A DNA stretch of 64,000 bases. Source: Streptomyces sp. NBC_00654. Lineage in GTDB: Bacteria; Actinomycetota; Actinomycetes; Streptomycetales; Streptomycetaceae. Where the stretch lies: assembly GCF_026341775.1 (NCBI RefSeq), contig NZ_JAPEOB010000001.1, forward strand, positions 3,906,001 through 3,970,000, given 5' to 3'. Below the pieces are notes generated by a model. It was given only the letters and a program-made list of their open reading frames with translations, did not search any database and was not told the origin of the DNA. Positions 1 to 64,000 of this stretch are shown one piece after another (position 1 is the stretch's first letter; each line of letters begins with the position of its first letter). Both the position numbers and the translations under genes were made by a program.

Positions 1-536
1 CAACGCCGGTCGAGCGACTGTCACGTGGTCGGTGGTGGTACTGCTGCCCGCGTTGCCCGGCCGCAGCGGGCCCGAGCCCGCCGCACCGCGCCCAGTACCC
101 CAGAAGCGGCTGCGACGAGCACGCCGACCAGAGGGGAGACGTCGGGTCCGGAGCGGCCGAGCCGAACACATCGGGCGCGGCCCGCAGTACCGCGATGCGC
201 CTGCTGGAAGCCCTGCGGACGCGCATCGATCCCAGGCGCTCGGGCGAGGCGATGCGCGTCCTCGGGCGCGGATGACCGACAGCGGCCAGGACGCGGCTCT
301 GCACGTGCGCCGCGGTGTCCTGGAAGCTGCCGACGGCATCCCCGCCGACGCGGACCTGGTCATCGAGGTGGCCGAGCCGGTGGTGATGGCGATGACCTTC
401 CGGGACCTTTCCGGCGCCTGATCGCGGCCTGGTGGCGAGCCGGAAGGCCGTAAGCACCGGCCCCATCGGACTGATCGGGCAAGGGGATCCGCACCCCCAT
501 TCCCATCCACTTGCTCCACCAGGTATCTTGCATCGC
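1..536 (+). pseudogene. coding remnant and otherwise gene-poor left edge
   Basis: No intact gene is visible before the PadR regulator. Bases 272-421 encode about 49 residues beginning MTDSGQDAALHVRRG with the strong third-position GC bias of real coding DNA. The peptide vaguely resembles the C-terminal sterol-carrier-like end of alkyl sulfatases, but this is a weak resemblance. The upstream bases in all frames read as low-complexity Arg/Pro-rich translation. I read the segment as the tail of a decayed or window-truncated gene. Confidence 0.25.
524..536 (+). promoter_or_regulatory. -10 element of a probable leaderless promoter
   Basis: TATCTT at 524-529 is a good -10 hexamer. It would place the transcription start at or within a base or two of the ATG at 537. 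No Shine-Dalgarno sequence precedes that ATG, which supports a leaderless transcript. A clear -35 box is not visible. Leaderless regulator mRNAs are common in Streptomyces; that part is general knowledge. Confidence 0.4.
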
Positions 537-911
537 ATGGAACCCAGTGATTCGGCCAGGCAGGCCCGGGCAGCCGCCCAGCTGCGCAAGGGCGTCCTGG
601 AGTATTGCGTACTCGCCCTGATGCGGGACCGCCCCCGCTACGGCGTGGAACTCCTCCACGCCTTGGAGGACTCCGGTGCCCTGGCCACCAGCCAGGGCAC
701 GGTCTACCCGCTGCTCTCCCGGCTCCGCCGCGACGATCTGGTCACCACCACCTGGCAGGAGTCCGCCTCCGGCCCGCCCCGTCGCTACTACGCGCTCACC
801 GACAGCGGCCGGGCCGCGCTCGACGAGTTCACCCGTGTCTGGCCCGGCTTCCGCGACGCTGTCGACGGCTTCCTGACCACCCCCCACCCTGCCACCGGAG
901 ACCCCGCATGA
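537..911 (+). CDS. PadR family transcriptional regulator
   Basis: A 124-residue winged-helix repressor of the short PadR type. The N-terminal half contains the family hallmarks: KGVLEYCVLALM, then YGVELLHAL, then GTVYPLLSRLRRDDLV (recognition helix), then the wing ending in RRYYALTDSGR. A short C-terminal helix for dimerisation follows. The ATG at 537 is preferred because the family conserved region begins about 15 residues later. An upstream in-frame GTG at 432 would add a non-homologous extension. The stop overlaps the next start as ATGA, so it is translationally coupled to the HAAS membrane protein. This pairing of PadR regulator and HAAS/DUF1700-type membrane protein is widespread, and the regulator probably controls its own operon in response to envelope stress or a drug. 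Confidence 0.9.
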   Translation: MEPSDSARQARAAAQLRKGVLEYCVLALMRDRPRYGVELLHALEDSGALATSQGTVYPLLSRLRRDDLVTTTWQESASGPPRRYYALTDSGRAALDEFTRVWPGFRDAVDGFLTTPHPATGDPA

Positions 912-1504
912 AGACCTCTGCCGACCTTGTCCACGACTACCTCTCCGCCGTCGAGCGCGAGGCCTCCGCGCTCCCGGCCGACCGTCGCCAGGAACTCCTC
1001 GCCGACCTCGCCGAACACATCGAGGTGACGCGCGCCGAACGCTCCGATGCCGCGATCGGCGAGGTCCTGGCGGAGCTGGGGGACCCCCGCACGATCGCGG
1101 CGACGGCGCTGGCCGAGGCGGGGAACGGAGCCTCCGGGGCCCCGGACCGGAGCGGTGTCGGCGCATCCGCCCGTCGCGGCAAGGTGCACCCCCTGGTTCC
1201 GCTCCTGATGCTCACCCTCTCGCTGCCCTTCATGATGATCTTCCCCGATCTCCCCGGGCCGCTGTTCGGGGTCCTGCTGCGCATCACTGGCGCGGTACTT
1301 CTCTGCACCTCGGTGCACTGGGCCGCCGTCCAGAAGACCACCGGCGTACTGCTTGCCGCCGTCCTTCCGAGTGTCGTCATCGCCACCTGGAACCTGTCCA
1401 GCGGTGGCCCGGTGGGCGAGGCCCCGGCGCTCCTGGCCAACGTGGCGATGCTCGCCCTGCTGGCCGGCACGGCAACATGGCTCTGGCGGGTCCGCCGCGT
1501 CTGA
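908..1504 (+). CDS. HAAS/DUF1700-type signalling membrane protein
   Basis: A 198-residue protein. Residues 1-75 form an acidic helical domain of the HAAS (DUF1700-like) type: DLVHDYLSAVEREASALP, then RQELLADLAEHI, then IGEVLAELGDPRTIAATAL. A low-complexity linker follows, then about four hydrophobic segments (LVPLLMLTLSLPFMMIF, LFGVLLRITGAVLLC, TTGVLLAAVLPSVVI, LLANVAMLALLAGTA). It is coupled to the PadR gene by a 4-base overlap. Such proteins are usual partners of PadR regulators and are thought to relay or modulate membrane signals. The actual ligand is unknown. Confidence 0.8.
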   Translation: MKTSADLVHDYLSAVEREASALPADRRQELLADLAEHIEVTRAERSDAAIGEVLAELGDPRTIAATALAEAGNGASGAPDRSGVGASARRGKVHPLVPLLMLTLSLPFMMIFPDLPGPLFGVLLRITGAVLLCTSVHWAAVQKTTGVLLAAVLPSVVIATWNLSSGGPVGEAPALLANVAMLALLAGTATWLWRVRRV

Positions 1505-1795
1505 GATGCGCCGCGACCGCTCCGTCACGGGTGACTTCCGGGGCTAAGGGATACCGGCACCGGCGAAATCCTCGGCCCAGGACGGCTCATGCCGGACTGC
1601 CGACGAATCTCCGGCTCAGGTCACTGAAGGCTGTCCCGTCATCCCCGGCGGGCGCGCGACGACAGCTACGGCACCTTGCCGCGTTGCCGGAACATCCGCG
1701 TACATTCCGTAGGCGAACGCGCCTACGCCGCGCGACGCACCGCATCCGACGCCGCGCGCTGATCCGCCAGGATCACGGGACAGTGTTCGCCTTGA
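1505..1795. other. intergenic, no gene recognised
   Basis: About 290 bases between the HAAS protein and the MerR operator. Open frames here have no family resemblance and look like read-through of GC-rich DNA. No convincing hairpin terminator was found. Confidence 0.5.
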
Positions 1796-1814
1796 GTCTC
1801 CAGCGACTGGAGAC
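1792..1814 (+). promoter_or_regulatory. MerR-type operator/promoter of the MerR gene
   Basis: Bases 1796-1814 form a perfect 8-bp inverted repeat, GTCTCCAG-CGA-CTGGAGAC. It lies immediately after a TTGAGT -35-like hexamer (1792-1797) and just before the start of the MerR gene. MerR-family activators bind palindromes that fill the stretched spacer between -35 and -10. Position and sequence fit autoregulation by the adjacent protein. The -10 element is not clear. Confidence 0.75.
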
Positions 1815-1829
1815 AGCAGGGTGAGGGAC

Positions 1830-2768
1830 ATGGACGTTACGACCCTCTACTCGATCGGGGAGCTTTCCCGGCGGACCGGCCTGTCGGTGCGGACCATCCG
1901 GTTCTACTCCGATTCGGGGGTGGTGGCGCCGACCACCCGAAGCCCCGCCGGCTACCGTTTCTACGACCTCGACGCACTGCACCGTCTGGAACTCCTGCGC
2001 ACACTGCGGGAGCTGGGCGTGGACCTGGCCACCGTCCGGCGGGTGCTGGACCGCGAGCTCTCGGTGGCGGAAGTCGCCGCGGCGCGGGCCGACGCGCTGG
2101 ACATCCAGATCCGGGTACTGCAACTGCGCCGGACCGTTCTGCGAGTCGTGGCCGGACGCGGGGCCGATCCCGAGGAGACCCAGCTCATGCACCGGCTCGC
2201 GCAGCTCTCCGGCGAAGAACGCCAATCCCTGATCGACACCTTCATCGACGCCACCTTCACCCCTGCGGACGCCGACCCGGCCCCGGCGGCCATGGTGCGC
2301 GCCGCCACTCCCGAACTCCCCGACGATCCCTCCGGCGACCAGGTCGCCGCATGGGTGGAACTCGCCGAACTCGTCGGCGACGAGGACTTCCGGGCCCGGC
2401 TGCGCCGGACGGCAGCGTTCCGGGCCGGTGGGCGCACGCTCGACATCGAGAGGAAGGCCGGCGAGGAGCTGATGGCGTTCACCCGCCGGAAGGTGGCCGA
2501 GGCCATGGAGTCGGGCATCGACCCGCTCGGCGACCGCGGCGCGTCCGTCGTCGACGGCCTTGTGCACCGCTTCGCCGCGGCTTTCGCGCGCACGCCCGAC
2601 ACGGAATTCAGGAACTGGATGGCCCAGCAGTTCGAGGAAGCGCACGATCCCGGGGTGGACCGGTACTGGCGGCTGGTCTGGATCATCAATGGCTGGGAAG
2701 TGGTACCGAACCTGATCCCGATGTATCCCTGGCTCATCCAGGCTCTGCGGAACGACCGCGCCGCATAG
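1830..2768 (+). CDS. MerR family transcriptional regulator
   Basis: A 312-residue protein. Residues 5-75 are a classic MerR winged helix: YSIGELSRRTGLSVRTIRFY, then SPAGYRFYDLDALHRLELL, then LRELGVDLATVRRVL. A coiled dimerisation helix follows (about 80-125). The remaining 190 residues are an all-helical effector domain without the TipAS signature or a Cys-rich metal site, so it more likely senses an organic molecule. The ATG at 1830 is chosen because GAGG and AGGG sequences lie just upstream. A GTG at 1821 would also be in frame. A strong palindromic operator sits directly in front of the gene. The only nearby targets are this gene itself and the convergent MFS gene beyond a terminator. Confidence 0.9.
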   Translation: MDVTTLYSIGELSRRTGLSVRTIRFYSDSGVVAPTTRSPAGYRFYDLDALHRLELLRTLRELGVDLATVRRVLDRELSVAEVAAARADALDIQIRVLQLRRTVLRVVAGRGADPEETQLMHRLAQLSGEERQSLIDTFIDATFTPADADPAPAAMVRAATPELPDDPSGDQVAAWVELAELVGDEDFRARLRRTAAFRAGGRTLDIERKAGEELMAFTRRKVAEAMESGIDPLGDRGASVVDGLVHRFAAAFARTPDTEFRNWMAQQFEEAHDPGVDRYWRLVWIINGWEVVPNLIPMYPWLIQALRNDRAA

Positions 2769-2796
2769 CCACCGAGGTGGAGGCCTGGGGACATGG

Positions 2797-2847
2797 CGCG
2801 AGGGTGTCCCGTCTCGGTAGGTGATAACCGAATGGGACACCCTCGCG
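2797..2847. terminator. bidirectional hairpin terminator
   Basis: A perfect 14-bp inverted repeat (CGCGAGGGTGTCCC at 2797-2810 and its complement at 2834-2847) with a 23-base loop that can itself pair CGGT with ACCG. It separates the converging MerR and MFS genes. No T-tract is present, as is usual for Streptomyces terminators. Confidence 0.8.
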
Positions 2848-2871
2848 GCGGTGCTGTACGTCAGGATCGCC

Positions 2872-2906
2872 GTGGTGCGTGGTGCGTGGTGCGTGGTGCG
2901 TGGTCC
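2872..2906. repeat. 7-bp tandem repeat
   Basis: Four perfect copies of GTGGTGC (2872-2899) and one imperfect copy GTGGTCC (2900-2906) lie between the terminator and the 3' end of the MFS gene. This is a short minisatellite with no visible coding role. Confidence 0.9.
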
Positions 2907-2931
2907 TTGGCCTGTGCGCCGGCGAGGGCGC

Positions 2932-4263
2932 TCAGGACTTGGGCGAGAAGCGCAGCCGGGTGGCGGCCAGCGCGCCGAGGGCCAGCAGGACGACGGACAC
3001 CCACAGGCCGGACAGGTGGTTGCCGGTGGCGTCCTCGGCGTACCCCATGATGTAGGGGCCGACGAATCCGCCGGTGATTCCGATGGTGTTGAGCAGTGCC
3101 AGTCCGCCCGCGAGGGTCTTGCCGGCGAGCCGGGTGGCGGGGAAGTTGAACAGCAGGGGCTGGACGACGAAGAACGCCAGGCCGGTGAAGCAGAAGCCGA
3201 GCAGGGCGATCACGGGACCGGTGACCGCGGCGACGATCAGGCCGGTGAACATCATCAGCAGACCGGCCACCACGAAGTTGCGGGAGCGCCGGGGAGTGGT
3301 CGCACGGGACGGGACCAGTACGGCGCCCACGGCCGCCGTGATCCAGGGGAGTCCGGTCAGCAGGCCGATGGTGAAGGGCGAGAGATCGCCCCAACTGCCG
3401 ATGATGCCGGGCAGGAAGTAGACGACGGAGTACAGAGCGACCTGGTGCGTCCAGTTGGCGAAGATGGCCAGCAGCATCTGCCGGTCGCGCAGGACCGTGA
3501 GCAGGGATCCGGAGGTGTTGCCGGCCGCTGCCGCGCCCTCGGCCTGCTCCCGGGTGACCGCGTCCTGCACCATGCGGGCCTCCTCGGCGCTCAGCCACGA
3601 TGCCTGGGACGGACCGTCGGGCAGCAGCCGGAAGATGATGAATGCCAGGAACACGCAGGGGATTCCCTCGATGACGAACATCCACTGCCAGCCGTGCCAG
3701 CCGCCCATCCCGTCCATCTCCATCAGCAGCCCGCCCAGCGGGTTGCCGACGACGCTGGCGATGGAGGCGCCGAGCAGGAGCAGTCCGATGGCCTTGCCGC
3801 GGGTCTCGGAGCGGAACCAGTACGTGAAGTAGAGCAGGATGCCGGGCAGCAGCCCCGCCTCGGCCGCGCCGAGCAGCAGCCGCATGGCGTAGAAGGACTT
3901 CTCGCCCTGCACGAAGGCCATGCAGGCGGAGATGACGCCCCAGGTCAGCATGATCCGGGTGATCCACCAGCGGGCCCCGACCCGGTACATGATCAGGTTG
4001 CTGGGGATCTCGGAGAGCGCGTAGGTGAGGAAGAACAGCCCCGCGCCCAGCCCGTAGGCCGCGGCGGAGATGCCGAGGTCGACCTCCAGACGTTCCTTGG
4101 CCAGACCGATGTTGGTCCGGTCCAGGAACGACATGATGTAGGCGGCCAGCAGCAGCGGCATCAGCCGCCGCATATTGCGGTGGTCCAGCTCGCCGAGCGC
4201 ATCGCGCGGGGTTGGGGGTGGTGTGACCGCACGCGGGGTGCGGGAACCGCGGATCAAAGACAT
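2932..4263 (-). CDS. MFS transporter, anion:cation symporter (ACS) type
   Basis: A 443-residue integral membrane importer with about 12 hydrophobic segments. The N-terminal signature RNMRRLMPLLLAAYIMSFLD-RTNIG is characteristic of the ACS family (tartrate, hexuronate, phthalate and related organic-anion transporters). The loop motif WFRSETRGKAIGL and the large central loop after residue 215 also fit. Start choice: ATG at 4263 has GAGGAC 5 bases upstream, whereas the ATG at 4275 has no ribosome site. It lies 110 bases downstream of the E2 gene in the same direction. It probably imports an organic acid that feeds the 2-oxoacid dehydrogenase pathway encoded upstream. Confidence 0.88.
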   Translation of the reverse strand: MSLIRGSRTPRAVTPPPTPRDALGELDHRNMRRLMPLLLAAYIMSFLDRTNIGLAKERLEVDLGISAAAYGLGAGLFFLTYALSEIPSNLIMYRVGARWWITRIMLTWGVISACMAFVQGEKSFYAMRLLLGAAEAGLLPGILLYFTYWFRSETRGKAIGLLLLGASIASVVGNPLGGLLMEMDGMGGWHGWQWMFVIEGIPCVFLAFIIFRLLPDGPSQASWLSAEEARMVQDAVTREQAEGAAAAGNTSGSLLTVLRDRQMLLAIFANWTHQVALYSVVYFLPGIIGSWGDLSPFTIGLLTGLPWITAAVGAVLVPSRATTPRRSRNFVVAGLLMMFTGLIVAAVTGPVIALLGFCFTGLAFFVVQPLLFNFPATRLAGKTLAGGLALLNTIGITGGFVGPYIMGYAEDATGNHLSGLWVSVVLLALGALAATRLRFSPKS

Positions 4264-4322
4264 CGGTGTCCTCATGGAGTGCTCTGGCAGCCGTCGGACG
4301 CGGGCTGCGGCCGAGGGGGAGG

Positions 4323-4364
4323 GGCCGGGCGGCGGACGGCGGTGACGCCGCGGGCCGCCCGGCC
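4323..4364 (-). other. intergenic hairpin between E2 and MFS genes
   Basis: An 11-bp inverted repeat (GGCCGGGCGGC at 4323-4333, complement at 4354-4364) encloses a smaller GC hairpin. It may attenuate read-through from the E1-E2 genes into the transporter gene or stabilise the upstream mRNA end. Confidence 0.5.
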
Positions 4365-4373
4365 GGGGTGGGT

Positions 4374-5780
4374 TCAGACGACGAGCCGGACCGGGTTCTC
4401 CACGGCCTCGGTGAATACCGCGAGCCATCGTGCGGCCACGGCTCCGTCCACCGGGCGGTGGTCCACGGACAGGACCACGCCGAGGACCTTGGCAGCGGTG
4501 ACCGCGCCGTCGCGGACCATCGCCTCGTCGCGTGCGGCACCGATGGCCAGAATCGCGGCCTGCGGCGGGTTGATGATGGCGGCGAACTCCTCGACCCCGT
4601 ACATGCCGAGGTTCGAGACGGTGATCGAGCCGCCTTCGAGATCGGCGGGATGGAGCGACCCGGAGCGCGCCTGCTCCGCGTAGGCGCGGGTCCGCGTGGC
4701 GATCGCCGACACCGACAGGTCCCCGATGTCACGGAGCACCGGGGTCACGAGGCCCTTGCCGGTGGCGATGGCGACCGAGACATCGACGGTGCCGAACCTG
4801 CGGACGGCCTCCGGCCGCCAGATCGCGTTCATCTCGGGCACCTGGAGGTGCGCCGTGGCGACGGCCTTGATCAGCAGATCGTTGACCGAGACCTTGACGG
4901 GGCTGACGGCGTTGAGCCGCTGCCGCAGGGCCAGCAGCTCGTCCACGGCACAGGTCGCCCGCAGGTAGAAGTGCGGGGTGTGCTGCTTGCTCTCGGTCAG
5001 GCGCCTGGCGATGGCCCGGCGCATGCGGCTGTGCGGGATGTCCTCGTGGTCACCGGAATCCGGGGTGCCACCGGCATCATCGGTGACGTCGGGTGCGGCG
5101 GTCGGCTGCGGCGCGGGTGCGTCCGGCAGGGGGGCCGGGGGCTCCACCGCTGCCGGTGCCCGGCGAGCGGTGACCGCGGCCTCGACATCACGCCGGACGA
5201 CGCGGCCGCCGGGACCCGTGCCGGTGAGCAGCTCGATGTCCAGCCCGGCCTCCCGGGCCAGTCTGCGGGCCAGGGGACTGCTGAAGACGCGCCCGCCGCG
5301 ATCCGGCCCGCCGCCCGACGGTGCGGCGGAGGAGGGCGTGGACGCCACCGTGGATGCCAGGGACACCTGGGACGTAGGGGACGTAGGGGATGCAGGGGAC
5401 ACCTGGGACGCGGGGGACACCTGACGTTCCGTGACCGCGTCCTCCGGCACGTCCCTGCGTACCGCCTGCCGGGCCTCGCCGGGCCCCGTAACGCTGACGC
5501 CCAGCTCCGCCAGCAGCGCGCCGAGGTCACCGGGCTGCTCCCCGGCGGCGCCGAGTACGGCTATCGGGTCCCCGACCTCGACCTCCGTACCGGCCTCGTG
5601 GAGCGTCTTGAGCAGCACGCCGTCACGTTCGGCGGCGACATCGACCTCTGCCTTGTCCGTCTCGATGGAGACCAGCGCGTCGTCCTTCGTGAACGAGGCG
5701 CCCTCCGCCACCTGCCAGGCGGACAGCACCGCCGTTGCCGCGTCGGCGGCCACAGCGGGCATTCGGAACAGTTCTGCCAT
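4374..5780 (-). CDS. dihydrolipoamide acyltransferase (E2) of a 2-oxoacid/acetoin-type dehydrogenase
   Basis: A 468-residue E2 subunit. It carries one N-terminal lipoyl domain (residues 2-78) with the lipoylated lysine in the motif IETDKAEV (K43). A peripheral-subunit-binding domain follows at about 165-200 (SSPLARRLAREAGLDI...GPGGRV). The catalytic acyltransferase domain ends with the active-site motif DHRPVDG. The linker before the binding domain contains an in-frame repeat of Ser-containing tripeptides from a 9-bp minisatellite. AGGAGGG precedes the ATG at 5780. It lies 37 bases downstream of the fused E1 gene, so the two make one complex. No E3 is encoded here, and a housekeeping lipoamide dehydrogenase presumably serves. 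The substrate is not determinable from sequence. Confidence 0.92.
   Translation of the reverse strand: MAELFRMPAVAADAATAVLSAWQVAEGASFTKDDALVSIETDKAEVDVAAERDGVLLKTLHEAGTEVEVGDPIAVLGAAGEQPGDLGALLAELGVSVTGPGEARQAVRRDVPEDAVTERQVSPASQVSPASPTSPTSQVSLASTVASTPSSAAPSGGGPDRGGRVFSSPLARRLAREAGLDIELLTGTGPGGRVVRRDVEAAVTARRAPAAVEPPAPLPDAPAPQPTAAPDVTDDAGGTPDSGDHEDIPHSRMRRAIARRLTESKQHTPHFYLRATCAVDELLALRQRLNAVSPVKVSVNDLLIKAVATAHLQVPEMNAIWRPEAVRRFGTVDVSVAIATGKGLVTPVLRDIGDLSVSAIATRTRAYAEQARSGSLHPADLEGGSITVSNLGMYGVEEFAAIINPPQAAILAIGAARDEAMVRDGAVTAAKVLGVVLSVDHRPVDGAVAARWLAVFTEAVENPVRLVV
5352..5423 (-). repeat. 9-bp minisatellite in the E2 linker
   Basis: Eight consecutive 9-base units of the form GGAnnnnnG, such as GGACACCTG and GGACGTAGG. 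They are read on the minus strand as the tripeptides QVS, PAS, PTS and LAS. The repeat length is a multiple of three, so copy-number changes would lengthen or shorten the flexible linker without a frameshift. Confidence 0.9.
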
Positions 5781-5817
5781 GATCAACCCTCCTGGGTGTT
5801 CTGCCGTACGGGGAGGG

Positions 5818-8022
5818 TCAGTTCCCGGTGACCCGCTGGAGCGCGGCCACGACCTCTTCGGTCCGTGCGATGGCCGCCCGCTCCAGCACCTTGCTGATGC
5901 TCGGCGAGGACTCACCGGCCTGGACGCGCTGGACCGGCTGGTCGAGCCAGTCGAAGTAGCGGCGCTGGATCTCGTCGGCCAGCCAGCCGCCGTAGGAGGT
6001 GCCGACGGGGCCCTGCTCGGCGATGAGCACGTTGTTGGTCTTGCGGATGCTCTCGCCGAGGGTGTCCCAGTCGAGACTGGCGCGGTCCAGCCAGCGCAGA
6101 TCGATGACCTCGGCATCCAGCCCCAGCTGCTCGACGGCGTCCAGGACGTAGCCGGTCATCGCGAGGTAGGAGACGACGGTGATCCGCGATCCGGTGCGGC
6201 GCACGGCGGCCCTGCCCACGGGCAGGCAGTAGTCGAAGTCGTCGACCGGCCCCGGGCCGACCGCGTTGTACAGGTCGGTGTGTTCCAGGACGACAACCGG
6301 GTCCTTGCAGGTCAGCGCGCTGTTCATCAGGCCCACGTAGTCGAAGGGCGTCGACGGGGCGACGATGCGCCAGCCGGGGGCCGTGGCGAGGATTCCCGCC
6401 GGGTCCATCGAGTGCTGGGAGCCGTAGCCGGTGCCCATGGCGACCTTGCTGCGCAGGACGAGCGGGACGCCGGATCCCTGACCGTCGCCTCCGAACATGT
6501 GCCGCGCCTTGCCGATCTGGTTGAAGATCTGGTCGGCCGCGACCCACATGAAGTCGGCGTACATGAACTCCACCACCGGCTTGAACCGGCCGTCGAGCGC
6601 GATGCCACCGGCCAGCCCGGCGAAGGCGTTCTCACTGATGGGCGTGCCCAGGACCCGGTCGGGGTGGGCTTCGGCCAGCCCCTTGGTCGCACCGTTGGTA
6701 CCGCCCTTGAGGCGGTGCACGTCCTCGCCCATGACGACGACCGATGAGTCCTGCGCCATGCGGCGGCTCATCACCTCGGCCACCACGTCGATGAACTTCC
6801 GCTGCTCCAGCCGTCCCTGGAAGGCGTCCGGCCCGGCGCCTGGGGAGGTGTCGGCGAAGCGCACGCCTTCGAACTCGCTGAGGTCGCCCCGTACGCCGAC
6901 GTCGCGGAAGGACGGGTCGGGCCATTCGGCGGGCCTGATGCGGCGGGTTCCCGGCTTGCCCTCGGGGTCGGGTTCCAGCAGTTCGTCGCCGATGGCGGCC
7001 ATGACGGACTTGGCGCGGTCGGTGCACTCCTCGATCTCGCCGACGCTCAGGATGCCGTTCTCGACGAGCTGCCGGGAGACGAGGGCCAGCGGGTCGCGGG
7101 CCCGCCACTCCTTCTCCTCGTCCTTGGTGCGGTAGCCGAAGGCGCTGCCGGGGAACGGGCCGTTCTGGTGGAAGTAGCGGTAGACCTCGGCCTCGACGAT
7201 GGTCGGGCCATGGCCGGCCCGCATGTGGTCCACGGCCTCGCTCATGGCGAGGTACACGGACAGCGGGTCCATTCCGTCCACGCGCCAGCTGGGGATGTTG
7301 AAGCCCAGGCCGCGCGCCGACAGCCGGGGTTCGGCCGTCGCCTCGTCCACGTGGGTGGAGACGGCGTACTTGTTGTTCTCGATGAAGAAGCAGACCGGCA
7401 GCTTCCAGGCCGCGGCGAGGTTCATCGTCTCCAGTACGGAGCCGATGTTGACCGCGCCGTCGCCGAAGTAGCTGACCGAGACGGCATCGGTGCCGGCCTG
7501 CCGCGCCGACCAGGCGAACCCGGCCGCCTGCGGTACGCCGCCGCCGACGATCGCGTTGGTACCCATGGCCCCGGCCTCGCGCCACTGCAGATGCATGGAT
7601 CCGCCCCGGCCCCGGCAGAACCCCTTGGCCAGGCCGCAGATCTCGGCCAGGCTGCGCGACAGGACGGTGCGCACCGCGTCGTCGACGGGCCGGCGCAGGT
7701 CGATGCCGCCGGGCGCGACGTACCCCAGCGCCTTGGCCAGGAACTGGTGGTGCCCGCGGTGCGAGCCGCCGACGAAGTCGGCGCCGGTCAGCGGGAGCAC
7801 GGAGCCGACGGCGCCGCCCTCCTGGCCGATGCTGGAGTGGGCCGGGCCGTGGACCAGCCCCTGGCCCGCGAGGTCGAGGACGTACTCCTCGAACGTCCGG
7901 ATCAGCAGGGTCTGGGTGAACATCGAGGTCAGCAGCCGCGGGTCCGCGCCGTGCCAGTCCTTCTTGGTCGCCGTCACCTCGGTCCACGGTGAGGCGGGGG
8001 CCAGTTTCCGGTGTGTGGGCAT
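5818..8022 (-). CDS. fused E1 alpha/beta subunit, thiamine-dependent 2-oxoacid or acetoin dehydrogenase
   Basis: A 734-residue single-chain E1. Residues 30-350 are the alpha domain with the thiamine-diphosphate motif GDGAVNIG (about 187) ending in ENN (about 216). They also carry CRGRGGSMHL and AIVGGGVPQA, typical of acetoin/pyruvate E1-alpha. Residues from about 407 are the beta domain: RKFIDVVAEVMSRRM, VMGEDVH, ISENAFAGLAGGIALDG, then FMWVAADQIFNQIGK. Separate alpha and beta genes are the norm for acetoin and pyruvate complexes, so the fusion is notable. The ATG at 8022 has AGGAGAG upstream. The divergent promoter region carries palindromes shared with the neighbouring VOC-GntR-SDR operon, which suggests common control. 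Confidence 0.9.
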   Translation of the reverse strand: MPTHRKLAPASPWTEVTATKKDWHGADPRLLTSMFTQTLLIRTFEEYVLDLAGQGLVHGPAHSSIGQEGGAVGSVLPLTGADFVGGSHRGHHQFLAKALGYVAPGGIDLRRPVDDAVRTVLSRSLAEICGLAKGFCRGRGGSMHLQWREAGAMGTNAIVGGGVPQAAGFAWSARQAGTDAVSVSYFGDGAVNIGSVLETMNLAAAWKLPVCFFIENNKYAVSTHVDEATAEPRLSARGLGFNIPSWRVDGMDPLSVYLAMSEAVDHMRAGHGPTIVEAEVYRYFHQNGPFPGSAFGYRTKDEEKEWRARDPLALVSRQLVENGILSVGEIEECTDRAKSVMAAIGDELLEPDPEGKPGTRRIRPAEWPDPSFRDVGVRGDLSEFEGVRFADTSPGAGPDAFQGRLEQRKFIDVVAEVMSRRMAQDSSVVVMGEDVHRLKGGTNGATKGLAEAHPDRVLGTPISENAFAGLAGGIALDGRFKPVVEFMYADFMWVAADQIFNQIGKARHMFGGDGQGSGVPLVLRSKVAMGTGYGSQHSMDPAGILATAPGWRIVAPSTPFDYVGLMNSALTCKDPVVVLEHTDLYNAVGPGPVDDFDYCLPVGRAAVRRTGSRITVVSYLAMTGYVLDAVEQLGLDAEVIDLRWLDRASLDWDTLGESIRKTNNVLIAEQGPVGTSYGGWLADEIQRRYFDWLDQPVQRVQAGESSPSISKVLERAAIARTEEVVAALQRVTGN

Positions 8023-8063
8023 GAGCACTCTCCTGTGTGATTCGGTGAGCACTGTCGCAGTCA

Positions 8064-8183
8064 ATGGATCCATAGCCAATACCTCGTTATCGGAACGTTA
8101 CGTTCAGATTTCGGGAATGTCCATTGACTATGGCACCTATGGCGGCGCACTGTGGGAGCCATGGCGGACGAATGGATCCATTC
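8064..8183. promoter_or_regulatory. divergent control region with candidate GntR operators
   Basis: Three ATGG/CCAT palindromes occur between and at the edge of the divergent E1 and VOC genes. ATGGATCCAT lies at 8064-8073, inside CAATGGATCCATAG. CCAT-TGACT-ATGG lies at 8121-8133. The perfect 14-mer GAATGGATCCATTC lies at 8170-8183, inside the first codons of the VOC gene. They resemble the palindromic sites of FadR/VanR-type GntR repressors, and such a regulator is encoded two genes away. The first site overlaps a possible -10 (TATGGAT) of the E1 promoter on the minus strand. Confidence 0.65.
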
Positions 8184-8715
8184 CAAAGGTGATCGGGAGC
8201 GTGGACTTCCCGGGCTGGCCGGTGTCGAGCACATCGGCTTCACGGTTCCCGATCTCGAGGAGGCCACCCGGTTCTTCGTCGAGGTGATCGGCTGCGAGCA
8301 CGTCTACTCGCTCGGGCCGTTCCGCTCCGAGGGCACCTGGATGAGCGACCACCTCGGCGTTCACCCGCGCGCCGTCATGCGCGAGCTGCGCTTCTTCCGC
8401 TGCGCCGGCGGCCCGAACTTCGAGATCTTCGAGTACGAGGCCCCCGGGCAGGAGACCCGCCCCCCGCGCAACAGCGACGTCGGCGGCCACCACCTCGCCT
8501 TCTACGTCACCGACCTCGACGCCGCCGTCGCGCATCTGCGGAGGCACGGCGTACGGATCCTGGGCGGACCCACGGCCAGTTCGGGTCCCAGCGAGGGACA
8601 GCGGTGGGTCTACTTCCTCGCTCCCTGGGGGATGCAGCTGGAACTGGTCTCCTACCCGGGCGGCAAGCGGTACGAGGACGGGGCACCGGTGCTGCTGTGG
8701 CAGCCTTCCGTCTGA
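8161..8715 (+). CDS. VOC (glyoxalase/extradiol dioxygenase fold) protein
   Basis: A 184-residue metalloenzyme-fold protein with two beta-alpha-beta-beta-beta modules. Putative metal ligands sit in the usual places: GVEHIGFTVPDLEEATRFF (His), then FEIFEYEAP (Glu), then GGHHLAFYVTDLDAAVAHL (His), then WGMQLELVSYP (Glu). It could be an isomerase, epimerase, lyase or ring-cleavage-like enzyme; the fold does not say which. The ATG at 8161 follows a poor ribosome site. A GTG at 8152 is an alternative. It is the first gene of an operon with the GntR regulator and two SDRs, divergent from the E1-E2 genes. That suggests it processes an intermediate of the same pathway. Confidence 0.82.
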   Translation: MADEWIHSKGDRERGLPGLAGVEHIGFTVPDLEEATRFFVEVIGCEHVYSLGPFRSEGTWMSDHLGVHPRAVMRELRFFRCAGGPNFEIFEYEAPGQETRPPRNSDVGGHHLAFYVTDLDAAVAHLRRHGVRILGGPTASSGPSEGQRWVYFLAPWGMQLELVSYPGGKRYEDGAPVLLWQPSV

Positions 8716-8748
8716 ACACGCCGCCGCGACACCGCACCAGGGAGAGTC

Positions 8749-9513
8749 ATGTCACGCAAGCCGCCCGTCGGATCCGGTACCCCCGGAGCCGGCACATCCG
8801 CTTCCAGTACCCCGGGTCCCAGTGCCGCCGTCGCCAGCCAGCGCGTCGCGGACCATCTGCGGGCCGCCATCCTGAGCGGTGAACTGCGCCCCGGCGCACG
8901 GATCATGCAGGAGCAGGTCGCCGCGCAGCTCGGCGCGAGCCGGCTCCCGGTGCGCGAGGCCCTGCGGATACTGGCGGCCGAGGGCCTGACCGTCGTGAAG
9001 TCCAACAGCGGCGCCTGGGTCTCCAGGATGGACATGGCGGAGTGCGAGGGCGTCTACAAGATCCGCGAACGGCTGGAACCGCTCGCCCTGATCGAGAGCG
9101 TCCCGAACCTGACCGCCGGACAGGTCGCCGAACTGGAGACGATCGCACGGCAGATCGAGCTCACCACCGACGTGGACCGCTTCCTGGACCTCGACCGCCG
9201 TCTGCATCTGCTCACCTACGCCGGATGCCGGGTCGACCAGATCAACGCCATGGTCGACCGGTTCTGGAACACCACACAGCACTACCGGCGTGCCTTCGCC
9301 CGGCTCGCGGGCGACAGCGGCTGGGAGCTGATCCACGCCGAACACCGCCTGATCATCGAGGCGATCAAGCGAGCCGACACCGTTGACGCCGAACGCTTTC
9401 TCACCGGCCACATCCGCCGCACGCGGCTGGAGCTGACCCAACACCCAGAACTGTTCAACGAGGATGACCATGACACCGACGACACAGCAGACGCAGCAGG
9501 CCCCGCGGACTGA
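8749..9513 (+). CDS. GntR family regulator, FadR/FCD subfamily
   Basis: A 254-residue repressor-type protein. After a low-complexity leader of about 25 residues, the winged helix runs through VADHLRAAILSGELRPGARI, then QLGASRLPVREALRILAAEGL. The C-terminal all-helical FCD domain keeps the metal-site pattern: D in LDLDRRLH, then H in HAEHRLIIEAI, then H in LTGHIRRT. Such domains bind small organic acids, often through a metal ion. GGGAGAG precedes the ATG at 8749. It lies between the VOC gene and two SDR genes, and overlaps the next gene by 44 bases. The ATGGATCCAT-type palindromes upstream of the operon are its likely targets, with the pathway substrate as inducer. Confidence 0.92.
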   Translation: MSRKPPVGSGTPGAGTSASSTPGPSAAVASQRVADHLRAAILSGELRPGARIMQEQVAAQLGASRLPVREALRILAAEGLTVVKSNSGAWVSRMDMAECEGVYKIRERLEPLALIESVPNLTAGQVAELETIARQIELTTDVDRFLDLDRRLHLLTYAGCRVDQINAMVDRFWNTTQHYRRAFARLAGDSGWELIHAEHRLIIEAIKRADTVDAERFLTGHIRRTRLELTQHPELFNEDDHDTDDTADAAGPAD

Positions 9514-10252
9514 CACCCGCCCCTTCGAGGGCCGGACCCTTCTCCTGTCGGGCGCGGGCGGCGGCATCGCCCGCGAGGTGGCCCGGCAGTTCCACGCAGC
9601 CGGTGCCCATCTGGTGCTCGGCGATCTGAACGCCGCCGCCCTGGAGGAATTCGCCGCGACGCTCGACCCCACCGGCAGGACCGTGATCACCCGTAGCCTG
9701 GACGCGGCCTCGCCGGAGAGCAACAACGCGTTCGTCGCCGCAGCGGTCGAGACGTTCGGCTCGGTCGACTTCCTCGTACCCGCCGCCGGGATCTACCCGG
9801 AACAGGCCGTCGCCGACATGACCGACGAACAGTGGAACACGGTGATCTCGGTCAACCTCAACGGTGTCTTCTACCTCACCCGCGCCGTTCTGCCCCACCT
9901 CAACGAGGGCGGCAGCATCGTCAATCTGACATCCATGGCCGGTCACCGGGGCAGTGTCCGGCACGCGCACTACGCGGCGACCAAGGGCGCGCTGCTCGCC
10001 TTCTCCCGCAGCCTCGCCTGGGAACTCGGTTCCAGGGCCCGGATCAACATGGTCTCGCCGGGAATCATCGAGACCCCCATGACCCGCGACTACGTCGCCT
10101 CCCGCGGTGACACCGCGCTCTCCACCACCCCCCTCGGCCGTCTGGGCAGGCCGGAGGAAGTGGCCTCCGTCGTCACCTTCCTCTGCTCGCCCGCGGCGAG
10201 CTTCGTGCAGGGCGAGGTCATCCACGTCAACGGCGGCATGCACATGATCTGA
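9470..10252 (+). CDS. short-chain dehydrogenase/reductase (SDR)
   Basis: A 260-residue classical SDR. The nucleotide-binding turn is SGAGGGIA, a slightly unusual form of TGxxxGIG. An Asp in LVLGDLN suggests preference for NAD(H). The catalytic Ser is in NLTSMAG, and Tyr/Lys are in YAATKGA. The C-terminal PLGRLGRPEEVASVVTFL is typical of the FabG-like group. The start at 9470 is preferred over the ATG at 9464 because CGAGGA then stands 5 bases upstream. The gene overlaps the GntR coding end. It is likely an oxidation or reduction step of a hydroxy acid or ketone in the island; the substrate is unknown. Confidence 0.9.
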   Translation: MTPTTQQTQQAPRTDTRPFEGRTLLLSGAGGGIAREVARQFHAAGAHLVLGDLNAAALEEFAATLDPTGRTVITRSLDAASPESNNAFVAAAVETFGSVDFLVPAAGIYPEQAVADMTDEQWNTVISVNLNGVFYLTRAVLPHLNEGGSIVNLTSMAGHRGSVRHAHYAATKGALLAFSRSLAWELGSRARINMVSPGIIETPMTRDYVASRGDTALSTTPLGRLGRPEEVASVVTFLCSPAASFVQGEVIHVNGGMHMI

Positions 10253-10306
10253 CCGTGTGGGAACGGCGGCGAGCAAGCGGTGGAGAGAGCGGGAGCGGAA
10301 GAGAAC

Positions 10307-11107
10307 ATGACGACGCGAGCAGCGGTCTACCCCGACCTGGACGGCGGGTCCGTGTGCGTCACAGGTGCCGCACGCGGCCTGGGGCTGGCCATGGCCGAGG
10401 CCTTCGTGCGAGCCGGCTGCCATGTGCTGCTGCTCGACATCGACGGCGCGGAACTGGACCGGGTACGGCCCGTACTGGCGGCGCGCCGGCCGGACCGGGT
10501 GATCAGGACGGCCACGGCTCCGGTGAGCGACGAGGACGCCGTGACCGCGGCGCTCGCCGATTTCACCGGCCGTACGGGAGAACTGTCCGTCATGGTCGGC
10601 AACGCCGGGGTGTCGGCCAACGCCCCCTCCCTCGACCTCGGGCTCGACCGCTGGAACACCGCGCTCGACGTCAACCTCACCGGCGTCTTCGTCTGCGCGC
10701 GCGCCGCCGCACGCGTCATGCGCGAGGGCGACGGAGGCGTCATCCTCACCACCTCGTCGATGTACGGGGTGACCGCCGGGCCCGAGCGCGCCGCGTACTG
10801 CGCGACCAAGGCCGCCGTCGCCGCCCTCACCAAGGTCCTGGCAGTGGAATGGGCCCCGCACAACATCCGGGTCAACGCGCTGGCGCCCGGGTATGTCGAG
10901 ACCGACCTGCTGGCCGGGCTTTCGGCCACCGGGCGGCTGGACACGGAGGTGCTGCGCCGCCGTACCCCGCGCGGCCGCCTCGGCAGCCCGGAGGACATCG
11001 CGCACCTCGCCCTCTTCCTGTCCTCCGCGGTGTCCGCGAACATCACGGGCCAGGTGATGGTCAGCGACGGCGGCTGGACGGCGGACGGGTACGCGGTCAC
11101 ACGGTGA
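10307..11107 (+). CDS. short-chain dehydrogenase/reductase (SDR)
   Basis: A 266-residue classical SDR, a distant paralogue of its upstream neighbour. It has TGAARGLG near residue 19, Asp in LLLDIDG after the second strand (NAD-type), and NAGVS. The catalytic triad is Ser in TTSSMYG with Tyr/Lys in YCATKAA, and the C-terminus ends in SDGGWTADGY. GGAAGAG precedes the ATG at 10307; a GTG at 10280 is less likely. It is the last gene of the VOC-GntR-SDR-SDR operon. Two SDRs with a VOC protein and a thiamine-dependent dehydrogenase suggest stepwise oxidation of a polyol, hydroxy acid or acetoin-like compound to a 2-oxo acid or diketone. Confidence 0.9.
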   Translation: MTTRAAVYPDLDGGSVCVTGAARGLGLAMAEAFVRAGCHVLLLDIDGAELDRVRPVLAARRPDRVIRTATAPVSDEDAVTAALADFTGRTGELSVMVGNAGVSANAPSLDLGLDRWNTALDVNLTGVFVCARAAARVMREGDGGVILTTSSMYGVTAGPERAAYCATKAAVAALTKVLAVEWAPHNIRVNALAPGYVETDLLAGLSATGRLDTEVLRRRTPRGRLGSPEDIAHLALFLSSAVSANITGQVMVSDGGWTADGYAVTR

Positions 11108-11201
11108 CGCCGGGCTGACGGGCGCGGTACCCGGTCACCCGGCCGCCCCGCGCGCCGCCCGGCCATGGCCGCAGAGCTCCGCCGTACGGCTTCCGCGGGG
11201 G

Positions 11202-12212
11202 TCAGGCCAGCGACGCGGCGTGGGCCGGGTCGATGGCGTACTGGAGCGGCAGGCCCCCGGTGAAGCGGCGGAGCTCGTCGAGCACGAGTTCGCCGAGACG
11301 GTGGCGTTCGGGGCCCAGCGCACCGCCGAGGTGGGGTGTCAGGACCACGTTGGGCAGGGTGAACAGCGGGGAGTCCTCGACCGGTGGCTCCGGGTGGGTG
11401 ACATCGAGTACGGCGGTCAGGTCGGTCCGCGCACGCAGGACCTCCGCCGCCGCGTGCTCGTCGATGAGCGCACCACGCGCGGTGTTGATCAGCGTCGCAC
11501 CCGGCCCCAGGGAGTTCAGCAGCCGCGTCCCGATCATGCCCCGGGTCTCGGGCAGCAGTGGTGCGTGGAGACTGACGACATGGCAGGTGGCGAAGAGTTC
11601 TTCCACGCCGACGAGCCGGACCCCTGCCCGCCGCGCGGTGTCCGGGGAGGCGACGGGGTCCGCCGCGAGGACCTCGATGTCGAATCGGGCGAGGTGGGAG
11701 GCGACGAGCCGGCCGATGTGCCCGAGCCCCAGCAGGCCCACGCGTGACCGGTAGGCCCCCGGGACCTGAGGGTTGTGCGGGAAGCGACGGCTGCTCGCCA
11801 CCTCACGGGTGATGCGGTGCACCTGCTTCAGCCCGAGAAGAACCTGGGCCAGCGTGAACTCCGCCACCGGGACGGCGTTGGCCGCGGCGGCGGAGACGAT
11901 CGGGATCCCGCGTGACCAGAACGCGGGCGTGGTCAGGTGCCGCACCGATCCCGCCGCGACGAGGACGGCCCGCAGCCGGGGTGCCCGGGACAGGAGCGCG
12001 GCGTCGAGGACGGGCGCGCCCCAGCCCGTGAGCAGGATGTCGACCCCGCGCAGCGCGTCGGGGTCCTCGGCGAGCTGCTGCCGGGTGAGGGCCGGCGCCT
12101 GCCGCTCCACGAGCCGGTCGATTCCGGCCAGAACCTCGCGGGGATAGACGTCCGCCCTGCGTTCTTGCTCCATGACCAACAGTGCTGTCGGTCGGGCTGC
12201 CGGCTCGTTCAT
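11202..12212 (-). CDS. D-isomer-specific 2-hydroxyacid dehydrogenase family protein
   Basis: A 336-residue NAD(P)-dependent dehydrogenase. The Rossmann motif is GLLGLGHIGRLVASHLARF, with Asp in VLAADPV. The substrate-binding region has NTARGALIDEHA, and the catalytic Arg-Glu-His set lies in ARGALID, DVTHPEPP and PHLGGA. The insert AAAANAVPVAEFTL fits the GyaR/SerA-like group seen in sugar clusters. A GAGGAGC ribosome site precedes the ATG at 12212. It is convergent with the SDR operon and divergent from the sugar ABC operon. It could act on a 2-keto acid derived from uronates or on another 2-hydroxy acid. Confidence 0.88.
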   Translation of the reverse strand: MNEPAARPTALLVMEQERRADVYPREVLAGIDRLVERQAPALTRQQLAEDPDALRGVDILLTGWGAPVLDAALLSRAPRLRAVLVAAGSVRHLTTPAFWSRGIPIVSAAAANAVPVAEFTLAQVLLGLKQVHRITREVASSRRFPHNPQVPGAYRSRVGLLGLGHIGRLVASHLARFDIEVLAADPVASPDTARRAGVRLVGVEELFATCHVVSLHAPLLPETRGMIGTRLLNSLGPGATLINTARGALIDEHAAAEVLRARTDLTAVLDVTHPEPPVEDSPLFTLPNVVLTPHLGGALGPERHRLGELVLDELRRFTGGLPLQYAIDPAHAASLA

Positions 12213-12619
12213 GCGGGTTGCGCTCCTCAGCACCTCGACTGGCGATCCGTCAGGGGCCCGTACTGCCCGTGTCTGGTGGGGCGTGTGGGGAATTGTCTGA
12301 CCGGATGTCGCGGATTGGTGTGGCTTGTTCGGCGCCTCGATCGACGCAACGTGCAGCACGATACATCGGATGACTGGAAAAGCCCCTAGGTGAGGCTGAG
12401 TTACCTTGTCGGTGCTGCCCCGGTCGCCGTCGCGGGCATGTGCGATGTCACGAAGCGCGGCGTTCCGTGCCTCTGAGTGGCTGGTCTGCCGTTCCGTCAG
12501 GCGACATCTGGGGGTCGGCATTCCTCTTGTGGAGGCTCTGGGGCGTAAGGGGTCGTGGAGGGGGGTTGCCTGCCGGGGCTCCGGCGAGCCATCGCAAAAT
12601 TTTTGTATTCATCGGACTA
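12213..12619. other. long divergent intergenic region
   Basis: About 400 bases upstream of the dehydrogenase (minus) and the sugar operon (plus). No gene is convincing. The right part is unusually AT-rich for this genome (CAAAATTTTTGTATT at about 12594-12608), which is typical of a promoter region. Confidence 0.5.
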
Positions 12620-12666
12620 TTGACCACGGATTCGGACCCCATTAGCGTCCCCAGCAAGCGCTTTCC
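12620..12666 (+). promoter_or_regulatory. promoter with LacI-type operator for the sugar operon
   Basis: The -35 TTGACC (12620-12625) is separated by 17 bases from the -10 TAGCGT (12643-12648). The predicted start near 12655 falls inside the palindrome GCAAGCGCTTTCC (12654-12666, core AAGCGCTT at 12656-12663). This core is the usual centre of LacI/GalR-family operators in actinomycete sugar operons. No LacI gene is in the window, so the regulator would be encoded elsewhere. Confidence 0.7.
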
Positions 12667-12700
12667 AGGCCAGCTGTGATGCGGCGAAACAGGAGTTGTC

Positions 12701-14029
12701 ATGCAGAGATCGCACTGGATCGGTGCGGGGTTCCTTGCCTCGGCGCTGGTCCTCACCAGCTGTACATCAGGGCCTGCGGGAGTGGACGCCAAGCAGAACT
12801 CCAAGGCACCGCTCGAACTGTGGACCAGGACGACACCGGGCGGACCGGGGGAGAAGGGCACCCTGAAGCTCGCCGCCGCCTTCCAGAAGGCCACGGGCTT
12901 CAAGGTGAAGGTCACAGCGATCTTCGACGACTTCGAGACGAAGCTGCAGCAGCGGGCCGCGCAGAAGAACCTTCCCGACATCGTCATGAACGATGTGACA
13001 CAGCTCGGAGCCATGCACAGTCAGGGCCTGCTCCGGGAGATCGACCTGGACCGGATCAAGAGCGCCGATCAGCTCATCGGCCAGGGGCTGGACTCCGGCA
13101 AGAGCGTCGACGGCAAGCAGTTCGGCCTGCCGTACTCGGCGCAGGCGTCCGCGCTGCTGATCCGCAAGGACTGGCGCGAGAAACTGAAGCTGGAGGTCCC
13201 GCAGAGCTGGGACGACTTCTCCGCGATGGCCTCCGCCTTCACCACCGAGGACCCGGACGGTGACGGCAAGAAGAACACCTTCGGCCTCGCGGCCCCCCTC
13301 TCCACCAAGCGCGGCTACGCCTCCTGGTACTTCTCCAACTTCCTCTGGGCGGCGGGCGGAGACTTCATCACCGAGTCGGGCAACGGCACGTACAAGCCCG
13401 CGATGACCACGAAGGCATCGCTGGAGGCAGTGCGGTGGTTCCGTGATCTGGGCTGCGAGAACAAGGTCATCCAGCCCGGTGCCGTGACCATGGAGACTCC
13501 GCCCACGAACGAGACGTTCGAGGCGGGCCGGACCGGCATGTTCGTCGTCGGCCCGTATCTGCTGCCCCGCTTCGACGAGACGCTCGGCAAGGACAAGTAC
13601 GAGGTCGTGCCGATGCCCAAGGGGCCCAAGGACGCGACCGTGCTCGCCGAGGGTGCCTCCGTCTATCTGATGGCCGGCTCCGAGAACCGGGCGGGCCAGG
13701 ACGCCTTCGCCGACTTCGCCGTCTCCGCGGAGGGACAGAAGATCGGGATGCAGGGCGACACCGGCTTTACCGTGCAACTGCCCGTCAACAAGACCGTGGA
13801 CATCTCCGAGGTCCGCCCCGACCCCCGCTGGAACACCTATGCGGAGGCCTACCGGGACTCCGGCCGGTACGCGCCGTCCATCCCCAACTGGACCCCGGTA
13901 CGGCAGACGACGGCGGAGACCGTGAACGCGCTGATGGCCGACTGCGATCTGGACACCGAGGCCAAGCTGGGCGAACTCGACAAGCAGCTCGCCGACATCC
14001 TCAAGGAGCAGGGAATCGCCGCGTCATGA
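12701..14029 (+). CDS. ABC transporter sugar-binding lipoprotein (family 1)
   Basis: A 442-residue extracellular solute-binding lipoprotein. The signal peptide ends in the lipobox VLTSC, with the lipidated Cys at residue 21. The mature part has the family-1 pattern: LELWTRTTPGG at the start, AAAFQKATGFKVKVTAIF, then LPDIVMNDVTQLGAM, then GLPYSAQASALLIRKDW, then QSWDDFSAMA. AGGAG precedes the ATG. The stop overlaps the first permease gene as ATGA. It sits in an operon with two permeases, a GH29 enzyme and two PL6 lyases, so the likely ligand is an oligosaccharide released by those enzymes, possibly uronate- or fucose-containing (inference). Confidence 0.92.
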   Translation: MQRSHWIGAGFLASALVLTSCTSGPAGVDAKQNSKAPLELWTRTTPGGPGEKGTLKLAAAFQKATGFKVKVTAIFDDFETKLQQRAAQKNLPDIVMNDVTQLGAMHSQGLLREIDLDRIKSADQLIGQGLDSGKSVDGKQFGLPYSAQASALLIRKDWREKLKLEVPQSWDDFSAMASAFTTEDPDGDGKKNTFGLAAPLSTKRGYASWYFSNFLWAAGGDFITESGNGTYKPAMTTKASLEAVRWFRDLGCENKVIQPGAVTMETPPTNETFEAGRTGMFVVGPYLLPRFDETLGKDKYEVVPMPKGPKDATVLAEGASVYLMAGSENRAGQDAFADFAVSAEGQKIGMQGDTGFTVQLPVNKTVDISEVRPDPRWNTYAEAYRDSGRYAPSIPNWTPVRQTTAETVNALMADCDLDTEAKLGELDKQLADILKEQGIAAS

Positions 14030-15000
14030 GTCTTGACCAGGCGGATCCGGCCGCCCCCGCGGCGGCCGGCCCAGCCGCCCCGAAATCGGGCGGGCAGGCC
14101 GGAGGGGGCGCCGCCGGCCGCCGCCGGAGCAACCGCCGGGCGGGCCGGTGGTGGACACCGTGGCTGTTCCTGGCCCCGGCACTGCTCCTCTTCCTGTACT
14201 TCAAGTTCATCCCCATGGCCAACGCGCTGACCATGTCCTTCCAGGACGTCCAGCCCTACCTCGGGAGCAGCTGGGTCGGCACCGAGAACTACTCCACGGT
14301 GCTCCACTCCGAAGGCTTCCGCGAGGCCGCGTGGCACACCGTCGTCCTCGCCGCCGGTCAGACGGCCGGCTCGATGGCGCTGGGCCTCGCGCTCGCGCTG
14401 CTGATGGAAGGGCAGGGCCGCCGGCTGGGATTCATCCGCTCCGCGGCGTTCCTGCCGGTCGTGGTACCGATCGCCGTCGTCGCCGAACTGTGGCGGATCA
14501 TGTACCACCCGACCGAGGACGGCATGCTCAACGGCATCCTCGGCCTGGTGGGATTCGGCCCCTCGGGATTCATCAACGACCCCGACACATCGATGGCCTC
14601 CATCATGGTCACCGGTATCTGGCGGGGCGCCCCCTACGACATGATGATCTTCCTCGCCGGGCTGACGAGTGTGGACCGCGGTCTGTACGAGGCCGCCAAG
14701 GTCGACGGCGCCTCCAGAACGCAGCGGGTGTGGCATGTGACCGTGCCCGGACTGCGGTCGGTGTTCTCGATCCTGTTCATCCTCGCCGCGATCCGCGGAC
14801 TGCGCGTGTTCACCGAGGTGTTCCTGCTCACCAACGGCGGACCCGACGGCTCCACCGAAGTCGTGATGACCCTGATCTACAAGCTCGGGCTGGAGCAGAA
14901 CCGACTCGGTGTCGGCGCGGCGGGAGCCGTTCTGCTGTTCCTCGCGACGCTGATCCTGACAATCGTCGTCCATCTGTTGCGACGGAGGGAGAGCAAGTGA
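14026..15000 (+). CDS. sugar ABC transporter permease (MalF/LacF type)
   Basis: A 324-residue inner-membrane permease with a disordered Pro/Ala-rich N-terminus of about 40 residues and six membrane segments. The cytoplasmic EAA loop reads YEAAKVDGASRTQRVWHVTVPG, where it docks the ATPase. It overlaps the binding-protein gene by 4 bases and the next permease by 4 bases, so all three are co-translated. No ATPase gene is nearby. In Streptomyces such importers commonly share the MsiK ATPase, which probably applies here. Confidence 0.92.
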   Translation: MSLDQADPAAPAAAGPAAPKSGGQAGGGAAGRRRSNRRAGRWWTPWLFLAPALLLFLYFKFIPMANALTMSFQDVQPYLGSSWVGTENYSTVLHSEGFREAAWHTVVLAAGQTAGSMALGLALALLMEGQGRRLGFIRSAAFLPVVVPIAVVAELWRIMYHPTEDGMLNGILGLVGFGPSGFINDPDTSMASIMVTGIWRGAPYDMMIFLAGLTSVDRGLYEAAKVDGASRTQRVWHVTVPGLRSVFSILFILAAIRGLRVFTEVFLLTNGGPDGSTEVVMTLIYKLGLEQNRLGVGAAGAVLLFLATLILTIVVHLLRRRESK

Positions 15001-15863
15001 ACGCGCCGACCGAGACCGCGCTGGGCCTGACCGAGAGCAGGAGTCCGGGCGGGCGGATCCTGAAGGCCGTCACCTACCTGCTGGTCCTGATCGTCTTCGC
15101 CGGGCCCCTGCTGGCTCTGCTGGTCAGTGCCTTCAGCCAGGTCAAGGACCCGACCCAGCTGAGCGTCATCCCCTCGGGCACCACCCTGGAGAACTTCAGG
15201 ATCGCCTTCGACCAGGGCGTGCTCGGCTATCTGCTGAACTCGTTCTTCGTCGTCGGCTTCGGACTGCTGCTCCAGGTGGCGGTCTCCGTCCTGGCCGGCT
15301 ACGCGCTGGCCAGGAAGGTCTTCCCCGGGATGACGCTGGCGCTCGTCGCCATCCTGGCGACCCTGATGCTGCCCGAGGAGATCCTGGCGCTGCCGCTCTC
15401 CCTGATCCTCGCCGACCTGCCGGTGGTCCACTTCAACCTCATCGGCACCCTGGCCGGAATGATCGTTCCCCTGGGCGCCTGGGGATTCTCCATCCTGGTG
15501 ATGACCGAGTTCATGAAGGACGTACCGAGGGAACTCGAAGAGGCCGCCCGGATCGACGGCGCGGGAGACCTGCGCATCTTCGCCCAGATCATCATGCCGA
15601 TGTGCAAGCCCGCGCTCGGGGTCATCGGAGTCTTCGGGTTCACCATGATCTGGGACCAGTATCTGCTGCCCCTCCTCGTCTCCACCGACTCCTCCTCGTA
15701 CACGCTGCCGCTGGCGCTGCGCACCCTGCGGATCGATCCCGCCGTCACCCCCGGAGTGGTGATGGCAGCCTCCCTGCTGGCGCTGCTGCCCTCGGTGGTC
15801 GTGTTCCTGTTCTTCCAGCGTTCCTTCGTGCACGGTCTGACGTCCGGCGCCCTGAAGGGCTGA
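14997..15863 (+). CDS. sugar ABC transporter permease (MalG type)
   Basis: A 288-residue second permease with six membrane segments and the EAA loop ELEEAARIDGAGDLRIF, followed by IIMPMCKPALGVI. It starts at a GTG (14997) that overlaps the previous stop. GGAGGGAGAG stands just upstream, so the longer open frame to the left is not used. It forms the heterodimeric channel with the upstream permease. A 12-bp hairpin follows before the GH29 gene. Confidence 0.92.
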   Translation: MNAPTETALGLTESRSPGGRILKAVTYLLVLIVFAGPLLALLVSAFSQVKDPTQLSVIPSGTTLENFRIAFDQGVLGYLLNSFFVVGFGLLLQVAVSVLAGYALARKVFPGMTLALVAILATLMLPEEILALPLSLILADLPVVHFNLIGTLAGMIVPLGAWGFSILVMTEFMKDVPRELEEAARIDGAGDLRIFAQIIMPMCKPALGVIGVFGFTMIWDQYLLPLLVSTDSSSYTLPLALRTLRIDPAVTPGVVMAASLLALLPSVVVFLFFQRSFVHGLTSGALKG

Positions 15864-15939
15864 CCCGGCAGTCGGTCCGGCAGCTTCCGAACACCTCCCG
15901 CGCCCACCACGGCCCGGCCCCCGCACGCACAACCAGCCT

Positions 15940-15992
15940 GTCCGGTCCCGCCGCCCGGAGCGCCGACCGCGCCCCGGACAGCGGGACCGGAC
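15940..15992 (+). other. intercistronic hairpin between transporter and hydrolase genes
   Basis: Perfect 12-bp inverted repeat GTCCGGTCCCGC (15940-15951) and its complement (15981-15992) with a 29-base loop, ending 24 bases before the GH29 start. It may partly terminate transcription or protect the transporter mRNA, so that transport and hydrolase genes are expressed at different levels. Confidence 0.5.
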
Positions 15993-16016
15993 GCCGATGA
16001 CAAGGAGCGATGCCCC

Positions 16017-17372
16017 ATGACCCCGAGCGCTGACACCCCATCGGCGGACCCGCACGCGCCCGCCGCCGTCCAGGCGCCCGCACCGGCACCGGACACCGCC
16101 TGGTTCACCGCGGACCGGTTCGGCATGTTCATCCACTGGGGCCTGTACTCCCTCGCCGCCCGGCACGAGTGGGTCAAGAACCAGGAGAAGCTGACCGACG
16201 AGCAGTACCAGGTCTACTTCGACCACTTCGACCCCGACCGCTACGACCCCGCCCAGTGGGCCAGGGCGGCGAAGGCGGCGGGGATGCGCTACGTCGTCCT
16301 GACCGCCAAGCACCACGACGGCTTCTGCCTGTGGGACAGCGCCCTCACCGACTACAAGGTCACCAACACCCCGCACGGCCGCGACCTCGTCGGGCCGTTC
16401 GTCGAGGCCTGCCGCGCCGAAGGGCTCAAGGTCGGCCTCTACTACTCCCTGATCGACTGGCACCACCCCTCCTTCCCCGTGGACGGCACCCACCCGCAGC
16501 GCGACGACGAGGAGTTCAAGGCCGCCAACGCCGGCCGGGACATCCGCGAGTACCAGCGCTATCTGCACGGCCAGGTCCGGGAACTGCTGACGTCGTTCGG
16601 ACGCGTCGACTACCTGTTCTTCGACTTCTCGTACGCGGGCCGCACCTGGTGGGGCGGCAAGGGCCCCGACGACTGGGATTCCCCCAGGCTCCTGGAGACC
16701 GTCCGCGAACTCCAGCCGCACATCCTCGTCAACGACCGGACCGGCCTTCCCGGCGACTTCGTCACGCCCGAGCAGTACCAGCCCTCCGGTCCCATGACCA
16801 AGGACGGGCAGCCCGTGCTGTGGGAGGCCTGCCAGACGCTCAACGGAAGCTGGGGATACGACCGCGACAACCTCGACCACAAGAGCGCCGACCTGCTGAT
16901 CCGGATGCTCGTCGACGGGGTGTCCAAGGGCGGCAACCTGCTGCTCAACGTCGGCCCGACCGGGCGCGGCGACCTCGAACCGCGTGCCGTCGCCGTCCTC
17001 GGGGAGATCGGCCGCTGGATGGACCTGCACGAGCGGTCGGTCCGCGGCTGCGGCCCGTCCCCGTACCCGGCCCCCTCCGAGTGCCGGTACACCCAGCGGG
17101 GCAACCGGCTCTACGTCCACCTGTTCGCCTGGCCGCTGCGCCATCTGCACCTGCCGGGACTCGCCGGCCGGGTCCGCTACGCCCAGCTGCTCAACGACGC
17201 CTCCGAGATCACCCGGATCCACATCGACCCGGACCGGCCCGCGCTCAACACCGAGATGGGTGGGCAGCCCGCAGGGACGCTCACCCTCCAGCTCCCCGTA
17301 CAGCGCCCCGACACCCCTGTGCCCGTGATCGAGCTGTACCTGGACGCTCCGGCCGACCGGGCCGACGGCTGA
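16017..17372 (+). CDS. GH29 alpha-L-fucosidase-like glycoside hydrolase
   Basis: A 451-residue enzyme with the GH29 signature: RFGMFIHWGLYS near residue 38, then YVVLTAKHHDGFCLWDS, then KVGLYYSLIDWH. The strand carrying the likely nucleophile Asp is DYLFFDFSYAG. A C-terminal beta domain follows. There is no signal peptide, so it acts in the cytoplasm on imported oligosaccharides. GGAG precedes the ATG. GH29 normally removes alpha-L-fucose; some members act on other sugars. It lies directly between the importer and two exported PL6 lyases, so it likely trims oligosaccharides brought in by that importer. Confidence 0.88.
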   Translation: MTPSADTPSADPHAPAAVQAPAPAPDTAWFTADRFGMFIHWGLYSLAARHEWVKNQEKLTDEQYQVYFDHFDPDRYDPAQWARAAKAAGMRYVVLTAKHHDGFCLWDSALTDYKVTNTPHGRDLVGPFVEACRAEGLKVGLYYSLIDWHHPSFPVDGTHPQRDDEEFKAANAGRDIREYQRYLHGQVRELLTSFGRVDYLFFDFSYAGRTWWGGKGPDDWDSPRLLETVRELQPHILVNDRTGLPGDFVTPEQYQPSGPMTKDGQPVLWEACQTLNGSWGYDRDNLDHKSADLLIRMLVDGVSKGGNLLLNVGPTGRGDLEPRAVAVLGEIGRWMDLHERSVRGCGPSPYPAPSECRYTQRGNRLYVHLFAWPLRHLHLPGLAGRVRYAQLLNDASEITRIHIDPDRPALNTEMGGQPAGTLTLQLPVQRPDTPVPVIELYLDAPADRADG

Positions 17373-17417
17373 GACGGCCGGCTCCCCTCTTTCCACCACC
17401 ACACTCTCGGAGGCATC

Positions 17418-18851
17418 ATGCAACGCCGTACGTTCCTGATGGGCACGGCGGCCGGGGCAGCTCTCGTCGCCGCCCCCACCGGCGGTCTCCTGACCGGCAG
17501 CGCCGTCGCGGCGCCGACGGTGGTCGGCTCGCCGGCCGAGCTCCAGGCCGCGATCGACCGGGCACGGCCGGGTGACCGGATCGTCGTCGCCGACGGCAGC
17601 TACACCATTCCTCCGGACAGCCCCCTCACCATCCGGAACAAGCGGGGGACCGGGCGCGCCCCCATCACCATCGCCGCCCAGTCCCTCGGCGGTGTCGTCC
17701 TCCACGGCGTACACAGTTTCGTCCTCGACACGTCCAGCCACATCACCCTCAGCGGCTTCTCCTTCCGCCAGAGCGGCACCCTGGAGATCCCGGAGAGCTG
17801 CTCGCACATCAGGCTGACCCGCAACGACTTCCAGCTCGCCGACATCGAGGGCGTGCACTGGGTGATGGTGCGCGCGGACGACAGCAAGGTCGACCACAAC
17901 CACTTCCACGGCAAGTCCACGCTCGGCATCTACCTCGGTGTCGAGGGCGCGGGTACGGAGGAAATGGCCCAGCGCGTCCATGTGTTCAGGAACTACTTCT
18001 CCGACCACAGCTTCGCCGGGTCCAACGGCGGTGAGCCGATCCGGCTCGGCGTCAGCCCCAGAGCACTGTCCAGTGCCCACGCGGTGGTGGAGTACAACCT
18101 GTTCGAGCGCGCCGACGGCGACCCCGAGGCGATCTCCGTCAAGAGCTCGGACAACACCATCCGGTACAACACCGTCCGCGACAGCCTCGGCGGGATCGTG
18201 CTGCGGCACGGAAACCGCAGCAGGGTGGAGGGCAACCACCTCATCGGCGGCACGGACGGCCTCCGGATCTACGGCGACGACCATGTGATCGTCAACAACT
18301 ACCTCGCCGGCCTCTCCGGGCGGGCCCTGGTGATCGGCAGCGGATCGGCTCGCGACCACCTGCCCGGCGAACCGGCCGACGCGCGACGCGGCAATGACGC
18401 GCCCGACCGGGTTCTGATCGCCTACAACACCCTGGTGAACAACGCAGGCACACTCTCCGGCGAGAGCCACCGCCCCCACGCGCCGCAGGACGTGACCGTC
18501 GCCGACAATCTGTTCGTCGCCGACTCGGGGGAACTGGTCTCGATGGCGAACACCGTACGGTTCACCTGGTCGGGGAACATCGTGTGGGGTGCCGCCCCTG
18601 ACGGCAACATCCCGGCCGCCGGATACACCCGCATCGACCCGAGGACGGTGACCGGTCACGACGGCATCTCCAGGCCGGCCGCGGACAGCCCGGTGATCGA
18701 CGCGGGCACGCTCAGGCGGCCGCCCGTCACCCACGACATCGACGGAAACCCGCGCGGGCGGGTCCGGGACGTGGGCGCGCACGAGTACTCCCGCAGGCCC
18801 CCCAGGCACCGGCCGCTGTCCCCGGCCGATGTGGGCCCCCGTTCCCGCTGA
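17418..18851 (+). CDS. secreted polysaccharide lyase family 6 (alginate lyase / chondroitinase B type), copy 1
   Basis: A 477-residue Tat-exported protein (leader RRTFLMGTAAGAAL, cleavage near AVAAP). The mature part is a right-handed beta-helix of the PL6 type. It has SPAELQAAIDRARPGDRIV, the NGGEPIRLG motif (about 202), the ISVKSSDNTIRYNT motif with the candidate catalytic Lys (about 242), and LRHGNRSRVEGNHL with the candidate Arg. It ends with a short VGAHEYS tail. PL6 enzymes cleave alginate or dermatan-type chains by beta-elimination. The next gene is a close paralogue of nearly equal length. Together they would make unsaturated uronate oligomers for the linked importer. Confidence 0.85.
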   Translation: MQRRTFLMGTAAGAALVAAPTGGLLTGSAVAAPTVVGSPAELQAAIDRARPGDRIVVADGSYTIPPDSPLTIRNKRGTGRAPITIAAQSLGGVVLHGVHSFVLDTSSHITLSGFSFRQSGTLEIPESCSHIRLTRNDFQLADIEGVHWVMVRADDSKVDHNHFHGKSTLGIYLGVEGAGTEEMAQRVHVFRNYFSDHSFAGSNGGEPIRLGVSPRALSSAHAVVEYNLFERADGDPEAISVKSSDNTIRYNTVRDSLGGIVLRHGNRSRVEGNHLIGGTDGLRIYGDDHVIVNNYLAGLSGRALVIGSGSARDHLPGEPADARRGNDAPDRVLIAYNTLVNNAGTLSGESHRPHAPQDVTVADNLFVADSGELVSMANTVRFTWSGNIVWGAAPDGNIPAAGYTRIDPRTVTGHDGISRPAADSPVIDAGTLRRPPVTHDIDGNPRGRVRDVGAHEYSRRPPRHRPLSPADVGPRSR

Positions 18852-18955
18852 ACACCCGCCCGGGCGGGACGGCCGGTCCGCTGTGAGCCCGGTCCTCCCA
18901 CCGCCCGCCACAGCCGGTCCACCGCACGTCCGGCCGCGGGGGCCGTACGGAGCGG

Positions 18956-18995
18956 CCCGGCACCCTCTTGTCCTACCCGGCACCTTCTTGTCCCA
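18956..18995. repeat. 20-bp tandem duplication before the second PL6 gene
   Basis: Two adjacent copies of CCCGGCACCCTCTTGTCCTA-like sequence (18956-18975 and 18976-18995), differing at two positions, immediately upstream of the ribosome site. Either regulatory or a replication-slippage scar. Confidence 0.8.
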
Positions 18996-19007
18996 GCAGG
19001 AGGCATC

Positions 19008-20435
19008 ATGCAACGACGCACGTTCCTCAGAGGCACCGCGGTGGCAGCGCTGGCCGCCGTGCCGCTCACCCAACCGCCCTCGGTGGGCGCGGCGGAGGCC
19101 GCGGCGCCGGTCACGTCCCTGGCCGCCCTCCAGTCCGCGATCAACGCCGCCGCACCGGGCGACCGGATCGTCCTGGCGGACGGCACCTACACCGTTCCGT
19201 CCGGCGGCTCCATCAGTGTCTCGGGCAAGAACGGCACCACAGACGCACCGATCACCATCATCTCGGAAACCCGCGGCGGCGCGGTGCTCCAGGGCGAGCG
19301 CGGCTTCGTCTTCACCAACTCCAGCAACATCACCGTCAGCGGCTTCGCCTTCCGTCAGAGCACCTCGCTCGAACTCCCGGCGAACTGCTCGCGGATCCGG
19401 CTGACCCGCAACGACTTCCGGTTCGCTGACATCGAAGGGCTGTACTGGGTCGTCGTGCGGGCGGACGACGCGAAGATCGACCGGAACCACTTCCACGACA
19501 AGACCACCGCGGGCATCTTCATCGTGGTCGACGGCCCCGGCTCGACCGCCATGGCCCAGCGCCTGCACATCTTCAGGAACCACTTCTCCGACCACAGCTT
19601 CGGCGGGGCCAACGGCGGCGAGCCGATCCGGCTCGGCGTCAGCGGGCGGGCGCTGTCCGGCGCCAACGCGGTCGTGGAGTACAACCTGTTCGAGCGGTGC
19701 GACGGCGACCCCGAGACCATCTCGGTGAAGTCCTCCGACAACATCATCCGGTACAACACCATCCGCGACAGCCTCGGCGGAATCGTGCTGCGGCACGGCA
19801 ACCGCTCCAGGGTGGAAGGCAATTACCTGCTCGGCGGCACGGACGGACTGCGCCTGTACGGCAACGACCACCTCATCGTCAACAACTACCTCGGCGGGCT
19901 GTCGGGCCGGGCCCTGGTGATCGGCAGCGGCACCACCCGCGACCACGACTCGGGCGAGACGACGGAGGAGCGGCGAGGCAACGACGCCTGCGACCGCGCG
20001 GTGATCGTGCACAACACGCTGCTCAACAACTCCAGCACACTGTCCGGCGAGACACGGGAGTACGAGCCCCGGAACGCCGTCATCGCCGACAACCTGCTCG
20101 TCGGTTCCTCCGGCAGCCTCGTCGCGATGGGAACGGCCACCGCGTTCACCTGGCAGAGCAACATCCTGTGGGGCACCGCGTCCAACGGCAACGCGCCTTC
20201 CGGCGGGTACACCCGCGTCGATCCGAAGCTGGTGACCGGCCCGGACGGCATCGCCCGGCTGTCGGCGGGCAGTCCGGCGATCGGCGCGGCCACCCTGGGC
20301 AGCCCCACCGTGACCGACGACATCGACGGCGACGCGCGCGGCGGCGCACGTGACATCGGCGCCGACGAATACTCGACAGCGCCCGCACTCCGTCACCCGC
20401 TCACGACCGCCGACGTGGGTCCGAACGCGGCCTGA
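19008..20435 (+). CDS. secreted polysaccharide lyase family 6 (alginate lyase / chondroitinase B type), copy 2
   Basis: A 475-residue paralogue of the preceding gene, with the same Tat leader type (RRTFLRGTAVAAL). It keeps the landmarks NGGEPIRLG, ISVKSSDNIIRYNT and LRHGNRSRVEGNYL, and a matching end (IGADEYS). AGGAGG precedes the ATG at 19008. The pair is a tandem duplication that has diverged mostly in the N-terminal and C-terminal turns, which may give different chain or end preferences. A strong hairpin follows the stop and would end the operon transcript. Confidence 0.85.
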   Translation: MQRRTFLRGTAVAALAAVPLTQPPSVGAAEAAAPVTSLAALQSAINAAAPGDRIVLADGTYTVPSGGSISVSGKNGTTDAPITIISETRGGAVLQGERGFVFTNSSNITVSGFAFRQSTSLELPANCSRIRLTRNDFRFADIEGLYWVVVRADDAKIDRNHFHDKTTAGIFIVVDGPGSTAMAQRLHIFRNHFSDHSFGGANGGEPIRLGVSGRALSGANAVVEYNLFERCDGDPETISVKSSDNIIRYNTIRDSLGGIVLRHGNRSRVEGNYLLGGTDGLRLYGNDHLIVNNYLGGLSGRALVIGSGTTRDHDSGETTEERRGNDACDRAVIVHNTLLNNSSTLSGETREYEPRNAVIADNLLVGSSGSLVAMGTATAFTWQSNILWGTASNGNAPSGGYTRVDPKLVTGPDGIARLSAGSPAIGAATLGSPTVTDDIDGDARGGARDIGADEYSTAPALRHPLTTADVGPNAA

Positions 20436-20478
20436 AAGTCGCCCGCTCGTGACAACGAGCCGGTGAGAGGGCGCCGGT

Positions 20479-20515
20479 GAGGCGGTCCGTCCGTCCGGCC
20501 GGGACGGACCGCCTC
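20479..20515 (+). terminator. strong hairpin terminator after the PL6 genes
   Basis: A perfect 14-bp stem (GAGGCGGTCCGTCC at 20479-20492, complement at 20502-20515), a 9-base loop and then CTTTG. It lies 43 bases after the second PL6 stop. Confidence 0.85.
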
Positions 20516-20688
20516 CTTTGCCGGCCGCCCGTGCGGGATGGAGGCACCCGGACCCGCGGCCCCGAGAATGTGCACGACGGAGCCGCCGCAGGGCGACCGC
20601 AGGAAAGGAATGCCGTGACCGTGAGGAGAAGAGACGTGGTGCCGCGCACCGCAGGGCGAGCCGTCCACGGGCCGGGCCGGGTGACACC

Positions 20689-21501
20689 GTGACCAGGACA
20701 GGGCTGTGCTCGGTCACCTTCCGGCAACTGCCCGCCACCGAGGTGGCACGCCACGCCGCGGAGGCTGGCCTGGAGGTGGTCGAGTGGGGAGCCGACGTGC
20801 ACGCGCCACCGGATGACGCCGATGCCGTCCGCGCGGTCCGCGACGCCTCCGACACGTACGGGCTCGGCTGCTGTTCGTACGGCTCGTACTTCCGCGCCAC
20901 CCCGGGCGAGCTCGACGCGTTCCCGGCGATCGCGCGTGCCGCGGTGCTCCTCGGGGCGCCGCGGGTACGGGTCTGGGCGGGCGGTACCGGCTCGCGGGCC
21001 GCCACACCGCAGGAGCGGAGCGAGACCGTGGCCTGCCTGCGGGAGGCCGCCCGGATCGCCGCGGACCACCGCCTGGAACTGGCGCTGGAGTTCCATACGA
21101 AGACTCTTACCGACACTGTTCCCTCAACCCTTCGGCTCCTGGACGAGGTGGGCGCGGACAATCTCCGCACCTACTGGCAGCCACCGCTCGACGCCCCCGA
21201 CGAGGAGGCGCTGGCAGGGCTCATGACACTCGGCGACCGCGTGAGCGCGGTGCACGTCTTCTCGTGGTGGCCGGCCAATCACAGACTGCCGTTGGCGGAC
21301 CGGGAGGACCTGTGGACCGGGGTCTTCGATCTGCTGAAGCGGCGGAGCACCCCGGTCGAGGCACTCCTGGAGTTCGTACCCGGCGACGATCCGGACCTGC
21401 TGACGCGCGAGGCCACGACATTGCGGCGCGCCGCGGCCCTCACACCCAGGACCCCGGGGAGGCCGGCGATACGAGGGAGGCCCGGGAACGAGCGTCTGTG
21501 A
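20689..21501 (+). CDS. TIM-barrel sugar phosphate isomerase/epimerase-like protein
   Basis: A 270-residue AP-endonuclease-2-type TIM barrel. It begins TGLCSVTFRQLPATEVARHA, then LEVVEWGADVH. It continues with ARAAVLLGAPRVRVWAGG, then LALEFHTKTLTDT with the metal-ligand Glu, and VSAVHVFSWWP. The family includes xylose-isomerase-like epimerases, hydroxypyruvate isomerases and inosose enzymes. The GTG at 20689 is chosen because the homologous region starts at the next residues and GGGTGA lies upstream. It follows the PL6 terminator and is read toward the SGNH gene. It is a candidate for isomerising the sugar product of this island; the specific reaction is not known. Confidence 0.75.
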   Translation: MTRTGLCSVTFRQLPATEVARHAAEAGLEVVEWGADVHAPPDDADAVRAVRDASDTYGLGCCSYGSYFRATPGELDAFPAIARAAVLLGAPRVRVWAGGTGSRAATPQERSETVACLREAARIAADHRLELALEFHTKTLTDTVPSTLRLLDEVGADNLRTYWQPPLDAPDEEALAGLMTLGDRVSAVHVFSWWPANHRLPLADREDLWTGVFDLLKRRSTPVEALLEFVPGDDPDLLTREATTLRRAAALTPRTPGRPAIRGRPGNERL

Positions 21502-21611
21502 AAGACCTGTCCGGCGGGGTCCGCCACCCGTCGGCGTGCGACGACCGGAGCGTACGCGGCTTCCGGGACGAGCGCCTTCCATCCCGCCACCCCTGTGCCA
21601 GGAGGCCAGAC

Positions 21612-22256
21612 ATGCACATCACGGAGCAGGACACGCTCCTGTTCATCGGCGACTCCATCACCGATGCGGGCCGCGACCGATCGGATTCCGCATCGCTCGG
21701 ACATGGATACGTCCATGAGATCGCGCAGACGCTGCGTGCCCGGCAGGGCCCCGGCCCCACCGTCATCAACAAGGGCCTCAACGGAAACCGCGTGTACGAC
21801 CTCGCATCCCGCTGGGCCGCCGACGTCATCGACCACCGGCCCACGACGGTCACGGTCAAGATCGGCGTCAATGACACCTGGCGGCGCTACGACCAGGGAC
21901 TTCTCAGCCCGGTCGACGAGTTCGAGGCCTGTCTCGGAAGCCTCCTCGCGGACACCGCGCGGATACTGTCCGCCCGGCTCGTCGTCATCACCCCCTTCCT
22001 GCTTCCGGTCACCCCGGAACAGCAGGAGTGGTTCGAGGACCTGTCGCCCCGTACCGACGCCGTCCTTCGGGCCGCGCTGGCCAATAAGGCCAAGGTGGTT
22101 CGCGCGGATCTCGTGATGGGCCGTGCCGCGGAGGAGAGGGAGACGGCGGAGCTGGCCCCGGACGGGGTCCATCCGACAGCCCTCGGCCACAGGCTGATCG
22201 CCGATGCGTGGTTCGCCGCGGTCGACCCCGCGGGCGGCCCGCACCCACGAGGGTAG
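21612..22256 (+). CDS. SGNH/GDSL-family esterase
   Basis: A 214-residue hydrolase. Block I is FIGDSITDAGRDR with the nucleophile Ser. Gly and Asn blocks are NKGLNGNRVYDL and KIGVNDTWRRY. The catalytic Asp-His is in LAPDGVHPTALGHRL. There is no signal peptide, so it is cytoplasmic. AGGAGG precedes the ATG at 21612. Members near sugar-utilisation genes often remove acetyl groups from imported oligosaccharides. Bacterial alginates are acetylated, which would fit the neighbouring PL6 lyases, but this is an inference from location. Confidence 0.88.
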   Translation: MHITEQDTLLFIGDSITDAGRDRSDSASLGHGYVHEIAQTLRARQGPGPTVINKGLNGNRVYDLASRWAADVIDHRPTTVTVKIGVNDTWRRYDQGLLSPVDEFEACLGSLLADTARILSARLVVITPFLLPVTPEQQEWFEDLSPRTDAVLRAALANKAKVVRADLVMGRAAEERETAELAPDGVHPTALGHRLIADAWFAAVDPAGGPHPRG

Positions 22257-22274
22257 GCGGTAGGCGGTAGGCGG
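22254..22274. repeat. 7-bp tandem repeat at the SGNH stop codon
   Basis: Three perfect copies of TAGGCGG. The first copy supplies the TAG stop of the SGNH gene. Confidence 0.9.
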
Positions 22275-22311
22275 AGGACGGAATGCGGGCGGAGGCGGGC
22301 AGGGGAGATAT

Positions 22312-23346
22312 CTATGGAACGAGCACCACCTTTCCGGCGACCGTACCCGACTCCGCCAGGCGCATCGCTTCGGAGGCGCGGGCCAGGGGGAGTTCGGCGG
22401 CGACCCGGGCGGCTATCTCGCCGCGCTGCAATGCCGCGAACACCTGGGTCAGGTCGCCGCGCAGCCGGGCCCGGAAGCGGTTCCTGGAGAGGGCGCGGCC
22501 GGCCCAGACATTGAAGAAGTACGCATGGCGTCCGTTGGGCAGCCAGTTCCACAGCCATACCCGGCCCAGGAGTCGGAGCACGGGCCACAGCCCCGATCCC
22601 TCGTCGTCGCGGGTGGCGGCGCTGCCGTAGGAGACGACCGTGCCGCCCGGGGCGAGCAGGCGCCAGGAGTGGGTGACACTGCGGCCGCCGACATGGTCGA
22701 ACACCGCGTCCACGCCACCGGGGGCCAGCTCCCTCACACGAGCGGGAACATCGGCGCCGCGGTAGTCGACGGGGGTCACACCCAGCGCGCGGAGTGCGTC
22801 GTGGTGACGGGTGGATGCCGTCCCGATGACCTCGGCGCCGGCGCCGAGCGCCAGTTGGACGAGTATCGAACCGACTCCGCCGTTGGCGCCGTGGACGAGA
22901 ACCGTGTGACCGGCGCGCACACGGGCCTTGCGGTGCAGCATCTGCCAGGCGGTGATGCCGTTGACGACCGCGGTCTCGGCTTCCGCGGGACTCACGCCCT
23001 TCGGCACCCCGACCGCGTCGTCGGCGTCGACCACCACATGACTGGCCCAGCCGCCGGTCCTGGTCATGGCGGCCACCCGCTTGCCGAGCAGGTCAGGGCC
23101 GACGCCCGCACCGACCGCCAGCACGGTGCCGACCAAGTCGTACCCGGGGACGAAGGGGAACGGTGGCTGGTCGAAGTAACGGCCCCGGCGCATCTGCTGC
23201 TCGGCGAAGGAGACCCCGGTCGCCTCCATTCCGATCAGGACCTGCCCCGTGCCGGGTACCGGAACCGGCTGCCCGTAGCGGATCTCCAGTCCCTCCGGCT
23301 CGACCCTGCCCGGCAGCACGACCTCGACGCGCTCGACGGCGTTCAT
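22312..23346 (-). CDS. medium-chain zinc-less quinone oxidoreductase-like protein (NADP-dependent)
   Basis: A 344-residue MDR-family reductase. It has the substrate-domain region GVSFAEQQMRRGRYFDQPPFPFVPGYDLVG (split here: G-x-S-FAEQQMRRG and PFPFVPGYD). The nucleotide motif HGANGGVGSILVQLA binds NADPH. There are no zinc-ligand cysteines, so it is the quinone-oxidoreductase rather than alcohol-dehydrogenase branch. A hydrophobic/aromatic insert (LWNWLPNGRHAYFFNVW) near residue 265 is unusual and may line the substrate pocket. It is divergent from a TetR regulator with a shared palindromic operator. It probably reduces reactive enones or quinones. Confidence 0.88.
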   Translation of the reverse strand: MNAVERVEVVLPGRVEPEGLEIRYGQPVPVPGTGQVLIGMEATGVSFAEQQMRRGRYFDQPPFPFVPGYDLVGTVLAVGAGVGPDLLGKRVAAMTRTGGWASHVVVDADDAVGVPKGVSPAEAETAVVNGITAWQMLHRKARVRAGHTVLVHGANGGVGSILVQLALGAGAEVIGTASTRHHDALRALGVTPVDYRGADVPARVRELAPGGVDAVFDHVGGRSVTHSWRLLAPGGTVVSYGSAATRDDEGSGLWPVLRLLGRVWLWNWLPNGRHAYFFNVWAGRALSRNRFRARLRGDLTQVFAALQRGEIAARVAAELPLARASEAMRLAESGTVAGKVVLVP

Positions 23347-23380
23347 CCCGACCTCCGCAGTGATTGTGCATCTCGTGTTC

Positions 23381-23395
23381 GTTATAAGCTATAAC
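23381..23395. promoter_or_regulatory. TetR operator between reductase and TetR genes
   Basis: Perfect 6-bp inverted repeat GTTATA-AGC-TATAAC in the divergent intergenic region, 35 bases upstream of the reductase start. AT-rich symmetric sites of this form are typical for TetR-family repressors that control themselves and a divergent reductase. Confidence 0.75.
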
Positions 23396-23518
23396 TAGCG
23401 TGAGCTACCGTAGTGGTGATGTCAAGCGGGTGGAAGGATTGATCGTGAGCAGGTGTGCCGGTATTGATAGCCTCTAACCGGCTGCTGGCGTGATGACGAG
23501 AAGTGAGAGGTGGCAACC

Positions 23519-24205
23519 ATGGCCGGGACTGCGGCGACCCCCCGCGAGCGATATCGGGAGCAGGTGCGCGCCGAGGTCAAGCAGCTGGCCTGGGAGCAGA
23601 TCGCAGGCGCCGGCGCGTCGGCGCTGTCCCTCAACGCGATCGCCAAGCGGATGGGTATGAGCGGACCGGCCCTGTACCGGTACTTCGCGGGCCGGGACGA
23701 GCTGATCACCGCGCTCATCCGGGACGCCTACCGGAGCCTCGCCGGCACCGTCCGGAACGCCGACCCCCGTGACCTCCCGGGGCTGGCACGGGCGTTGCGC
23801 GGCTGGGCGCTGGAGGACCCGCAGCGCTACTTCCTCGTGTACGGCACTCCGGTGCCCGGGTATCACGCGCCGCAGGACGTCACGGCGATCTCGTCGGAGA
23901 TCATGTCGGTGCTGCTCGACGCGTGTGTCGCCGCCGGTCCGGAGGGAGCCCCGGCCGCCGCTGCCGGGGCTCCCCCCGGACCCCCGGCCGCCGCTGCCGG
24001 GAACCTCGATGTGTATCTGGAGGAGCACCGGCACTGGGCCTCCGGTCACCCCGCCGCCCGGCCTGCGGAACTGCGCCGGGCCCTGTCCTTCTGGACTCGT
24101 CTCCACGGTCTGCTCTCCCTGGAGCTGGCGGGCCACTTCACCGGTATGGACCTGGACGTGGAACTGCTCTTCGCGGCCGAGCTGGACGCGTTGCTCCCCG
24201 GCTGA
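23519..24205 (+). CDS. TetR family transcriptional regulator with WHG-type C-terminal domain
   Basis: A 228-residue repressor. The HTH lies in residues 10-60: VKQLAWEQIAGAGASALSLN, then AIAKRMGMSGPALYRYFAGR. The C-terminal region with ALRGWALEDPQRYFLVYGTPVPGY resembles the WHG subgroup (WHG-like turn at FWTRLHG). An Ala/Pro-rich insert around residues 140-165 is encoded by a 20-bp repeat and probably loops out. GAGAGG precedes the ATG at 23519; the GTG at 23510 is less likely. It is divergent from the MDR reductase and presumably represses it through GTTATAAGCTATAAC. Confidence 0.9.
   Translation: MAGTAATPRERYREQVRAEVKQLAWEQIAGAGASALSLNAIAKRMGMSGPALYRYFAGRDELITALIRDAYRSLAGTVRNADPRDLPGLARALRGWALEDPQRYFLVYGTPVPGYHAPQDVTAISSEIMSVLLDACVAAGPEGAPAAAAGAPPGPPAAAAGNLDVYLEEHRHWASGHPAARPAELRRALSFWTRLHGLLSLELAGHFTGMDLDVELLFAAELDALLPG
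23949..24001 (+). repeat. in-frame 33-bp duplication within the TetR gene
   Basis: A 20-bp sequence (CCCCGGCCGCCGCTGCCGGG) occurs at 23949-23968 and again at 23982-24001. The 33-base offset encodes an 11-residue duplicated Ala/Pro-rich segment. Confidence 0.85.
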
Positions 24206-24660
24206 GGCGGCGGTGTCGCGCCCTCCCCGCTGAGCGGCCGCGTCTGCTGCGCCGCTCCCGCGGCGCCACGCCCGGAAGTGCGCATGTGTGTGTCCACATC
24301 CGGACCGCTGTCCCGGTGAAGCCGCTCGCTCGCGTCGCGAGGTCCGGGAGGGTCCGGAGGATCGGGAGGGCCCGGAGGTCCGGGAGGGCACGGAGGGCGG
24401 GGCGGGCGGGGCGGGCCCGGAGGACCGTGGGAGTTGGGCTTCCCTGCACCGCCGGTGCGGCGAGCCCTCGCTGATGGCGCAGGGCTCTCGCCGTACCGCG
24501 GAGACCTGAGACCGAACCGGCCCGCCGGTCCCCGGTGTTGGCCGCCCCTTCCTCGTCCCGCCGCCAGCGGCGCCGGGCGCGGCCGCGAGGTTTCGACGTC
24601 ATTGTCATGGGCATGACCATGAAGCCCGTATCGCCCGACGTGGCCCGACTGGAGGAAGCA
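24206..24660. other. 455-base intergenic region with purine-rich repeats and a G-quadruplex-like tract
   Basis: No gene is convincing. Open frames here are low-complexity Gly/Glu/Arg. Bases 24339-24427 consist of irregular GGGAGGG and CCGGAGG repeats. Bases 24395-24415 carry five G-runs separated by single C residues, a strong G-quadruplex pattern on the plus strand. Bases 24601-24660 supply the ribosome site GGAGGA for the next gene. Confidence 0.7.
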
Positions 24661-25449
24661 GTGCAGATCAGAGCAGGTATGCGCCGAGACGGAGTGGGGA
24701 TGCGCCGAGCCTCACTCGTCCTCGGCGCCGCCGTGATCCTGGTCATGGCTTCGGCGAGCAGCGCTCTCGCCGCCCCGCCCACCGCTCTGCCCGCGAACGC
24801 GGACGGGCTGGAGCAGACCTTCCAGCCCGCCTACGACTACGACGGCGACGGCTGCTATCCCACACCCGCCATCGGCACCGACGGAACCATCGCTCCCGGT
24901 CTCAACACCACGGGGGCCGTCAACGGCAGTTGCCACGACGCGGAGGACCTGGACAACACCAACGGATACGCGCGCTCCAAGTGCAACAACGGCTGGTGCG
25001 CCATCATGTACGGCCTCTACTTCGAGAAGGACCAGGCCGTGGCGGGCAGCGGCCTCGGTGGGCACCGTCACGACTGGGAGCATGTCGTGGTGTGGGTGCA
25101 GGACAACGAGGCCCGGTACGTCTCCACCTCCGCCCACGGCAACTTCGACATCCACGGCAGTGAGCGGATCCGGTGGGACGGTACCCATCCCAAGATCGTC
25201 TATCACAAGGACGGTGTGAGCACGCACTGTTTCCGGCCTGCCGGCTCCGGTGACGAACCGCCGGAGAACCACCACCACGCATGGCAGTTCCCCCGGCTGG
25301 TCGGATGGAACGGCTATCCCGAGGGGCTGCGGGACAAGCTGTCGCAGGCCGACTTCGGCAGCGCCGTCTTCGGCCTCAAGGACGGCAACTTCACCTACCA
25401 CCTGGCGAAGGCGAAGCCCGCCGGTATCCCCTTCGACCCCAACGCCTGA
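24661..25449 (+). CDS. secreted Nep1-like (NPP1, necrosis-inducing) protein
   Basis: A 262-residue secreted protein. The signal peptide is MRRASLVLGAAVILVMASASSALA, preceded by a short extension. The mature part carries the hallmark heptapeptide GHRHDWE at about residues 134-140 within LGGHRHDWEHVVVWVQ. Conserved cysteines (DGDGCYPT, GSCHDAED, SKCNNGWC) and an acidic DYDGDG segment that could bind calcium are also present. NLPs from oomycetes, fungi and bacteria damage plant plasma membranes by binding sphingolipids; the Asp/Glu of the heptapeptide are essential and both are kept. The GTG at 24661 has GGAGGA five bases away; ATG 24679 or 24700 are alternatives. Not in an obvious operon. Confidence 0.88.
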   Translation: MQIRAGMRRDGVGMRRASLVLGAAVILVMASASSALAAPPTALPANADGLEQTFQPAYDYDGDGCYPTPAIGTDGTIAPGLNTTGAVNGSCHDAEDLDNTNGYARSKCNNGWCAIMYGLYFEKDQAVAGSGLGGHRHDWEHVVVWVQDNEARYVSTSAHGNFDIHGSERIRWDGTHPKIVYHKDGVSTHCFRPAGSGDEPPENHHHAWQFPRLVGWNGYPEGLRDKLSQADFGSAVFGLKDGNFTYHLAKAKPAGIPFDPNA

Positions 25450-25604
25450 CGGGTGGCCGGTGCCGGGCGGCCTCTCCTCGGGCTGCTCGCGAAGGACCCT
25501 GGCGCGCCCGATGTCACGCCGTTGCCGTGGGCGAGGCTGCACGGCCCGTGCCCGGCCGCCGGGCACACTGGGCAGCTCCCGTACCCCCGACGAAGGAGAG
25601 CGCT

Positions 25605-26033
25605 GTGCCCCTCACACGTGAAGAGCGCGAACGGTTCCTCGCCGAGCCCCATATCGCCGCGCTGGCCGTAGCGGCGTCGGACGGCGGCCGCGCCCCGCTC
25701 AACGTGCCCATCTGGTACCAGTACGAGCCGGGCGGTGACGTCGTGATCCTGACCGGCCGCACCTCGCGCAAGGCCGAACTGATCGGCGCGGCGGGCCGGT
25801 TCTCGCTGCTGGTGGACCGGGCGGAGCCGACGATCCGCTATGTGTCCGTCGAGGGTCCCGTCACCGAGACCCGCGCCGCGACGCTCAAGGACCTGGAAGA
25901 GGTCTCGGCACGCTATCTCCCTGCCGAGAAAGTCCCCGGATACGTCGAGTTCGCCTCGAAGAACCACGGCGAGCAGGTGGTGATCCGGATGCGTCCGCGG
26001 CACTGGCTCAGCTCGGATCTCGGTCAGGTCTGA
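25605..26033 (+). CDS. pyridoxamine 5'-phosphate oxidase-fold (F420/FMN split-barrel) protein
   Basis: A 142-residue split-barrel flavin-type protein: LTREERERFLAEPHIAALAV, then APLNVPIWYQYEPGGDVVILTG, then RKAELIGAAGRFSLLVDR, then YVSVEGPVTE. This small family in actinomycetes often binds F420 or FMN and reduces unsaturated substrates, or is a haem or pyridoxal homologue of unknown role. The GTG start at 25605 follows AAGGAGAG at an ideal distance. It lies between the NLP gene and the FG-GAP cassette with no obvious partner. Confidence 0.85.
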   Translation: MPLTREERERFLAEPHIAALAVAASDGGRAPLNVPIWYQYEPGGDVVILTGRTSRKAELIGAAGRFSLLVDRAEPTIRYVSVEGPVTETRAATLKDLEEVSARYLPAEKVPGYVEFASKNHGEQVVIRMRPRHWLSSDLGQV

Positions 26034-26520
26034 TTCCTCGCACGGGCCGTCCCCTTCCCGCCGATTCCGCCCGGCGGGTCCAAGGGGGCGGCCGTGTCGT
26101 TCTCCCGGCTCGCGTGAGCGGCGGAGCCCGGTCACGCGAGCCCGCGGCCAACAGGTCTACACACCGTGACGCGAGTGTGTGGCACATGTGACCAACTCGT
26201 GTTTGCCGCGCAGTGGATCATGTCGGACTTGCGTTCTTGTCGAGGTCAGAGCCTCGTGGAATAGTTCGGCTCCGCTTCTCGTGGCCGCAGGGTGGGGCTT
26301 GTCGGCGGAGAGGCGCAGGGGGAGAGTCACTCAAACCGGGATGTTCGGCGTGCCGTGTGCCGTCATGCCCTTTTCGATCTTCACTGCGCCTTCGCCTTTC
26401 CCACACTTCTGTACGAGGGCGGGGGGCGTCGAACGGCATGTGACCGGCGCTGCCCTGATGTGTTGTCAGAGGTCTCGCCGGCTCCCGGGCTCGGCGCGAA
26501 AAGTGCGGGGTGGGAGAGAG
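26034..26520. other. long leader/promoter region of the FG-GAP cassette
   Basis: About 490 bases without a recognisable gene, even though the open frame of the FG-GAP gene runs upstream through it. The bases are less GC-rich than the neighbours. They contain GCACATGTGA (near 26182), a CACATGTG palindrome. I see no reliable -35/-10 pair. GGGAGAGAG at the right end is the ribosome site for 26521. Confidence 0.4.
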
Positions 26521-28092
26521 ATGTCGCTTGTCAGCAGGCGTGCCGGGCGGGGGGCCGTCGCGTTCGTCCTCGCGGCGGTCCTGTCCGCGACGGTGCAGGG
26601 AGCGGCGGCCGCGCCGCGGGCACCGGCCGCGGAAGGATGCGCGGGAGCACCGTCCGACTTCAACGGCGACGGCATCCGCGACGCCGTCATCACCGACCCG
26701 GAGGCCACCGTCTCGGGCAAGGCGCGTGCCGGTCTCGTGCACATCGTCTACGGCGGCGGAAAGGGCACCGCCGAACTGTCGCAGGACTCCGCGGGCGTCT
26801 CCGACAGTGCCGAGACCGGCGACCAGTTCGGCTTCTCCTTCGCCGTGTACGACGCCAACCTCGACGGCTGCAGCGACATCGCCGTCGGCATCCCGTTCGA
26901 GGACATCAACCTGGCCGACTCGACGGTCAAGGACGCCGGGCTCGTCCAGCTGGTCTACGGCTCGACGGCGGGCATGGCCGCCGGGACGCTCGGCACCTAC
27001 GGCTTCCGCCAGGGCTCCGACGGAAAGCTCGGCGGCGGCTACGAGGCCGAGGACTGGGTCGGCTACGCCGTCGCCGCCGGGAAGTCCGCGACCGGCATCC
27101 CGTTCCTGGTCATCGGCGCCCCCGGTGAGGACGGTGGGGAAGGGGCCGACATGGGCATGTTCCACTACGTCTACGGCGTCAACTACGACGTCGCGCACGT
27201 CGCCCAGGACTCCACCGGCGTCTGGGAGGACCCCGAGCCGAACGACCGCTTCGGCGCGACGATCGCCGCCACCGACCGGTACTTCGTCGTCGGCGCGCCC
27301 GGCGAGTCCCTGGTCAACACCTCCGGAAAGAACGTCGAGTTCGCAGGTGGTGTCATCGCGTTCCGCTCCTCGGTCAACACCAACGGCATCCCGGCTCCGG
27401 TGTTCGGCATGGGACAGGGGCGCAGCGGCACCGCGGACACCGCCGCGCAGGCCGGGGACCAGTACGGCTCCGCACTGGCGATGGCCCCCTACCGGCCGGC
27501 CGGTGCCGCGACGACCACCGATGCCGTGCTCGCCGTGGGCGTGCCCGGCGAGGACCTGTCCACCACCGTGGACGCCGGCGCCGTGCACACGTACCACATG
27601 AAGGCGGACGGCACCGTCCAGCTCCTCAACTGGGTCGACCAGAACCTGCCCGATGTCGCGGGCGAGGCGGAGGCCGGTGACTTCTTCGGGCAGCGGATCG
27701 CCGCCGTGAACACCGCGACGAACGTCGTCAGCACCGCGGCGACCATGCGCTTCGCCGTGGGCGTACCGGGCGAGGAGTCCACCGAGGAGTACCCGGAAGA
27801 GGGCGGAGTACAGCTCTTCTCGCTGCTCGGCGCACCCGGCGACGCCGACAGCTGGATCTCGCCCGGAAACGGCATCCCCGCCGACCGAGCCCCCCGCATG
27901 CTCACCGGCATGGGGCTCGGCGCCGCCCCGGACTCGCTCTACGTGGGCGTTCCCTACGGGCCGGCCGGGTCGCGGGCCGTGCACGCCTTCGCCTGGAACA
28001 CGCCGGACGGCGGTGCGCCCGCACAGAGCTGGAAGCCCGGTGAAGGCGGAATCCCGCCGGAGAACGTCGCATTCGGGACCTCCGCGCGCTGA
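26521..28092 (+). CDS. secreted FG-GAP (integrin alpha-like beta-propeller) repeat protein, copy 1
   Basis: A 523-residue exported protein. The signal peptide ends around AAAAPRA. About seven FG-GAP blades follow, marked by repeats such as SDFNGDGIRDAVITDPEA, GLVHIVYGGG, GDQFGFSFAVYDANLDGCSDIAVGIPFED and DRFGATIAATDRYFVVGAPGE. DxNGDGxxD loops would bind calcium, as in integrin alpha-chains. The ATG at 26521 has GGGAGAGAG in front and is followed at once by a typical signal peptide. The next gene is a paralogue of exactly the same length. Likely an extracellular adhesive or scaffold protein; the binding partner is unknown. Confidence 0.9.
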   Translation: MSLVSRRAGRGAVAFVLAAVLSATVQGAAAAPRAPAAEGCAGAPSDFNGDGIRDAVITDPEATVSGKARAGLVHIVYGGGKGTAELSQDSAGVSDSAETGDQFGFSFAVYDANLDGCSDIAVGIPFEDINLADSTVKDAGLVQLVYGSTAGMAAGTLGTYGFRQGSDGKLGGGYEAEDWVGYAVAAGKSATGIPFLVIGAPGEDGGEGADMGMFHYVYGVNYDVAHVAQDSTGVWEDPEPNDRFGATIAATDRYFVVGAPGESLVNTSGKNVEFAGGVIAFRSSVNTNGIPAPVFGMGQGRSGTADTAAQAGDQYGSALAMAPYRPAGAATTTDAVLAVGVPGEDLSTTVDAGAVHTYHMKADGTVQLLNWVDQNLPDVAGEAEAGDFFGQRIAAVNTATNVVSTAATMRFAVGVPGEESTEEYPEEGGVQLFSLLGAPGDADSWISPGNGIPADRAPRMLTGMGLGAAPDSLYVGVPYGPAGSRAVHAFAWNTPDGGAPAQSWKPGEGGIPPENVAFGTSAR

Positions 28093-28126
28093 TCGCGCGG
28101 GAAGGATCAGGAGAGGAACCACTTCA

Positions 28127-29698
28127 GTGAGAACACCTGTGCGCGCGCCGCGGCGCGCGTCACGAAGACCCGCAGCCCTGTGGGTGAGCACCGTCACGCT
28201 GGCCGCCCTGGCCCTCGGGTTCGGCCCCGGAGCGCCCCTCGCGCCGCCCGCCGCGGCACTGGCCGCCGGCTGCTCGGGCGTGGACTCCGACTTCAACGGC
28301 GACGGCATCGCGGACACGGCGATCGCCGACCCCGAGGCCACGGTCAACGGCGTGCCGCGGGCGGGTCTGGTCCACATCGTCTACGGCGGCGGCAAGGGAA
28401 ACCTGGCCCTGTCGCAGGAAACCGCCGGAATCCCGGGCGCCGCCGAGCCCAACGACCAGTACGGCTTCGCCCTGGCCGCCTACGACGCCAACTCCGACGG
28501 ATGCGCCGATCTGGCCGTCGGGATCCCGTACGAGGACCTGGACGTCGTTCCCGACGCGGGCCTGGTCCAGATCGTCTACGGCTCCCCGGCCGGACTCGGC
28601 GGGGGCAAAGCCGTCAAGGAGCACCACCAGGGCCCGACCGCCTCCCTCGGCGGCGGCACGGAGGACGGCGACTGGACCGGCTACGCGCTGGCCGGCGGCA
28701 GGACCGCCGCGGGCACCTCGTACCTGCTGATCGGCGCTCCCGGTGAGGCCATCGGCACGGTCGAGGACATGGGCGTCTTCTACTACATCTCCGCCGACGC
28801 GGCGACCGCGGTCGGCATCAACCAGGGCACCACCACCGCCGGCGCGGTTCCCGGCGACCCCGAACTGGACGACCGCTTCGGCGCGTCGTTCGCGGCCACC
28901 CCCACGCACTTCGCCGTCGGCACACCGGGGGAGGCTATCGGTACGGTGCCGTTCGCCGGAGGGGTCGCGGTCTTCAGCCACACCCTCGTCTCCGGACTGC
29001 CCAAACCGCTGGTCGGGCTCGCGCAGGACCAGGACGCGATCCTGGGTGCCGAGGAGGCGGGAGACGCCTTCGGTACCGCGCTGGCCATGGTCCCCCACCG
29101 GCCGCCCGGCGCCACGTCGACCACGGAGTCCCTCCTGGCGGTGGGCATTCCGGGCGAGGACCTGGCCACCACGGTCGACGCGGGGGCCGTCCAGGTCTTC
29201 CGTATCACCGCCTCCGGGAGCTTCACCGAGGTCAACTGGATCGACCAGAACTCGGCCAACGCCGAGGAGGAGACCGAACCGGGCGACTTCTTCGGACAGC
29301 GTCTCGCCGCGGTCAACACCTCGCCCAACACGGTGGCTTCGGCCACCACCACCCGGCTGGCGGTCGGCGTGCCGGGGGAGGAGTCCTCCGAGGAACACCA
29401 GGAGAAGGGCGGGGTGCAGATCTTCCCGCTCGTCGGCGCCCCGGGTGCCTCCGACGCCTGGATCGACCCGGGCTGGGGCATCCCCGGAGAGCCCGCGCCC
29501 CGGCAGCTCGCCGGAATGAGTCTCGCGGCGACCCCGTCCGCGCTGTACGTGGGCATGCCCTACGGCCCCGCGGCGGGCCACGCAGTGCACGCCTTCGACT
29601 GGAACGTGGCGTCCGGCGGCGGCTCCGCGAAGACCTTCAGGCCCGGCGAGAACGGCATTCCCGCAGGTGACGTCGCTTTCGGAGCGGTGGCACGCTGA
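28127..29698 (+). CDS. secreted FG-GAP (integrin alpha-like beta-propeller) repeat protein, copy 2
   Basis: A 523-residue paralogue of the preceding protein with the same order of blades: SDFNGDGIADTAIADPEA, GLVHIVYGGG, NDQYGFALAAYDANSDGCADLAVGIPYED, DRFGASFAATPTHFAVGTPGE, GDFFGQRLAAVN. The exported N-terminus starts at GTG 28127, preceded by GGAGAGG. It ends in TGATG overlapping the LamG-protein start by one base, so the two are coupled. The duplicated pair probably forms a larger surface structure or binds the same partner in two ways. Confidence 0.9.
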   Translation: MRTPVRAPRRASRRPAALWVSTVTLAALALGFGPGAPLAPPAAALAAGCSGVDSDFNGDGIADTAIADPEATVNGVPRAGLVHIVYGGGKGNLALSQETAGIPGAAEPNDQYGFALAAYDANSDGCADLAVGIPYEDLDVVPDAGLVQIVYGSPAGLGGGKAVKEHHQGPTASLGGGTEDGDWTGYALAGGRTAAGTSYLLIGAPGEAIGTVEDMGVFYYISADAATAVGINQGTTTAGAVPGDPELDDRFGASFAATPTHFAVGTPGEAIGTVPFAGGVAVFSHTLVSGLPKPLVGLAQDQDAILGAEEAGDAFGTALAMVPHRPPGATSTTESLLAVGIPGEDLATTVDAGAVQVFRITASGSFTEVNWIDQNSANAEEETEPGDFFGQRLAAVNTSPNTVASATTTRLAVGVPGEESSEEHQEKGGVQIFPLVGAPGASDAWIDPGWGIPGEPAPRQLAGMSLAATPSALYVGMPYGPAAGHAVHAFDWNVASGGGSAKTFRPGENGIPAGDVAFGAVAR

Positions 29699-32600
29699 TG
29701 AACGACATGGAGAGCGGACGCATGTCCAGAAGAACAGCACGCGGCCCCGTGCTGCGTGGCGCCCTCGCCGCGCTGGTGGCGGGAGCCGTCCTGACCGGTG
29801 GCTTCAACGTGCTGCCGGAAGCCCCCGCCGAGCGCGGGCGGCCCGAACGGGAGACCGTCGCTTCCGATAAACCCGTACAGACCGAACAACAGGCGCTCGC
29901 CGCCGCGAAGAAGAGCGGCAAGGAGGTCGAGGTCCTCGGTATGCGCGGCGCGCGCCGGGAGATCTACGCCGAGCCCGACGGAACCTTCACCGCCCGCGAG
30001 TACACCGACCCCATCCGCACCTTCCAGGACGGCCGCTGGGTCGACATCGACACGACCCTGGTGCGGCGCGCGGACGGCACCGTGGTGCCCAGGGCCACGG
30101 CCGTGGCCCTGTCCTTCTCCGGCGGTGAGGCCGGCAAGCCGTTCGTCACGATGCGGCAGGCGGGCCGTGAGCTCTCCCTGACCTGGCCGTACGGGAAGCT
30201 GCCCGCGCCGGAACTCGACGGCGGGAGCGCCACGTACAAGGACGCGCTGCCCGGCGTCGATCTCACCGTACGGGCGGAGTCGGACGGCTTCGGACATCTC
30301 CTGGTCGTCAGGACACCGGAGGCCGCCGCCGATCCGAAGCTCGCCAAGCTGGACCTCGGGCTGAACACCCACGGTCTCAAGGTCGCCGAGGACGCGTCCG
30401 GCGCTCTCAAGGCCGAGGACGCCGCCGTCGGCGGCACGGTCTTCGAGTCCGGGAAGCCGGTCATGTGGGACTCGGCCGCCGTCAAGGAGGCCGCGGCGAG
30501 GAAGCGGGGGCCGCAGGCCGTCTCCAAGGCGCTCGCCCAGGCCTCCGCGGCCGGGACCCCGGCCCCTTCCGTGGCGCCCGAGCCCGCGCTCGACGGCCCC
30601 GGCGGCGGCGGCCGGACCGCGCCGCTGGGCATGGAGGTGGGCGGGGGCAAGCTGTCGCTCGTCCCCGACCGGAAGCTGCTCACCTCGAAGGACACCGTCT
30701 TCCCGGTCGTCATCGACCCGATCCAGCGCACCACTTCACGTACGGCGTGGACCGGTGTGATGTCGGGCATGCCGAGCGAGCAGGACTGGAAGTACTCCGA
30801 CAGCGCCGGTGTCGGCAAGTGCCCCACCGACTACAACCCGGTGTCCTGCAACGGGGTCGGCGTACGCCGGCTGCTGTTCACCATGCCGATGTCGTTCTAC
30901 AAGGGGAAGCAGATCCTCGGCGCGACGTTCTCCGCCCGGGTCGCCCACATCTACAGCGCCTCCCCGACCGCGGAGCCGATCCGGCTCTACCGCATCGGCG
31001 GCAAGAACTACAGCATCACCTCCTCCAGCAACTGGTCCAACACCTCGGACGACTGGACCGATCACATCGGCACCGTCGACAAGGCCATCTCGCCGACGAG
31101 CTGTTCGAGCCAGGCCAACCTGCACTTCGAGGGCGGCTCCTCCGGGGAGCTCACCACGGAGGTGAGGACCGCGGCCACCGAGGGCTGGTCCTCGATGACG
31201 CTGGGCCTGCGGGCCACCGACGAGAGCCGGTTCCCCGAGTGGAAGCGGATCTGCGGCAACGCGTACCTGTCGATCAGCTACAACAACCTGCCGCGCAAGA
31301 TCACCACGCTGTCCCAGAACCCGGGCGGCGTGTGCACCTCGGGCGCCGGGCGCCCGTACGCCGAGGTCCCGCCCCAGCTCCAGGCCGTGGCGAGCGACTC
31401 GGACCACGGCAACGGCCAGACCGACAAGGTCAAGGTCGAGTTCAAGGTGGACTGGACGGACCCGGTCAGCAAGGAGGCGAAGTCGTACACCTACCTCACC
31501 CCCTCCTGGCTCGCACCGACCTCCAGCACCAAATTCACCCACACCGTGAAGTCCACGATTCCGCAGAACACCGTCATCTACTGGAGCGCCCGCGCCTACG
31601 ACGGGGACGGCTACGGCCCATGGAGCTATGACGGCACCACGGTCCGCTGCGAGTTCATGTACGACAGGACGCTGCCGGGCAAGCCGAACGTGCTCTCCAA
31701 GGAGTACCCGTCCGACACCGTCTACCACGACGGCGTCGGCACCTACGGCTCCTTCACCTTCTCGCCGAACCCGAACGACTCGGTGCCGGACACCGACGTC
31801 GTGAAGTACCGGTACGCGTTCGACGGCACGGCCACCCCGGCCACCACCGTCAACGCCTCCAAGCCCGGCGGGCCCGCGACCGTGACCTGGATGCCGACCC
31901 GCGCCGGCCGGCACTGGGTGGACGTCATCGCGGTCGACAAGGCGGAGAACCCCAGTACCAAGGCGCACTACGAGTTCCTCGTGACCGACGGCGCGCCCGT
32001 CGCCGCTCAGTGGAACCTCGCCGACGAGCCCGGCAGCAACCAGGCCCACGACGAGACGGGAGTGTTCTCCGCGGACACCGGCAGCGGTGTCACCTTCGGT
32101 GTCGAGGGTCCCGGCGGCAAGGTCGACGCGGCGGCCCGCTTCGACGGCACCGCCGACTCCTACGCCGACGTCAACGAGACGGTGCTGGACTCCTCGGAGA
32201 GCTTCAGCGTCAGCGCCTGGGTCCGCCCGACCGCCCTGGACCGCGACATGGCCGTCGTCAGCCAGGACGGAACCGGCGAGCCCGGCTTCACCCTGGGCTA
32301 CGACCACACCGCGGGTACCTGGGCGTTCTCCGTACCCGTCACCGATGTCGACTCGCTCGGCAAGTGGAAGGCCGTCTCCACCGGCATCACCGTGGTCAAG
32401 GACCAGTGGGTGCTGCTGACCGGCGTGTACGACGCGGCCAGGTCGGAACTCAGGCTGTACATCAACAAGGACTCCAAGGGCGTCTCGCAGCGCCGTTCCG
32501 TGTGGAAGTCGTACGGCCCGCTCCAGATCGGCCGCACCACGGCCAAGAGCGGCTACCGGGACCACTTCACCGGTGACGTCGCCGAGGTCCGGGTCTTCGA

Positions 32601-33363
32601 CCGGGTGCTGCCCGCGGCACAGGTCGCCGAGCTGATGACCGTGCGGCCCAACCGCCAGGGCTACTGGCAGCTCGACGCGGAGGCGGACCGCAAGGCCGCG
32701 GAGACGGGCGGCGGCCAGCCGCTCGCCCTCGGGGGCGACGCGAAGATCATCCTCGCGCCGGCCGACCCGCTGTCGCCCGACCCCTTCCCCATGGTCGGGG
32801 CCGGCCACCTGCTCCTGGACGGCGCCGGGGACTACGCGTCCACCGCCACCTCCCCGGTCACCGGAGCGTCGAGCTTCACGGTGACGGCACGCACCCAGCT
32901 CACCACACTGGACCCGGAGAAGGCCCAGACGGTGCTGTCGCTGCCCGGCAGCGCGGCGAACCGCCTCGCCGTCCGCTACCGGCCCGGACCCGACGCCGAG
33001 ACCCCCTCCATGTGGGAACTCGCCGTCGCCACCAGTGACTCGGCGACAGCCGCCCAGAAGGTCTTCCACGACGACCAGGAACTGCCGGACACCGACATGG
33101 CCGGTCAGCACCTGGCCGTCGTCTACGATGCCTTCGCCAACGAGATCCGGCTGTACGTGAACGGCATGCTCGCCGATGTCGCGCACGGCGCCGACGACAC
33201 CCTGTGGGGTGCCACCGGCGGTCTCCAGGTGGGCCGTTCGGCCCTCGGCGGCGGCAGCGAGTACTTCGCGGGCGCGATCGACGAGGTCCGTGTCTACAGC
33301 GGCGCGGCCGACAGGACCGCGATCCAGCAGCTCGCCAATCCGATGGCCCTGCCCGACATGTGA
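29698..33363 (+). CDS. secreted LamG-domain (concanavalin-like) protein with DNRLRE-like region
   Basis: A 1221-residue exported protein. It begins with a signal peptide (ALAALVAGAVLTGGFNVLPEA). A globular region follows that includes YTDPIRTFQDGRWVDIDTTL and a VFPVVIDP segment. A jelly-roll (DNRLRE-like) module lies at about residues 345-525 (VRRLLFTMPM, ILGATFSARV). Fibronectin-like stretches follow. Two LamG domains, about 761-985 and 985-1215, have AARFDGTADSYADV, FSVSAWVRPT, FTGDVAEVRVFDRVL, and then YFAGAIDEVRVYSGA. This layout is common beside RHS proteins in Streptomyces. It is likely a cell-surface carbohydrate-binding partner of the RHS protein. The reading frame overlaps the FG-GAP copy 2 stop by one base. 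Confidence 0.88.
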   Translation: MNDMESGRMSRRTARGPVLRGALAALVAGAVLTGGFNVLPEAPAERGRPERETVASDKPVQTEQQALAAAKKSGKEVEVLGMRGARREIYAEPDGTFTAREYTDPIRTFQDGRWVDIDTTLVRRADGTVVPRATAVALSFSGGEAGKPFVTMRQAGRELSLTWPYGKLPAPELDGGSATYKDALPGVDLTVRAESDGFGHLLVVRTPEAAADPKLAKLDLGLNTHGLKVAEDASGALKAEDAAVGGTVFESGKPVMWDSAAVKEAAARKRGPQAVSKALAQASAAGTPAPSVAPEPALDGPGGGGRTAPLGMEVGGGKLSLVPDRKLLTSKDTVFPVVIDPIQRTTSRTAWTGVMSGMPSEQDWKYSDSAGVGKCPTDYNPVSCNGVGVRRLLFTMPMSFYKGKQILGATFSARVAHIYSASPTAEPIRLYRIGGKNYSITSSSNWSNTSDDWTDHIGTVDKAISPTSCSSQANLHFEGGSSGELTTEVRTAATEGWSSMTLGLRATDESRFPEWKRICGNAYLSISYNNLPRKITTLSQNPGGVCTSGAGRPYAEVPPQLQAVASDSDHGNGQTDKVKVEFKVDWTDPVSKEAKSYTYLTPSWLAPTSSTKFTHTVKSTIPQNTVIYWSARAYDGDGYGPWSYDGTTVRCEFMYDRTLPGKPNVLSKEYPSDTVYHDGVGTYGSFTFSPNPNDSVPDTDVVKYRYAFDGTATPATTVNASKPGGPATVTWMPTRAGRHWVDVIAVDKAENPSTKAHYEFLVTDGAPVAAQWNLADEPGSNQAHDETGVFSADTGSGVTFGVEGPGGKVDAAARFDGTADSYADVNETVLDSSESFSVSAWVRPTALDRDMAVVSQDGTGEPGFTLGYDHTAGTWAFSVPVTDVDSLGKWKAVSTGITVVKDQWVLLTGVYDAARSELRLYINKDSKGVSQRRSVWKSYGPLQIGRTTAKSGYRDHFTGDVAEVRVFDRVLPAAQVAELMTVRPNRQGYWQLDAEADRKAAETGGGQPLALGGDAKIILAPADPLSPDPFPMVGAGHLLLDGAGDYASTATSPVTGASSFTVTARTQLTTLDPEKAQTVLSLPGSAANRLAVRYRPGPDAETPSMWELAVATSDSATAAQKVFHDDQELPDTDMAGQHLAVVYDAFANEIRLYVNGMLADVAHGADDTLWGATGGLQVGRSALGGGSEYFAGAIDEVRVYSGAADRTAIQQLANPMALPDM

Positions 33364-33371
33364 TCCGCACC

Positions 33372-33410
33372 CCGGGTGTGCCGGTCCCGGTCCGGGACCG
33401 GCACACCCGG
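33372..33410 (+). terminator. strong hairpin terminator between LamG and RHS genes
   Basis: A perfect 17-bp stem (CCGGGTGTGCCGGTCCC at 33372-33388, complement at 33394-33410) with a 5-base loop, 9 bases after the LamG stop. It separates transcription of the FG-GAP/LamG genes from the RHS gene. Confidence 0.9.
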
Positions 33411-33452
33411 CTGCATTTCCCACCCTTCCTCTCCTACGTGTGGAGACACGTG

Positions 33453-36400
33453 ATGACATTCAGAGGCCGGCTGTTGAGCCGGCGCATGCCCGGACGGTTG
33501 CTCGCGGCAACCGCCCTGGGTGTGGTGATCGCCCTGACCGGAAGCACGGTGCACGCCGTTCCGGCCGGGGAAAAGGGCCGTGACGGACGTCGCGTCCAGG
33601 ACTTCGGCGACCCCGTGGAGGGCGCCCGTGCGAAGGGCGTCCCGCGCCCCGTCGACAAGGCCGCGAAGTCCGCCGTCACCCGGCTCGACAAGGCGTCGTG
33701 GCCCACCGGGGGCAGCGCCGCGATCGATGTCGCGGTCAGGAATCCGGCGGAGGTGAAGGTCGGCGGTCTGCCGGTCGCCGTCGAGGCGGCCGGTACGGGT
33801 ACGGGCCGCTCGGCGAAGGCCGCCGCCCCGGCCACGGTCGATGTCGATGTCCTGCCCGCCGGGCGGGCGGAGTTGCTCGGCGCGGGCGCCGTCCTGAGGG
33901 TGAGCCGCGGCGACGACGCCGAGACGGACGCGAAGGTCCGCCTGTCGGTGGACTACTCGGCCTTCGAGGAGGCCTACGGAGGCTCGTACGGAGCCCGGCT
34001 GCGCCTGGTCGAGCTGCCCGCCTGTGCGGCGGTGGCGAAGCCGGGCAGCAAGGCCTGCCCCGGTACGGGCAAGCCGCTGGCCACGGAGAACGACGCCCGG
34101 ACCAACACGGCCACGGCCGAGGTGACCGCGAGCGCGGCGGAAGCGGGCGGACCCTCGGCGATGGCCGTCCGGGCCGGGACCCTCATCGCCCTGACCGCGG
34201 GCAACTCGTCCTCGCAGGGCACCTATGGAGCCACCCCCCTGGCACCGTCCGCGAGCTGGAGCGTGGCGCAGTCGACCGGTGGCTTCTCCTGGTCCTATCC
34301 GCTGCGCGTCGTCCCGACGCCCGGCGGACTCACCCCCACCGTGGGCCTCTCCTACACCTCGCAGTCGGTCGACGGCCGTACGTCGGCCACGAACAACCAG
34401 GGCTCCTGGATCGGCGAGGGCTTCGGCTACGAGGCGGACTACATCGAGCGCAGCTACAAGTCCTGCGTCGACGACGGCCACGACCTCTCCGCCGAGCAGT
34501 GCTGGGCCTTCGACAACGCCACGGTGATGCTGAAGGGGAACGCCTCCCAGATCATCAAGGACGACGACACCGGGCAGTGGCGGCTCGCCAACTCCGACGG
34601 TTCGAAGGTCGAGAAGCTCACCGGCGCCACGAACGGCGACAACGACGGCGAGCACTGGAAGATCACCACCGCGGACGGTACGGAGTACTACTTCGGGCTG
34701 AACCGGCTGCCGGGCTGGGCGACGGGCAACGAGGAGACCGCCTCGACCTGGACCACCCCCGTCTTCGGCGACGACTCCGGTGAACCCTGCTACAACGCCA
34801 CCTTCGCCAACGCCTCGTGCAAGCAGGCATGGCGCTGGAACCTCGACTACGTCAAGGACCGGCACGGCAATGTGATGTCCCACTTCTACGAGAAGGAGGT
34901 CAACCACTACGCCCTGAACGCCAAGACGGACGTCAACGGCACCGCGTACGACCGGGGCGGCTACCTGAAGCGGATCGACTACGGCCAGCGTGACGGACAG
35001 GTGTACGCGGCCAAGGCCCCGGCCCGTGTCACCTTCGAGGCGGCCGAGCGCTGCCTGCCCGGTGACACGTTCGACTGCGCGGAGTCCAAGCGGACGAAGG
35101 CCAACGCGGCGCACTGGCCCGACACCCCGGTGGACCAGGAGTGCAAGGCGTCCACGAAGTGCGGCTCGGACCAGATAGCGGCCTCCTTCTTCACCACCAA
35201 GCGGCTGAAGTCCGTCGTCACCCAGATGCGCAAGGACGCCACGTCCTACCAGGACGTGGACGCCTGGTCGTTCACCCATCTCTTCCTCGACAACGGTGAC
35301 GACTCCAAGGCGCTGTGGCTGTCCACGATCGACCACCAGGGCCGTGTCGGGACCGCCGCCGACCTGCCCTCCCTCGATCTGATCGGCACACAGCTCGCCA
35401 ACCGGGTGGACGCCACGGGCGACAACCTCGCCCCGTTCCACCGCTACCGGCTGGCCACCGTCGTCAGCGAGACCGGCGCCCAGCTGGACATCAACTTCGC
35501 CCCCACCGACTGCTCGGCCTCCGCCCTGCCCAAGCCGGGCGAGTCCACCAAGCGCTGCTATCCGGTCAAGTGGGCGGCACCCGGACACATCGAGCCGATC
35601 GACGACTGGTTCCACAAGTACGTCGTCGCCGAGATCGTCGAGACCGACCGCACCGGCGGCGGCGACAAGATGGTCACCCGGTACGACTACGAGGGCCCGG
35701 CCGGCTGGCGGCACTCGAAGCCGGACGGCATCACCCCGGAGAAGTTCCTCACCTGGGGCGAGTGGCAGGGATACGGCAAGGTCAAGGTCACCAGCGGCGG
35801 CGAGGACACACAGCGGACCCGGATCGACTACACCTACTTCCAGGGCCTGGACGGTGACCGGAAGCCGGGCGGCGGTACCCGCTCGGCAACGGTGACCGAC
35901 TCCACCGGAACGAGCCGCACGGACGACGAGGACTACACCGGCTTCGAACTCGAAGCGCTCTCGTACAACAACGGCAGGGTCTCCGCCAAGGTGATCAACA
36001 CGCCGTGGAAGCACCACACCGCCACCCAGACCAAGACCTGGGCCACGACCCACGCGACCCTGGTCAAGCCGGAGATCACCCACGGCTTCACGGCGCTGGC
36101 CTCCGGCGGCTGGCGCGAGACGAGGACACGCACCAGCTACGACACCCCCACCGGCACCGGGAGGGTCACCCAGGTCGAGGACTTCGGCCACATCGTCCCC
36201 GACACCGCGAGCGCCGCCGACAAGGCCGCGGCCGCGAAGGACGACACCTGCACGCGTACCTGGTACGCCGACAACACGACGGGAGGCGCGAACCTCCTCA
36301 GCCTGATCAAGCGGGTCGAGAAGGTGTCCGTGAACTGCGGCGCCACTCCCCAGCGCGCCACGCAGGTCGTGCTCGACGACCGGACGCTCTACGACAACCT

Positions 36401-39400
36401 GGCCCACGGCGCCGCTCCCACGCGCGGTGTCGTCAGCTCCACCGAACGTCTGGCCTCGCACAACGGCACGACGGCCTCGTACCAGGAGACGAGCAAGAAC
36501 ACCTACGACGCGCTCGGCCGGGTCAAGACCACCACCACCCCGGGCACCGGCAGGACCACCACCACCTACACCGAGACCAACGGCCTGACGACCTCGGTCA
36601 AGGGCACCAATCAGCTCAACCACTCGGTGACCACCGACTACGCCCCCGCATGGGGCCAGAGCCGCGGCCAGACCGACCCGAACGGCAAGCGCACCGACGT
36701 GGCCTTCGACGGGCTGGGGCGGGTGACCTCGGTCTGGCTCCAGGACCGGGTCAAGGCGACGCAGACCCCCAGTTCCAAGCACTCCTACGTGGTGCGCAAG
36801 GACAAGCCGCTCGCCATCAAGTCGGAGAAGATCGACAACAGCGGTGGCTACGCCGTCGAGTACACCCTCTACGACAGCCTGATGCGGGCGCGGCAGAAGC
36901 AGGCGGACGGTCCCGGCGGCACCCGGCTCATGGCGGACACCTTCTACGACAGCCGGGGCAACCTCAAGACGTCGTACGAGACCTACACCGCGGCGGGCGC
37001 CCCGTCCGACGAACTGCTCGTGGTGCGCAACGGCGAGGCCGGCGCGCAGACCCACTACGAGTACGACGACATGGGCCGCACCACGGCCGAGGTCTTCGCG
37101 GTCTCCGGCGTCGAGCAGTGGCGCACCGGCACGCGGTACGACGGCGACCGGGAACACGTCACGGCGCCCAGCGGCGGGCTGGCCACCACATCGGTCAGGG
37201 ACGCGAACGGCAGGCTGACCGAGCTGCGGCAGTACCCCGGCAACGTCCCGGTCCTGTCCGGTCCGCCCACGTACTCCTGGACGTCGTACGGGTACACGCC
37301 CGCCGGCGGGCTGGAGAAGGTGACGGACTCGGCGGGCAACACCTGGTCCGCCGAGTACGACCAGCGGGGCCGCAAGACCACCTCGGTGGACCCCGACGCG
37401 GGCACCACCACGATGGCCTACGACGAGGCCGACCGGATGATCTCGACGACCCACACCGCCACCGCGGAGACGGTCTCGACGTCCTACGACGGCATCGGGC
37501 GGCCGACCATCACCTACGACGGCACCGTGACCGCGGGCAAGAAGCTCACGGAACAGCGGTACGACCGGGCCGGAATGCTCGGCCAGCCGTACGCCTCGCT
37601 GCGGTACACGAGCGCCACCGAGTACTTCGCCTCGGTCATCCAGAGCGCGGACGACTTCTACCGGCCCGTGAAGACCTCGTACGTGGTGCCCGCGGCGCAG
37701 GGCTCCCTCGCGGGCACGTACGACTTCACCTCCGTGTACAACCGTGACGGCACTCCGCAGAGCACGGGCCTGCCCGCCGCCGGCGGACTCGCGGCCGAGG
37801 TCCTGTCGTACGGCTACGACGAGATGCAGCGGCCGGTCACGATGAGCGGCACCTCCACCTACGTCACCGAATCGGTCTGGTCGCCGACCAGCCAGCTGCT
37901 CCAGATGCAGCTGAGCACGGGCGGCAAGAAGACCCTTCAGACGTTCGACTACGAGACCGGCACCCAGCGGCTCACCCGTTCCGTCGTGGACGTGCTGGGG
38001 TCGGCCACCGGCCCGGCGAAGGAGGCCAACTACTCCTACGACCAGGCGGGCAACGTCCTGTCGGTCTCGGACGTCGCCGTTCCGGCCCAGCCCGATGTGC
38101 AGTGCTTCCGCTACGACGGCAACCGCCGGCTCTCGGAGGTATGGACCCCCGGGGCGACCGCCGCCGGCGCGAGCGGCTCCGGAACCACCGGAACGAAGGC
38201 ACCGGTCGACGGCTCCACGCCGTCCGCCTGTGCGGCCGATCCCGGCAGTGGCCCGCTGGGCGGCCCCTCCCCGTACTGGAAGTCGTTCACGACCGACAGC
38301 ATGGGCAACCGCACGCAGGACATCACCCACGACATCGGGCTCGACCCGGCCGAGGACATCACCAGGACCTTCACCTACGGCGCCGACGGCGCGGGCCCGC
38401 ACGCGGTGACCAAGGTGGTCGAGGACACCCCGACCGGAAACCACGAGACCCGCTACGGCTATGACGACGCGGGCCGGATGGACACGCGTACCGACGGCGG
38501 CAACACGCACACCCTGGGCTGGGACAGCAACGGCAGGCTGCGGTCGTTCGTCTCGCCGGACGACCCGACGACGGCGGGCACCGACGAGTCGTCGGAGACG
38601 AGCTACCTCTACGACGCGGACGGCTCCCGGGTCCAGCGCAAGGACGCCGACGGGACGACGGTCTACCTGCCCGGCATGGAACTGCACCTGCCCACGGGCT
38701 CGACGAAGCCCGAGGCGACGCGCTACTACACCTACGCCGACCAGACGGTCGCCGTACGGACGAGCGACAACAAGGTCTCGTTCCTCGCCTCCGACCATCA
38801 CGACACCGGTCAGCTGGCGATCGACGCCGTGACCGGCGCGGTGACGGTCAGAAGATCCGACCCGTACGGCAATCCGCGGGGCGACCAGCCCGCGGACGGT
38901 GTCTGGCCGGGGGAGAAGGGCTTCGTCGGCGGCACGATCGACGAGTCGACCGGGCTGACCAATGTGGGAGCCCGTGAATACGATCCGCTGCTGGGCAAGT
39001 TCATCTCGCCCGACCCGGTGATCGACTTCCTCAACTCGCAGCAGATGAACGCGTACGCGTATGCCAACAACTCGCCCGTGACCCTCTCCGACCCCAGCGG
39101 ACTGCTCTTCTGCATGGGTCTGATGTGCGGTGCGCTGGGCGACGACTTCGGCAACGACGACAAGGAGGTGGAAGAGGCCCAGCAGGGCGTCGACCAGGCC
39201 AAGTCCAACGCCAAGTCGGCGGACAGCGTCGTGACGCAGGTGGCCGACGAGATCATCTACCAGATCAAGGACATCGTCGGCATCAACGCGCTCCAGGACT
39301 GCGCGTCCAACCCGACGGTCGGCAAGTGCCTCAAGGCCGCCGGTGAGATCGCCATGAACTTCGTCGGCGGGGCCGTGCTCAAGGGCATCTTCAAGGCCAA

Positions 39401-40349
39401 GCGGATCGCCAAGGCGCTCGACCTCGTCCCCGACCTCTACCGGGCGATCAACAAGATCAAGAAGGCGGAGGACAAGCTCGAGAAGGCCGAGGAGAAGCTG
39501 GACAAGGCCAAGGACAAGGCAGCCGCGAGAAAGAAGAAAAAGAAGAAGGACGACGACGATGACGAGTGCGAGACGCACAGCTTCCTGCCGAGTACGACCG
39601 TGCTCCTGGCCGACGGCGGCAGGAAGCGCATCGAGGACGTCCGGATCGGCGACCGGGTAACGACGACCGACCCGGCGACGGGCCGCGAGACCACCCGGGC
39701 CGTGGTCGGCACCATCGTCACGGAGTCGGACAAGGAGTTCGTCGACCTCACGGTGAGCACCGGGGACGGAAGCCGTACCTCGGCTCTCATCTCGACGGTG
39801 ACCCACCCGTTCTGGGTCGCCTCCGAGGGCGAGTGGATCGACGCGGGTGAACTGCGGCCGGGCATGGAGCTCAGCACACCGTCGGACGAGAAGGTCACGC
39901 TCGTCGCCAGCCGCTCCTTCGAGCAGCGGCAGCGGACGCACGACCTGACGATCGACGGCATCCACGCCTACTACGTGAACGCCGGCGAGACTCCCCTGCT
40001 CGTCCACAACTGCCTGGTCACCGTCTACCACTACACCAACAAGTCCGGGTACAACGGCATCCGGGCGGGCAACCCCTACAAGATCAAGCCCGGCGACTCG
40101 AAGAACGGTGCGGGCCCGTTCTTCACCACCCGCAGTCCGGCCGACCTGACCGCCCCCGGCGCGTTCAAGAAGCTGGGAATCACCAACGAGAAGTCGCAGT
40201 ACGTGATGGAGCTCCGGGTGCCGCAGAGCGCTCTGGTACCGCTGCGCGGGGACCGGGGTAAATTCATCTTCGCGATTCCCGCGGGCGTGACGGTCGCGCG
40301 GGCCAGGGTCAGATACTTCGGACCCACCACAGGATGGAAGGCACCATGA
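33453..40349 (+). CDS. RHS/YD-repeat polymorphic toxin with HINT domain and HYD1-type ADP-ribosyltransferase tip
   Basis: A 2298-residue secreted RHS protein. The order is: signal peptide (LLAATALGVVIALTGSTVHA); a beta-rich N-region; YD/RHS repeats from about residue 1010 (YDALGRV, YDDMGRT, YDQRGRKTTSVDPDAG, YDEADRM); the RHS core end (YGNPRGD, then GFVGGTIDESTGLTNVGAREYDPLLGKF, then SPVTLSDPSG) near 1800-1885; a helical region and a Lys/Asp-rich linker (AEDKLEKAEEKLDKA, then KKKKKKDDDDDE); and a PT-HINT domain from about 2040 to HNC near 2187. The HINT domain has CETHSFLPSTTVLLADGG, VTHPFWV and TPLLVHNC. The last 111 residues (VTVYHYTNKSGYNGIRAG, then GPFFTTRSP, QYVMELRVP) are HYD1-like. The ATG at 33453 has GGAGA six bases upstream. 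Confidence 0.88.
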   Translation: MTFRGRLLSRRMPGRLLAATALGVVIALTGSTVHAVPAGEKGRDGRRVQDFGDPVEGARAKGVPRPVDKAAKSAVTRLDKASWPTGGSAAIDVAVRNPAEVKVGGLPVAVEAAGTGTGRSAKAAAPATVDVDVLPAGRAELLGAGAVLRVSRGDDAETDAKVRLSVDYSAFEEAYGGSYGARLRLVELPACAAVAKPGSKACPGTGKPLATENDARTNTATAEVTASAAEAGGPSAMAVRAGTLIALTAGNSSSQGTYGATPLAPSASWSVAQSTGGFSWSYPLRVVPTPGGLTPTVGLSYTSQSVDGRTSATNNQGSWIGEGFGYEADYIERSYKSCVDDGHDLSAEQCWAFDNATVMLKGNASQIIKDDDTGQWRLANSDGSKVEKLTGATNGDNDGEHWKITTADGTEYYFGLNRLPGWATGNEETASTWTTPVFGDDSGEPCYNATFANASCKQAWRWNLDYVKDRHGNVMSHFYEKEVNHYALNAKTDVNGTAYDRGGYLKRIDYGQRDGQVYAAKAPARVTFEAAERCLPGDTFDCAESKRTKANAAHWPDTPVDQECKASTKCGSDQIAASFFTTKRLKSVVTQMRKDATSYQDVDAWSFTHLFLDNGDDSKALWLSTIDHQGRVGTAADLPSLDLIGTQLANRVDATGDNLAPFHRYRLATVVSETGAQLDINFAPTDCSASALPKPGESTKRCYPVKWAAPGHIEPIDDWFHKYVVAEIVETDRTGGGDKMVTRYDYEGPAGWRHSKPDGITPEKFLTWGEWQGYGKVKVTSGGEDTQRTRIDYTYFQGLDGDRKPGGGTRSATVTDSTGTSRTDDEDYTGFELEALSYNNGRVSAKVINTPWKHHTATQTKTWATTHATLVKPEITHGFTALASGGWRETRTRTSYDTPTGTGRVTQVEDFGHIVPDTASAADKAAAAKDDTCTRTWYADNTTGGANLLSLIKRVEKVSVNCGATPQRATQVVLDDRTLYDNLAHGAAPTRGVVSSTERLASHNGTTASYQETSKNTYDALGRVKTTTTPGTGRTTTTYTETNGLTTSVKGTNQLNHSVTTDYAPAWGQSRGQTDPNGKRTDVAFDGLGRVTSVWLQDRVKATQTPSSKHSYVVRKDKPLAIKSEKIDNSGGYAVEYTLYDSLMRARQKQADGPGGTRLMADTFYDSRGNLKTSYETYTAAGAPSDELLVVRNGEAGAQTHYEYDDMGRTTAEVFAVSGVEQWRTGTRYDGDREHVTAPSGGLATTSVRDANGRLTELRQYPGNVPVLSGPPTYSWTSYGYTPAGGLEKVTDSAGNTWSAEYDQRGRKTTSVDPDAGTTTMAYDEADRMISTTHTATAETVSTSYDGIGRPTITYDGTVTAGKKLTEQRYDRAGMLGQPYASLRYTSATEYFASVIQSADDFYRPVKTSYVVPAAQGSLAGTYDFTSVYNRDGTPQSTGLPAAGGLAAEVLSYGYDEMQRPVTMSGTSTYVTESVWSPTSQLLQMQLSTGGKKTLQTFDYETGTQRLTRSVVDVLGSATGPAKEANYSYDQAGNVLSVSDVAVPAQPDVQCFRYDGNRRLSEVWTPGATAAGASGSGTTGTKAPVDGSTPSACAADPGSGPLGGPSPYWKSFTTDSMGNRTQDITHDIGLDPAEDITRTFTYGADGAGPHAVTKVVEDTPTGNHETRYGYDDAGRMDTRTDGGNTHTLGWDSNGRLRSFVSPDDPTTAGTDESSETSYLYDADGSRVQRKDADGTTVYLPGMELHLPTGSTKPEATRYYTYADQTVAVRTSDNKVSFLASDHHDTGQLAIDAVTGAVTVRRSDPYGNPRGDQPADGVWPGEKGFVGGTIDESTGLTNVGAREYDPLLGKFISPDPVIDFLNSQQMNAYAYANNSPVTLSDPSGLLFCMGLMCGALGDDFGNDDKEVEEAQQGVDQAKSNAKSADSVVTQVADEIIYQIKDIVGINALQDCASNPTVGKCLKAAGEIAMNFVGGAVLKGIFKAKRIAKALDLVPDLYRAINKIKKAEDKLEKAEEKLDKAKDKAAARKKKKKKDDDDDECETHSFLPSTTVLLADGGRKRIEDVRIGDRVTTTDPATGRETTRAVVGTIVTESDKEFVDLTVSTGDGSRTSALISTVTHPFWVASEGEWIDAGELRPGMELSTPSDEKVTLVASRSFEQRQRTHDLTIDGIHAYYVNAGETPLLVHNCLVTVYHYTNKSGYNGIRAGNPYKIKPGDSKNGAGPFFTTRSPADLTAPGAFKKLGITNEKSQYVMELRVPQSALVPLRGDRGKFIFAIPAGVTVARARVRYFGPTTGWKAP

Positions 40350-40837
40350 TCACAGGCAGCGACAGCGTGTTCGTCGCGTGCGGCCCGGTGTCCGGGGCCG
40401 TCGAGCGCTTCCTCGCCGACTGGTCGCGCAGATGGCCGCGGCTGCGGGTGTCCGTGGGCGACGGGGAGGAGTTCTCCGCCTGGGAGCCGGGGGCGATCAC
40501 GCTGCCCGAGACATCCGGCCAGGTGCTCGTCGCCCGCGACGAGGACATGGTGGCGGGCTGGGACGACTCCGGCTATGTGCTCGATCCGCACCAGGAGGGT
40601 CCTTTCTCCCTGGCGTACGAGCCGGCCGGCTGGACGTCCCTGAACGTGCTGGCGCTGGATGATCCCTACACCCGTACGGGATTCGGGTACGAGCCGTACG
40701 AGATCGGGCTCGTCGGCACGGGCCTCCAGCTGATCACGCTGGTGGCACCGGAGGACGGGGCCTTCCGGCAGGCCGTGACACACGGTCTGCTGGCGGCCCT
40801 CGGCGGGCCCGCGCAGACGGGCTCCCGGGCGCTCTGA
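40346..40837 (+). CDS. candidate immunity protein for the RHS toxin
   Basis: A 163-residue acidic cytoplasmic protein overlapping the toxin stop as ATGA. It begins MITGSDSVFVACGPVSGAVE and has no signal peptide. I do not recognise a characterised family in it. In polymorphic toxin loci the gene directly after the toxin tip is usually its specific immunity protein; that is the main basis for the call. It should bind the HYD1-like tip domain and block its active site. A strong terminator follows at 40868. The nearby GGAAGG ribosome site favours 40346 over the ATG at 40334. Confidence 0.65.
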   Translation: MITGSDSVFVACGPVSGAVERFLADWSRRWPRLRVSVGDGEEFSAWEPGAITLPETSGQVLVARDEDMVAGWDDSGYVLDPHQEGPFSLAYEPAGWTSLNVLALDDPYTRTGFGYEPYEIGLVGTGLQLITLVAPEDGAFRQAVTHGLLAALGGPAQTGSRAL

Positions 40838-40867
40838 GCCCGGCCGCCCGACGGCGCTCCACCCCGG

Positions 40868-40901
40868 CGGGGCCCGGTCCGTACCCACGGACCGGGCCCC
40901 G
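40868..40901 (+). terminator. strong hairpin terminator after the immunity gene
   Basis: A perfect 15-bp stem (CGGGGCCCGGTCCGT at 40868-40882, complement at 40887-40901) with a 4-base ACCC loop. It separates the toxin operon from the convergent Lrp gene. Confidence 0.9.
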
Positions 40902-40971
40902 TCGTACGCGCGGAGTGCCGTGGCGCACCGGTGACCGGGGCCGCGTACGGGACGGCCGGCCCGGCCGGGGC

Positions 40972-41505
40972 TCAGTCGCGCTGGTCGAGTCCCGCGCCGA
41001 GCGGCGGCCGGGGGGCGTCGAGCAGCGAGGTGTCCACCTCTCCGACGCCCCAGCCGTACGCCAGTTTGTGGACCTCCAGCACGAAGAAGGAGTCCGTCGA
41101 GAGGAGTCCGTCGATCAACTGGAGCCGACGGTTCATCAGGTCGGTGAAGTGGTCGGTGTCCCGGCAGATCACCTCGGCCATCACGTCGTACGTGCCCGCC
41201 GTCATGATGACGTAGGAGGTCTCCGGCAGTTCCCGCAGCCGTCGGCAGACCTCCTGGGCGGTGCCCGGCCTGACCCGGATGCCGACCATCGCGAACCGGT
41301 CGAATCCGATGGTCAGCGGGTTGGCGATGCCGACGATCTGGAGGGTGCCGTTCTCCTCCATGCGCTGGACGCGGTAGCGCACGGAGGAGGCGGGGATGTC
41401 CAGTTCCTCGGCGATCTGGCTGTACGGGCGGCGGCCTTCCGCTTGAAGTGCGGCGATGATCCGGCGGTCGGTGTCGTCCAGGGGGCTGCCACCCAGCGTG
41501 CTCAT
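40972..41505 (-). CDS. Lrp/AsnC family transcriptional regulator
   Basis: A 177-residue Lrp-type regulator. The HTH (LDDTDRRIIAALQAEGRRPY, then IAEELDIPASSVRYRVQRM) is followed by the RAM ligand-binding domain (GTLQIVGIANPLTIGFDRFAMV, then VICRDTDHFTDLM). It is the last gene of the leftward operon with the oxidase and aldehyde dehydrogenase. It probably senses an amine-derived or amino-acid signal and regulates that operon and the divergent permease. Confidence 0.92.
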   Translation of the reverse strand: MSTLGGSPLDDTDRRIIAALQAEGRRPYSQIAEELDIPASSVRYRVQRMEENGTLQIVGIANPLTIGFDRFAMVGIRVRPGTAQEVCRRLRELPETSYVIMTAGTYDVMAEVICRDTDHFTDLMNRRLQLIDGLLSTDSFFVLEVHKLAYGWGVGEVDTSLLDAPRPPLGAGLDQRD

Positions 41506-41586
41506 GCTGTCGCTCCGGCTCTCATGTGCGGCCCGCGCGGTCCCGCGGGCCTGGATCTTCGGTCGTACGCGCCTATCCTGCCCGGC

Positions 41587-43017
41587 TCAGGAGTCGAAGC
41601 CGAGACCGAGCCGGTCCAGGGTGCGCAGCCACACGTTCCGGTGGCCGTTCGCGTCCTCGCGGGCCATCGACCACCGGGTGGCCTCGACCCCCAGATAGCG
41701 GACCGGTTCCGGGGGGAAGGGGACGGGGGGACGGCGGATCATCGCGGGCCGGAGCCGCTCCGTGCGCTCACCGGCGAGCAGATCCAGCATGACCCGGGCG
41801 CCGTAGCGGGTCGCCCCGACACCGAGACCGGTGAAGCCGAGGGCGTAGGCGATCCGGCCGTGCGCCGCGGTGCCGGCGAACATGCAGAAGCGGGTCGTGG
41901 AATCGATGACACCGCCCCAGGAATGGGAGAAACGGACATCGGCGAGGGCAGGGAAGGCCTCGGCGAACTGGGCGGCGAGCGTGTCGAAGGTGGCCGGGCG
42001 CTGGGTGAGGCGCTCCTCGACGCGGTTGCCGTAGTGGTAGACCGCGTCGTAGCCGCCGAAGAGGACGCGGTTGTCGTCGGTCTTGCGGAGGTAGTGGAAC
42101 TGGTTGCCCGCGTCGGTGATTCCGTGGTCGCCGCTCCAGCCGATGGAGGCGAGCTGTTCGTCGCTGAGCGGTTCGGTGGTCAGCGCGTAGTCGTAGACCG
42201 GGATCATGCTGAGCGAGAGGCGTTTGAGCAGGGGCCGGTAGACGTTGGTCGCGAGGGCGACCTGCCGGGCGCCGACGGCGCCGTACGGAGTGGCGAGCCG
42301 GACCCGTCCGGGCTGACGGCTGGTCAGAGCGGTGACCTCGGTGTTCTCCGCGATCCGGACTCCCAGATCGAGGCAGGCGGCGCGCAGCCCCCAGACGAGC
42401 CGTGCCGGGTCCAGGAGCGCGTAGTCGGGGGACCAGAGCCCCGCCGTCCACAGCGGGGAGTCGACGTAGTCCCGCAGTTCCTCACGGTCCAGCAGCTTCG
42501 TCCGTTCGCCGTAGCGGTGGGCGAGCGCGTGGGCGCCGTCGAGACCCTCGGCCTGCCAGGGGGTGGCGGCGACGGTGACCTTGCCGCTGCGGACGAATCC
42601 GCAGTCGATGCCGTGGGTGTCCAGGTCGCGCTGGAGGGCGTCGAAGTTCTCCATGCCCAGGCGGTGCAGCAGACCGGCCTCGGCGGGCCAGCGGTCGACG
42701 CCGTTGGCGAGGCCGTGGGTGATGCTCGGTGAGCAGAAACCGCCGTTGCGGCCGCTGGCGGCGTGGCCGCAGGTGCTCTGTTCCAGGACGAGGACGTCTC
42801 GTTCGGGGTGGGCGCGCTTGGCGAGCAGGGCGGTCCAGAGTCCGGTGTACCCACCGCCGACGACCGCGAGATCGCAGGTGGTGTCGGCGGTCAGCCGGGG
42901 CAGTGGCTCGGGATGCTCGGGCCGGTCGAGCCAGTAGGCGGCGGCCTTGGTGTCGCGCAGACGGCTGCGGTGGTGGTTGAGCGGCTGCCGCTCGGGGCGC
43001 GGGAGGGCGGTGGTCAT
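41587..43017 (-). CDS. FAD-dependent DAO-family oxidoreductase (PuuB/gamma-glutamylputrescine oxidase-like)
   Basis: A 476-residue flavoenzyme with the dinucleotide motif DLAVVGGGYTGLWTALLAKR, then LVLEQSTCGHAASGRNGGFCSP, which is typical of DAO-fold oxidases close to PuuB. The C-terminal WSMAREDANGHRN tail is intact. It oxidises an amine to imine/aldehyde, releasing ammonia or an amine and peroxide. It stands between an aldehyde dehydrogenase (to oxidise the aldehyde) and the Lrp regulator. No PuuA ligase is in the window, so the amine could also be a free amino acid or diamine. Confidence 0.85.
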   Translation of the reverse strand: MTTALPRPERQPLNHHRSRLRDTKAAAYWLDRPEHPEPLPRLTADTTCDLAVVGGGYTGLWTALLAKRAHPERDVLVLEQSTCGHAASGRNGGFCSPSITHGLANGVDRWPAEAGLLHRLGMENFDALQRDLDTHGIDCGFVRSGKVTVAATPWQAEGLDGAHALAHRYGERTKLLDREELRDYVDSPLWTAGLWSPDYALLDPARLVWGLRAACLDLGVRIAENTEVTALTSRQPGRVRLATPYGAVGARQVALATNVYRPLLKRLSLSMIPVYDYALTTEPLSDEQLASIGWSGDHGITDAGNQFHYLRKTDDNRVLFGGYDAVYHYGNRVEERLTQRPATFDTLAAQFAEAFPALADVRFSHSWGGVIDSTTRFCMFAGTAAHGRIAYALGFTGLGVGATRYGARVMLDLLAGERTERLRPAMIRRPPVPFPPEPVRYLGVEATRWSMAREDANGHRNVWLRTLDRLGLGFDS

Positions 43018-43110
43018 GGGGCGGGTACCTCGTTGCCGGCGGGGTGGGGGCGGCGCGGGCCCGCCTCCACCCGGGGGTGGGGCCGGCCCGCGCGGGCTGG
43101 ACGGCGAAGA

Positions 43111-43133
43111 CGTGCCGCGCGAGGTGCGGCACG
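43111..43133 (-). other. hairpin between aldehyde dehydrogenase and oxidase genes
   Basis: CGTGCCGC and its complement GCGGCACG form an 8-bp stem with a 7-base loop in the 184-base spacer. It may modulate read-through between the two genes. Confidence 0.45.
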
Positions 43134-43201
43134 TACGGCGGATGCGGCGGGGACGGCGCCGGGGTGTCCGGACGGACCGGACGGCGGGGCGCCGCCGGCG
43201 G

Positions 43202-44650
43202 TCAGAGACTGATGACGCCGGTACGGGTGTCAGTCATGTCCATGAGCGTCCACTTGCCGCCGATGCGGCCCCAGCCGGTGGAGCGGCTGCCGGCGCCGCC
43301 GAAGGGCATGTTGATGTCCCACCAGTTGTTGCTCTCGTTCACGATGACCTGGCCGACCTCCATCTCCTCGATGAAGCGGAAGGCGGAGGTCATGCTCCGG
43401 GTGAAGACGGCGCCCTGGAGCCCCAGCCTGTCGTCGTTGGCGATGCGCAGCAGGTCGTCCTCGTCCTGGCCGGTGATGATCGGGACGACCGGTCCGAAGG
43501 ACTCCTCGCGGGAGAGCAGGCTGTCCTCCGGCACTCCGTCCACGACGGTGAACTCGTAGTACAGGTCGGTGGGGTGGCCCGGGGCGCGCCTGCCGCCGAG
43601 CAGGACACGCGCGCCGCGCTCGCGGGCGTCGGCCATGTGGCGGTCCATCTTGGCCGCGACGCCCTCGTTGTTGAGCGGTCCGAGCACGGTCTTCGGGTCG
43701 AACGGGTCGCCCAGCGTGATGCGCCGGGCCTCACGCAGTACGGCCTCGACGAAGGCGTCGTGGATGTCGGCGTGCACGATGACACGTTCGGTGGCGCAGC
43801 AGACCTGTCCGGCGCACGGGTAGGCGCCGTCCACAGCGGCCTTCGCGGCGGCCTCGACATCGGCGTCGGCCAGTACGACGAGGGGACCGTTGCCCGAGCA
43901 CTCCATGATGGAGCGCTTGAGTCCCGCGGCGGCCTGGATCTTCGCGCCGGTCTCGGTGGAGCCGATGAAGCCGATCGCGTGGATGCCCTCGTGACGGACC
44001 AGCGCGTCGCCGGTCTCCCCCTCGCCCGGGACGATGTTGACGAGGCCGTCGGGCAGCCCGGCGGCGACGAACGCCTCCATCGCCCGCAGGACGGTGAGCG
44101 GGGTGTTGGCCGGCGGCTTGACGACATGGGCGTTGCCGGTGGCGAGCCCGGGGGCGACGAACTCCGCGAGCATCAGCAGCGGGAAGTTCCACGGCGTGAT
44201 GATGCCCCAGACACCGACCGGGCGATGGAACGTGAACATCCGCTTGGTGCTGTCGGTGGACGGCAGCGTCTCGCCGTGCAGCCGTACGGCGTCCTCGGCG
44301 TGCAGATGGAAGAGCTTCGCCGCCTCCTCGATGTCGGAGACGGACTCGGCGAGCGGCTTTCCCTGTTCCAGCGACTGGAGGCGGGCGAGTTCGTCGACCC
44401 GGCTGCTCAGCTCGTCGCCGATGCGGTGACAGAGCTCCGCGCGCTTCCACACGTTGGTCGCGGCCCACGCGGGCTGCGCCTGGTTGGCGGCGCGCACCGC
44501 GGCGTCGACGTCGGCGGCGGAGGGCAGCGGGAAGGTGCCGACGCGTTCGCCCGTCGCGGGGCTGATGACCTCGTGGTCGGTGCCGGAGGAGCCGTCGGTG
44601 TAGGAGCCGTTGATGAAGAGCTGGTGCCGGGCGGCGGTCGGGGTGCTCAT
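43202..44650 (-). CDS. NAD(P)-dependent aldehyde dehydrogenase
   Basis: A 482-residue ALDH. It has the N-terminal strand QLFINGSYTDGSSG, the oxyanion Asn in ITPWNFPLL, and NAD-loop FIGSTETGAK. The general base Glu lies in SIMECSGNGPLV, which here reads MECSGN instead of the usual LELGGK. The catalytic Cys lies in AGQVCCATERV. The end INMPFGGAGSRSTGWG fits the family. GAGAGG precedes the ATG at 44650; the longer open frame to 45139 is not used. It is the first gene of the leftward operon. Likely role: oxidation of an aminoaldehyde or semialdehyde produced by the adjacent DAO-type oxidase, comparable to PuuC. Confidence 0.88.
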   Translation of the reverse strand: MSTPTAARHQLFINGSYTDGSSGTDHEVISPATGERVGTFPLPSAADVDAAVRAANQAQPAWAATNVWKRAELCHRIGDELSSRVDELARLQSLEQGKPLAESVSDIEEAAKLFHLHAEDAVRLHGETLPSTDSTKRMFTFHRPVGVWGIITPWNFPLLMLAEFVAPGLATGNAHVVKPPANTPLTVLRAMEAFVAAGLPDGLVNIVPGEGETGDALVRHEGIHAIGFIGSTETGAKIQAAAGLKRSIMECSGNGPLVVLADADVEAAAKAAVDGAYPCAGQVCCATERVIVHADIHDAFVEAVLREARRITLGDPFDPKTVLGPLNNEGVAAKMDRHMADARERGARVLLGGRRAPGHPTDLYYEFTVVDGVPEDSLLSREESFGPVVPIITGQDEDDLLRIANDDRLGLQGAVFTRSMTSAFRFIEEMEVGQVIVNESNNWWDINMPFGGAGSRSTGWGRIGGKWTLMDMTDTRTGVISL

Positions 44651-44767
44651 GCGATGGCCTCTCAGTCCTGTGCGGGCCCGGGGGCGGGCCGGGATACGGG
44701 CTCGGGGCCGCTCGGCCCAGGGCCCGGTGCGAAGCGATGTCTGGAGACTCTCTGAGCAAACAAGAAC

Positions 44768-44853
44768 TGTCAAGACTGCTGATTCAGCAAATGTAGTAGC
44801 CGAACATTGCTTGTTCGTGAGTATTGACAGGCGATTTTCGCTTGACCTATAAC
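44768..44853. promoter_or_regulatory. divergent promoters and palindromic operators of the amine island
   Basis: Plus strand: -35 TTGACA (44824-44829), 18-base spacer, -10 TATAAC (44848-44853), driving the permease. Minus strand: TTGACA (44773-44768) points to the aldehyde dehydrogenase, with a weak -10 near 44750. Between them are two palindromes: TGCTGATTCAGCA (44777-44789) and CGAACATTGCTTGTTCG (44801-44817). These are likely Lrp sites. The region is AT-richer than its neighbours. Confidence 0.72.
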
Positions 44854-44900
44854 CAGGCCTCATCGCTACTTCTGTCTGCGTCCACCCCGAGGGGATCGCC

Positions 44901-46361
44901 ATGTCAGCCCAGCCGAAGAACCCGCCGCCACCCGCCTCCCCGCCACCCGGACAGCCGGGAACGGACGGACCGGCCGCCCCCGCACTGCCCCGGAAGATGA
45001 GCTGGTTCGACGGCTTCGCGATGTCGCTGACCATGCCGGCCGCGCTCATCGCCTCACTCGGCGCCTCCATCGGCGGCCTCGGCGCCTGGGGCGCGATCGC
45101 CCTGTGGGCCGTCTCGATGGCGCTCGCCACCGCGACCAACTGGATCTACACCGAACTGGCCGCGATGTTCCCCGAGTCCTCCGGCGGGATAGCCCACTAC
45201 GCGACGGAGGGCTGGAAGAAGCGGGCACCCGTGGTGGGGCCGATCGCCAGCATCGGCTACTGGTTCCCCTGGACCACGGCGCTGGCCGTCTACTCCGGGC
45301 TCATCGGCTCCTTCGTCCGGGCCCAGTGGTTCCCCGGCCAGGACTGGAGCGTCGAGTTCGGACCGCTCAAGGTCGACTTCCCCATCGCGGTGGGCCTGGC
45401 GGTGATGCTCCTGCTGTTCGGCGCGGCGATGATCGGCCTGCACGTCGCCATGTGGGTCGTCTACGTCACCGGCGGCGCCCTGCTCATCCCGCTCGCCGTC
45501 TTCATCGTCCTGCCGCTGTTCTCCGGCGACTGGAGCGCCGAGGGCCTGCACTGGAACCTGCACGGCGCGGCGGGTCTGCGCGAGGCGCTGGTCTGGCTCT
45601 ACGTGATGGCCTGGACCTCGTTCGGCGTGGAGGTGTGCGCGACCTTCGCCCCCGAGTACAAGGACACCGTGCGCGACACCACCCGTGCGCTGCGGGCCGG
45701 AGTGCTGTTCTCGCTCGGCGTCTTCATCCTGCTCCCGCTGACCCTGTCGGGGTACGTGGGTGAGAAGACCATCGCCGAGGAGCCCACCACCTTCTACATC
45801 GGCGCCTTCCAGGACCTGGTGGGCGGCGCCTCCGACCTCATGGTGGTCTTCCTCATCGCCTCCCTGCTGCTCATCATGATCACCGGGCTCGCCGACGGCT
45901 CCCGGGTCCTGTACGAGATGGGCAAGTCCGGGCTCACGGTCAAACAGGTGGGCGTGCTGAACCGGCGCGGCGTACCGGCCAGGGCGCTTCTGGTGGCCCT
46001 GGTCCTCAACGTCTTCGTGCTGACGGTGCTCCAGACCCCGCTGGCCATCATCGTCACCGGCAATCTGGGCTACATCCTCACCCATGTGCTGGCGGTCTCC
46101 GGGTTCGCGCTGCTGCGCAAGGACCGCCCCGACGCGGTACGTCCTATCCGGCTGCCGCGCTTCTTCGTCCCCCTGGCCTGGGCGCTCGCCGCGTTCCTCA
46201 CCGTGGTGCTGGTGGTGGGCGCGACCGGCTTCTCCATCACCGGATACGGCGGCTACACGGAGCTGGGGGTGGCGCTCGCCGTCCTGGTGGCGGCCGTCCT
46301 GCTGTGGCTGTACCGGATCAAGGTGCAGGACCGGCGGGACGGGGACGGCCGTCCGGAGTGA
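44901..46361 (+). CDS. APC family amino acid/polyamine permease
   Basis: A 486-residue membrane transporter with a Pro-rich cytosolic N-terminus and about 12 membrane segments: FAMSLTMPAALIASLGASIGGLG, then SSGGIAHYATEGWKKRAPVVGPIASIG. It resembles GABA/polyamine/glutamate permeases of the APC superfamily. GAGGGG precedes the ATG. It is transcribed from a strong promoter shared with the divergent aldehyde dehydrogenase, so uptake and oxidation of an amine or amino acid are coordinated. A terminator follows the stop. Confidence 0.88.
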   Translation: MSAQPKNPPPPASPPPGQPGTDGPAAPALPRKMSWFDGFAMSLTMPAALIASLGASIGGLGAWGAIALWAVSMALATATNWIYTELAAMFPESSGGIAHYATEGWKKRAPVVGPIASIGYWFPWTTALAVYSGLIGSFVRAQWFPGQDWSVEFGPLKVDFPIAVGLAVMLLLFGAAMIGLHVAMWVVYVTGGALLIPLAVFIVLPLFSGDWSAEGLHWNLHGAAGLREALVWLYVMAWTSFGVEVCATFAPEYKDTVRDTTRALRAGVLFSLGVFILLPLTLSGYVGEKTIAEEPTTFYIGAFQDLVGGASDLMVVFLIASLLLIMITGLADGSRVLYEMGKSGLTVKQVGVLNRRGVPARALLVALVLNVFVLTVLQTPLAIIVTGNLGYILTHVLAVSGFALLRKDRPDAVRPIRLPRFFVPLAWALAAFLTVVLVVGATGFSITGYGGYTELGVALAVLVAAVLLWLYRIKVQDRRDGDGRPE

Positions 46362-46370
46362 CCCCGGGCG

Positions 46371-46406
46371 CTCCGGACCGGGCGAGCCGTTCAGCCCGGT
46401 CCGGAG
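46371..46406 (+). terminator. terminator after the permease gene
   Basis: A perfect 13-bp stem (CTCCGGACCGGGC at 46371-46383, complement at 46394-46406) with a 10-base loop, beginning 10 bases after the permease stop. Confidence 0.85.
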
Positions 46407-46560
46407 TTCGCGCTCCGCTCCAGCGCCCGGTGCGAGGGCGAACCCTCCGGGGCCGTCATGACGACCAGTTCGAGGGCCGCGCGCCGGGGATCACGTACAC
46501 CGTGCAGTCCAGACGCGGCCGGCCCGCCGACGGATGGCCGAGGTCCTTGTGGTGGGCCCT
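46391..46560 (-). pseudogene. frameshifted C-terminal remnant of an MmyB-type XRE regulator
   Basis: Read leftward from 46560, one frame gives HHKDLGHPSAGRPRLDCTV and YVIPGA. The adjacent frame then continues LELVVMTAPEGSPSHRALE. Together these match the conserved end of MmyB-like ligand-binding domains (HPxxGxLxLxYE..., then LVxYTAxPGSPSxxAL). The two pieces are in different frames, so the remnant is broken. The N-terminal HTH and most of the domain are absent. The segment begins exactly where the phosphatase gene ends, which points to an old deletion or insertion junction. Confidence 0.7.
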
Positions 46561-49040
46561 CAGTCCTCCGGAAGGCTCTGCTCGGCCCAGATGATCTTGC
46601 CGTGAGCGGCGTAGCGGGTTCCCCACCGCCGGGAGAGCTGGGCGACGAGGAACAGACCGCGTCCCCCCTCGTCCGTCGTGCGGGCGTGCCGGAGTCGGGG
46701 TGAGGTGCTGCCGGAGTCGGAGACCTCGCAGATCAGGACGGACTGGCGCAGCAGCCGCAGCCGTACGGGCCCGGAGGTGTACCGGATCGCGTTGGTGACC
46801 AGCTCGCTGACGATCAGTTCGGTCGTCATCGCCAGCTCGCCCAGCCCCCATGTCTCCAGCTGCCGGGCCGCGCGGGCTCGTGTACCGGCCACGGCCGACG
46901 GTTCGCAGGGCACGTCCCACGAGACGACCTGGTCGCTGCTCAGGGCATGGGTGCGCGCGAGCAGCAGCGCGATGTCGTCGGGCTGCGGCACGGGCAGCAG
47001 TTGCTCGACGGTGGTGGAGCACAGGGTGTCCAGCGGCAGGTCCCGCCGTGCCACGGCGCGGCCGAGCCGGGACATGCCGAGTTCGACATCCCGGTCGGAT
47101 CCCGCGATCAGACCGTCGGTGTACAGGCCGAGCAGACTGCCCTCGGGCAGCTCCATCTCCATCGCCTCGAACGGCAGCCCGCCCAGTCCCAGCGGGGGAC
47201 CGGCGGGCAGTTCGGGAAAACTGACCTCCCCGTCCGGGGTGACGATCACGGGAGGCGGATGGCCGGCGCGGGCCATGGCGCAGCGCCGCGTCACGGGATC
47301 GTAGACGGCGTAGAGACAGGTGGCGCCCAGCACCGTCGTACTGGCGGGGGCCGCCGCCAGGCCGGCGGACTCCTCCTGGCTCAGCGTGAGCACCAGATCG
47401 TCGAGCCGGGCCAGCAGCTCGTCGGGAGCCAGGTCCATGTCGGCCAGGGTCTGCACGGCCGTGCGCAGCCGTCCCATGGTCGCGGCGGCGCCGATGCCAT
47501 GGCCCACGACATCGCCGATGACGAGCCCGACCCGGGCGCCGGACAGCGGGATCACATCGAACCAGTCGCCCCCGACCCCGTCCTTCGCGTCCGCCGGCAG
47601 ATAGGAGGAGGCCACCTCCAGCGCCGTTCCGCCGCGGAGGGTGTGCGGGAGCAGACTGTGCTGAAGGGTGAGCGCCGCGGTGTGCTCCCGGGTGTAGCGG
47701 CGGGCGTTGTCCAGGGAGACCGCCGCCCGCGCCACCAGCTCCCGGGCCGGCGCCACGTCCTCCTCCTCGAAGGAGACCTGGTTCCGGGACCGCAGAAAGG
47801 TCGTGAGGCCCAGTACGGTGTCCCGCGCGCGCATCGGTACACAGATGAGGGAGTGCAGCCCGAACTCGCGGATTTTCGCCGCCCTCGTGGGCCGGCCCAC
47901 GTCCCACAGGCGGCTCTCCGGGGCGATCACCGGGATGAGCACCGGCTCGCCGTCGGCCAGGAAGCTCAGGTCGTGCGGCGGCGCGGCGAAGTCCACCCGC
48001 TCCCCGATCCCCGCGACGGCCTCCGGACAGCCTTCCCGCACCGAACGCATCCCGGCCCGCCGCAGCAGGGGACCGGCCTCCGGCCCCGGTGCGCCCGACC
48101 GCCACGCCCCGGGGTCCCCGGTGCTGACGACCGGCTCCAGAAGGTCGACGAAGACCAGGTCCGCGAAGCGCGGCACCGCGAAGTCGGCGAGTTCCTGAGC
48201 GGTGCGCATGACGTCCAGGGTGCTGCCGATACGGGCCCCGCCCTCGTTGACGAGGGACAGCAGCCGCCGGGCGTTCCACCGGTCGGTGACATCGAGAACG
48301 AGGTAGGAGACGCCGATGACGGTCCCGTCCCCGTCGACCAGGGGGAAGAACGAGGCCGAGTAGGCGTGCGGACGATGCGGATCGGCCCAGCTCCACCCCC
48401 GGTACTCGTAGTCGTTGACCGGTACACCGGTCTCCACGACCCCGCGCATCACCTCCTCGATGCGCTCCGCCCTCAGTCCCGGCAGCACCTCGCTCATGCG
48501 GTGGCCCAGACGCTCATCACGGGGGACCCCGCCCAGACGCTCCAGGGTGTCGTTCAGCCAGATGTAGCGGAGATCGGTGTCCATCACCGCCATGCCGACC
48601 GGCGAGCGCGTCAGGAACCCCTCCAGCACGGACTGGCGCATCGTCCACTGCGGCTTGCGTTCCCGCCCGGAGACGAGGAAGCTCTCGCGCTCCCCGATCA
48701 GGAACGACGCGGACACCCGCAGTTCCACATCGATCCGGCGGCCGTCACGGCGGCGCAGGGGAATCAGCCCGCTCCAGCCGGTCCCCGCCCGGCAGCGTTC
48801 GGCGATGGCGGCCGTGCGGATCGGGTCGGGGGGAACCGCCGGCAGCACGGCCGCCGACCGGCCGGTCATCTCGTCCGCCGGGTACCCGAGCAGGTCTTCG
48901 GCCCCCCGGGTCCAGCCGATGACCGTCCCGTCCCCGGAGAGTACGGCCGTCGCGTCGTTGGACGCCGCGAAGGACGCCTGCGGCCCCGTGGCGGGCGCGG
49001 CACCGGAGCCCGCCCCGGGCTCCTCACTGGCGGCTGCCAT
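46560..49040 (-). CDS. PAS-PAS-GAF-SpoIIE phosphatase with HATPase (anti-sigma-like) domain
   Basis: An 826-residue signalling protein. PAS domain 1 (about 28-125) contains VIGWTRGAEDLLGYPADEMTGR, and PAS domain 2 (about 140-265) contains SPVGMAVMDTDLRYIWLN. A GAF domain follows (about 280-450, LICVPMRARDTVLGLTTFL). A PP2C/SpoIIE domain follows with VGGDWFDVIPLSG and VIGDVVGHGIGAA (metal Asp residues) and later YTDGLIA and PDDIALLLART. The C-terminal HATPase domain has SELVTNAIRYTS and DEGGRGLFLVAQL. It dephosphorylates and may rephosphorylate an anti-anti-sigma factor, linking a small-ligand or redox/light signal to a sigma factor. No anti-sigma partner is adjacent. The ATG at 49040 follows GGTGAGG. 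Confidence 0.92.
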   Translation of the reverse strand: MAAASEEPGAGSGAAPATGPQASFAASNDATAVLSGDGTVIGWTRGAEDLLGYPADEMTGRSAAVLPAVPPDPIRTAAIAERCRAGTGWSGLIPLRRRDGRRIDVELRVSASFLIGERESFLVSGRERKPQWTMRQSVLEGFLTRSPVGMAVMDTDLRYIWLNDTLERLGGVPRDERLGHRMSEVLPGLRAERIEEVMRGVVETGVPVNDYEYRGWSWADPHRPHAYSASFFPLVDGDGTVIGVSYLVLDVTDRWNARRLLSLVNEGGARIGSTLDVMRTAQELADFAVPRFADLVFVDLLEPVVSTGDPGAWRSGAPGPEAGPLLRRAGMRSVREGCPEAVAGIGERVDFAAPPHDLSFLADGEPVLIPVIAPESRLWDVGRPTRAAKIREFGLHSLICVPMRARDTVLGLTTFLRSRNQVSFEEEDVAPARELVARAAVSLDNARRYTREHTAALTLQHSLLPHTLRGGTALEVASSYLPADAKDGVGGDWFDVIPLSGARVGLVIGDVVGHGIGAAATMGRLRTAVQTLADMDLAPDELLARLDDLVLTLSQEESAGLAAAPASTTVLGATCLYAVYDPVTRRCAMARAGHPPPVIVTPDGEVSFPELPAGPPLGLGGLPFEAMEMELPEGSLLGLYTDGLIAGSDRDVELGMSRLGRAVARRDLPLDTLCSTTVEQLLPVPQPDDIALLLARTHALSSDQVVSWDVPCEPSAVAGTRARAARQLETWGLGELAMTTELIVSELVTNAIRYTSGPVRLRLLRQSVLICEVSDSGSTSPRLRHARTTDEGGRGLFLVAQLSRRWGTRYAAHGKIIWAEQSLPED

Positions 49041-49155
49041 GCACCTCACCACCGTTTCTAGGCTTCCATGGTCCCGCTTCACCCGGGAATGTGCACGAGC
49101 GTGGTCGAGGGGGCGGCCCGCGGCCGGCGGATTCGAGTCCGCTTCCCCGGGCCGG

Positions 49156-50328
49156 TCAGTAGCGCACGCAGATCCTGCGTTCCCCGAGCCAGTGGCCGAA
49201 CCAGTCGCCGAAGGGAAGCGTGATGCACCATCTGCGCCCGGGATCGGGAGCGGGCACGACAGGTGTCGGCCGAACGGGGTCAGGGGTGGGCGTGGGAGCG
49301 GGGGCGCCCGGGGTTTCCGGCCCCGCGATCGCGGCGAGCATGGAGCGGTACACCCGCGTCGACTCGGGGTTGTCCGCGCACTGCCACACGCCGTGCGGGC
49401 AGTAGTCCGTGACGGTCTGGTACACCGGGTCGTGCTCATCGATCCAGGTGAGCATGCGGCGCATGTATTCGGGATTGTCGCCGTTGCGGAAGAGCCCCCA
49501 CTCCGGATAGGAGATGGGCTTGTCGTGCGCCGCGGCGAAGTCGACGTGCTTCCGCAGCCCGTAGGGGGTATCGACCTGCTCGTCGAACGACTCGCCGGGG
49601 GGCTGGTCGTAGGAGTCCATACCGATGATGTCCACCACGTCGTCGCCGGGATAGCAGTCGGTCCAGGGAATCGCGTCCAGGCCTCTGCTCGGCGCGAAAT
49701 CGAAGCGGAACCGCTGGCCCGGTACCTCGCGCATGGCGGTGACGATGCTCCTCCAGTACGCCTTCCACGCCGTGGGGTCGGGAGCGCATCGATGTGTGTA
49801 CGTGGTGCCGTTCATTTCCCAGCCGAGCACGATCACGGTGTCCGGGATGCCCAGGGAGACCAGTCGCTCCGCCAGCTTCCGGAAATGCCCGTCGTGGTCC
49901 CCGGCCGCCCCCGCGCGCAGCATGGTGCGGACCTCGGAATCCGGAACACGATCCTCGTTCCGCTCCAGCATGGGTGTGTTGAGTACGAACATCCGGTCGT
50001 CCTCCGCCTGCCGCCAGGCCGCCCAGGAACGCAGGAAATCCGGACGGCCCTCGATGTTCACCCAGAGATCGCCCGGCAGGTAAGTGTGACCCGCGCGCAG
50101 CTCCGCTCCGCCGAGCCAGCGCGACAGGCCCGCCATTCTCCGTACCCCGGCCGGTCCGTAGTCCAGATACGCGCCGTGCGCGGTACCCGCGGAGCCCGCC
50201 GGGCCCGGGGCGGCGCCGTCGGCCGTATCGGGATCCGACGGGGTCTGCCCGGCGATTCCGCCACCGGCCAGGACGCTGAGCACCGCGGCCGCGACACACG
50301 CACTGATGAGACGGCGCTTTGCGGGCAT
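49156..50328 (-). CDS. secreted glycoside hydrolase, GH26-like (endo-beta-mannanase type)
   Basis: A 390-residue exported protein with a signal peptide (RRLISACVAAAVLSVLAGGGIA). A (beta/alpha)8 barrel follows with the GH26 acid/base motif VIVLGWEMNGTTY and the nucleophile in ISYPEWGLF; DYGPAGVRRMAGLSRWL is the first strand region. GH26 members hydrolyse mannan or mixed-linkage glucan. Unusual feature: a Pro/Thr-rich C-terminal tail ends in GRRWCITLPFGDWFGHWLGE, with two Cys overall, which may anchor it or bind the wall. AGGAGGAG precedes the ATG at 50328. It is monocistronic in appearance. Confidence 0.75.
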   Translation of the reverse strand: MPAKRRLISACVAAAVLSVLAGGGIAGQTPSDPDTADGAAPGPAGSAGTAHGAYLDYGPAGVRRMAGLSRWLGGAELRAGHTYLPGDLWVNIEGRPDFLRSWAAWRQAEDDRMFVLNTPMLERNEDRVPDSEVRTMLRAGAAGDHDGHFRKLAERLVSLGIPDTVIVLGWEMNGTTYTHRCAPDPTAWKAYWRSIVTAMREVPGQRFRFDFAPSRGLDAIPWTDCYPGDDVVDIIGMDSYDQPPGESFDEQVDTPYGLRKHVDFAAAHDKPISYPEWGLFRNGDNPEYMRRMLTWIDEHDPVYQTVTDYCPHGVWQCADNPESTRVYRSMLAAIAGPETPGAPAPTPTPDPVRPTPVVPAPDPGRRWCITLPFGDWFGHWLGERRICVRY

Positions 50329-50490
50329 GACCGCTCCTCCTGGCTCCGGTGGAACTCCGGCCGGTCGGCCGTCATAGGAAGATTCATCATCGGTTACCAC
50401 AGGGTGCGAATGTGCCATTGATGATTTCTGGCGTTTCGGCCGGTCCATTCAAGTGAATCCCTGGTGGAAGGGTTTCGGCGGCGGGTTCGG

Positions 50491-51768
50491 CTACTGAAGG
50501 GTGAAGGGCAGGGACCGTACCCGGTTGTCGAAATTCGAATCGACGAGCTCCGTTTCCCCCACCTGCCGAAAGACGTTCTTCCTGGTGAGCAGTTCTCGCA
50601 GCAGGGCTTTCATCTCCAGCCGTGCCAGGTGTGCGCCGAGGCAGTGATGAGGACCGCCTCCGCCGTATCCCAGGTGGGGATTGGGAGAGCGGGTGATGTC
50701 GAAGGAGTCGGGGTCGGTGAATACGGTTCCGTCGCGGTTGGCCGACGCGTAGACGAGGGCGACCTTGTCGCCGGGGAGGAATGTGCGTCCACCCAGGGTG
50801 TATTCCGCCGTGACGGTCCGGCGGAACTGGATGATCGGTGTCGAATGCCTGACAATTTCGTCCACGGTGCCGTCGATGTGCCGGTCGAAGTCGGATTCCA
50901 GCAGTTCGCGTTGGTCCGGATGAAGGGTCAGCAGGGACAGTCCATGGGCGATGGCGTTACGGGTGGTCTCCACACCGGCCACGAGCAGCAGGGAGAAGAA
51001 GGCCCCCAGCTGCCGCGAGGACAGCGCCTCGCCGTCGATGTCCGCACGGACCAGGGCGGAGACGAGATCGTCCTCGGGGCGGCGACGGCGCTCACGGGCG
51101 AGCCTCGCCATCACGAGCTGCATGCGGGCCAGGGAACGCAGACCGCGGCCCGGTACCCGCAGCCGGGCGCGGCCCCGGCGTGCGACACCGACGTGCTCCG
51201 AGGCGTGATCGATCTGCTCGGCGATCCCCGGACGGCAGTGCCCCGGGATACCCATCAGGTCGCAGATGACCTCCAGCGGCAGCCGGGAGGGGGCCGACGG
51301 CATGAAGTTCCCGGGGACCTCACGGGTCGCCTCGTCCACCAGGCGCCGGGCGGCCTTGTGGATGTTCTCCTCGGCGGCTGCGAGCAGCCGCGGGGTGAAG
51401 GACCGGGAAACGATCCGGCGCATGGCCGCGTGCTCGGCACCGTCCATGTTGACCATGGAGTTCCCGAACACCGCGCGCGCCCAGCGCGCCGGCTCCGGCG
51501 CGGTGGCCCCGGGCGCGCTGGCGAAGATCTGCGGATTGCGGCTGGCGGCCCGTACGTCCGCGTGTTTCACCAGCGCGTGGAAGGCGCTGCCGAAGGTGCG
51601 CGAGGCACCCGGACGGGGGGTGAACTCCACCGGTGCGTCGAGCTCCCGCAGCAGCGCGAATGCCTGCAGCCGCTCCGGGCGCGGAAGACGCCAGAAGAGC
51701 GGATCGGCGAGATTCACCTCCTCCAGGCGCGGTACCCGGTCCCCGGACAGCTGTGCCGGAACGTTCAT
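50491..51768 (-). CDS. cytochrome P450
   Basis: A 425-residue P450. The I-helix oxygen-binding motif is AGVETTRN, the ExxR motif is EIVRHSTP, and the haem-ligand loop is GYGGGGPHHCLGAHLARLE with Cys around 376. The Phe normally opening that loop is replaced by Tyr. The ATG at 51768 has GGAGG upstream; longer starts lack a ribosome site. It is divergent from melC1, which could reflect shared control or coincidence. The substrate is unknown. No ferredoxin or reductase gene is nearby. Confidence 0.92.
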   Translation of the reverse strand: MNVPAQLSGDRVPRLEEVNLADPLFWRLPRPERLQAFALLRELDAPVEFTPRPGASRTFGSAFHALVKHADVRAASRNPQIFASAPGATAPEPARWARAVFGNSMVNMDGAEHAAMRRIVSRSFTPRLLAAAEENIHKAARRLVDEATREVPGNFMPSAPSRLPLEVICDLMGIPGHCRPGIAEQIDHASEHVGVARRGRARLRVPGRGLRSLARMQLVMARLARERRRRPEDDLVSALVRADIDGEALSSRQLGAFFSLLLVAGVETTRNAIAHGLSLLTLHPDQRELLESDFDRHIDGTVDEIVRHSTPIIQFRRTVTAEYTLGGRTFLPGDKVALVYASANRDGTVFTDPDSFDITRSPNPHLGYGGGGPHHCLGAHLARLEMKALLRELLTRKNVFRQVGETELVDSNFDNRVRSLPFTLQ

Positions 51769-51989
51769 GCCCACCACCTCCACGAGTTCGCAGGCCATGT
51801 TCCGGCCCGGGACCCGCTGGCCCGCGAACGACGCGGGGGACAGGGGCTCTTGCCCCGGCACATCACGCGATTGCCGGAACACCCGGCGGGCGCGCGGCGT
51901 CCGGACGGCGACCGCACCGGTGGCGGCCCGCTGCCGGCTTCGACTTCCGCGACACCCGGAAGAGCCAACGAGAGGAAGGTGGCCATCCC

Positions 51990-52538
51990 ATGGCCTTGAC
52001 CACGGAACCGAGCGTTCCCCCGGCCCAGCAGCGTGTCCCGACCCGTCGCATCGTTCTGCGTGCCGCGTTCACGGTCGGCATGGTCGCGGGCACGGCCGCG
52101 GTGCTCGCGCCGGTCGTTGACGGCGATCCGGCACCCGGTCCCGGCCCCGCCCCGGGCGCCGGGGCGGAGTCGGGCGCGGGCCCCGTTTCGCAGGCCGGGA
52201 CCATGACAGGGGCCCGGCCGGAACCGGAGGCCCGGCCGCGCGCGGAGCGGTTCGCCGAGATGTACCGGGGCCGCGAGATCCGGGGGACATCGACCGCCGA
52301 GGTGCCCGCGGACGCCCCCGCGGCGCCGGTGCACGCGGGTCATGCCGTCGCGGCCCTGCGGGACATCGAGGTCCGTGTCGACGGCAGACCGCTGCACATC
52401 ATGAGGCGCGCCGACGGGACCTATCTGAGCCACATCAACCACTACGAGTCCTTCCCGACGCTGGTCGAGACGGCCCGCGCCGCGGTCGACGAACTGGGAC
52501 GCGCCCAGCTGTCCCTGCCTTCCACCCACAGCATGTGA
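51990..52538 (+). CDS. melC1: tyrosinase co-factor / copper chaperone MelC1
   Basis: A 182-residue MelC1-type protein. The N-terminal twin-arginine leader (TRRIVLRAAFTVGMVAGTAAV) is followed by an unusually long Pro/Gly/Glu-rich linker. The conserved MelC1 body has FAEMYRGREIRGT, VRVDGRPLHIMRRADGTYLSHINHYESF and ARAAVDELGRAQL. MelC1 transfers copper to apotyrosinase and helps its export through the Tat route. It is followed at 19 bases by the tyrosinase gene, the standard melC operon order. The linker is longer than I would expect for the family. Confidence 0.9.
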   Translation: MALTTEPSVPPAQQRVPTRRIVLRAAFTVGMVAGTAAVLAPVVDGDPAPGPGPAPGAGAESGAGPVSQAGTMTGARPEPEARPRAERFAEMYRGREIRGTSTAEVPADAPAAPVHAGHAVAALRDIEVRVDGRPLHIMRRADGTYLSHINHYESFPTLVETARAAVDELGRAQLSLPSTHSM

Positions 52539-52557
52539 TCCAGGAGGACGAGTACCG

Positions 52558-53418
52558 GTGTACAACCGAAAGAACCAGCGCGATCTGACCAGGACGGAGA
52601 AGAGGCGGCTGGTCGACGCGATCCTGCGGCTCAAGCGTTCCGGACGGTACGACGAGTTCGTGGTCATGCACCAGGAGTTCTACGTGTCCGACACCGAGAA
52701 CCGGCTCCGGCCCGCGCATATGACACCGTCCTTCTTCCCCTGGCACCGGAGGTACCTGCTGGAGTTCGAACGGGCCCTCCAGGCGGTCGATCCCGGGGTG
52801 TCGGTTCCGTACTGGGACTGGACCCGGGACAACACCCCGAGTTCCTCCCTGTGGGCGGAGGACTTCCTCGGCGGCAACGGCAGAGCCGGTGACCGGCAGG
52901 TCACGACCGGAGCGTTCGCGTACGCGCGGGGCAACTGGCCCACCAGCGGCGGCACGACCGAGGACCGCTTCCTCTCCCGCAACCTCGGCAGACCCGAGAA
53001 CCCGGTCACGCTGCCCAGCAAGCAGGACGTGGACCGGGCGCTGAGCGACCCGGTCTACGACGCGGAGCCGTGGAACAGCGTCAGCGGGACAGGCTTCCGG
53101 AACCGGATCGAGGGCTGGGGCATCATGAACTCACGCCCGGTGGCGAACCACAACCGGGTGCACCAGTGGGTCGGCGGTCCCATGGCCGGGGCCGCCTCGC
53201 CCGACGACCCGGTCTTCTGGCTGCATCACGCCTTCATCGACCTGCTCTGGGCACGCTGGCAGCAGGCGCATCCCGGCTCCGCCTACCTGCCGGGCAGGAA
53301 GCCGGCGTCCCCCGGGGTGCAGCGCGGCCGGGTGTTCGGCCTGGACGACCGGATGCCGCCGTGGGACGTCGCGCCCTCGCAGCTCCTGGACCACACCCGC
53401 TTCTACCGCTACGTGTGA
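52558..53418 (+). CDS. melC2: tyrosinase MelC2
   Basis: A 286-residue type-3 copper monooxygenase. The CuA histidines are in EFVVMHQEF, AHMTPSFFPWHRRYLLEFERAL (two His). The CuB histidines are in VANHNRVHQWV and DDPVFWLHHAFIDLLW. The GTG start at 52558 follows AGGAGGAC by about ten bases. It lacks its own signal peptide, as is normal: it leaves the cell with MelC1. It oxidises tyrosine and DOPA to quinones, giving melanin. The last gene of the melC operon; a long palindrome follows. Confidence 0.95.
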   Translation: MYNRKNQRDLTRTEKRRLVDAILRLKRSGRYDEFVVMHQEFYVSDTENRLRPAHMTPSFFPWHRRYLLEFERALQAVDPGVSVPYWDWTRDNTPSSSLWAEDFLGGNGRAGDRQVTTGAFAYARGNWPTSGGTTEDRFLSRNLGRPENPVTLPSKQDVDRALSDPVYDAEPWNSVSGTGFRNRIEGWGIMNSRPVANHNRVHQWVGGPMAGAASPDDPVFWLHHAFIDLLWARWQQAHPGSAYLPGRKPASPGVQRGRVFGLDDRMPPWDVAPSQLLDHTRFYRYV

Positions 53419-53480
53419 GAGCCCGCCTCCGGAGCCGGGGCCCGGGAGGACCGGGTCGGCAACGGCCGCGCGGGGCACAG

Positions 53481-53528
53481 GGAACGGCCGGTCTCCCTTC
53501 CGCCGGCGGAAGGGAGACCGGCCGTTCC
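53481..53528. terminator. 48-bp perfect palindrome, bidirectional terminator
   Basis: A fully symmetric 24+24 sequence (left arm GGAACGGCCGGTCTCCCTTC followed by CGCC; right arm its complement) with no loop. It lies between the convergent melC2 and chaplin genes. Such uninterrupted palindromes are uncommon. Besides terminating both transcripts it could form a cruciform. Confidence 0.85.
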
Positions 53529-53545
53529 GGTGGTGGTGGTGGGGA

Positions 53546-53827
53546 TCAGTGGCCGTAGCCGTATGCCCCGTTGTCCTCGTGGCCACCGGAGGCGTTCACG
53601 CAGGTGTTGCCGAAGGCCGGGTTGAGCAGCCCAATCACGTTGATCGTGTTGCCGCAGAGGTTGATCGGCACGTGAACGGGGACCTGGACGACGTTGCCCG
53701 AGGCGACGCCCGGGGAGTGGGCGGCGACGCCCGACGCACCGGCGTCGGCGGACGCCAGGCCGGCGCCGCCGGCGATCAGGGCACCGGTGCCCGCCATCAC
53801 GGCGGCAACCTTGGTCATACGCGACAT
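53546..53827 (-). CDS. chaplin (short, secreted hydrophobic surface protein)
   Basis: A 93-residue chaplin. Signal peptide: KVAAVMAGTGALIAGGAGLASA. Mature region: the chaplin core GNVVQVPVHVPINLCGNTINVIGLLNPAFGNTCVN, here with the two conserved Cys. A short Gly/His/Tyr-rich end (GGHEDNGAYGYGH) follows, without a sortase signal. Short chaplins assemble into amyloid-like fibres that lower surface tension so aerial hyphae can leave the aqueous phase. The ATG at 53827 is preceded by AAGGAG. A BldN-like promoter is located 57 bases upstream. Confidence 0.95.
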   Translation of the reverse strand: MSRMTKVAAVMAGTGALIAGGAGLASADAGASGVAAHSPGVASGNVVQVPVHVPINLCGNTINVIGLLNPAFGNTCVNASGGHEDNGAYGYGH

Positions 53828-53884
53828 CAGTACTCCTTGTGGGTATTGCGGTTGGCCGCGGAGCACGAGGCCCCGCATTCACTG

Positions 53885-53912
53885 ACAACGCGAAAGTCGG
53901 CAGACGGTAACG
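53885..53912 (-). promoter_or_regulatory. candidate BldN-dependent promoter of the chaplin gene
   Basis: Reading leftward: CGTTAC (53912-53907), a 16-base spacer, CGTTGT (53890-53885). The BldN consensus is CGTAAC-N16-CGTTGA. Each hexamer differs at one base and the spacing is exact. BldN directs chaplin and rodlin transcription in Streptomyces, so the match is functionally sensible. Confidence 0.7.
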
Positions 53913-54053
53913 GATCAACGCATAGGTGATATCTCCGGCCTGCTCGGACCGCCTTCCCGGAGCGCCCGCCGGTGTGCCTTCCGGCGCGCCCGCGCCGAGT
54001 GCCTCCACCGAGCGTCGGCCGCGGGCGCCGTCACCGGAGGCCCGACGACCGCG

Positions 54054-55202
54054 TCACCGTCCGACGGCGGCGAGGTTCGTCAGCCGGCCGTGCCAGTCCC
54101 GGGCGGCGGGGAAGTGCGCCTCCACGGTCCGTGCCGCCAGCTCCCGCGCGGTCACCTGCGACTCGCGCAGCCGCAGCAGCGGAGCCAGAGCGGAACGGGC
54201 CAGCAGCAGCCGCTGATTGACCACGGAGACCGGCTGCCAGTGGCTCTTGTACTGCTCCGATCCGCGCAGCAGGCTCAGCACATCGCGCCCGGTACCGGCG
54301 GCCTGCCCCGCCACATCGCGCAACAGCATGGTCGCCATGTCCACCTTCCGGTCCCGGAGCGAGGGATGCGCCCCGTAGAGGTAGCCCCCCGTCAGACGGC
54401 CGGAGTGCAGTGCCATATTGACCGCGACCACCTCGCCCCCCATCCGGAACTCGGTGAGGGATGCCTCGCCGTCCCGCACCATCCGCCGGGTGGCACGCAC
54501 CAGATGGGCGTGGAAGCGCGCCGTGAGGTGCTCCGGGTTGACGCTCCGTCCGCGCCACTGGAGCTCATGCAGCCGCAGCAGACGGCCGACCGCGGCGGGC
54601 ACCCCGTGCTCGGGCACCGGCTCGCACACGATCCCGAGCGCGTCGGCCTTGCGGAGCTTGGACCGCACCCGCTGACGGCGCGCGCTGGACATGCGCCGGA
54701 CGAGTACGTCGACCGGCTCGGCGGGCAGTTCCAGACACGTCGAGTCGGTGAGCCGGCTCCTGGCCCCCGGCCACATCCCGAACAGAAGCTGCGCCGACGC
54801 GTCCGGCCGCACCTCGCGCAGGTCGATCACCGTGTGCCGGGCGGCCCGGTCGAGCCCGCGAGCCAGGGCCGACGCCGCGCGGCCGGCCTCGTCCTCGTCG
54901 ACGAGGATGTCGAAGAAGTCGGAGATGCCGCCGCCCATCGGCACGAGCAGCGGCATCGGCCGGTGCACCAGCATCAGGGGGGCCGCGCCGACCAGCCGGC
55001 CGCCGCGACGCGCCAGGACCACCCGGAGCCGGCCCTCCTGACCGTAGGAGAGCCACCACGAGTGCAGCCAGGCGTGGCTCTGGAAGGGCGTGGCCGTGGC
55101 GCAGCGGCGGTGCAGCGCGTCCCATTGGCCGCCGAGCGCGCCGAACTCCCGGGGATCGCGGCAGAGCGTCACGGAGAGGCCGCCGGGCGCGGGGGCGGTC
55201 AT
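54054..55202 (-). CDS. FemAB/GNAT-type acyltransferase (CelD/BcsL-like)
   Basis: A 382-residue GNAT-fold protein: EFGALGGQWDALHRRC, FQSHAWLHSWWLSYGQEG, RLRVVLARRGGRLVGAAPL, then MRRMVRDGEASLTEFRMGGEVVAVNMALHSGRLTGGYLYGAHP (two parts), RDVLSLLRGSEQYKSHW. This is the BcsL/CelD-type acyltransferase group frequent in exopolysaccharide operons, where it adds acyl groups to the polymer or lipid. The ATG overlaps the upstream Wzz-like stop as ATGA. It is the last gene of the leftward operon. Confidence 0.85.
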   Translation of the reverse strand: MTAPAPGGLSVTLCRDPREFGALGGQWDALHRRCATATPFQSHAWLHSWWLSYGQEGRLRVVLARRGGRLVGAAPLMLVHRPMPLLVPMGGGISDFFDILVDEDEAGRAASALARGLDRAARHTVIDLREVRPDASAQLLFGMWPGARSRLTDSTCLELPAEPVDVLVRRMSSARRQRVRSKLRKADALGIVCEPVPEHGVPAAVGRLLRLHELQWRGRSVNPEHLTARFHAHLVRATRRMVRDGEASLTEFRMGGEVVAVNMALHSGRLTGGYLYGAHPSLRDRKVDMATMLLRDVAGQAAGTGRDVLSLLRGSEQYKSHWQPVSVVNQRLLLARSALAPLLRLRESQVTARELAARTVEAHFPAARDWHGRLTNLAAVGR

Positions 55203-55876
55203 CGTACGAGCCCGCGGTCGCCCGGGGCGACGGGCTCACCGGCGGTCGCGGGTCCGGGAACCTGGGCGGAGACGGTCCAGCCCTTCCGGCGGGGCCGTAC
55301 GAGGAGGACGAGCCCGCCGAACAGTCCGCCCGCGCTCGCCCCCACGGCCGTACCGACCGGAACGGAGGGGGAGACCGCCCGGTCCGGTGCCATGGCGTGG
55401 GTGAACTTGATCAGCTTCACCCCGGTGTCCGCCGCGACGTGATCACTGCTGACGACGATGGCCTCGATGACCGCGTTGGCGATGTCGGCCGCCCGGCGCG
55501 GATCGCCCGAGGTGCCGGTGACCGCGATCATGGGCGAGTCGGGCGAGGTCTCCGAGGCCACCTGGGAGCGGAGGGCCGCCACGGGCTCCCCGGCGGCCCC
55601 GTGGGCGTACGAGAGGGTCGCGTCACTGGTGGCGAGCCGGCCGTAGGACTGGGCGTAGCCGATGGCGGCCGCCGGATCGGAGCCCTCCTCGGCCACCGCC
55701 AACGCATAACTGGTGGCGGCGTACTCGGGGGACTTGAGCAGTCCGTAGGAGAGTCCGCACGCCGCGCCCAGCACGATGCAGACGGGCAGGGGCCACCAGT
55801 GGGGCCGGCGCGGGAGGGCGCGCCGCCGGCGGTCGGGTCCGGCGGCGGGCGGCTGCTTCTCGGGCGACTCGGTCAT
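55199..55876 (-). CDS. Wzz/YveK-like chain-length or assembly protein
   Basis: A 225-residue two-pass membrane protein. TM1: WPLPVCIVLGAACGLSYGLL. A Wzz-like periplasmic/outer region follows (EYAATSYALAVAEEGSDPAAAIGYAQSYGRLATSD, then DPRRAADIANAVIEAIV). TM2: AVGASAGGLFGGLVLLVRP. There is no tyrosine-kinase domain. It probably sets chain length or docks the polymerisation machinery. It overlaps both neighbours by 4 bases. Confidence 0.82.
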   Translation of the reverse strand: MTESPEKQPPAAGPDRRRRALPRRPHWWPLPVCIVLGAACGLSYGLLKSPEYAATSYALAVAEEGSDPAAAIGYAQSYGRLATSDATLSYAHGAAGEPVAALRSQVASETSPDSPMIAVTGTSGDPRRAADIANAVIEAIVVSSDHVAADTGVKLIKFTHAMAPDRAVSPSVPVGTAVGASAGGLFGGLVLLVRPRRKGWTVSAQVPGPATAGEPVAPGDRGLVR

Positions 55877-57009
55877 GAGTGTGCTCTCCAGGTCGGTGGG
55901 GCGGTGTCGAGGGCGTGCGTGTAGATGTCCAGGAGGCGTTCGCCGCTGCGCCTGATGTCGTAGTGGGCGACGGCCGGGGGCGGCGGCAGCCGGTGTGCGG
56001 CGGTCCGTATCCGGTGCCGCAGGGCCGCCGTCAGCTCCCCGGCACCGCCCGTGAAGCGGTCGGCTCCCGGGGCGCGGTCGGCGGGCAGGTCATCGATCGC
56101 GGGGCAGGCACCGTGCAGCACGGGCAGTCCGGCCGCCAGCGCCTCGACCGCCGCCAGCCCGAAGGACTCCTCGCGGGACGCCGAGACGAACACGTCCATG
56201 GCACTCAGCAGCGCGGCGACGCCGGGAGCGGGACCGGACCCGTCGGCCTCGCACGCGCCGAGGAAGCGGATCCGGTCCAGGGCGCCGAGCCGGCCGGCCA
56301 GCGCCCGCAGCGACTCGGCCTCGGGCCCCTCCCCGGCCAGCAGGAGCCGGGCGCCGGGCAGCGCCGCGACCGCGCGGACCAGTACGTCGAAGCGTTTGCC
56401 GGGCACCAGCCGGCCCACCCCGCCGACCACGAAGGCGTCGGCGGGTACGCCCAGCAGCGCCCGGGTCGTACGCCGTTCCCGGGCGTCGAAGCGGAACCGG
56501 TCCGCGTCGATCCCGTTGGGCACGAGGTGAATGCGCGCGGCGGGTACGCCCCAGTCCCGCAGCCGCCCGGCGACGGTGGCGGAGACGGCCACCGTCGCCG
56601 AGCCGAGCCGTTCGGTCCCCAGATAGAGCGCGCGGGTACCACGGGTGAGCGGGCGGCCCTCGATCTCCGCCCGTCCCAGCGAATGCTCGGTGGCGACCGT
56701 GGCGCGGGTCCGGGCCAGACGCGCGGCGATCCGCCCGTAGACGCAGGCACGGTACAGGTGCGTATGGACGAGGTCGTACCCGCCCGCGCGGATGAACCGG
56801 GTCAGCCGGCCCACGGCCGTGACGTCCCGGTTGCCGCCCATGCCCAGATGCGCCACCCGCACACCGTCCGCCCGCAGGCCCGCGGCCACCGCACCCGGGT
56901 TGGTGAGCGTCATGACGTCGCAGCGGACCGGCAGATGGCGCAGCAGCAGCCGCAGCTGCTGCTCGGCGCCCCCGACCCCGAGCCCGGTGATGATGTGCAG
57001 GACCCTCAT
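55873..57009 (-). CDS. glycosyltransferase family 4
   Basis: A 378-residue retaining GT-B glycosyltransferase: MRVLHIITGLGVGGAEQQL, HTHLYRACVYGRIAARL, VVGGVGRLVPGKRFDVLVRAV, ARLLLAGEGPEAESLR, then the donor-site EESFGLAAVEALAAGLPV. It transfers a sugar to the growing lipid-linked repeat. It overlaps upstream and downstream genes by 4 bases. Confidence 0.92.
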   Translation of the reverse strand: MRVLHIITGLGVGGAEQQLRLLLRHLPVRCDVMTLTNPGAVAAGLRADGVRVAHLGMGGNRDVTAVGRLTRFIRAGGYDLVHTHLYRACVYGRIAARLARTRATVATEHSLGRAEIEGRPLTRGTRALYLGTERLGSATVAVSATVAGRLRDWGVPAARIHLVPNGIDADRFRFDARERRTTRALLGVPADAFVVGGVGRLVPGKRFDVLVRAVAALPGARLLLAGEGPEAESLRALAGRLGALDRIRFLGACEADGSGPAPGVAALLSAMDVFVSASREESFGLAAVEALAAGLPVLHGACPAIDDLPADRAPGADRFTGGAGELTAALRHRIRTAAHRLPPPPAVAHYDIRRSGERLLDIYTHALDTAPPTWRAHS

Positions 57010-57854
57010 CGGTGCCCGCCCGTCGGAGCGGCCGGGAGGACACCGCCGCCGGCCGGCGGGCCCGTCCGTGCGCGCGGGCCGCTTTCCGGGCCGTACCCGC
57101 CGCCGTACCGCCAGGCGTGCCGCAGCTCCTTCATCCGGAGCCGGACACCCCGGTCCGCGTGGCTGACGTGCGTACGGGGCAGGGCGAACGCGCCGAGCGG
57201 GGCAGCGGGGGCGAGCGCGCAGCCGTAGCCGTAGCCCGCGTCGCGCACCGCGTCCATCACCCGCCGGTCCACCGTGCCGTACGGATAGCAGAAGCCCTCC
57301 GGCGCGGTGCCGGTGATCTCGTGGATCAGCTCCCGGCTGCGGTGCGTCTCCGCGTGGAGCTCCTCGTCCGCCAGCGCCGTCAGATGCCGGTGGAGCAGGC
57401 CGTGCGAGCCGATCTCCATACCGGCGTCGGCGACGCGGCGGATCTCCCGCGCGGTGAGCAGCGGCTTGCGCGGGCCCAGCGGGTCCCATTCGTTGGAGCC
57501 GCCCGGCCGGCCGGGCAGGACGAAGACCGTCGCCGTGCACTCGTACCGTCGCAGCAGCGGCAGCGCCTCCTGGACGAAGTCCGCGTAGCCGTCGTCGAAG
57601 GTCAGCCCGACCAGCCTCCGCCGTGCGGCGGCGTCCGCGCGCAGCAGGGCGGAGACCCCGACCCCGGTGAGGCGCCTGCTGCGCAGCCAGGCCAGCTGCC
57701 GGTCGAGCCGGCCGGGGGAGACGGTGATGCCGTACGGGTCGTGCCGCGCGTCGCCCACCGAGTGATAGGTGAGGATCCAGGGCTGGACGCACGCGGCCCG
57801 ACGGAGCCGGGAGAAAGGGGAGTCGGCGCGACGCGCCGAAGGGTCAGCGGCCAT
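57006..57854 (-). CDS. polysaccharide deacetylase (CE4)
   Basis: A 282-residue NodB-type deacetylase with the metal/catalytic motif GLTFDDGYADF, the His pair in SHGLLHRHLTAL, and FCYPYGTVDRRVMDAV. There is no signal peptide, so it acts in the cytosol or at the membrane. In an EPS operon it may deacetylate an N-acetylhexosamine of the repeat unit or a lipid intermediate. The ATG at 57854 lies inside the 3' end of the flippase gene (overlap 11 bases), preceded by AGAGG. Confidence 0.88.
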   Translation of the reverse strand: MAADPSARRADSPFSRLRRAACVQPWILTYHSVGDARHDPYGITVSPGRLDRQLAWLRSRRLTGVGVSALLRADAAARRRLVGLTFDDGYADFVQEALPLLRRYECTATVFVLPGRPGGSNEWDPLGPRKPLLTAREIRRVADAGMEIGSHGLLHRHLTALADEELHAETHRSRELIHEITGTAPEGFCYPYGTVDRRVMDAVRDAGYGYGCALAPAAPLGAFALPRTHVSHADRGVRLRMKELRHAWRYGGGYGPESGPRARTGPPAGGGVLPAAPTGGHR

Positions 57855-59625
57855 GGGAGAACCTCTGTCGGATGAGAGCCAGCAGATGAACCACTTCGGG
57901 GGCCCGGAGTACGAGCCCGGCCAGCAGGAACACGACGGGGACCAGAACACAGCCCGTGGCCAGGCTCCGCACGGGGCCGGTCACCGCGGGCGCGGCGGCC
58001 CAGCCCGCCGCCGCCGCCACGCCGGCGGCGCCCGCCAGCCGGCCCAGGGAGGCGGCGACCGTCCGGACCCGGATCGCGACCACCCGTGTGCCGAGCCCCA
58101 TCAGCAGGAGCAGCGCCGCCGTGCTGATGCCGAGGGCGTTGGCCGCGGCGATGCCGTTGACGCCGAAACGGAACGTCAGGGCGTACCCGGCCCCCGTGGT
58201 GACCAGGAGCCCCGTGGCCATGGCGAAGGCCGGGAACCAGGTGGGCCGCCCGGCCGAGAAGAACGGCCGGCTCAGCGCGCCGACCAGGCAGTGGCCGAGC
58301 AGTCCCACGGCGTAGACCCGCATGACCTCTGCAGTGGCGGCGGTGTCCCGCGGGCCGAACGCGCCGCGCTGGAAGAGCACTTCGATGATCTGGGGCGCGT
58401 ATCCCAGGACGACCGCCGTGCCGAGCAGCACGACCGTCGCGGCCAGGGCGAGATCCCTCTCGACCCGGCGGCGGGCCCTGGCCCGGTCCCCGTCGGCCAT
58501 GGCCCGCGCGACCACGGGAAAGGTCACCGTGCAGATCATGAGGGACAGCACCATCGGCATCTGCGCGACCTTCTGCGCGTAGTTCAGATGCGAGATGGCA
58601 CCGGCGGGCAGGGTGGAGGCGAGGAACCGCTCGACGAGCACCTGCGACTGACGGCTCACCACGAACAGGAGAACCGGGGCGAGGACCGCGGCACCCAGCA
58701 GCGGGGCGGCGCTCTTCATGACGCGGGGACGCCGGGCGCGGGACGGCCCGGTCCGGCGGCACGGGCGCGGCAGCAGCCGGAGGAAGGCGGGCAGCTGGGT
58801 CAGGATCATCAGCAGGCTGCCGACGGCGACCCCGGCCGCGGCGGCGCGGACACCCCAGGCCGAGTGGAGCGTCAGGGTCATGCCGATGATGCCGATGTTG
58901 TACGCGGCGTAGACCCCGGCGGGCGGCAGGAAGCTGCGGTGGGCACGAAGCGCGGCGCTGAAGTAGCCGGTGATGCCGAAGGTGAGCACGGTGACGGCTG
59001 TGATCCGGGTGCAGTCCACCGCCGGCCGGGGGTCGTCCAGACCGGGCGCCAGAATGCCCACGACCCAGGGGGCGCCCGCGATCAGCAGCGCGGCGCCGCC
59101 GGCCAGCAGGGCGAACAGCCGGGGAAGGGTGCCGGCGACCAGTGTCCGTACGGCGTCCTCCGTGGGGGCGTCGTCCTGGGGTGCGGCCGTGCGCCGGGCC
59201 AGGGCCAGGCTGAAGGCCGGGACGAGGAGCAGGGCCATGCCGTCCTCGATCAGTACGGTCGCCGCCATCTCTGGCACCGTCCAGGCGATGAGGAACGCGT
59301 CGCTCGCCTCGCTCGCGCCGAAGTACCGGGCGATGGCCTGGTCCCGGACCAGTCCGAGCAGGGCCCCGACGACCGTCAGCGCGGCGGTGGCGGCGGCGGC
59401 CCTGGCCAGGGAGGAGCCCAGCCCGGGGGACCCCTCGTCGGTGCCGGGAGCACCGCCCGCGGTCCTGATACGAGCGGTGGCGGCGGTCGAGCCGGTGGAG
59501 ACGTGGGCCCGCCGGAGGGCGGACTGCCGGGGTGCGGCCGCCCGTTCGGGTGCCGGGGGAGTGCCGGGGGCACTCTCCGGGAGGGGACGCGGCCCGGCCT
59601 CCGTTCCCGTGCCGGTATCGCTCAC
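57844..59625 (-). CDS. MurJ/MviN-like lipid-linked oligosaccharide flippase (Wzx role)
   Basis: A 593-residue membrane protein of the MOP superfamily with about 14 membrane segments. After a disordered N-terminus, it has GALLGLVRDQAIARYFGAS, FLIAWTVPEMA, FGITGYFSAALRAHRSF, LNYAQKVAQMPMVLSLMICTVTFPVVARAM and VLFQRGAFGPRDTA, matching MurJ/MviN. Start: GTG at 59625, overlapping the ligase stop as GTGA, with GGTGAGAG ahead. In this operon it most likely flips the lipid-linked repeat unit; it is probably not the housekeeping MurJ, which normally lies elsewhere. Confidence 0.88.
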   Translation of the reverse strand: MSDTGTGTEAGPRPLPESAPGTPPAPERAAAPRQSALRRAHVSTGSTAATARIRTAGGAPGTDEGSPGLGSSLARAAAATAALTVVGALLGLVRDQAIARYFGASEASDAFLIAWTVPEMAATVLIEDGMALLLVPAFSLALARRTAAPQDDAPTEDAVRTLVAGTLPRLFALLAGGAALLIAGAPWVVGILAPGLDDPRPAVDCTRITAVTVLTFGITGYFSAALRAHRSFLPPAGVYAAYNIGIIGMTLTLHSAWGVRAAAAGVAVGSLLMILTQLPAFLRLLPRPCRRTGPSRARRPRVMKSAAPLLGAAVLAPVLLFVVSRQSQVLVERFLASTLPAGAISHLNYAQKVAQMPMVLSLMICTVTFPVVARAMADGDRARARRRVERDLALAATVVLLGTAVVLGYAPQIIEVLFQRGAFGPRDTAATAEVMRVYAVGLLGHCLVGALSRPFFSAGRPTWFPAFAMATGLLVTTGAGYALTFRFGVNGIAAANALGISTAALLLLMGLGTRVVAIRVRTVAASLGRLAGAAGVAAAAGWAAAPAVTGPVRSLATGCVLVPVVFLLAGLVLRAPEVVHLLALIRQRFSHGR

Positions 59626-60980
59626 GCGGCTCTCACCTGTTCCGGTTCGGCCAGTGCCCACCAGGCGGCGAGCCCGAGAACGACTCCGCCGAGCACGGTC
59701 GTCGGGCCGCCGATGTCCGCGTACAGGAAGTTGACGCTCTGCCAGATCATCAGGCCGACGGCGGCCAGCCCGCAGTCCACCGCGGCGTGACCCCGGGACC
59801 GGGCGAGGAAGAGCCTGCGCACGGCACCGACCAGGATCGCGGCCCAGCTGCCGAGCACCGCGGTGAGCCCGATCAGCCCCTGTTCCGCGAGCACGAGCAG
59901 GTACATGTTGTGCGGCGACAGCAGCGCCTGCTTCCGGTACGCCTGGCCGGCGCCCTCGGTGTCGCTGCCCGCGGACAGTCCGATCGGGGCATGCCCGTCG
60001 AGGTGTACGGGGAAGCCCTTGAGGCCGACCCCCGTCGCGGGCCGCTCGTTCCACATCCCCGCCGCGGCCCCCCACAGGGCGTACCGGTCGCTGACCGACC
60101 GGTCGGGGTTCGAGGCCACCTCGGTGACGCTGTCGAGCCGCTGCGAGATCATCCCGGAACCGATGCCGAAGCCTCCGACGAGCACGACCCCGGCCGCGCA
60201 CAGGACGGCGAGGGAGCGGGTGGCCTGCCGTCGGCCGGTCAGTACGAGCACGGCGACGACCGCCGCGGCTGTCGCGATCCACACGCCCCGGCTGAAGGAC
60301 AGCGCGAGCGGAACGGTCAGCGCGACAGCGGTGACGCCGGCGCACGGCCGGAGCCAGGAGGGCGCGCCCCTGGGCGTGCGCAGCGCGTGGGCGGTGGCCA
60401 CGAGCAGGCCGTAGGCGACGACGGTGGCCATCCCCATGATGTCGCCCGGGCCGAAGGTGCCCACCGCCCGGATCTCCTCGCCCCGGTAGGAGGCACCGGT
60501 GCCGGTGACGTACTGGTGGACTCCCGTGACGCCCTGGACGAGGGCGAGCAGCACGAGCGCGCCGGTGAGGACCCGGAAGCCCCGGGCGTCCCTGATCAGG
60601 AGGAACACCGCGGCGGGTACCAGGACGAAGACCTGGAGGTAGCGCACGAGTCCGGGCAGCGCGGCCGACGGGTCCGCCGCGGTGACCGTCGCCACGGCGA
60701 AACCGAGGGCGGGGATTCCCAGGACCAGGGCCGCTGCGGCGGTGAGGGGGCGCCGCCCGAGGTACAGCAGGCGTCCCACGCACAGGAGTACCGCGATGCC
60801 CGAGGCGATGTCGGCCGGGGGGATGTCCGGCCAGGCGGCCGGTCCCGCGGCCGGCACCGGGACGGCCGGCAGCAGCACGGCGGCGACCAGCGGGAGCAGG
60901 GGCCACTGGTGTCTCCACCGGTCCGCGGCAGCGCGGGGAACGGTGCGCGCGGCGGGAGCCGCGGGGTACGCGACGGCCAT
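59622..60980 (-). CDS. O-antigen ligase/polymerase-like (Wzy) membrane protein
   Basis: A 452-residue protein with about 10-12 membrane segments. The large external loop contains RYALWGAAAGMWNERPATGVGLKGF and SPHNMYLLVLAEQGLIGL, the landmark of the O-antigen ligase/Wzy fold. It probably polymerises or ligates repeat units on the outside. The gap to the upstream stop is two bases. It is the third gene of the operon. Confidence 0.88.
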   Translation of the reverse strand: MAVAYPAAPAARTVPRAAADRWRHQWPLLPLVAAVLLPAVPVPAAGPAAWPDIPPADIASGIAVLLCVGRLLYLGRRPLTAAAALVLGIPALGFAVATVTAADPSAALPGLVRYLQVFVLVPAAVFLLIRDARGFRVLTGALVLLALVQGVTGVHQYVTGTGASYRGEEIRAVGTFGPGDIMGMATVVAYGLLVATAHALRTPRGAPSWLRPCAGVTAVALTVPLALSFSRGVWIATAAAVVAVLVLTGRRQATRSLAVLCAAGVVLVGGFGIGSGMISQRLDSVTEVASNPDRSVSDRYALWGAAAGMWNERPATGVGLKGFPVHLDGHAPIGLSAGSDTEGAGQAYRKQALLSPHNMYLLVLAEQGLIGLTAVLGSWAAILVGAVRRLFLARSRGHAAVDCGLAAVGLMIWQSVNFLYADIGGPTTVLGGVVLGLAAWWALAEPEQVRAA

Positions 60981-60982
60981 GA

Positions 60983-62473
60983 TCAGCTGCCTCCGAGCCG
61001 GAACAGGGAACCGGCGGTACGGGCGAGCACGCACGCGTCCTGCCAGAGCGACCAGGTCTCGATGTAGCGGTTGTCGAAGCGCGCCCGCTCCTCGATCGAG
61101 GTGTCGCCGCGCAGACCGTTCACCTGGGCGAGCCCGGTGATGCCGACGGGCATCCGGTGACGGGCCTGGTAGCCGGGATGGGCCCGGCTGAACTGTGCGA
61201 CGAAGAAGGGGCGTTCGGGACGGGGACCGACCAGGCTCATGTCGCCGCGCAGGACGTTCCACAGCTGCGGCAGCTCGTCGAGCGACGTGCGGCGCAGCAG
61301 CCGGCCGGCCGCACTCATACGCTGATCGGCGGCGATGTTCCACCGGGTGGCCGACTCGTGGGCGTCGGCCGGCCGCAGCGTACGGAACTTGAGCAGCACG
61401 AACGGCCGGCCGTGCCGGCCCACGCGCTCCTGCCGGAAGATGACGCCCGGCCCGTCGGAGAGCCGCACCGCCAGGGCGCAGACCGCCAGCAGGGGTGCCA
61501 CCGCGACCAGGGCCAGCGCGGCCAGTACGGCGTCCATGGCCCTCTTGACCGCGTAGGCCGCGGGCCGCCGGTCCGTGCTGCGCAGCGCGTAGGCGGCGAA
61601 GCCCCACAGGTGGTCCGGTCCGGTCCGGGCCAGGTGCGGGGTGACGGCCCCGGTGCCGGGGCTGTTGATCAGCCAGACCCGGCAGCCGTGTCCGGCGAAC
61701 AGCCCGAAGAGAGCCGCACCCTCGGGGGTCGACCCGGGCGGGGCGGTGAAGACCGCGTGCCGCACACCGTTCTGGACGACCGCACGGCTCACCTCCTCCA
61801 CCGTCGCCAGGGTGGGCAGGGGGACGGCGCCGGGCGCGGGCGTGGTGAACGCCTCGTCCGGGGCGGCGGCGGGGACGAACCGGCCGACCGGCCGCAGCCC
61901 GTACTCGGGGTGGGCGAACAGGGCCGCCGTGACCTGCTGGGCGGTCGTGCCGTGACCCACGACGACGGTGGGCCGGGGATTCCTGGCACCGGACCGCAGA
62001 CGTGCGCGGTGGGCCCCCGCCCGTGCGGCCCCGCACAGCAGCGTCTGCGCCACCGCAGCGGCGGCCAGCGTCGACCAGCTGATCGCGTGACGCGGGTCCC
62101 ACGCCGCGAGCACCTCGGCGGTCGCGTACCACTGGAGCAGGGCGAGGCCGAGGAGCGCGGGCAGCTCGGACAGTGCCGAGGGGGACAGCCCCCGGCGGTA
62201 CAGCCCCCGGTGGGCGTGCAGCGTCAGCTGGAGCGCCGCCTGGACGGCGAGCGACGGCGAGGGCCACGGCACCGGGGAGAACAGCGCCGTCGTGACGCCC
62301 ACCGCGATCCCGTCGGCGAGCAGGAGCCACACCACGGGGCCGTACCGGCCCGCGCCGCGCGGGCGGCGCGTCACCCGGGTGCGGCCTCCGCTCCTTCGCG
62401 GCGGATGAACCGTGTGTGCCTGTACGGCTGTTGCCTGGGCGGCGCCGGGGACCGGTGCACTCTCCGTCGTCAT
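60983..62473 (-). CDS. initiating polyisoprenyl-phosphate sugar transferase (WbaP/CpsE-like)
   Basis: A 496-residue membrane protein with about four N-terminal membrane segments and a Rossmann-like CoA-binding-type central domain (TVVVGHGTTAQQVTAALF, then VRHAVFTAPPGSTPEG). The C-terminal bacterial sugar transferase domain has KRAMDAVLAALALVAVAPLLAV, GVIFRQERVGRHGRPFVLLKFRTL, RTSLDELPQLWNVLRGDMSLVGPRP and GITGLAQVNGLRGDTS. It starts the repeat unit by moving a sugar-1-phosphate onto undecaprenyl phosphate. It overlaps the upstream glycosyltransferase by 4 bases. Confidence 0.93.
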   Translation of the reverse strand: MTTESAPVPGAAQATAVQAHTVHPPRRSGGRTRVTRRPRGAGRYGPVVWLLLADGIAVGVTTALFSPVPWPSPSLAVQAALQLTLHAHRGLYRRGLSPSALSELPALLGLALLQWYATAEVLAAWDPRHAISWSTLAAAAVAQTLLCGAARAGAHRARLRSGARNPRPTVVVGHGTTAQQVTAALFAHPEYGLRPVGRFVPAAAPDEAFTTPAPGAVPLPTLATVEEVSRAVVQNGVRHAVFTAPPGSTPEGAALFGLFAGHGCRVWLINSPGTGAVTPHLARTGPDHLWGFAAYALRSTDRRPAAYAVKRAMDAVLAALALVAVAPLLAVCALAVRLSDGPGVIFRQERVGRHGRPFVLLKFRTLRPADAHESATRWNIAADQRMSAAGRLLRRTSLDELPQLWNVLRGDMSLVGPRPERPFFVAQFSRAHPGYQARHRMPVGITGLAQVNGLRGDTSIEERARFDNRYIETWSLWQDACVLARTAGSLFRLGGS

Positions 62474-63612
62474 CGCTCGGTGCGCTTCCTCATCGTGGGG
62501 CCGGACAAGCCGACGAGTTCCTGGTAGATCCCGGCGACCGCCGCCGCGGTCCGCCGGACATCGAAGGCCGCCCGCGTGTGACGCTGGACGCTGCGGGACA
62601 GCGCGTCCCTCAGCGCCGGATCGGTGAGCAGGCCGGTGAGCGCCGCGGCGAGCGCCGCCGGGTCCTCCGGCGGCACGATGCAGTGCGCCTCGTCCCCGGG
62701 CGGGAGGCTCTCCCGGGCGCCGTTGACGTCGGACATCACGACGGGCCGGCCACAGGCCATGGCTTCCAGGGGAGCCAGCGCCATCCCCTCCCAGCGGGAG
62801 GGCAGGACGAGGACGTCCGCCGCGTGGATCCACGGCCGCACATCGTCGCTGGCCCCGGTGAACAGCACTCCGGCGGGGGCCGCGGCCAGCAGGCTGTCCC
62901 GGTCGGGTCCGTCGCCCACCAGGACCAGCCGGGCACCCTCGATCCGCATCCGCCGCCAGGCCCGCAACAGCACGTCCTGGCCCTTCTGCCGGCTCAGGCG
63001 GCCGATGCAGACGACCAGCGGGGCACCGGCCGCGACGCCGGTCAGCAGCGGGAGGGAGGCGCGGGCCGACCGGCGGTCCGCGGGGTCACCCGGGCGGAAA
63101 TGGCCCAGGTCGATCCCGTTGTGGATCACCGACCAGCGGGCGGTGATGCCCGCTTCTCGGCCGGTGCGGAGCTCGGATTCGCTGACGCACAGGATGTGGT
63201 CGGCCCAACGAGCCCCGAAGCGTTCCCACTTCAGTGCGAGATCCGCGGTGCGGCCGCCCACGGCCTCGAACGACCAGGCATGCGGCTGGAAGACGGTGGG
63301 CACCCGGCCGCGTACGGCGATACGGCCGGCCAGACCCGCCTTGGCGCTGTGCGCGTGGACCACGTCCGGGCGGCATTCCCGGACCAGCCGGCCCGCGGCG
63401 CCGACCTCTCCGGCCAGCCGGGGGCCGGGGGTGCGAACCGCGGGCCAGCTGTGGACCAGCGCGCCCGCCGCCGCTGCTTCGGCGGCCAGCGGTCCGGCGG
63501 GCGGACAGGCCACCACCGGCCGCAGACCGGCGCGGGCCTGCGCCCGGACGAGGTCGGTGACGACCCGGGCCACGCCACCGTCCACCGGCTGTACCAAATG
63601 AAGGACCGTCAA
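62470..63612 (-). CDS. glycosyltransferase family 4
   Basis: A 380-residue GT-B transferase. It begins TVLHLVQPVDGGVARVV, then VHAHSAKAGLAGRIAVRG, VVCIGRLSRQKGQDVLLRAW, LVLVGDGPDRDSLL and EGMALAPLEAMACGRPVV. First gene of the operon. Start: a TTG at 63612 aligns best with family N-termini and has GAAGAAAG nearby; a GTG at 63645 with AAGAGAG upstream is a real alternative that would add 11 residues. It adds a sugar to the lipid-linked intermediate made by the initiating transferase. Confidence 0.88.
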   Translation of the reverse strand: MTVLHLVQPVDGGVARVVTDLVRAQARAGLRPVVACPPAGPLAAEAAAAGALVHSWPAVRTPGPRLAGEVGAAGRLVRECRPDVVHAHSAKAGLAGRIAVRGRVPTVFQPHAWSFEAVGGRTADLALKWERFGARWADHILCVSESELRTGREAGITARWSVIHNGIDLGHFRPGDPADRRSARASLPLLTGVAAGAPLVVCIGRLSRQKGQDVLLRAWRRMRIEGARLVLVGDGPDRDSLLAAAPAGVLFTGASDDVRPWIHAADVLVLPSRWEGMALAPLEAMACGRPVVMSDVNGARESLPPGDEAHCIVPPEDPAALAAALTGLLTDPALRDALSRSVQRHTRAAFDVRRTAAAVAGIYQELVGLSGPTMRKRTER

Positions 63613-64000
63613 TTGTCTTTCTTCAGTGCAACGCTTTTGCAGCACGGCTGGCTCTCTTCTTACGTGCCACCGGAGTACGGGCTCGAAAAGCCCCGGCGGC
63701 AGGAGTTTCAGGCGACGGTGATCCGGCCGCCGAAGAGGTGGGCGGACGGACAGCCGAGTAGGAGAGACCGCATCCGTGAGGCCGTTCCGCGACTTCTTGG
63801 ATGTGACGTCCCGTGACGTCAACTTCGGAATCAATCCGGTGAGTAAAGACGAAGTGCACTTTGACAGACCGGAGGCCGAAAGACGTGCGTGACTCGCTCA
63901 CGCGTCCTCGCGGGGAACACCCGAATGGCAGCCCGTGGCCAGCGCTGTTCGGAGTGTGTTGAGCCTTTTGGAGTCAGTGTTCCCGGGGCTCCGCCGGGCG
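63613..64000. other. upstream region of the EPS operon
   Basis: No gene is recognisable up to the window edge. Open frames on the minus strand here have no family features. Two direct copies of GTGACGTC lie at 63803-63810 and 63813-63820, exactly one helical turn apart. TTGACG (63822-63817 on the minus strand) could be a -35. The promoter of the eight-gene operon must lie here, but no convincing -10 could be assigned. Confidence 0.5.

Follow-up and report, generated by a model that had tools for sequence, protein, structure and literature searches.

Among the closest described systems is Tre23, the PF15633 toxin of Photorhabdus laumondii Rhs1, which, according to the accessible part of its report, ADP-ribosylates helix 44 of the 23S rRNA. 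The locus described here lies in a 64,000-nucleotide stretch of DNA from Streptomyces sp. NBC_00654, the whole of which is hereafter called the window. As far as the accessible text describes the Tre23/Tri23 system, both have an RHS shell, a DPxGL-type autocleavage motif, a HYD1-type tip and a cognate immunity gene, the last three being putative at our locus. Whereas Tre23/Tri23 is reported there with T6SS delivery involving PAAR, VgrG and EagR, our toxin has a predicted signal peptide and a HINT domain, and its gene is preceded by FG-GAP and LamG genes. The Tox-ART-HYD1 family of Zhang et al. (2012) resembles our toxin in that the available text names RHS, HINT and Actinobacteria for it; however, its listed partner is Imm-My6CBD, whereas the partner here has no Pfam or NCBIfam match. 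Bacterial teneurin-like proteins (TLPs) likewise possess, in the portions of the literature available, a YD/RHS shell, a variable toxin that can be an ADP-ribosyltransferase (ART) and downstream immunity genes. The end of our shell matches the TLP chain 9pt5 with an E value of 3.4e-15. The LamG/FG-GAP cassette present at our locus is, however, not mentioned for TLPs in those portions.

The Streptomyces umbrella (Umb) system is similar in being a secreted polymorphic toxin with a HINT domain of related sequence and separately encoded lectins, many of them beta-propellers. Whereas UmbC has ALF repeats and UmbA joins a trypsin-like domain to a lectin, our locus encodes RHS, FG-GAP and LamG proteins. 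Membership of the umbrella toxins was rejected, as Pfam scans of the toxin and its neighbours show no ALF or trypsin domain.

With high confidence, we interpret the locus as encoding a secreted polymorphic toxin and its immunity gene behind conserved secreted companion genes (Table 1), for which a mechanism is proposed below. The toxin/immunity pair is of a known kind; we did not find the surrounding conserved secreted-protein cassette described in the literature. No title or abstract linking a LamG/FG-GAP cassette to RHS toxins was found in a search that covered part of the matching papers.

Table 1. Features of the locus (window positions; evidence with bit scores where available).
Feature	Position	Strand	Evidence
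FG-GAP repeat protein 1, signal-peptide-like start	26521..28092	+	PF01839, 39.3 bits (cut-off 22.1)
FG-GAP repeat protein 2, signal-peptide-like start, similar to protein 1	28127..29698	+	PF01839, 30.8 bits
LamG (concanavalin-like) secreted companion protein, 1221 aa	29698..33363	+	PF13385, two stretches, 154 bits
18-pair hairpin in LamG-RHS spacer, terminator- or attenuator-like	33372..33410	+	folding and covariation
Small hairpin, Shine-Dalgarno-like GGAG in loop, directly before RHS ATG	33435..33452	+	pattern
Secreted RHS polymorphic toxin, 2298 aa	33453..40349	+	Pfam/NCBIfam domain matches
Predicted signal peptide, residues 1-35, ends in VHA	33453..33557	+	assigned by eye; hydropathy 2.02
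RHS-associated core, residues 1803-1884	38859..39104	+	TIGR03696, 63.2 bits (cut-off 32.5)
HINT autoprocessing domain, residues 2039-2187	39567..40013	+	PF07591, 62.8 bits (cut-off 27.7)
Toxin tip, Tox-ART-HYD1-like, 111 aa, residues 2188-2298	40014..40346	+	PF15633 profile, tip alignment
Candidate immunity gene, 163 aa	40346..40837	+	tip co-occurrence; no Pfam/NCBIfam match
Strong hairpin after immunity gene, terminator-like	40867..40902	+	folding

The RHS-HINT shell and its toxin tip

The coordinates, lengths and motifs (RHS, HINT, tip and ATGA coupling) given in a preliminary description of this DNA all agreed with our re-reading. At the level of sequence, the domain scores are well beyond chance for the PT-HINT and Rhs_assc_core models (Table 1) and for the RHS repeat (PF05593, 46.5 bits against a cut-off of 22). 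A chance open reading frame with coincidental motifs was ruled out by these scores, the third-position GC bias and conservation. The HINT domain matches a chain of PDB entry 8w20 (E 2.6e-29) and the bacterial intein-like domain 2lwy (E 1.6e-8), and catalytic-type residues could be located in the motifs CETHSF (residues 2039–2044), TVTHPF (2115–2120) and LVHNC (2183–2187). We take C2039, the TxxH at 2115–2118 and H2185-N2186 to be catalytic and C2187 to be the +1 residue. The RHS-associated core ends in DPSGL (residues 1880–1884), a putative cleavage site whose position is that of the aspartyl autocleavage motif in Rhs proteins. DPLGL is the cleavage motif in P. laumondii Rhs1, according to the accessible text.

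Comparison of the window with 29 relatives of the shell end shows that the predicted RHS-HINT shell is conserved while the tip is exchanged. The 30 loci carry 23 unrelated tip groups. A candidate downstream reading frame is present in 28 of the 30 loci, as counted by a permissive rule that has no chance control; relatedness among these frames is confined to three loci, which have related tips as well.

The tip carries the motifs YHYT (residues 2192–2195) and GPFFTT (2221–2226). Each of the 15 aligned tips, the window's included, matches PF15633 (E up to 1, best 5.8e-9). For the window's own tip the assignment to Tox-ART-HYD1 is marginal, with scores just under the cut-off of 25 (19.1 bits in the full protein, 24.4 in the six-frame search and 24.8 for the tip alone). 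A related tip was found in 18 other proteins of several shell kinds, and the tip homologue P0031 has a precomputed PF15633 annotation. Lectin-like modules occur within RHS proteins bearing a related tip, LamG in P0032 and a ricin-type module in P0027. In T7SS-type relatives, PF15633 scores 17.4–21.3 bits in four of five full-length toxins, the fifth (L057) having no match at E 0.01. Searching 396 genomes of the phylum with the tip returned its own genome and one weak match, and comparison of the tip profile and sequence with solved structures gave chance-level matches only.

Across the 15-row alignment a histidine is invariant, and the position of GPFF keeps an aromatic residue, F or Y. In two of the 15 tips the glutamate of KSxYVxE is replaced by Q, which leaves the assignment of the third catalytic residue uncertain. 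Our guess is that the conserved H, F/Y and E of the tips correspond to the H, [RK], [FY], [DE] motif of ADP-ribosyltransferases.

A candidate antidote encoded next to the tip

The ATG of the 163-residue gene (40346) and the TGA of the toxin gene (40347–40349) run together in the four bases ATGA; an alternative in-frame ATG at 40334 would yield 167 residues. No obvious signal peptide is seen in the protein, and members of its family keep several W and F residues. The family is new as judged by the Pfam and NCBIfam libraries, in which the best matches of any kind for 58 members had E values of 0.015 and 0.012. A profile search of solved structures (PDB) gave nothing relevant, with chance-level matches only.

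An immunity role for this protein, as put forward in the preliminary description, is strongly supported by adjacency and by co-occurrence with the tip. Among 392 genomes of the genus, all nine with a strong tip have a member of the small-gene family directly downstream (hypergeometric P 4e-14, a value that is too small because related species were counted as independent). Three weak tip matches (G316, G038 and G181, E 1.7e-4 to 8.9e-4) are without an immunity match and fall outside this count. A small gene unrelated to the toxin is excluded by the same co-occurrence and adjacency. The family is present in 17 genomes, eight of which have no HYD1 tip; two of these eight have it beside RHS toxins with other tips, and two plasmids also carry it without a HYD1 tip. 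The preliminary description counted wide occurrence of the small gene away from any RHS toxin against the pairing; these eight genomes and two plasmids partly bear this out, and we read their copies as orphan immunity genes. In a single-sequence search the small gene was found in 10 of 246 genomes, one of which (G170, E 7e-4) is absent from the later family searches; a profile search of the genome contigs with the immunity alignment returned one locus, in strain t39.

The tip/small-gene pair occurs on two shell kinds, Sec/HINT and T7SS-type. The T7SS-type alleles are divergent, with immunity proteins 23–30% identical (four typed) and tips 37–44% identical (three typed). Overall, the combination of shell, HINT domain, toxin tip and adjoining immunity gene is upheld by the comparisons of domains, tip swapping and co-occurrence.

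Secreted companion genes and hairpins upstream of the shell

Two secreted FG-GAP genes and a secreted LamG gene, missed in the preliminary description, lie ahead of the toxin gene. For FG-GAP protein 1 we chose the ATG at 26521 as the start, which is preceded by GGGAGAGAG. The stop codon of FG-GAP 2 overlaps the LamG start (TGATG), and the LamG and RHS genes do not overlap. Across the loci compared, a shell of this class usually has LamG and FG-GAP genes in front of it. Homologues of FG-GAP protein 1 were found upstream in relatives. Of the 30 shell matches listed highest (window excluded), 20 were compared in their upstream regions; an FG-GAP 2 homologue is present in 17 of these and a same-strand LamG gene in 18 (not in L108 and L114); in 13 of the 18, LamG is at least 60% identical. 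Conversely, an RHS start follows 18 of 20 genes of the LamG family (not those of L146 and L163), locus G062 being common to both sets. Tips were read for 19 of the 20 upstream-region loci, the second locus of G284 being left out. The gene order is not fixed, because in strain t39 an FG-GAP gene sits between LamG and RHS. None of eight T7SS-type loci with a related tip has a LamG match, three of them having little upstream DNA. A search of solved structures with LamG as query gave chance-level matches only.

The predicted fold of the 92-nucleotide LamG-RHS spacer has an energy of -53.1 kcal/mol (z -6.2), and 14 of 17 pairs of its hairpin have changed on both sides in a 12-locus alignment. This hairpin was folded in 16 loci (the window, 14 of the 20 upstream regions and t39), of which 12 form the alignment; the others (L102, L105, L106 and t39) each still fold a hairpin after the LamG end, which in t39 is followed by the FG-GAP gene and not by RHS. 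Among 18 more distant LamG-RHS spacers, seven (L148, L150, L154, L156, L157, L164 and L165) have a stem exceeding the longest of 60 mononucleotide shuffles. The GGAG-loop pattern before the RHS start recurs in 8 of the 20 upstream regions besides the window. Downstream of the toxin, a fold of -71.7 kcal/mol (z -6.3) is predicted for the stretch 40836–40930. This GC-rich DNA contains many strong hairpins, with 163 of 3195 folding windows at or below -50 kcal/mol. An Rfam scan of 26000–41600 gave two matches, both far below their gathering scores.

Competing readings and a proposed mechanism

The FG-GAP and LamG genes could form a separate surface-protein operon, neighbouring the toxin by ancestry, with the hairpin a plain terminator and the RHS gene under its own promoter. 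The terminator-like hairpin after LamG, the frequency of strong hairpins in the window and the overlap that joins FG-GAP 2 to LamG but not LamG to RHS would all fit this arrangement. We nevertheless consider it unlikely, as the two-way linkage (18 of 20 in each direction) persists despite changing tips and LamG is at least 60% identical in 13 of the 18 linked loci. Moreover, the RHS protein P0032, whose tip is related, contains a fused LamG domain, and the T7SS-type loci, within the upstream DNA available, have no LamG match.

A different doubt concerns the 163-residue protein, which might be a divergent Imm-My6CBD member and not a new family. Its toxin partner would be the same, Tox-ART-HYD1, and the available description of Imm-My6CBD as an alpha+beta protein with conserved E, R, F and W recalls the W and F residues retained here. 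However, Pfam and NCBIfam, which may not contain an Imm-My6CBD model, gave no myosin-VI-type or Imm match for any of the 58 members, and the structure search likewise argues against this identity, which we regard as improbable. It is somewhat easier to imagine, though still doubtful, that the toxin-immunity pair is correctly recognised and that the NAD-using tip has a protein or a small molecule, not RNA, as its target or does no more than deplete NAD. The report of an RNA target, in its accessible part, is for Tre23, the tip profile matches no solved structure beyond chance, and HYD1 stands among the protein-modifying toxins in the available text of Zhang et al. (2012). Yet, as far as the accessible sources describe them, Tre23, which is also assigned to PF15633, has 23S rRNA as its substrate, and the protein that counters YarT, a toxin placed in the same HYD1 subclade, belongs to the guanine-ADP-ribose-removing NADAR family.

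In the reading that we prefer, the shell protein very probably bears a small toxic enzyme and sets it free to act on rival bacteria. The signal peptide would export the RHS protein, whose shell would enclose the tip until cleavage at DPSGL and HINT cleavage at N2186/C2187 free it. The tip would then enter a competitor and ADP-ribosylate an essential target, most likely RNA by analogy with Tre23, while inside the producer the cytoplasmic 163-residue protein would bind and block it. The FG-GAP and LamG proteins may help to deliver the shell; their most likely binding partners would be the shell, the target surface or both. Transcription that reaches the toxin gene is probably reduced by the hairpin behind LamG, which would lead to an excess of the companions.

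The locus bears on how signal-peptide-bearing RHS toxins of Gram-positive hyphal bacteria may reach and enter their targets. Tentatively, we envisage a second Streptomyces multi-protein toxin particle beside umbrella. In it, a HINT-RHS cocoon whose tip can be exchanged would be joined by one or two propeller-type FG-GAP proteins and a lectin-like LamG protein, which would dock it on the hyphae of the target. The conserved hairpin between the companion and toxin genes would set the dosage, and the 163-residue family would be a dedicated HYD1 antidote passing between shells secreted by Sec and shells delivered by the type VII system. The conserved FG-GAP and LamG genes ahead of shells with unrelated tips provide named candidates for targeting and assembly. 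The 163-residue family offers a putative antidote to ART tips of the HYD1 type and could serve as bait for solving the complex. One tip/antidote cassette on two shell kinds would show toxin movement between delivery systems.

The toxin and its tip

The 2298-residue toxin and the 163-residue small gene share ATGA, and the lengths, coordinates and overlap of the preliminary description were confirmed from the sequence, as was every toxin motif it quoted. Behind a signal-peptide-like start, the toxin comprises RHS repeats, an RHS-associated core ending in DPSGL (1880–1884), a PT-HINT domain, whose domain match bears out the earlier HINT-type call, and the 111-residue tip. In a sequence search of PDB chains, the HINT segment lies nearest to 8w20, which is among the depositions given in the umbrella-toxin paper. 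The RHS–HINT end segment has nine matches in the window genome (G000), and two of those besides the present toxin fall in reading frames of 2275 and 2410 aa (C1:1396465, C8:30785); judged by sequence, this genome probably holds several toxins of this sort.

Features of the toxin locus and its flanks (window positions)
Feature	Position	Strand	Basis or remark
NPP1 (NLP-type necrosis-inducing protein) gene	24535–25446	+	PF05630, 205.7 bits; ~1 kb upstream of FG-GAP genes
FG-GAP protein 1	26521–28092	+	Pfam domain match; signal-peptide-like start
FG-GAP protein 2	28127–29698	+	Pfam domain match; signal-peptide-like start
LamG protein	29698–33363	+	Pfam domain match; signal-peptide-like start
Small hairpin, GGAG loop	33435–33452	+	just 5' of RHS ATG
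RHS toxin, 2298 aa	33453–40349	+	ORF
Small gene, 163 aa	40346–40837	+	ORF
AsnC-type regulator, FAD-dependent oxidoreductase, aldehyde dehydrogenase	40975–44755	-	convergent neighbours (regulator and metabolic enzymes)

Against a cut-off of 25 bits, PF15633 (Tox-ART-HYD1) scores 24.8 with the tip alone, 24.4 by six-frame search and 19.1 on the whole protein. It matches all rows of a 15-row tip alignment (A5) at E up to 1 (best 5.8e-9), in which the H of HYT is invariant and the E of KSxYVxE is replaced by Q in 2/15 rows. The HYD1 entry of Zhang 2012 (PMC3482391) gives the motif as H, [RK], [FY], [DE] and lists RHS, HINT and Actinobacteria, with Imm-My6CBD as partner. Passages in later papers assign Tre23 of P. 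laumondii to PF15633 (PMC9990079), name helix 44 of 23S rRNA as its ADP-ribosylation target (PMC8636562), and count Tre23 and similar Rhs tips as part of the HYD1 subclade, arguing for an H-Y-E motif (PMC11125620). A related tip, 59–99% identical, occurs in 18 further proteins; shells bearing such tips include HINT forms, shorter DUF6531 forms without a listed HINT, and RHS proteins with fused lectin-like modules (LamG at 1854–1971 in P0032, ricin-type lectin at 1793–1915 in P0027). A relative of the tip with 44% identity lies at 2415–2738 of the plasmid NZ_CP055112.1 (8.8 kb), whose record gives Shigella flexneri as organism and a wastewater sample as source.

Tip exchange and the small gene

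With residues 1781–2187 as query, 278 of 295 genus genomes were matched. The search for tip-swapped homologues on the same shell, proposed in the preliminary description, was successful: among 30 returned loci (the window and 29 others, shell-end identity 41–64%), the sequences after LVHN fall into 23 groups without detectable mutual similarity at BLASTP E 1e-3. Under a permissive rule, 28 of these loci have a candidate ORF directly downstream, and the only such ORFs with mutual similarity are those of L072, L084 and L094, three loci that have related tips as well. The different tip of one shell relative, L088, carries YFHYT and LFHGR motifs and by eye looks like another HYD-type ART.

The small gene had no match in Pfam or NCBIfam, and the best matches of 58 aligned family members to these models (E 0.015 and 0.012) were both to unrelated models. 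Profile search yielded 101 proteins; all those with an organism in the listed name are from Streptomyces. The tip profile matched 12/392 genus genomes, nine at E < 1e-15, and the immunity profile 17/392 at 18 places; we took both searches to cover the same 392 genomes, as they agree in size and handles. The 17 include every one of the nine strong-tip genomes (hypergeometric P 4e-14, a value too small insofar as species are related), and in each of the nine, the window included, the small gene sits immediately 3' of the toxin and shares its strand, in line with the immunity role proposed earlier. Streptomyces sp. t39 (locus L015) has the same pair.

In the eight other strong-tip genomes the shell differs from the window's. 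In the five full-length toxins scanned (L055–L059), a T7SS_signal domain accompanies DUF6531 and RHS repeats, and the scan gave no HINT match; the partial toxins L060 and L061 show RHS repeats and tip, and L062 lay outside the scan. Three tips typed from these T7SS-type-shell genomes are 37–44% identical to the window's, and four immunity alleles 23–30%. Tip and immunity gene thus compared look like a cassette co-inherited across two kinds of shell.

Wide occurrence of the small gene away from any RHS toxin was to count against immunity. Eight genomes (G079, G120, G213 twice, G238, G308, G344, G347, G351) and two Streptomyces plasmids (48% identity) do carry it without the HYD1 tip. The G120 and G238 copies lie beside T7SS-type RHS toxins with different tips; in G120 a CdiI_ImmP gene separates the two. 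The G079 copy is, by eye, surrounded by small genes like those of G238. We read the tip-less copies as orphan or stacked immunity genes; they may instead have a role other than immunity. Near orphan immunity genes, L049 and L052 hold arrays of small genes in which two unnamed families recur (FVPFRxLPPWFK; PDLMCHEMPEYWAY or similar), possibly polyimmunity islands.

Upstream companions and hairpins

The preliminary description began its feature at the toxin start; its toxin and small-gene part stands, but it left out the secreted FG-GAP/FG-GAP/LamG genes upstream, the last two of which overlap in TGATG. Leaving the window aside, we took upstream regions for 20 of the 30 best-listed shell matches. 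A same-strand LamG gene precedes the toxin in 18 of these (L108 has none, and in L114 it is on the opposite strand), with 60–89% identity in 13 and 38–53% in five; 17 of the 20 regions contain a homologue of FG-GAP2. Conversely, for 18 of 20 LamG-family genes (33–77% identical) chosen from a longer listing, an RHS start follows on the same strand (exceptions L146, L163; G062 is in both sets). The order differs in t39, where an FG-GAP gene (L015 1615–3030, in the stretch 1331–3084) lies between LamG and RHS. Downstream of the toxin–immunity pair (10810–16102), further stretches homologous to FG-GAP and the RHS N-terminus are possibly, on sequence, a second cassette. None of the eight T7SS-type loci gave a LamG match; in three of them the sequence reaches only a short way upstream of the toxin. 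By comparison of these loci, the companions therefore travel with the signal-peptide-bearing Sec/HINT shell class and not with the tip.

For the 92-nt LamG–RHS spacer the folding energy is -53.1 kcal/mol (z -6.2). Strong folds are frequent in the window (163/3195 folding windows at <= -50 kcal/mol), and the weight therefore rests on covariation at a fixed place. Across 12 aligned loci out of 16 folded, 93.1% of cells in a 17-pair helix are paired, with both-sided changes in 14/17 pairs; on each of five measures all 500 shuffles fall short, and pairing drops to 45–46% when the partner is shifted by one column. In more distant spacers the stem exceeds all shuffles in 7/18. The second hairpin, with its Shine-Dalgarno-like GGAG, belongs to a palindromic leader nearly identical in the window and 8/20 relatives, and possibly acts in translational control. 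A strong hairpin also lies 3' of the immunity gene. Most likely, the hairpin after LamG would terminate transcription in part and the one behind the immunity gene would do so in full.

Proposed mechanism and novelty

Comparison of sequences demonstrates tip exchange, a constant shell with its usual companions, a tip with its putative antidote gene, and the HINT domain. From knowledge of the family, the shell would encapsulate the tip, the toxin would undergo two autocleavages, the tip would ADP-ribosylate its target, and the small protein would confer immunity by binding. More speculatively, the FG-GAP and LamG proteins, whose families have a β-propeller and a lectin-like fold respectively, might dock the RHS protein. 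Umbrella particles offer a parallel by analogy, as their lectins, β-propeller ones included, are encoded apart from the toxin.

The toxin and its architecture are of a known kind. No description of the FG-GAP/FG-GAP/LamG/hairpin/RHS cassette was found in titles or abstracts of a literature in which subscription papers are mostly absent, and as far as we found the cassette is new. Judged by the absence of any Pfam or NCBIfam model, the immunity family may be new too, as may the way it is paired with HYD1 tips on two kinds of shell.
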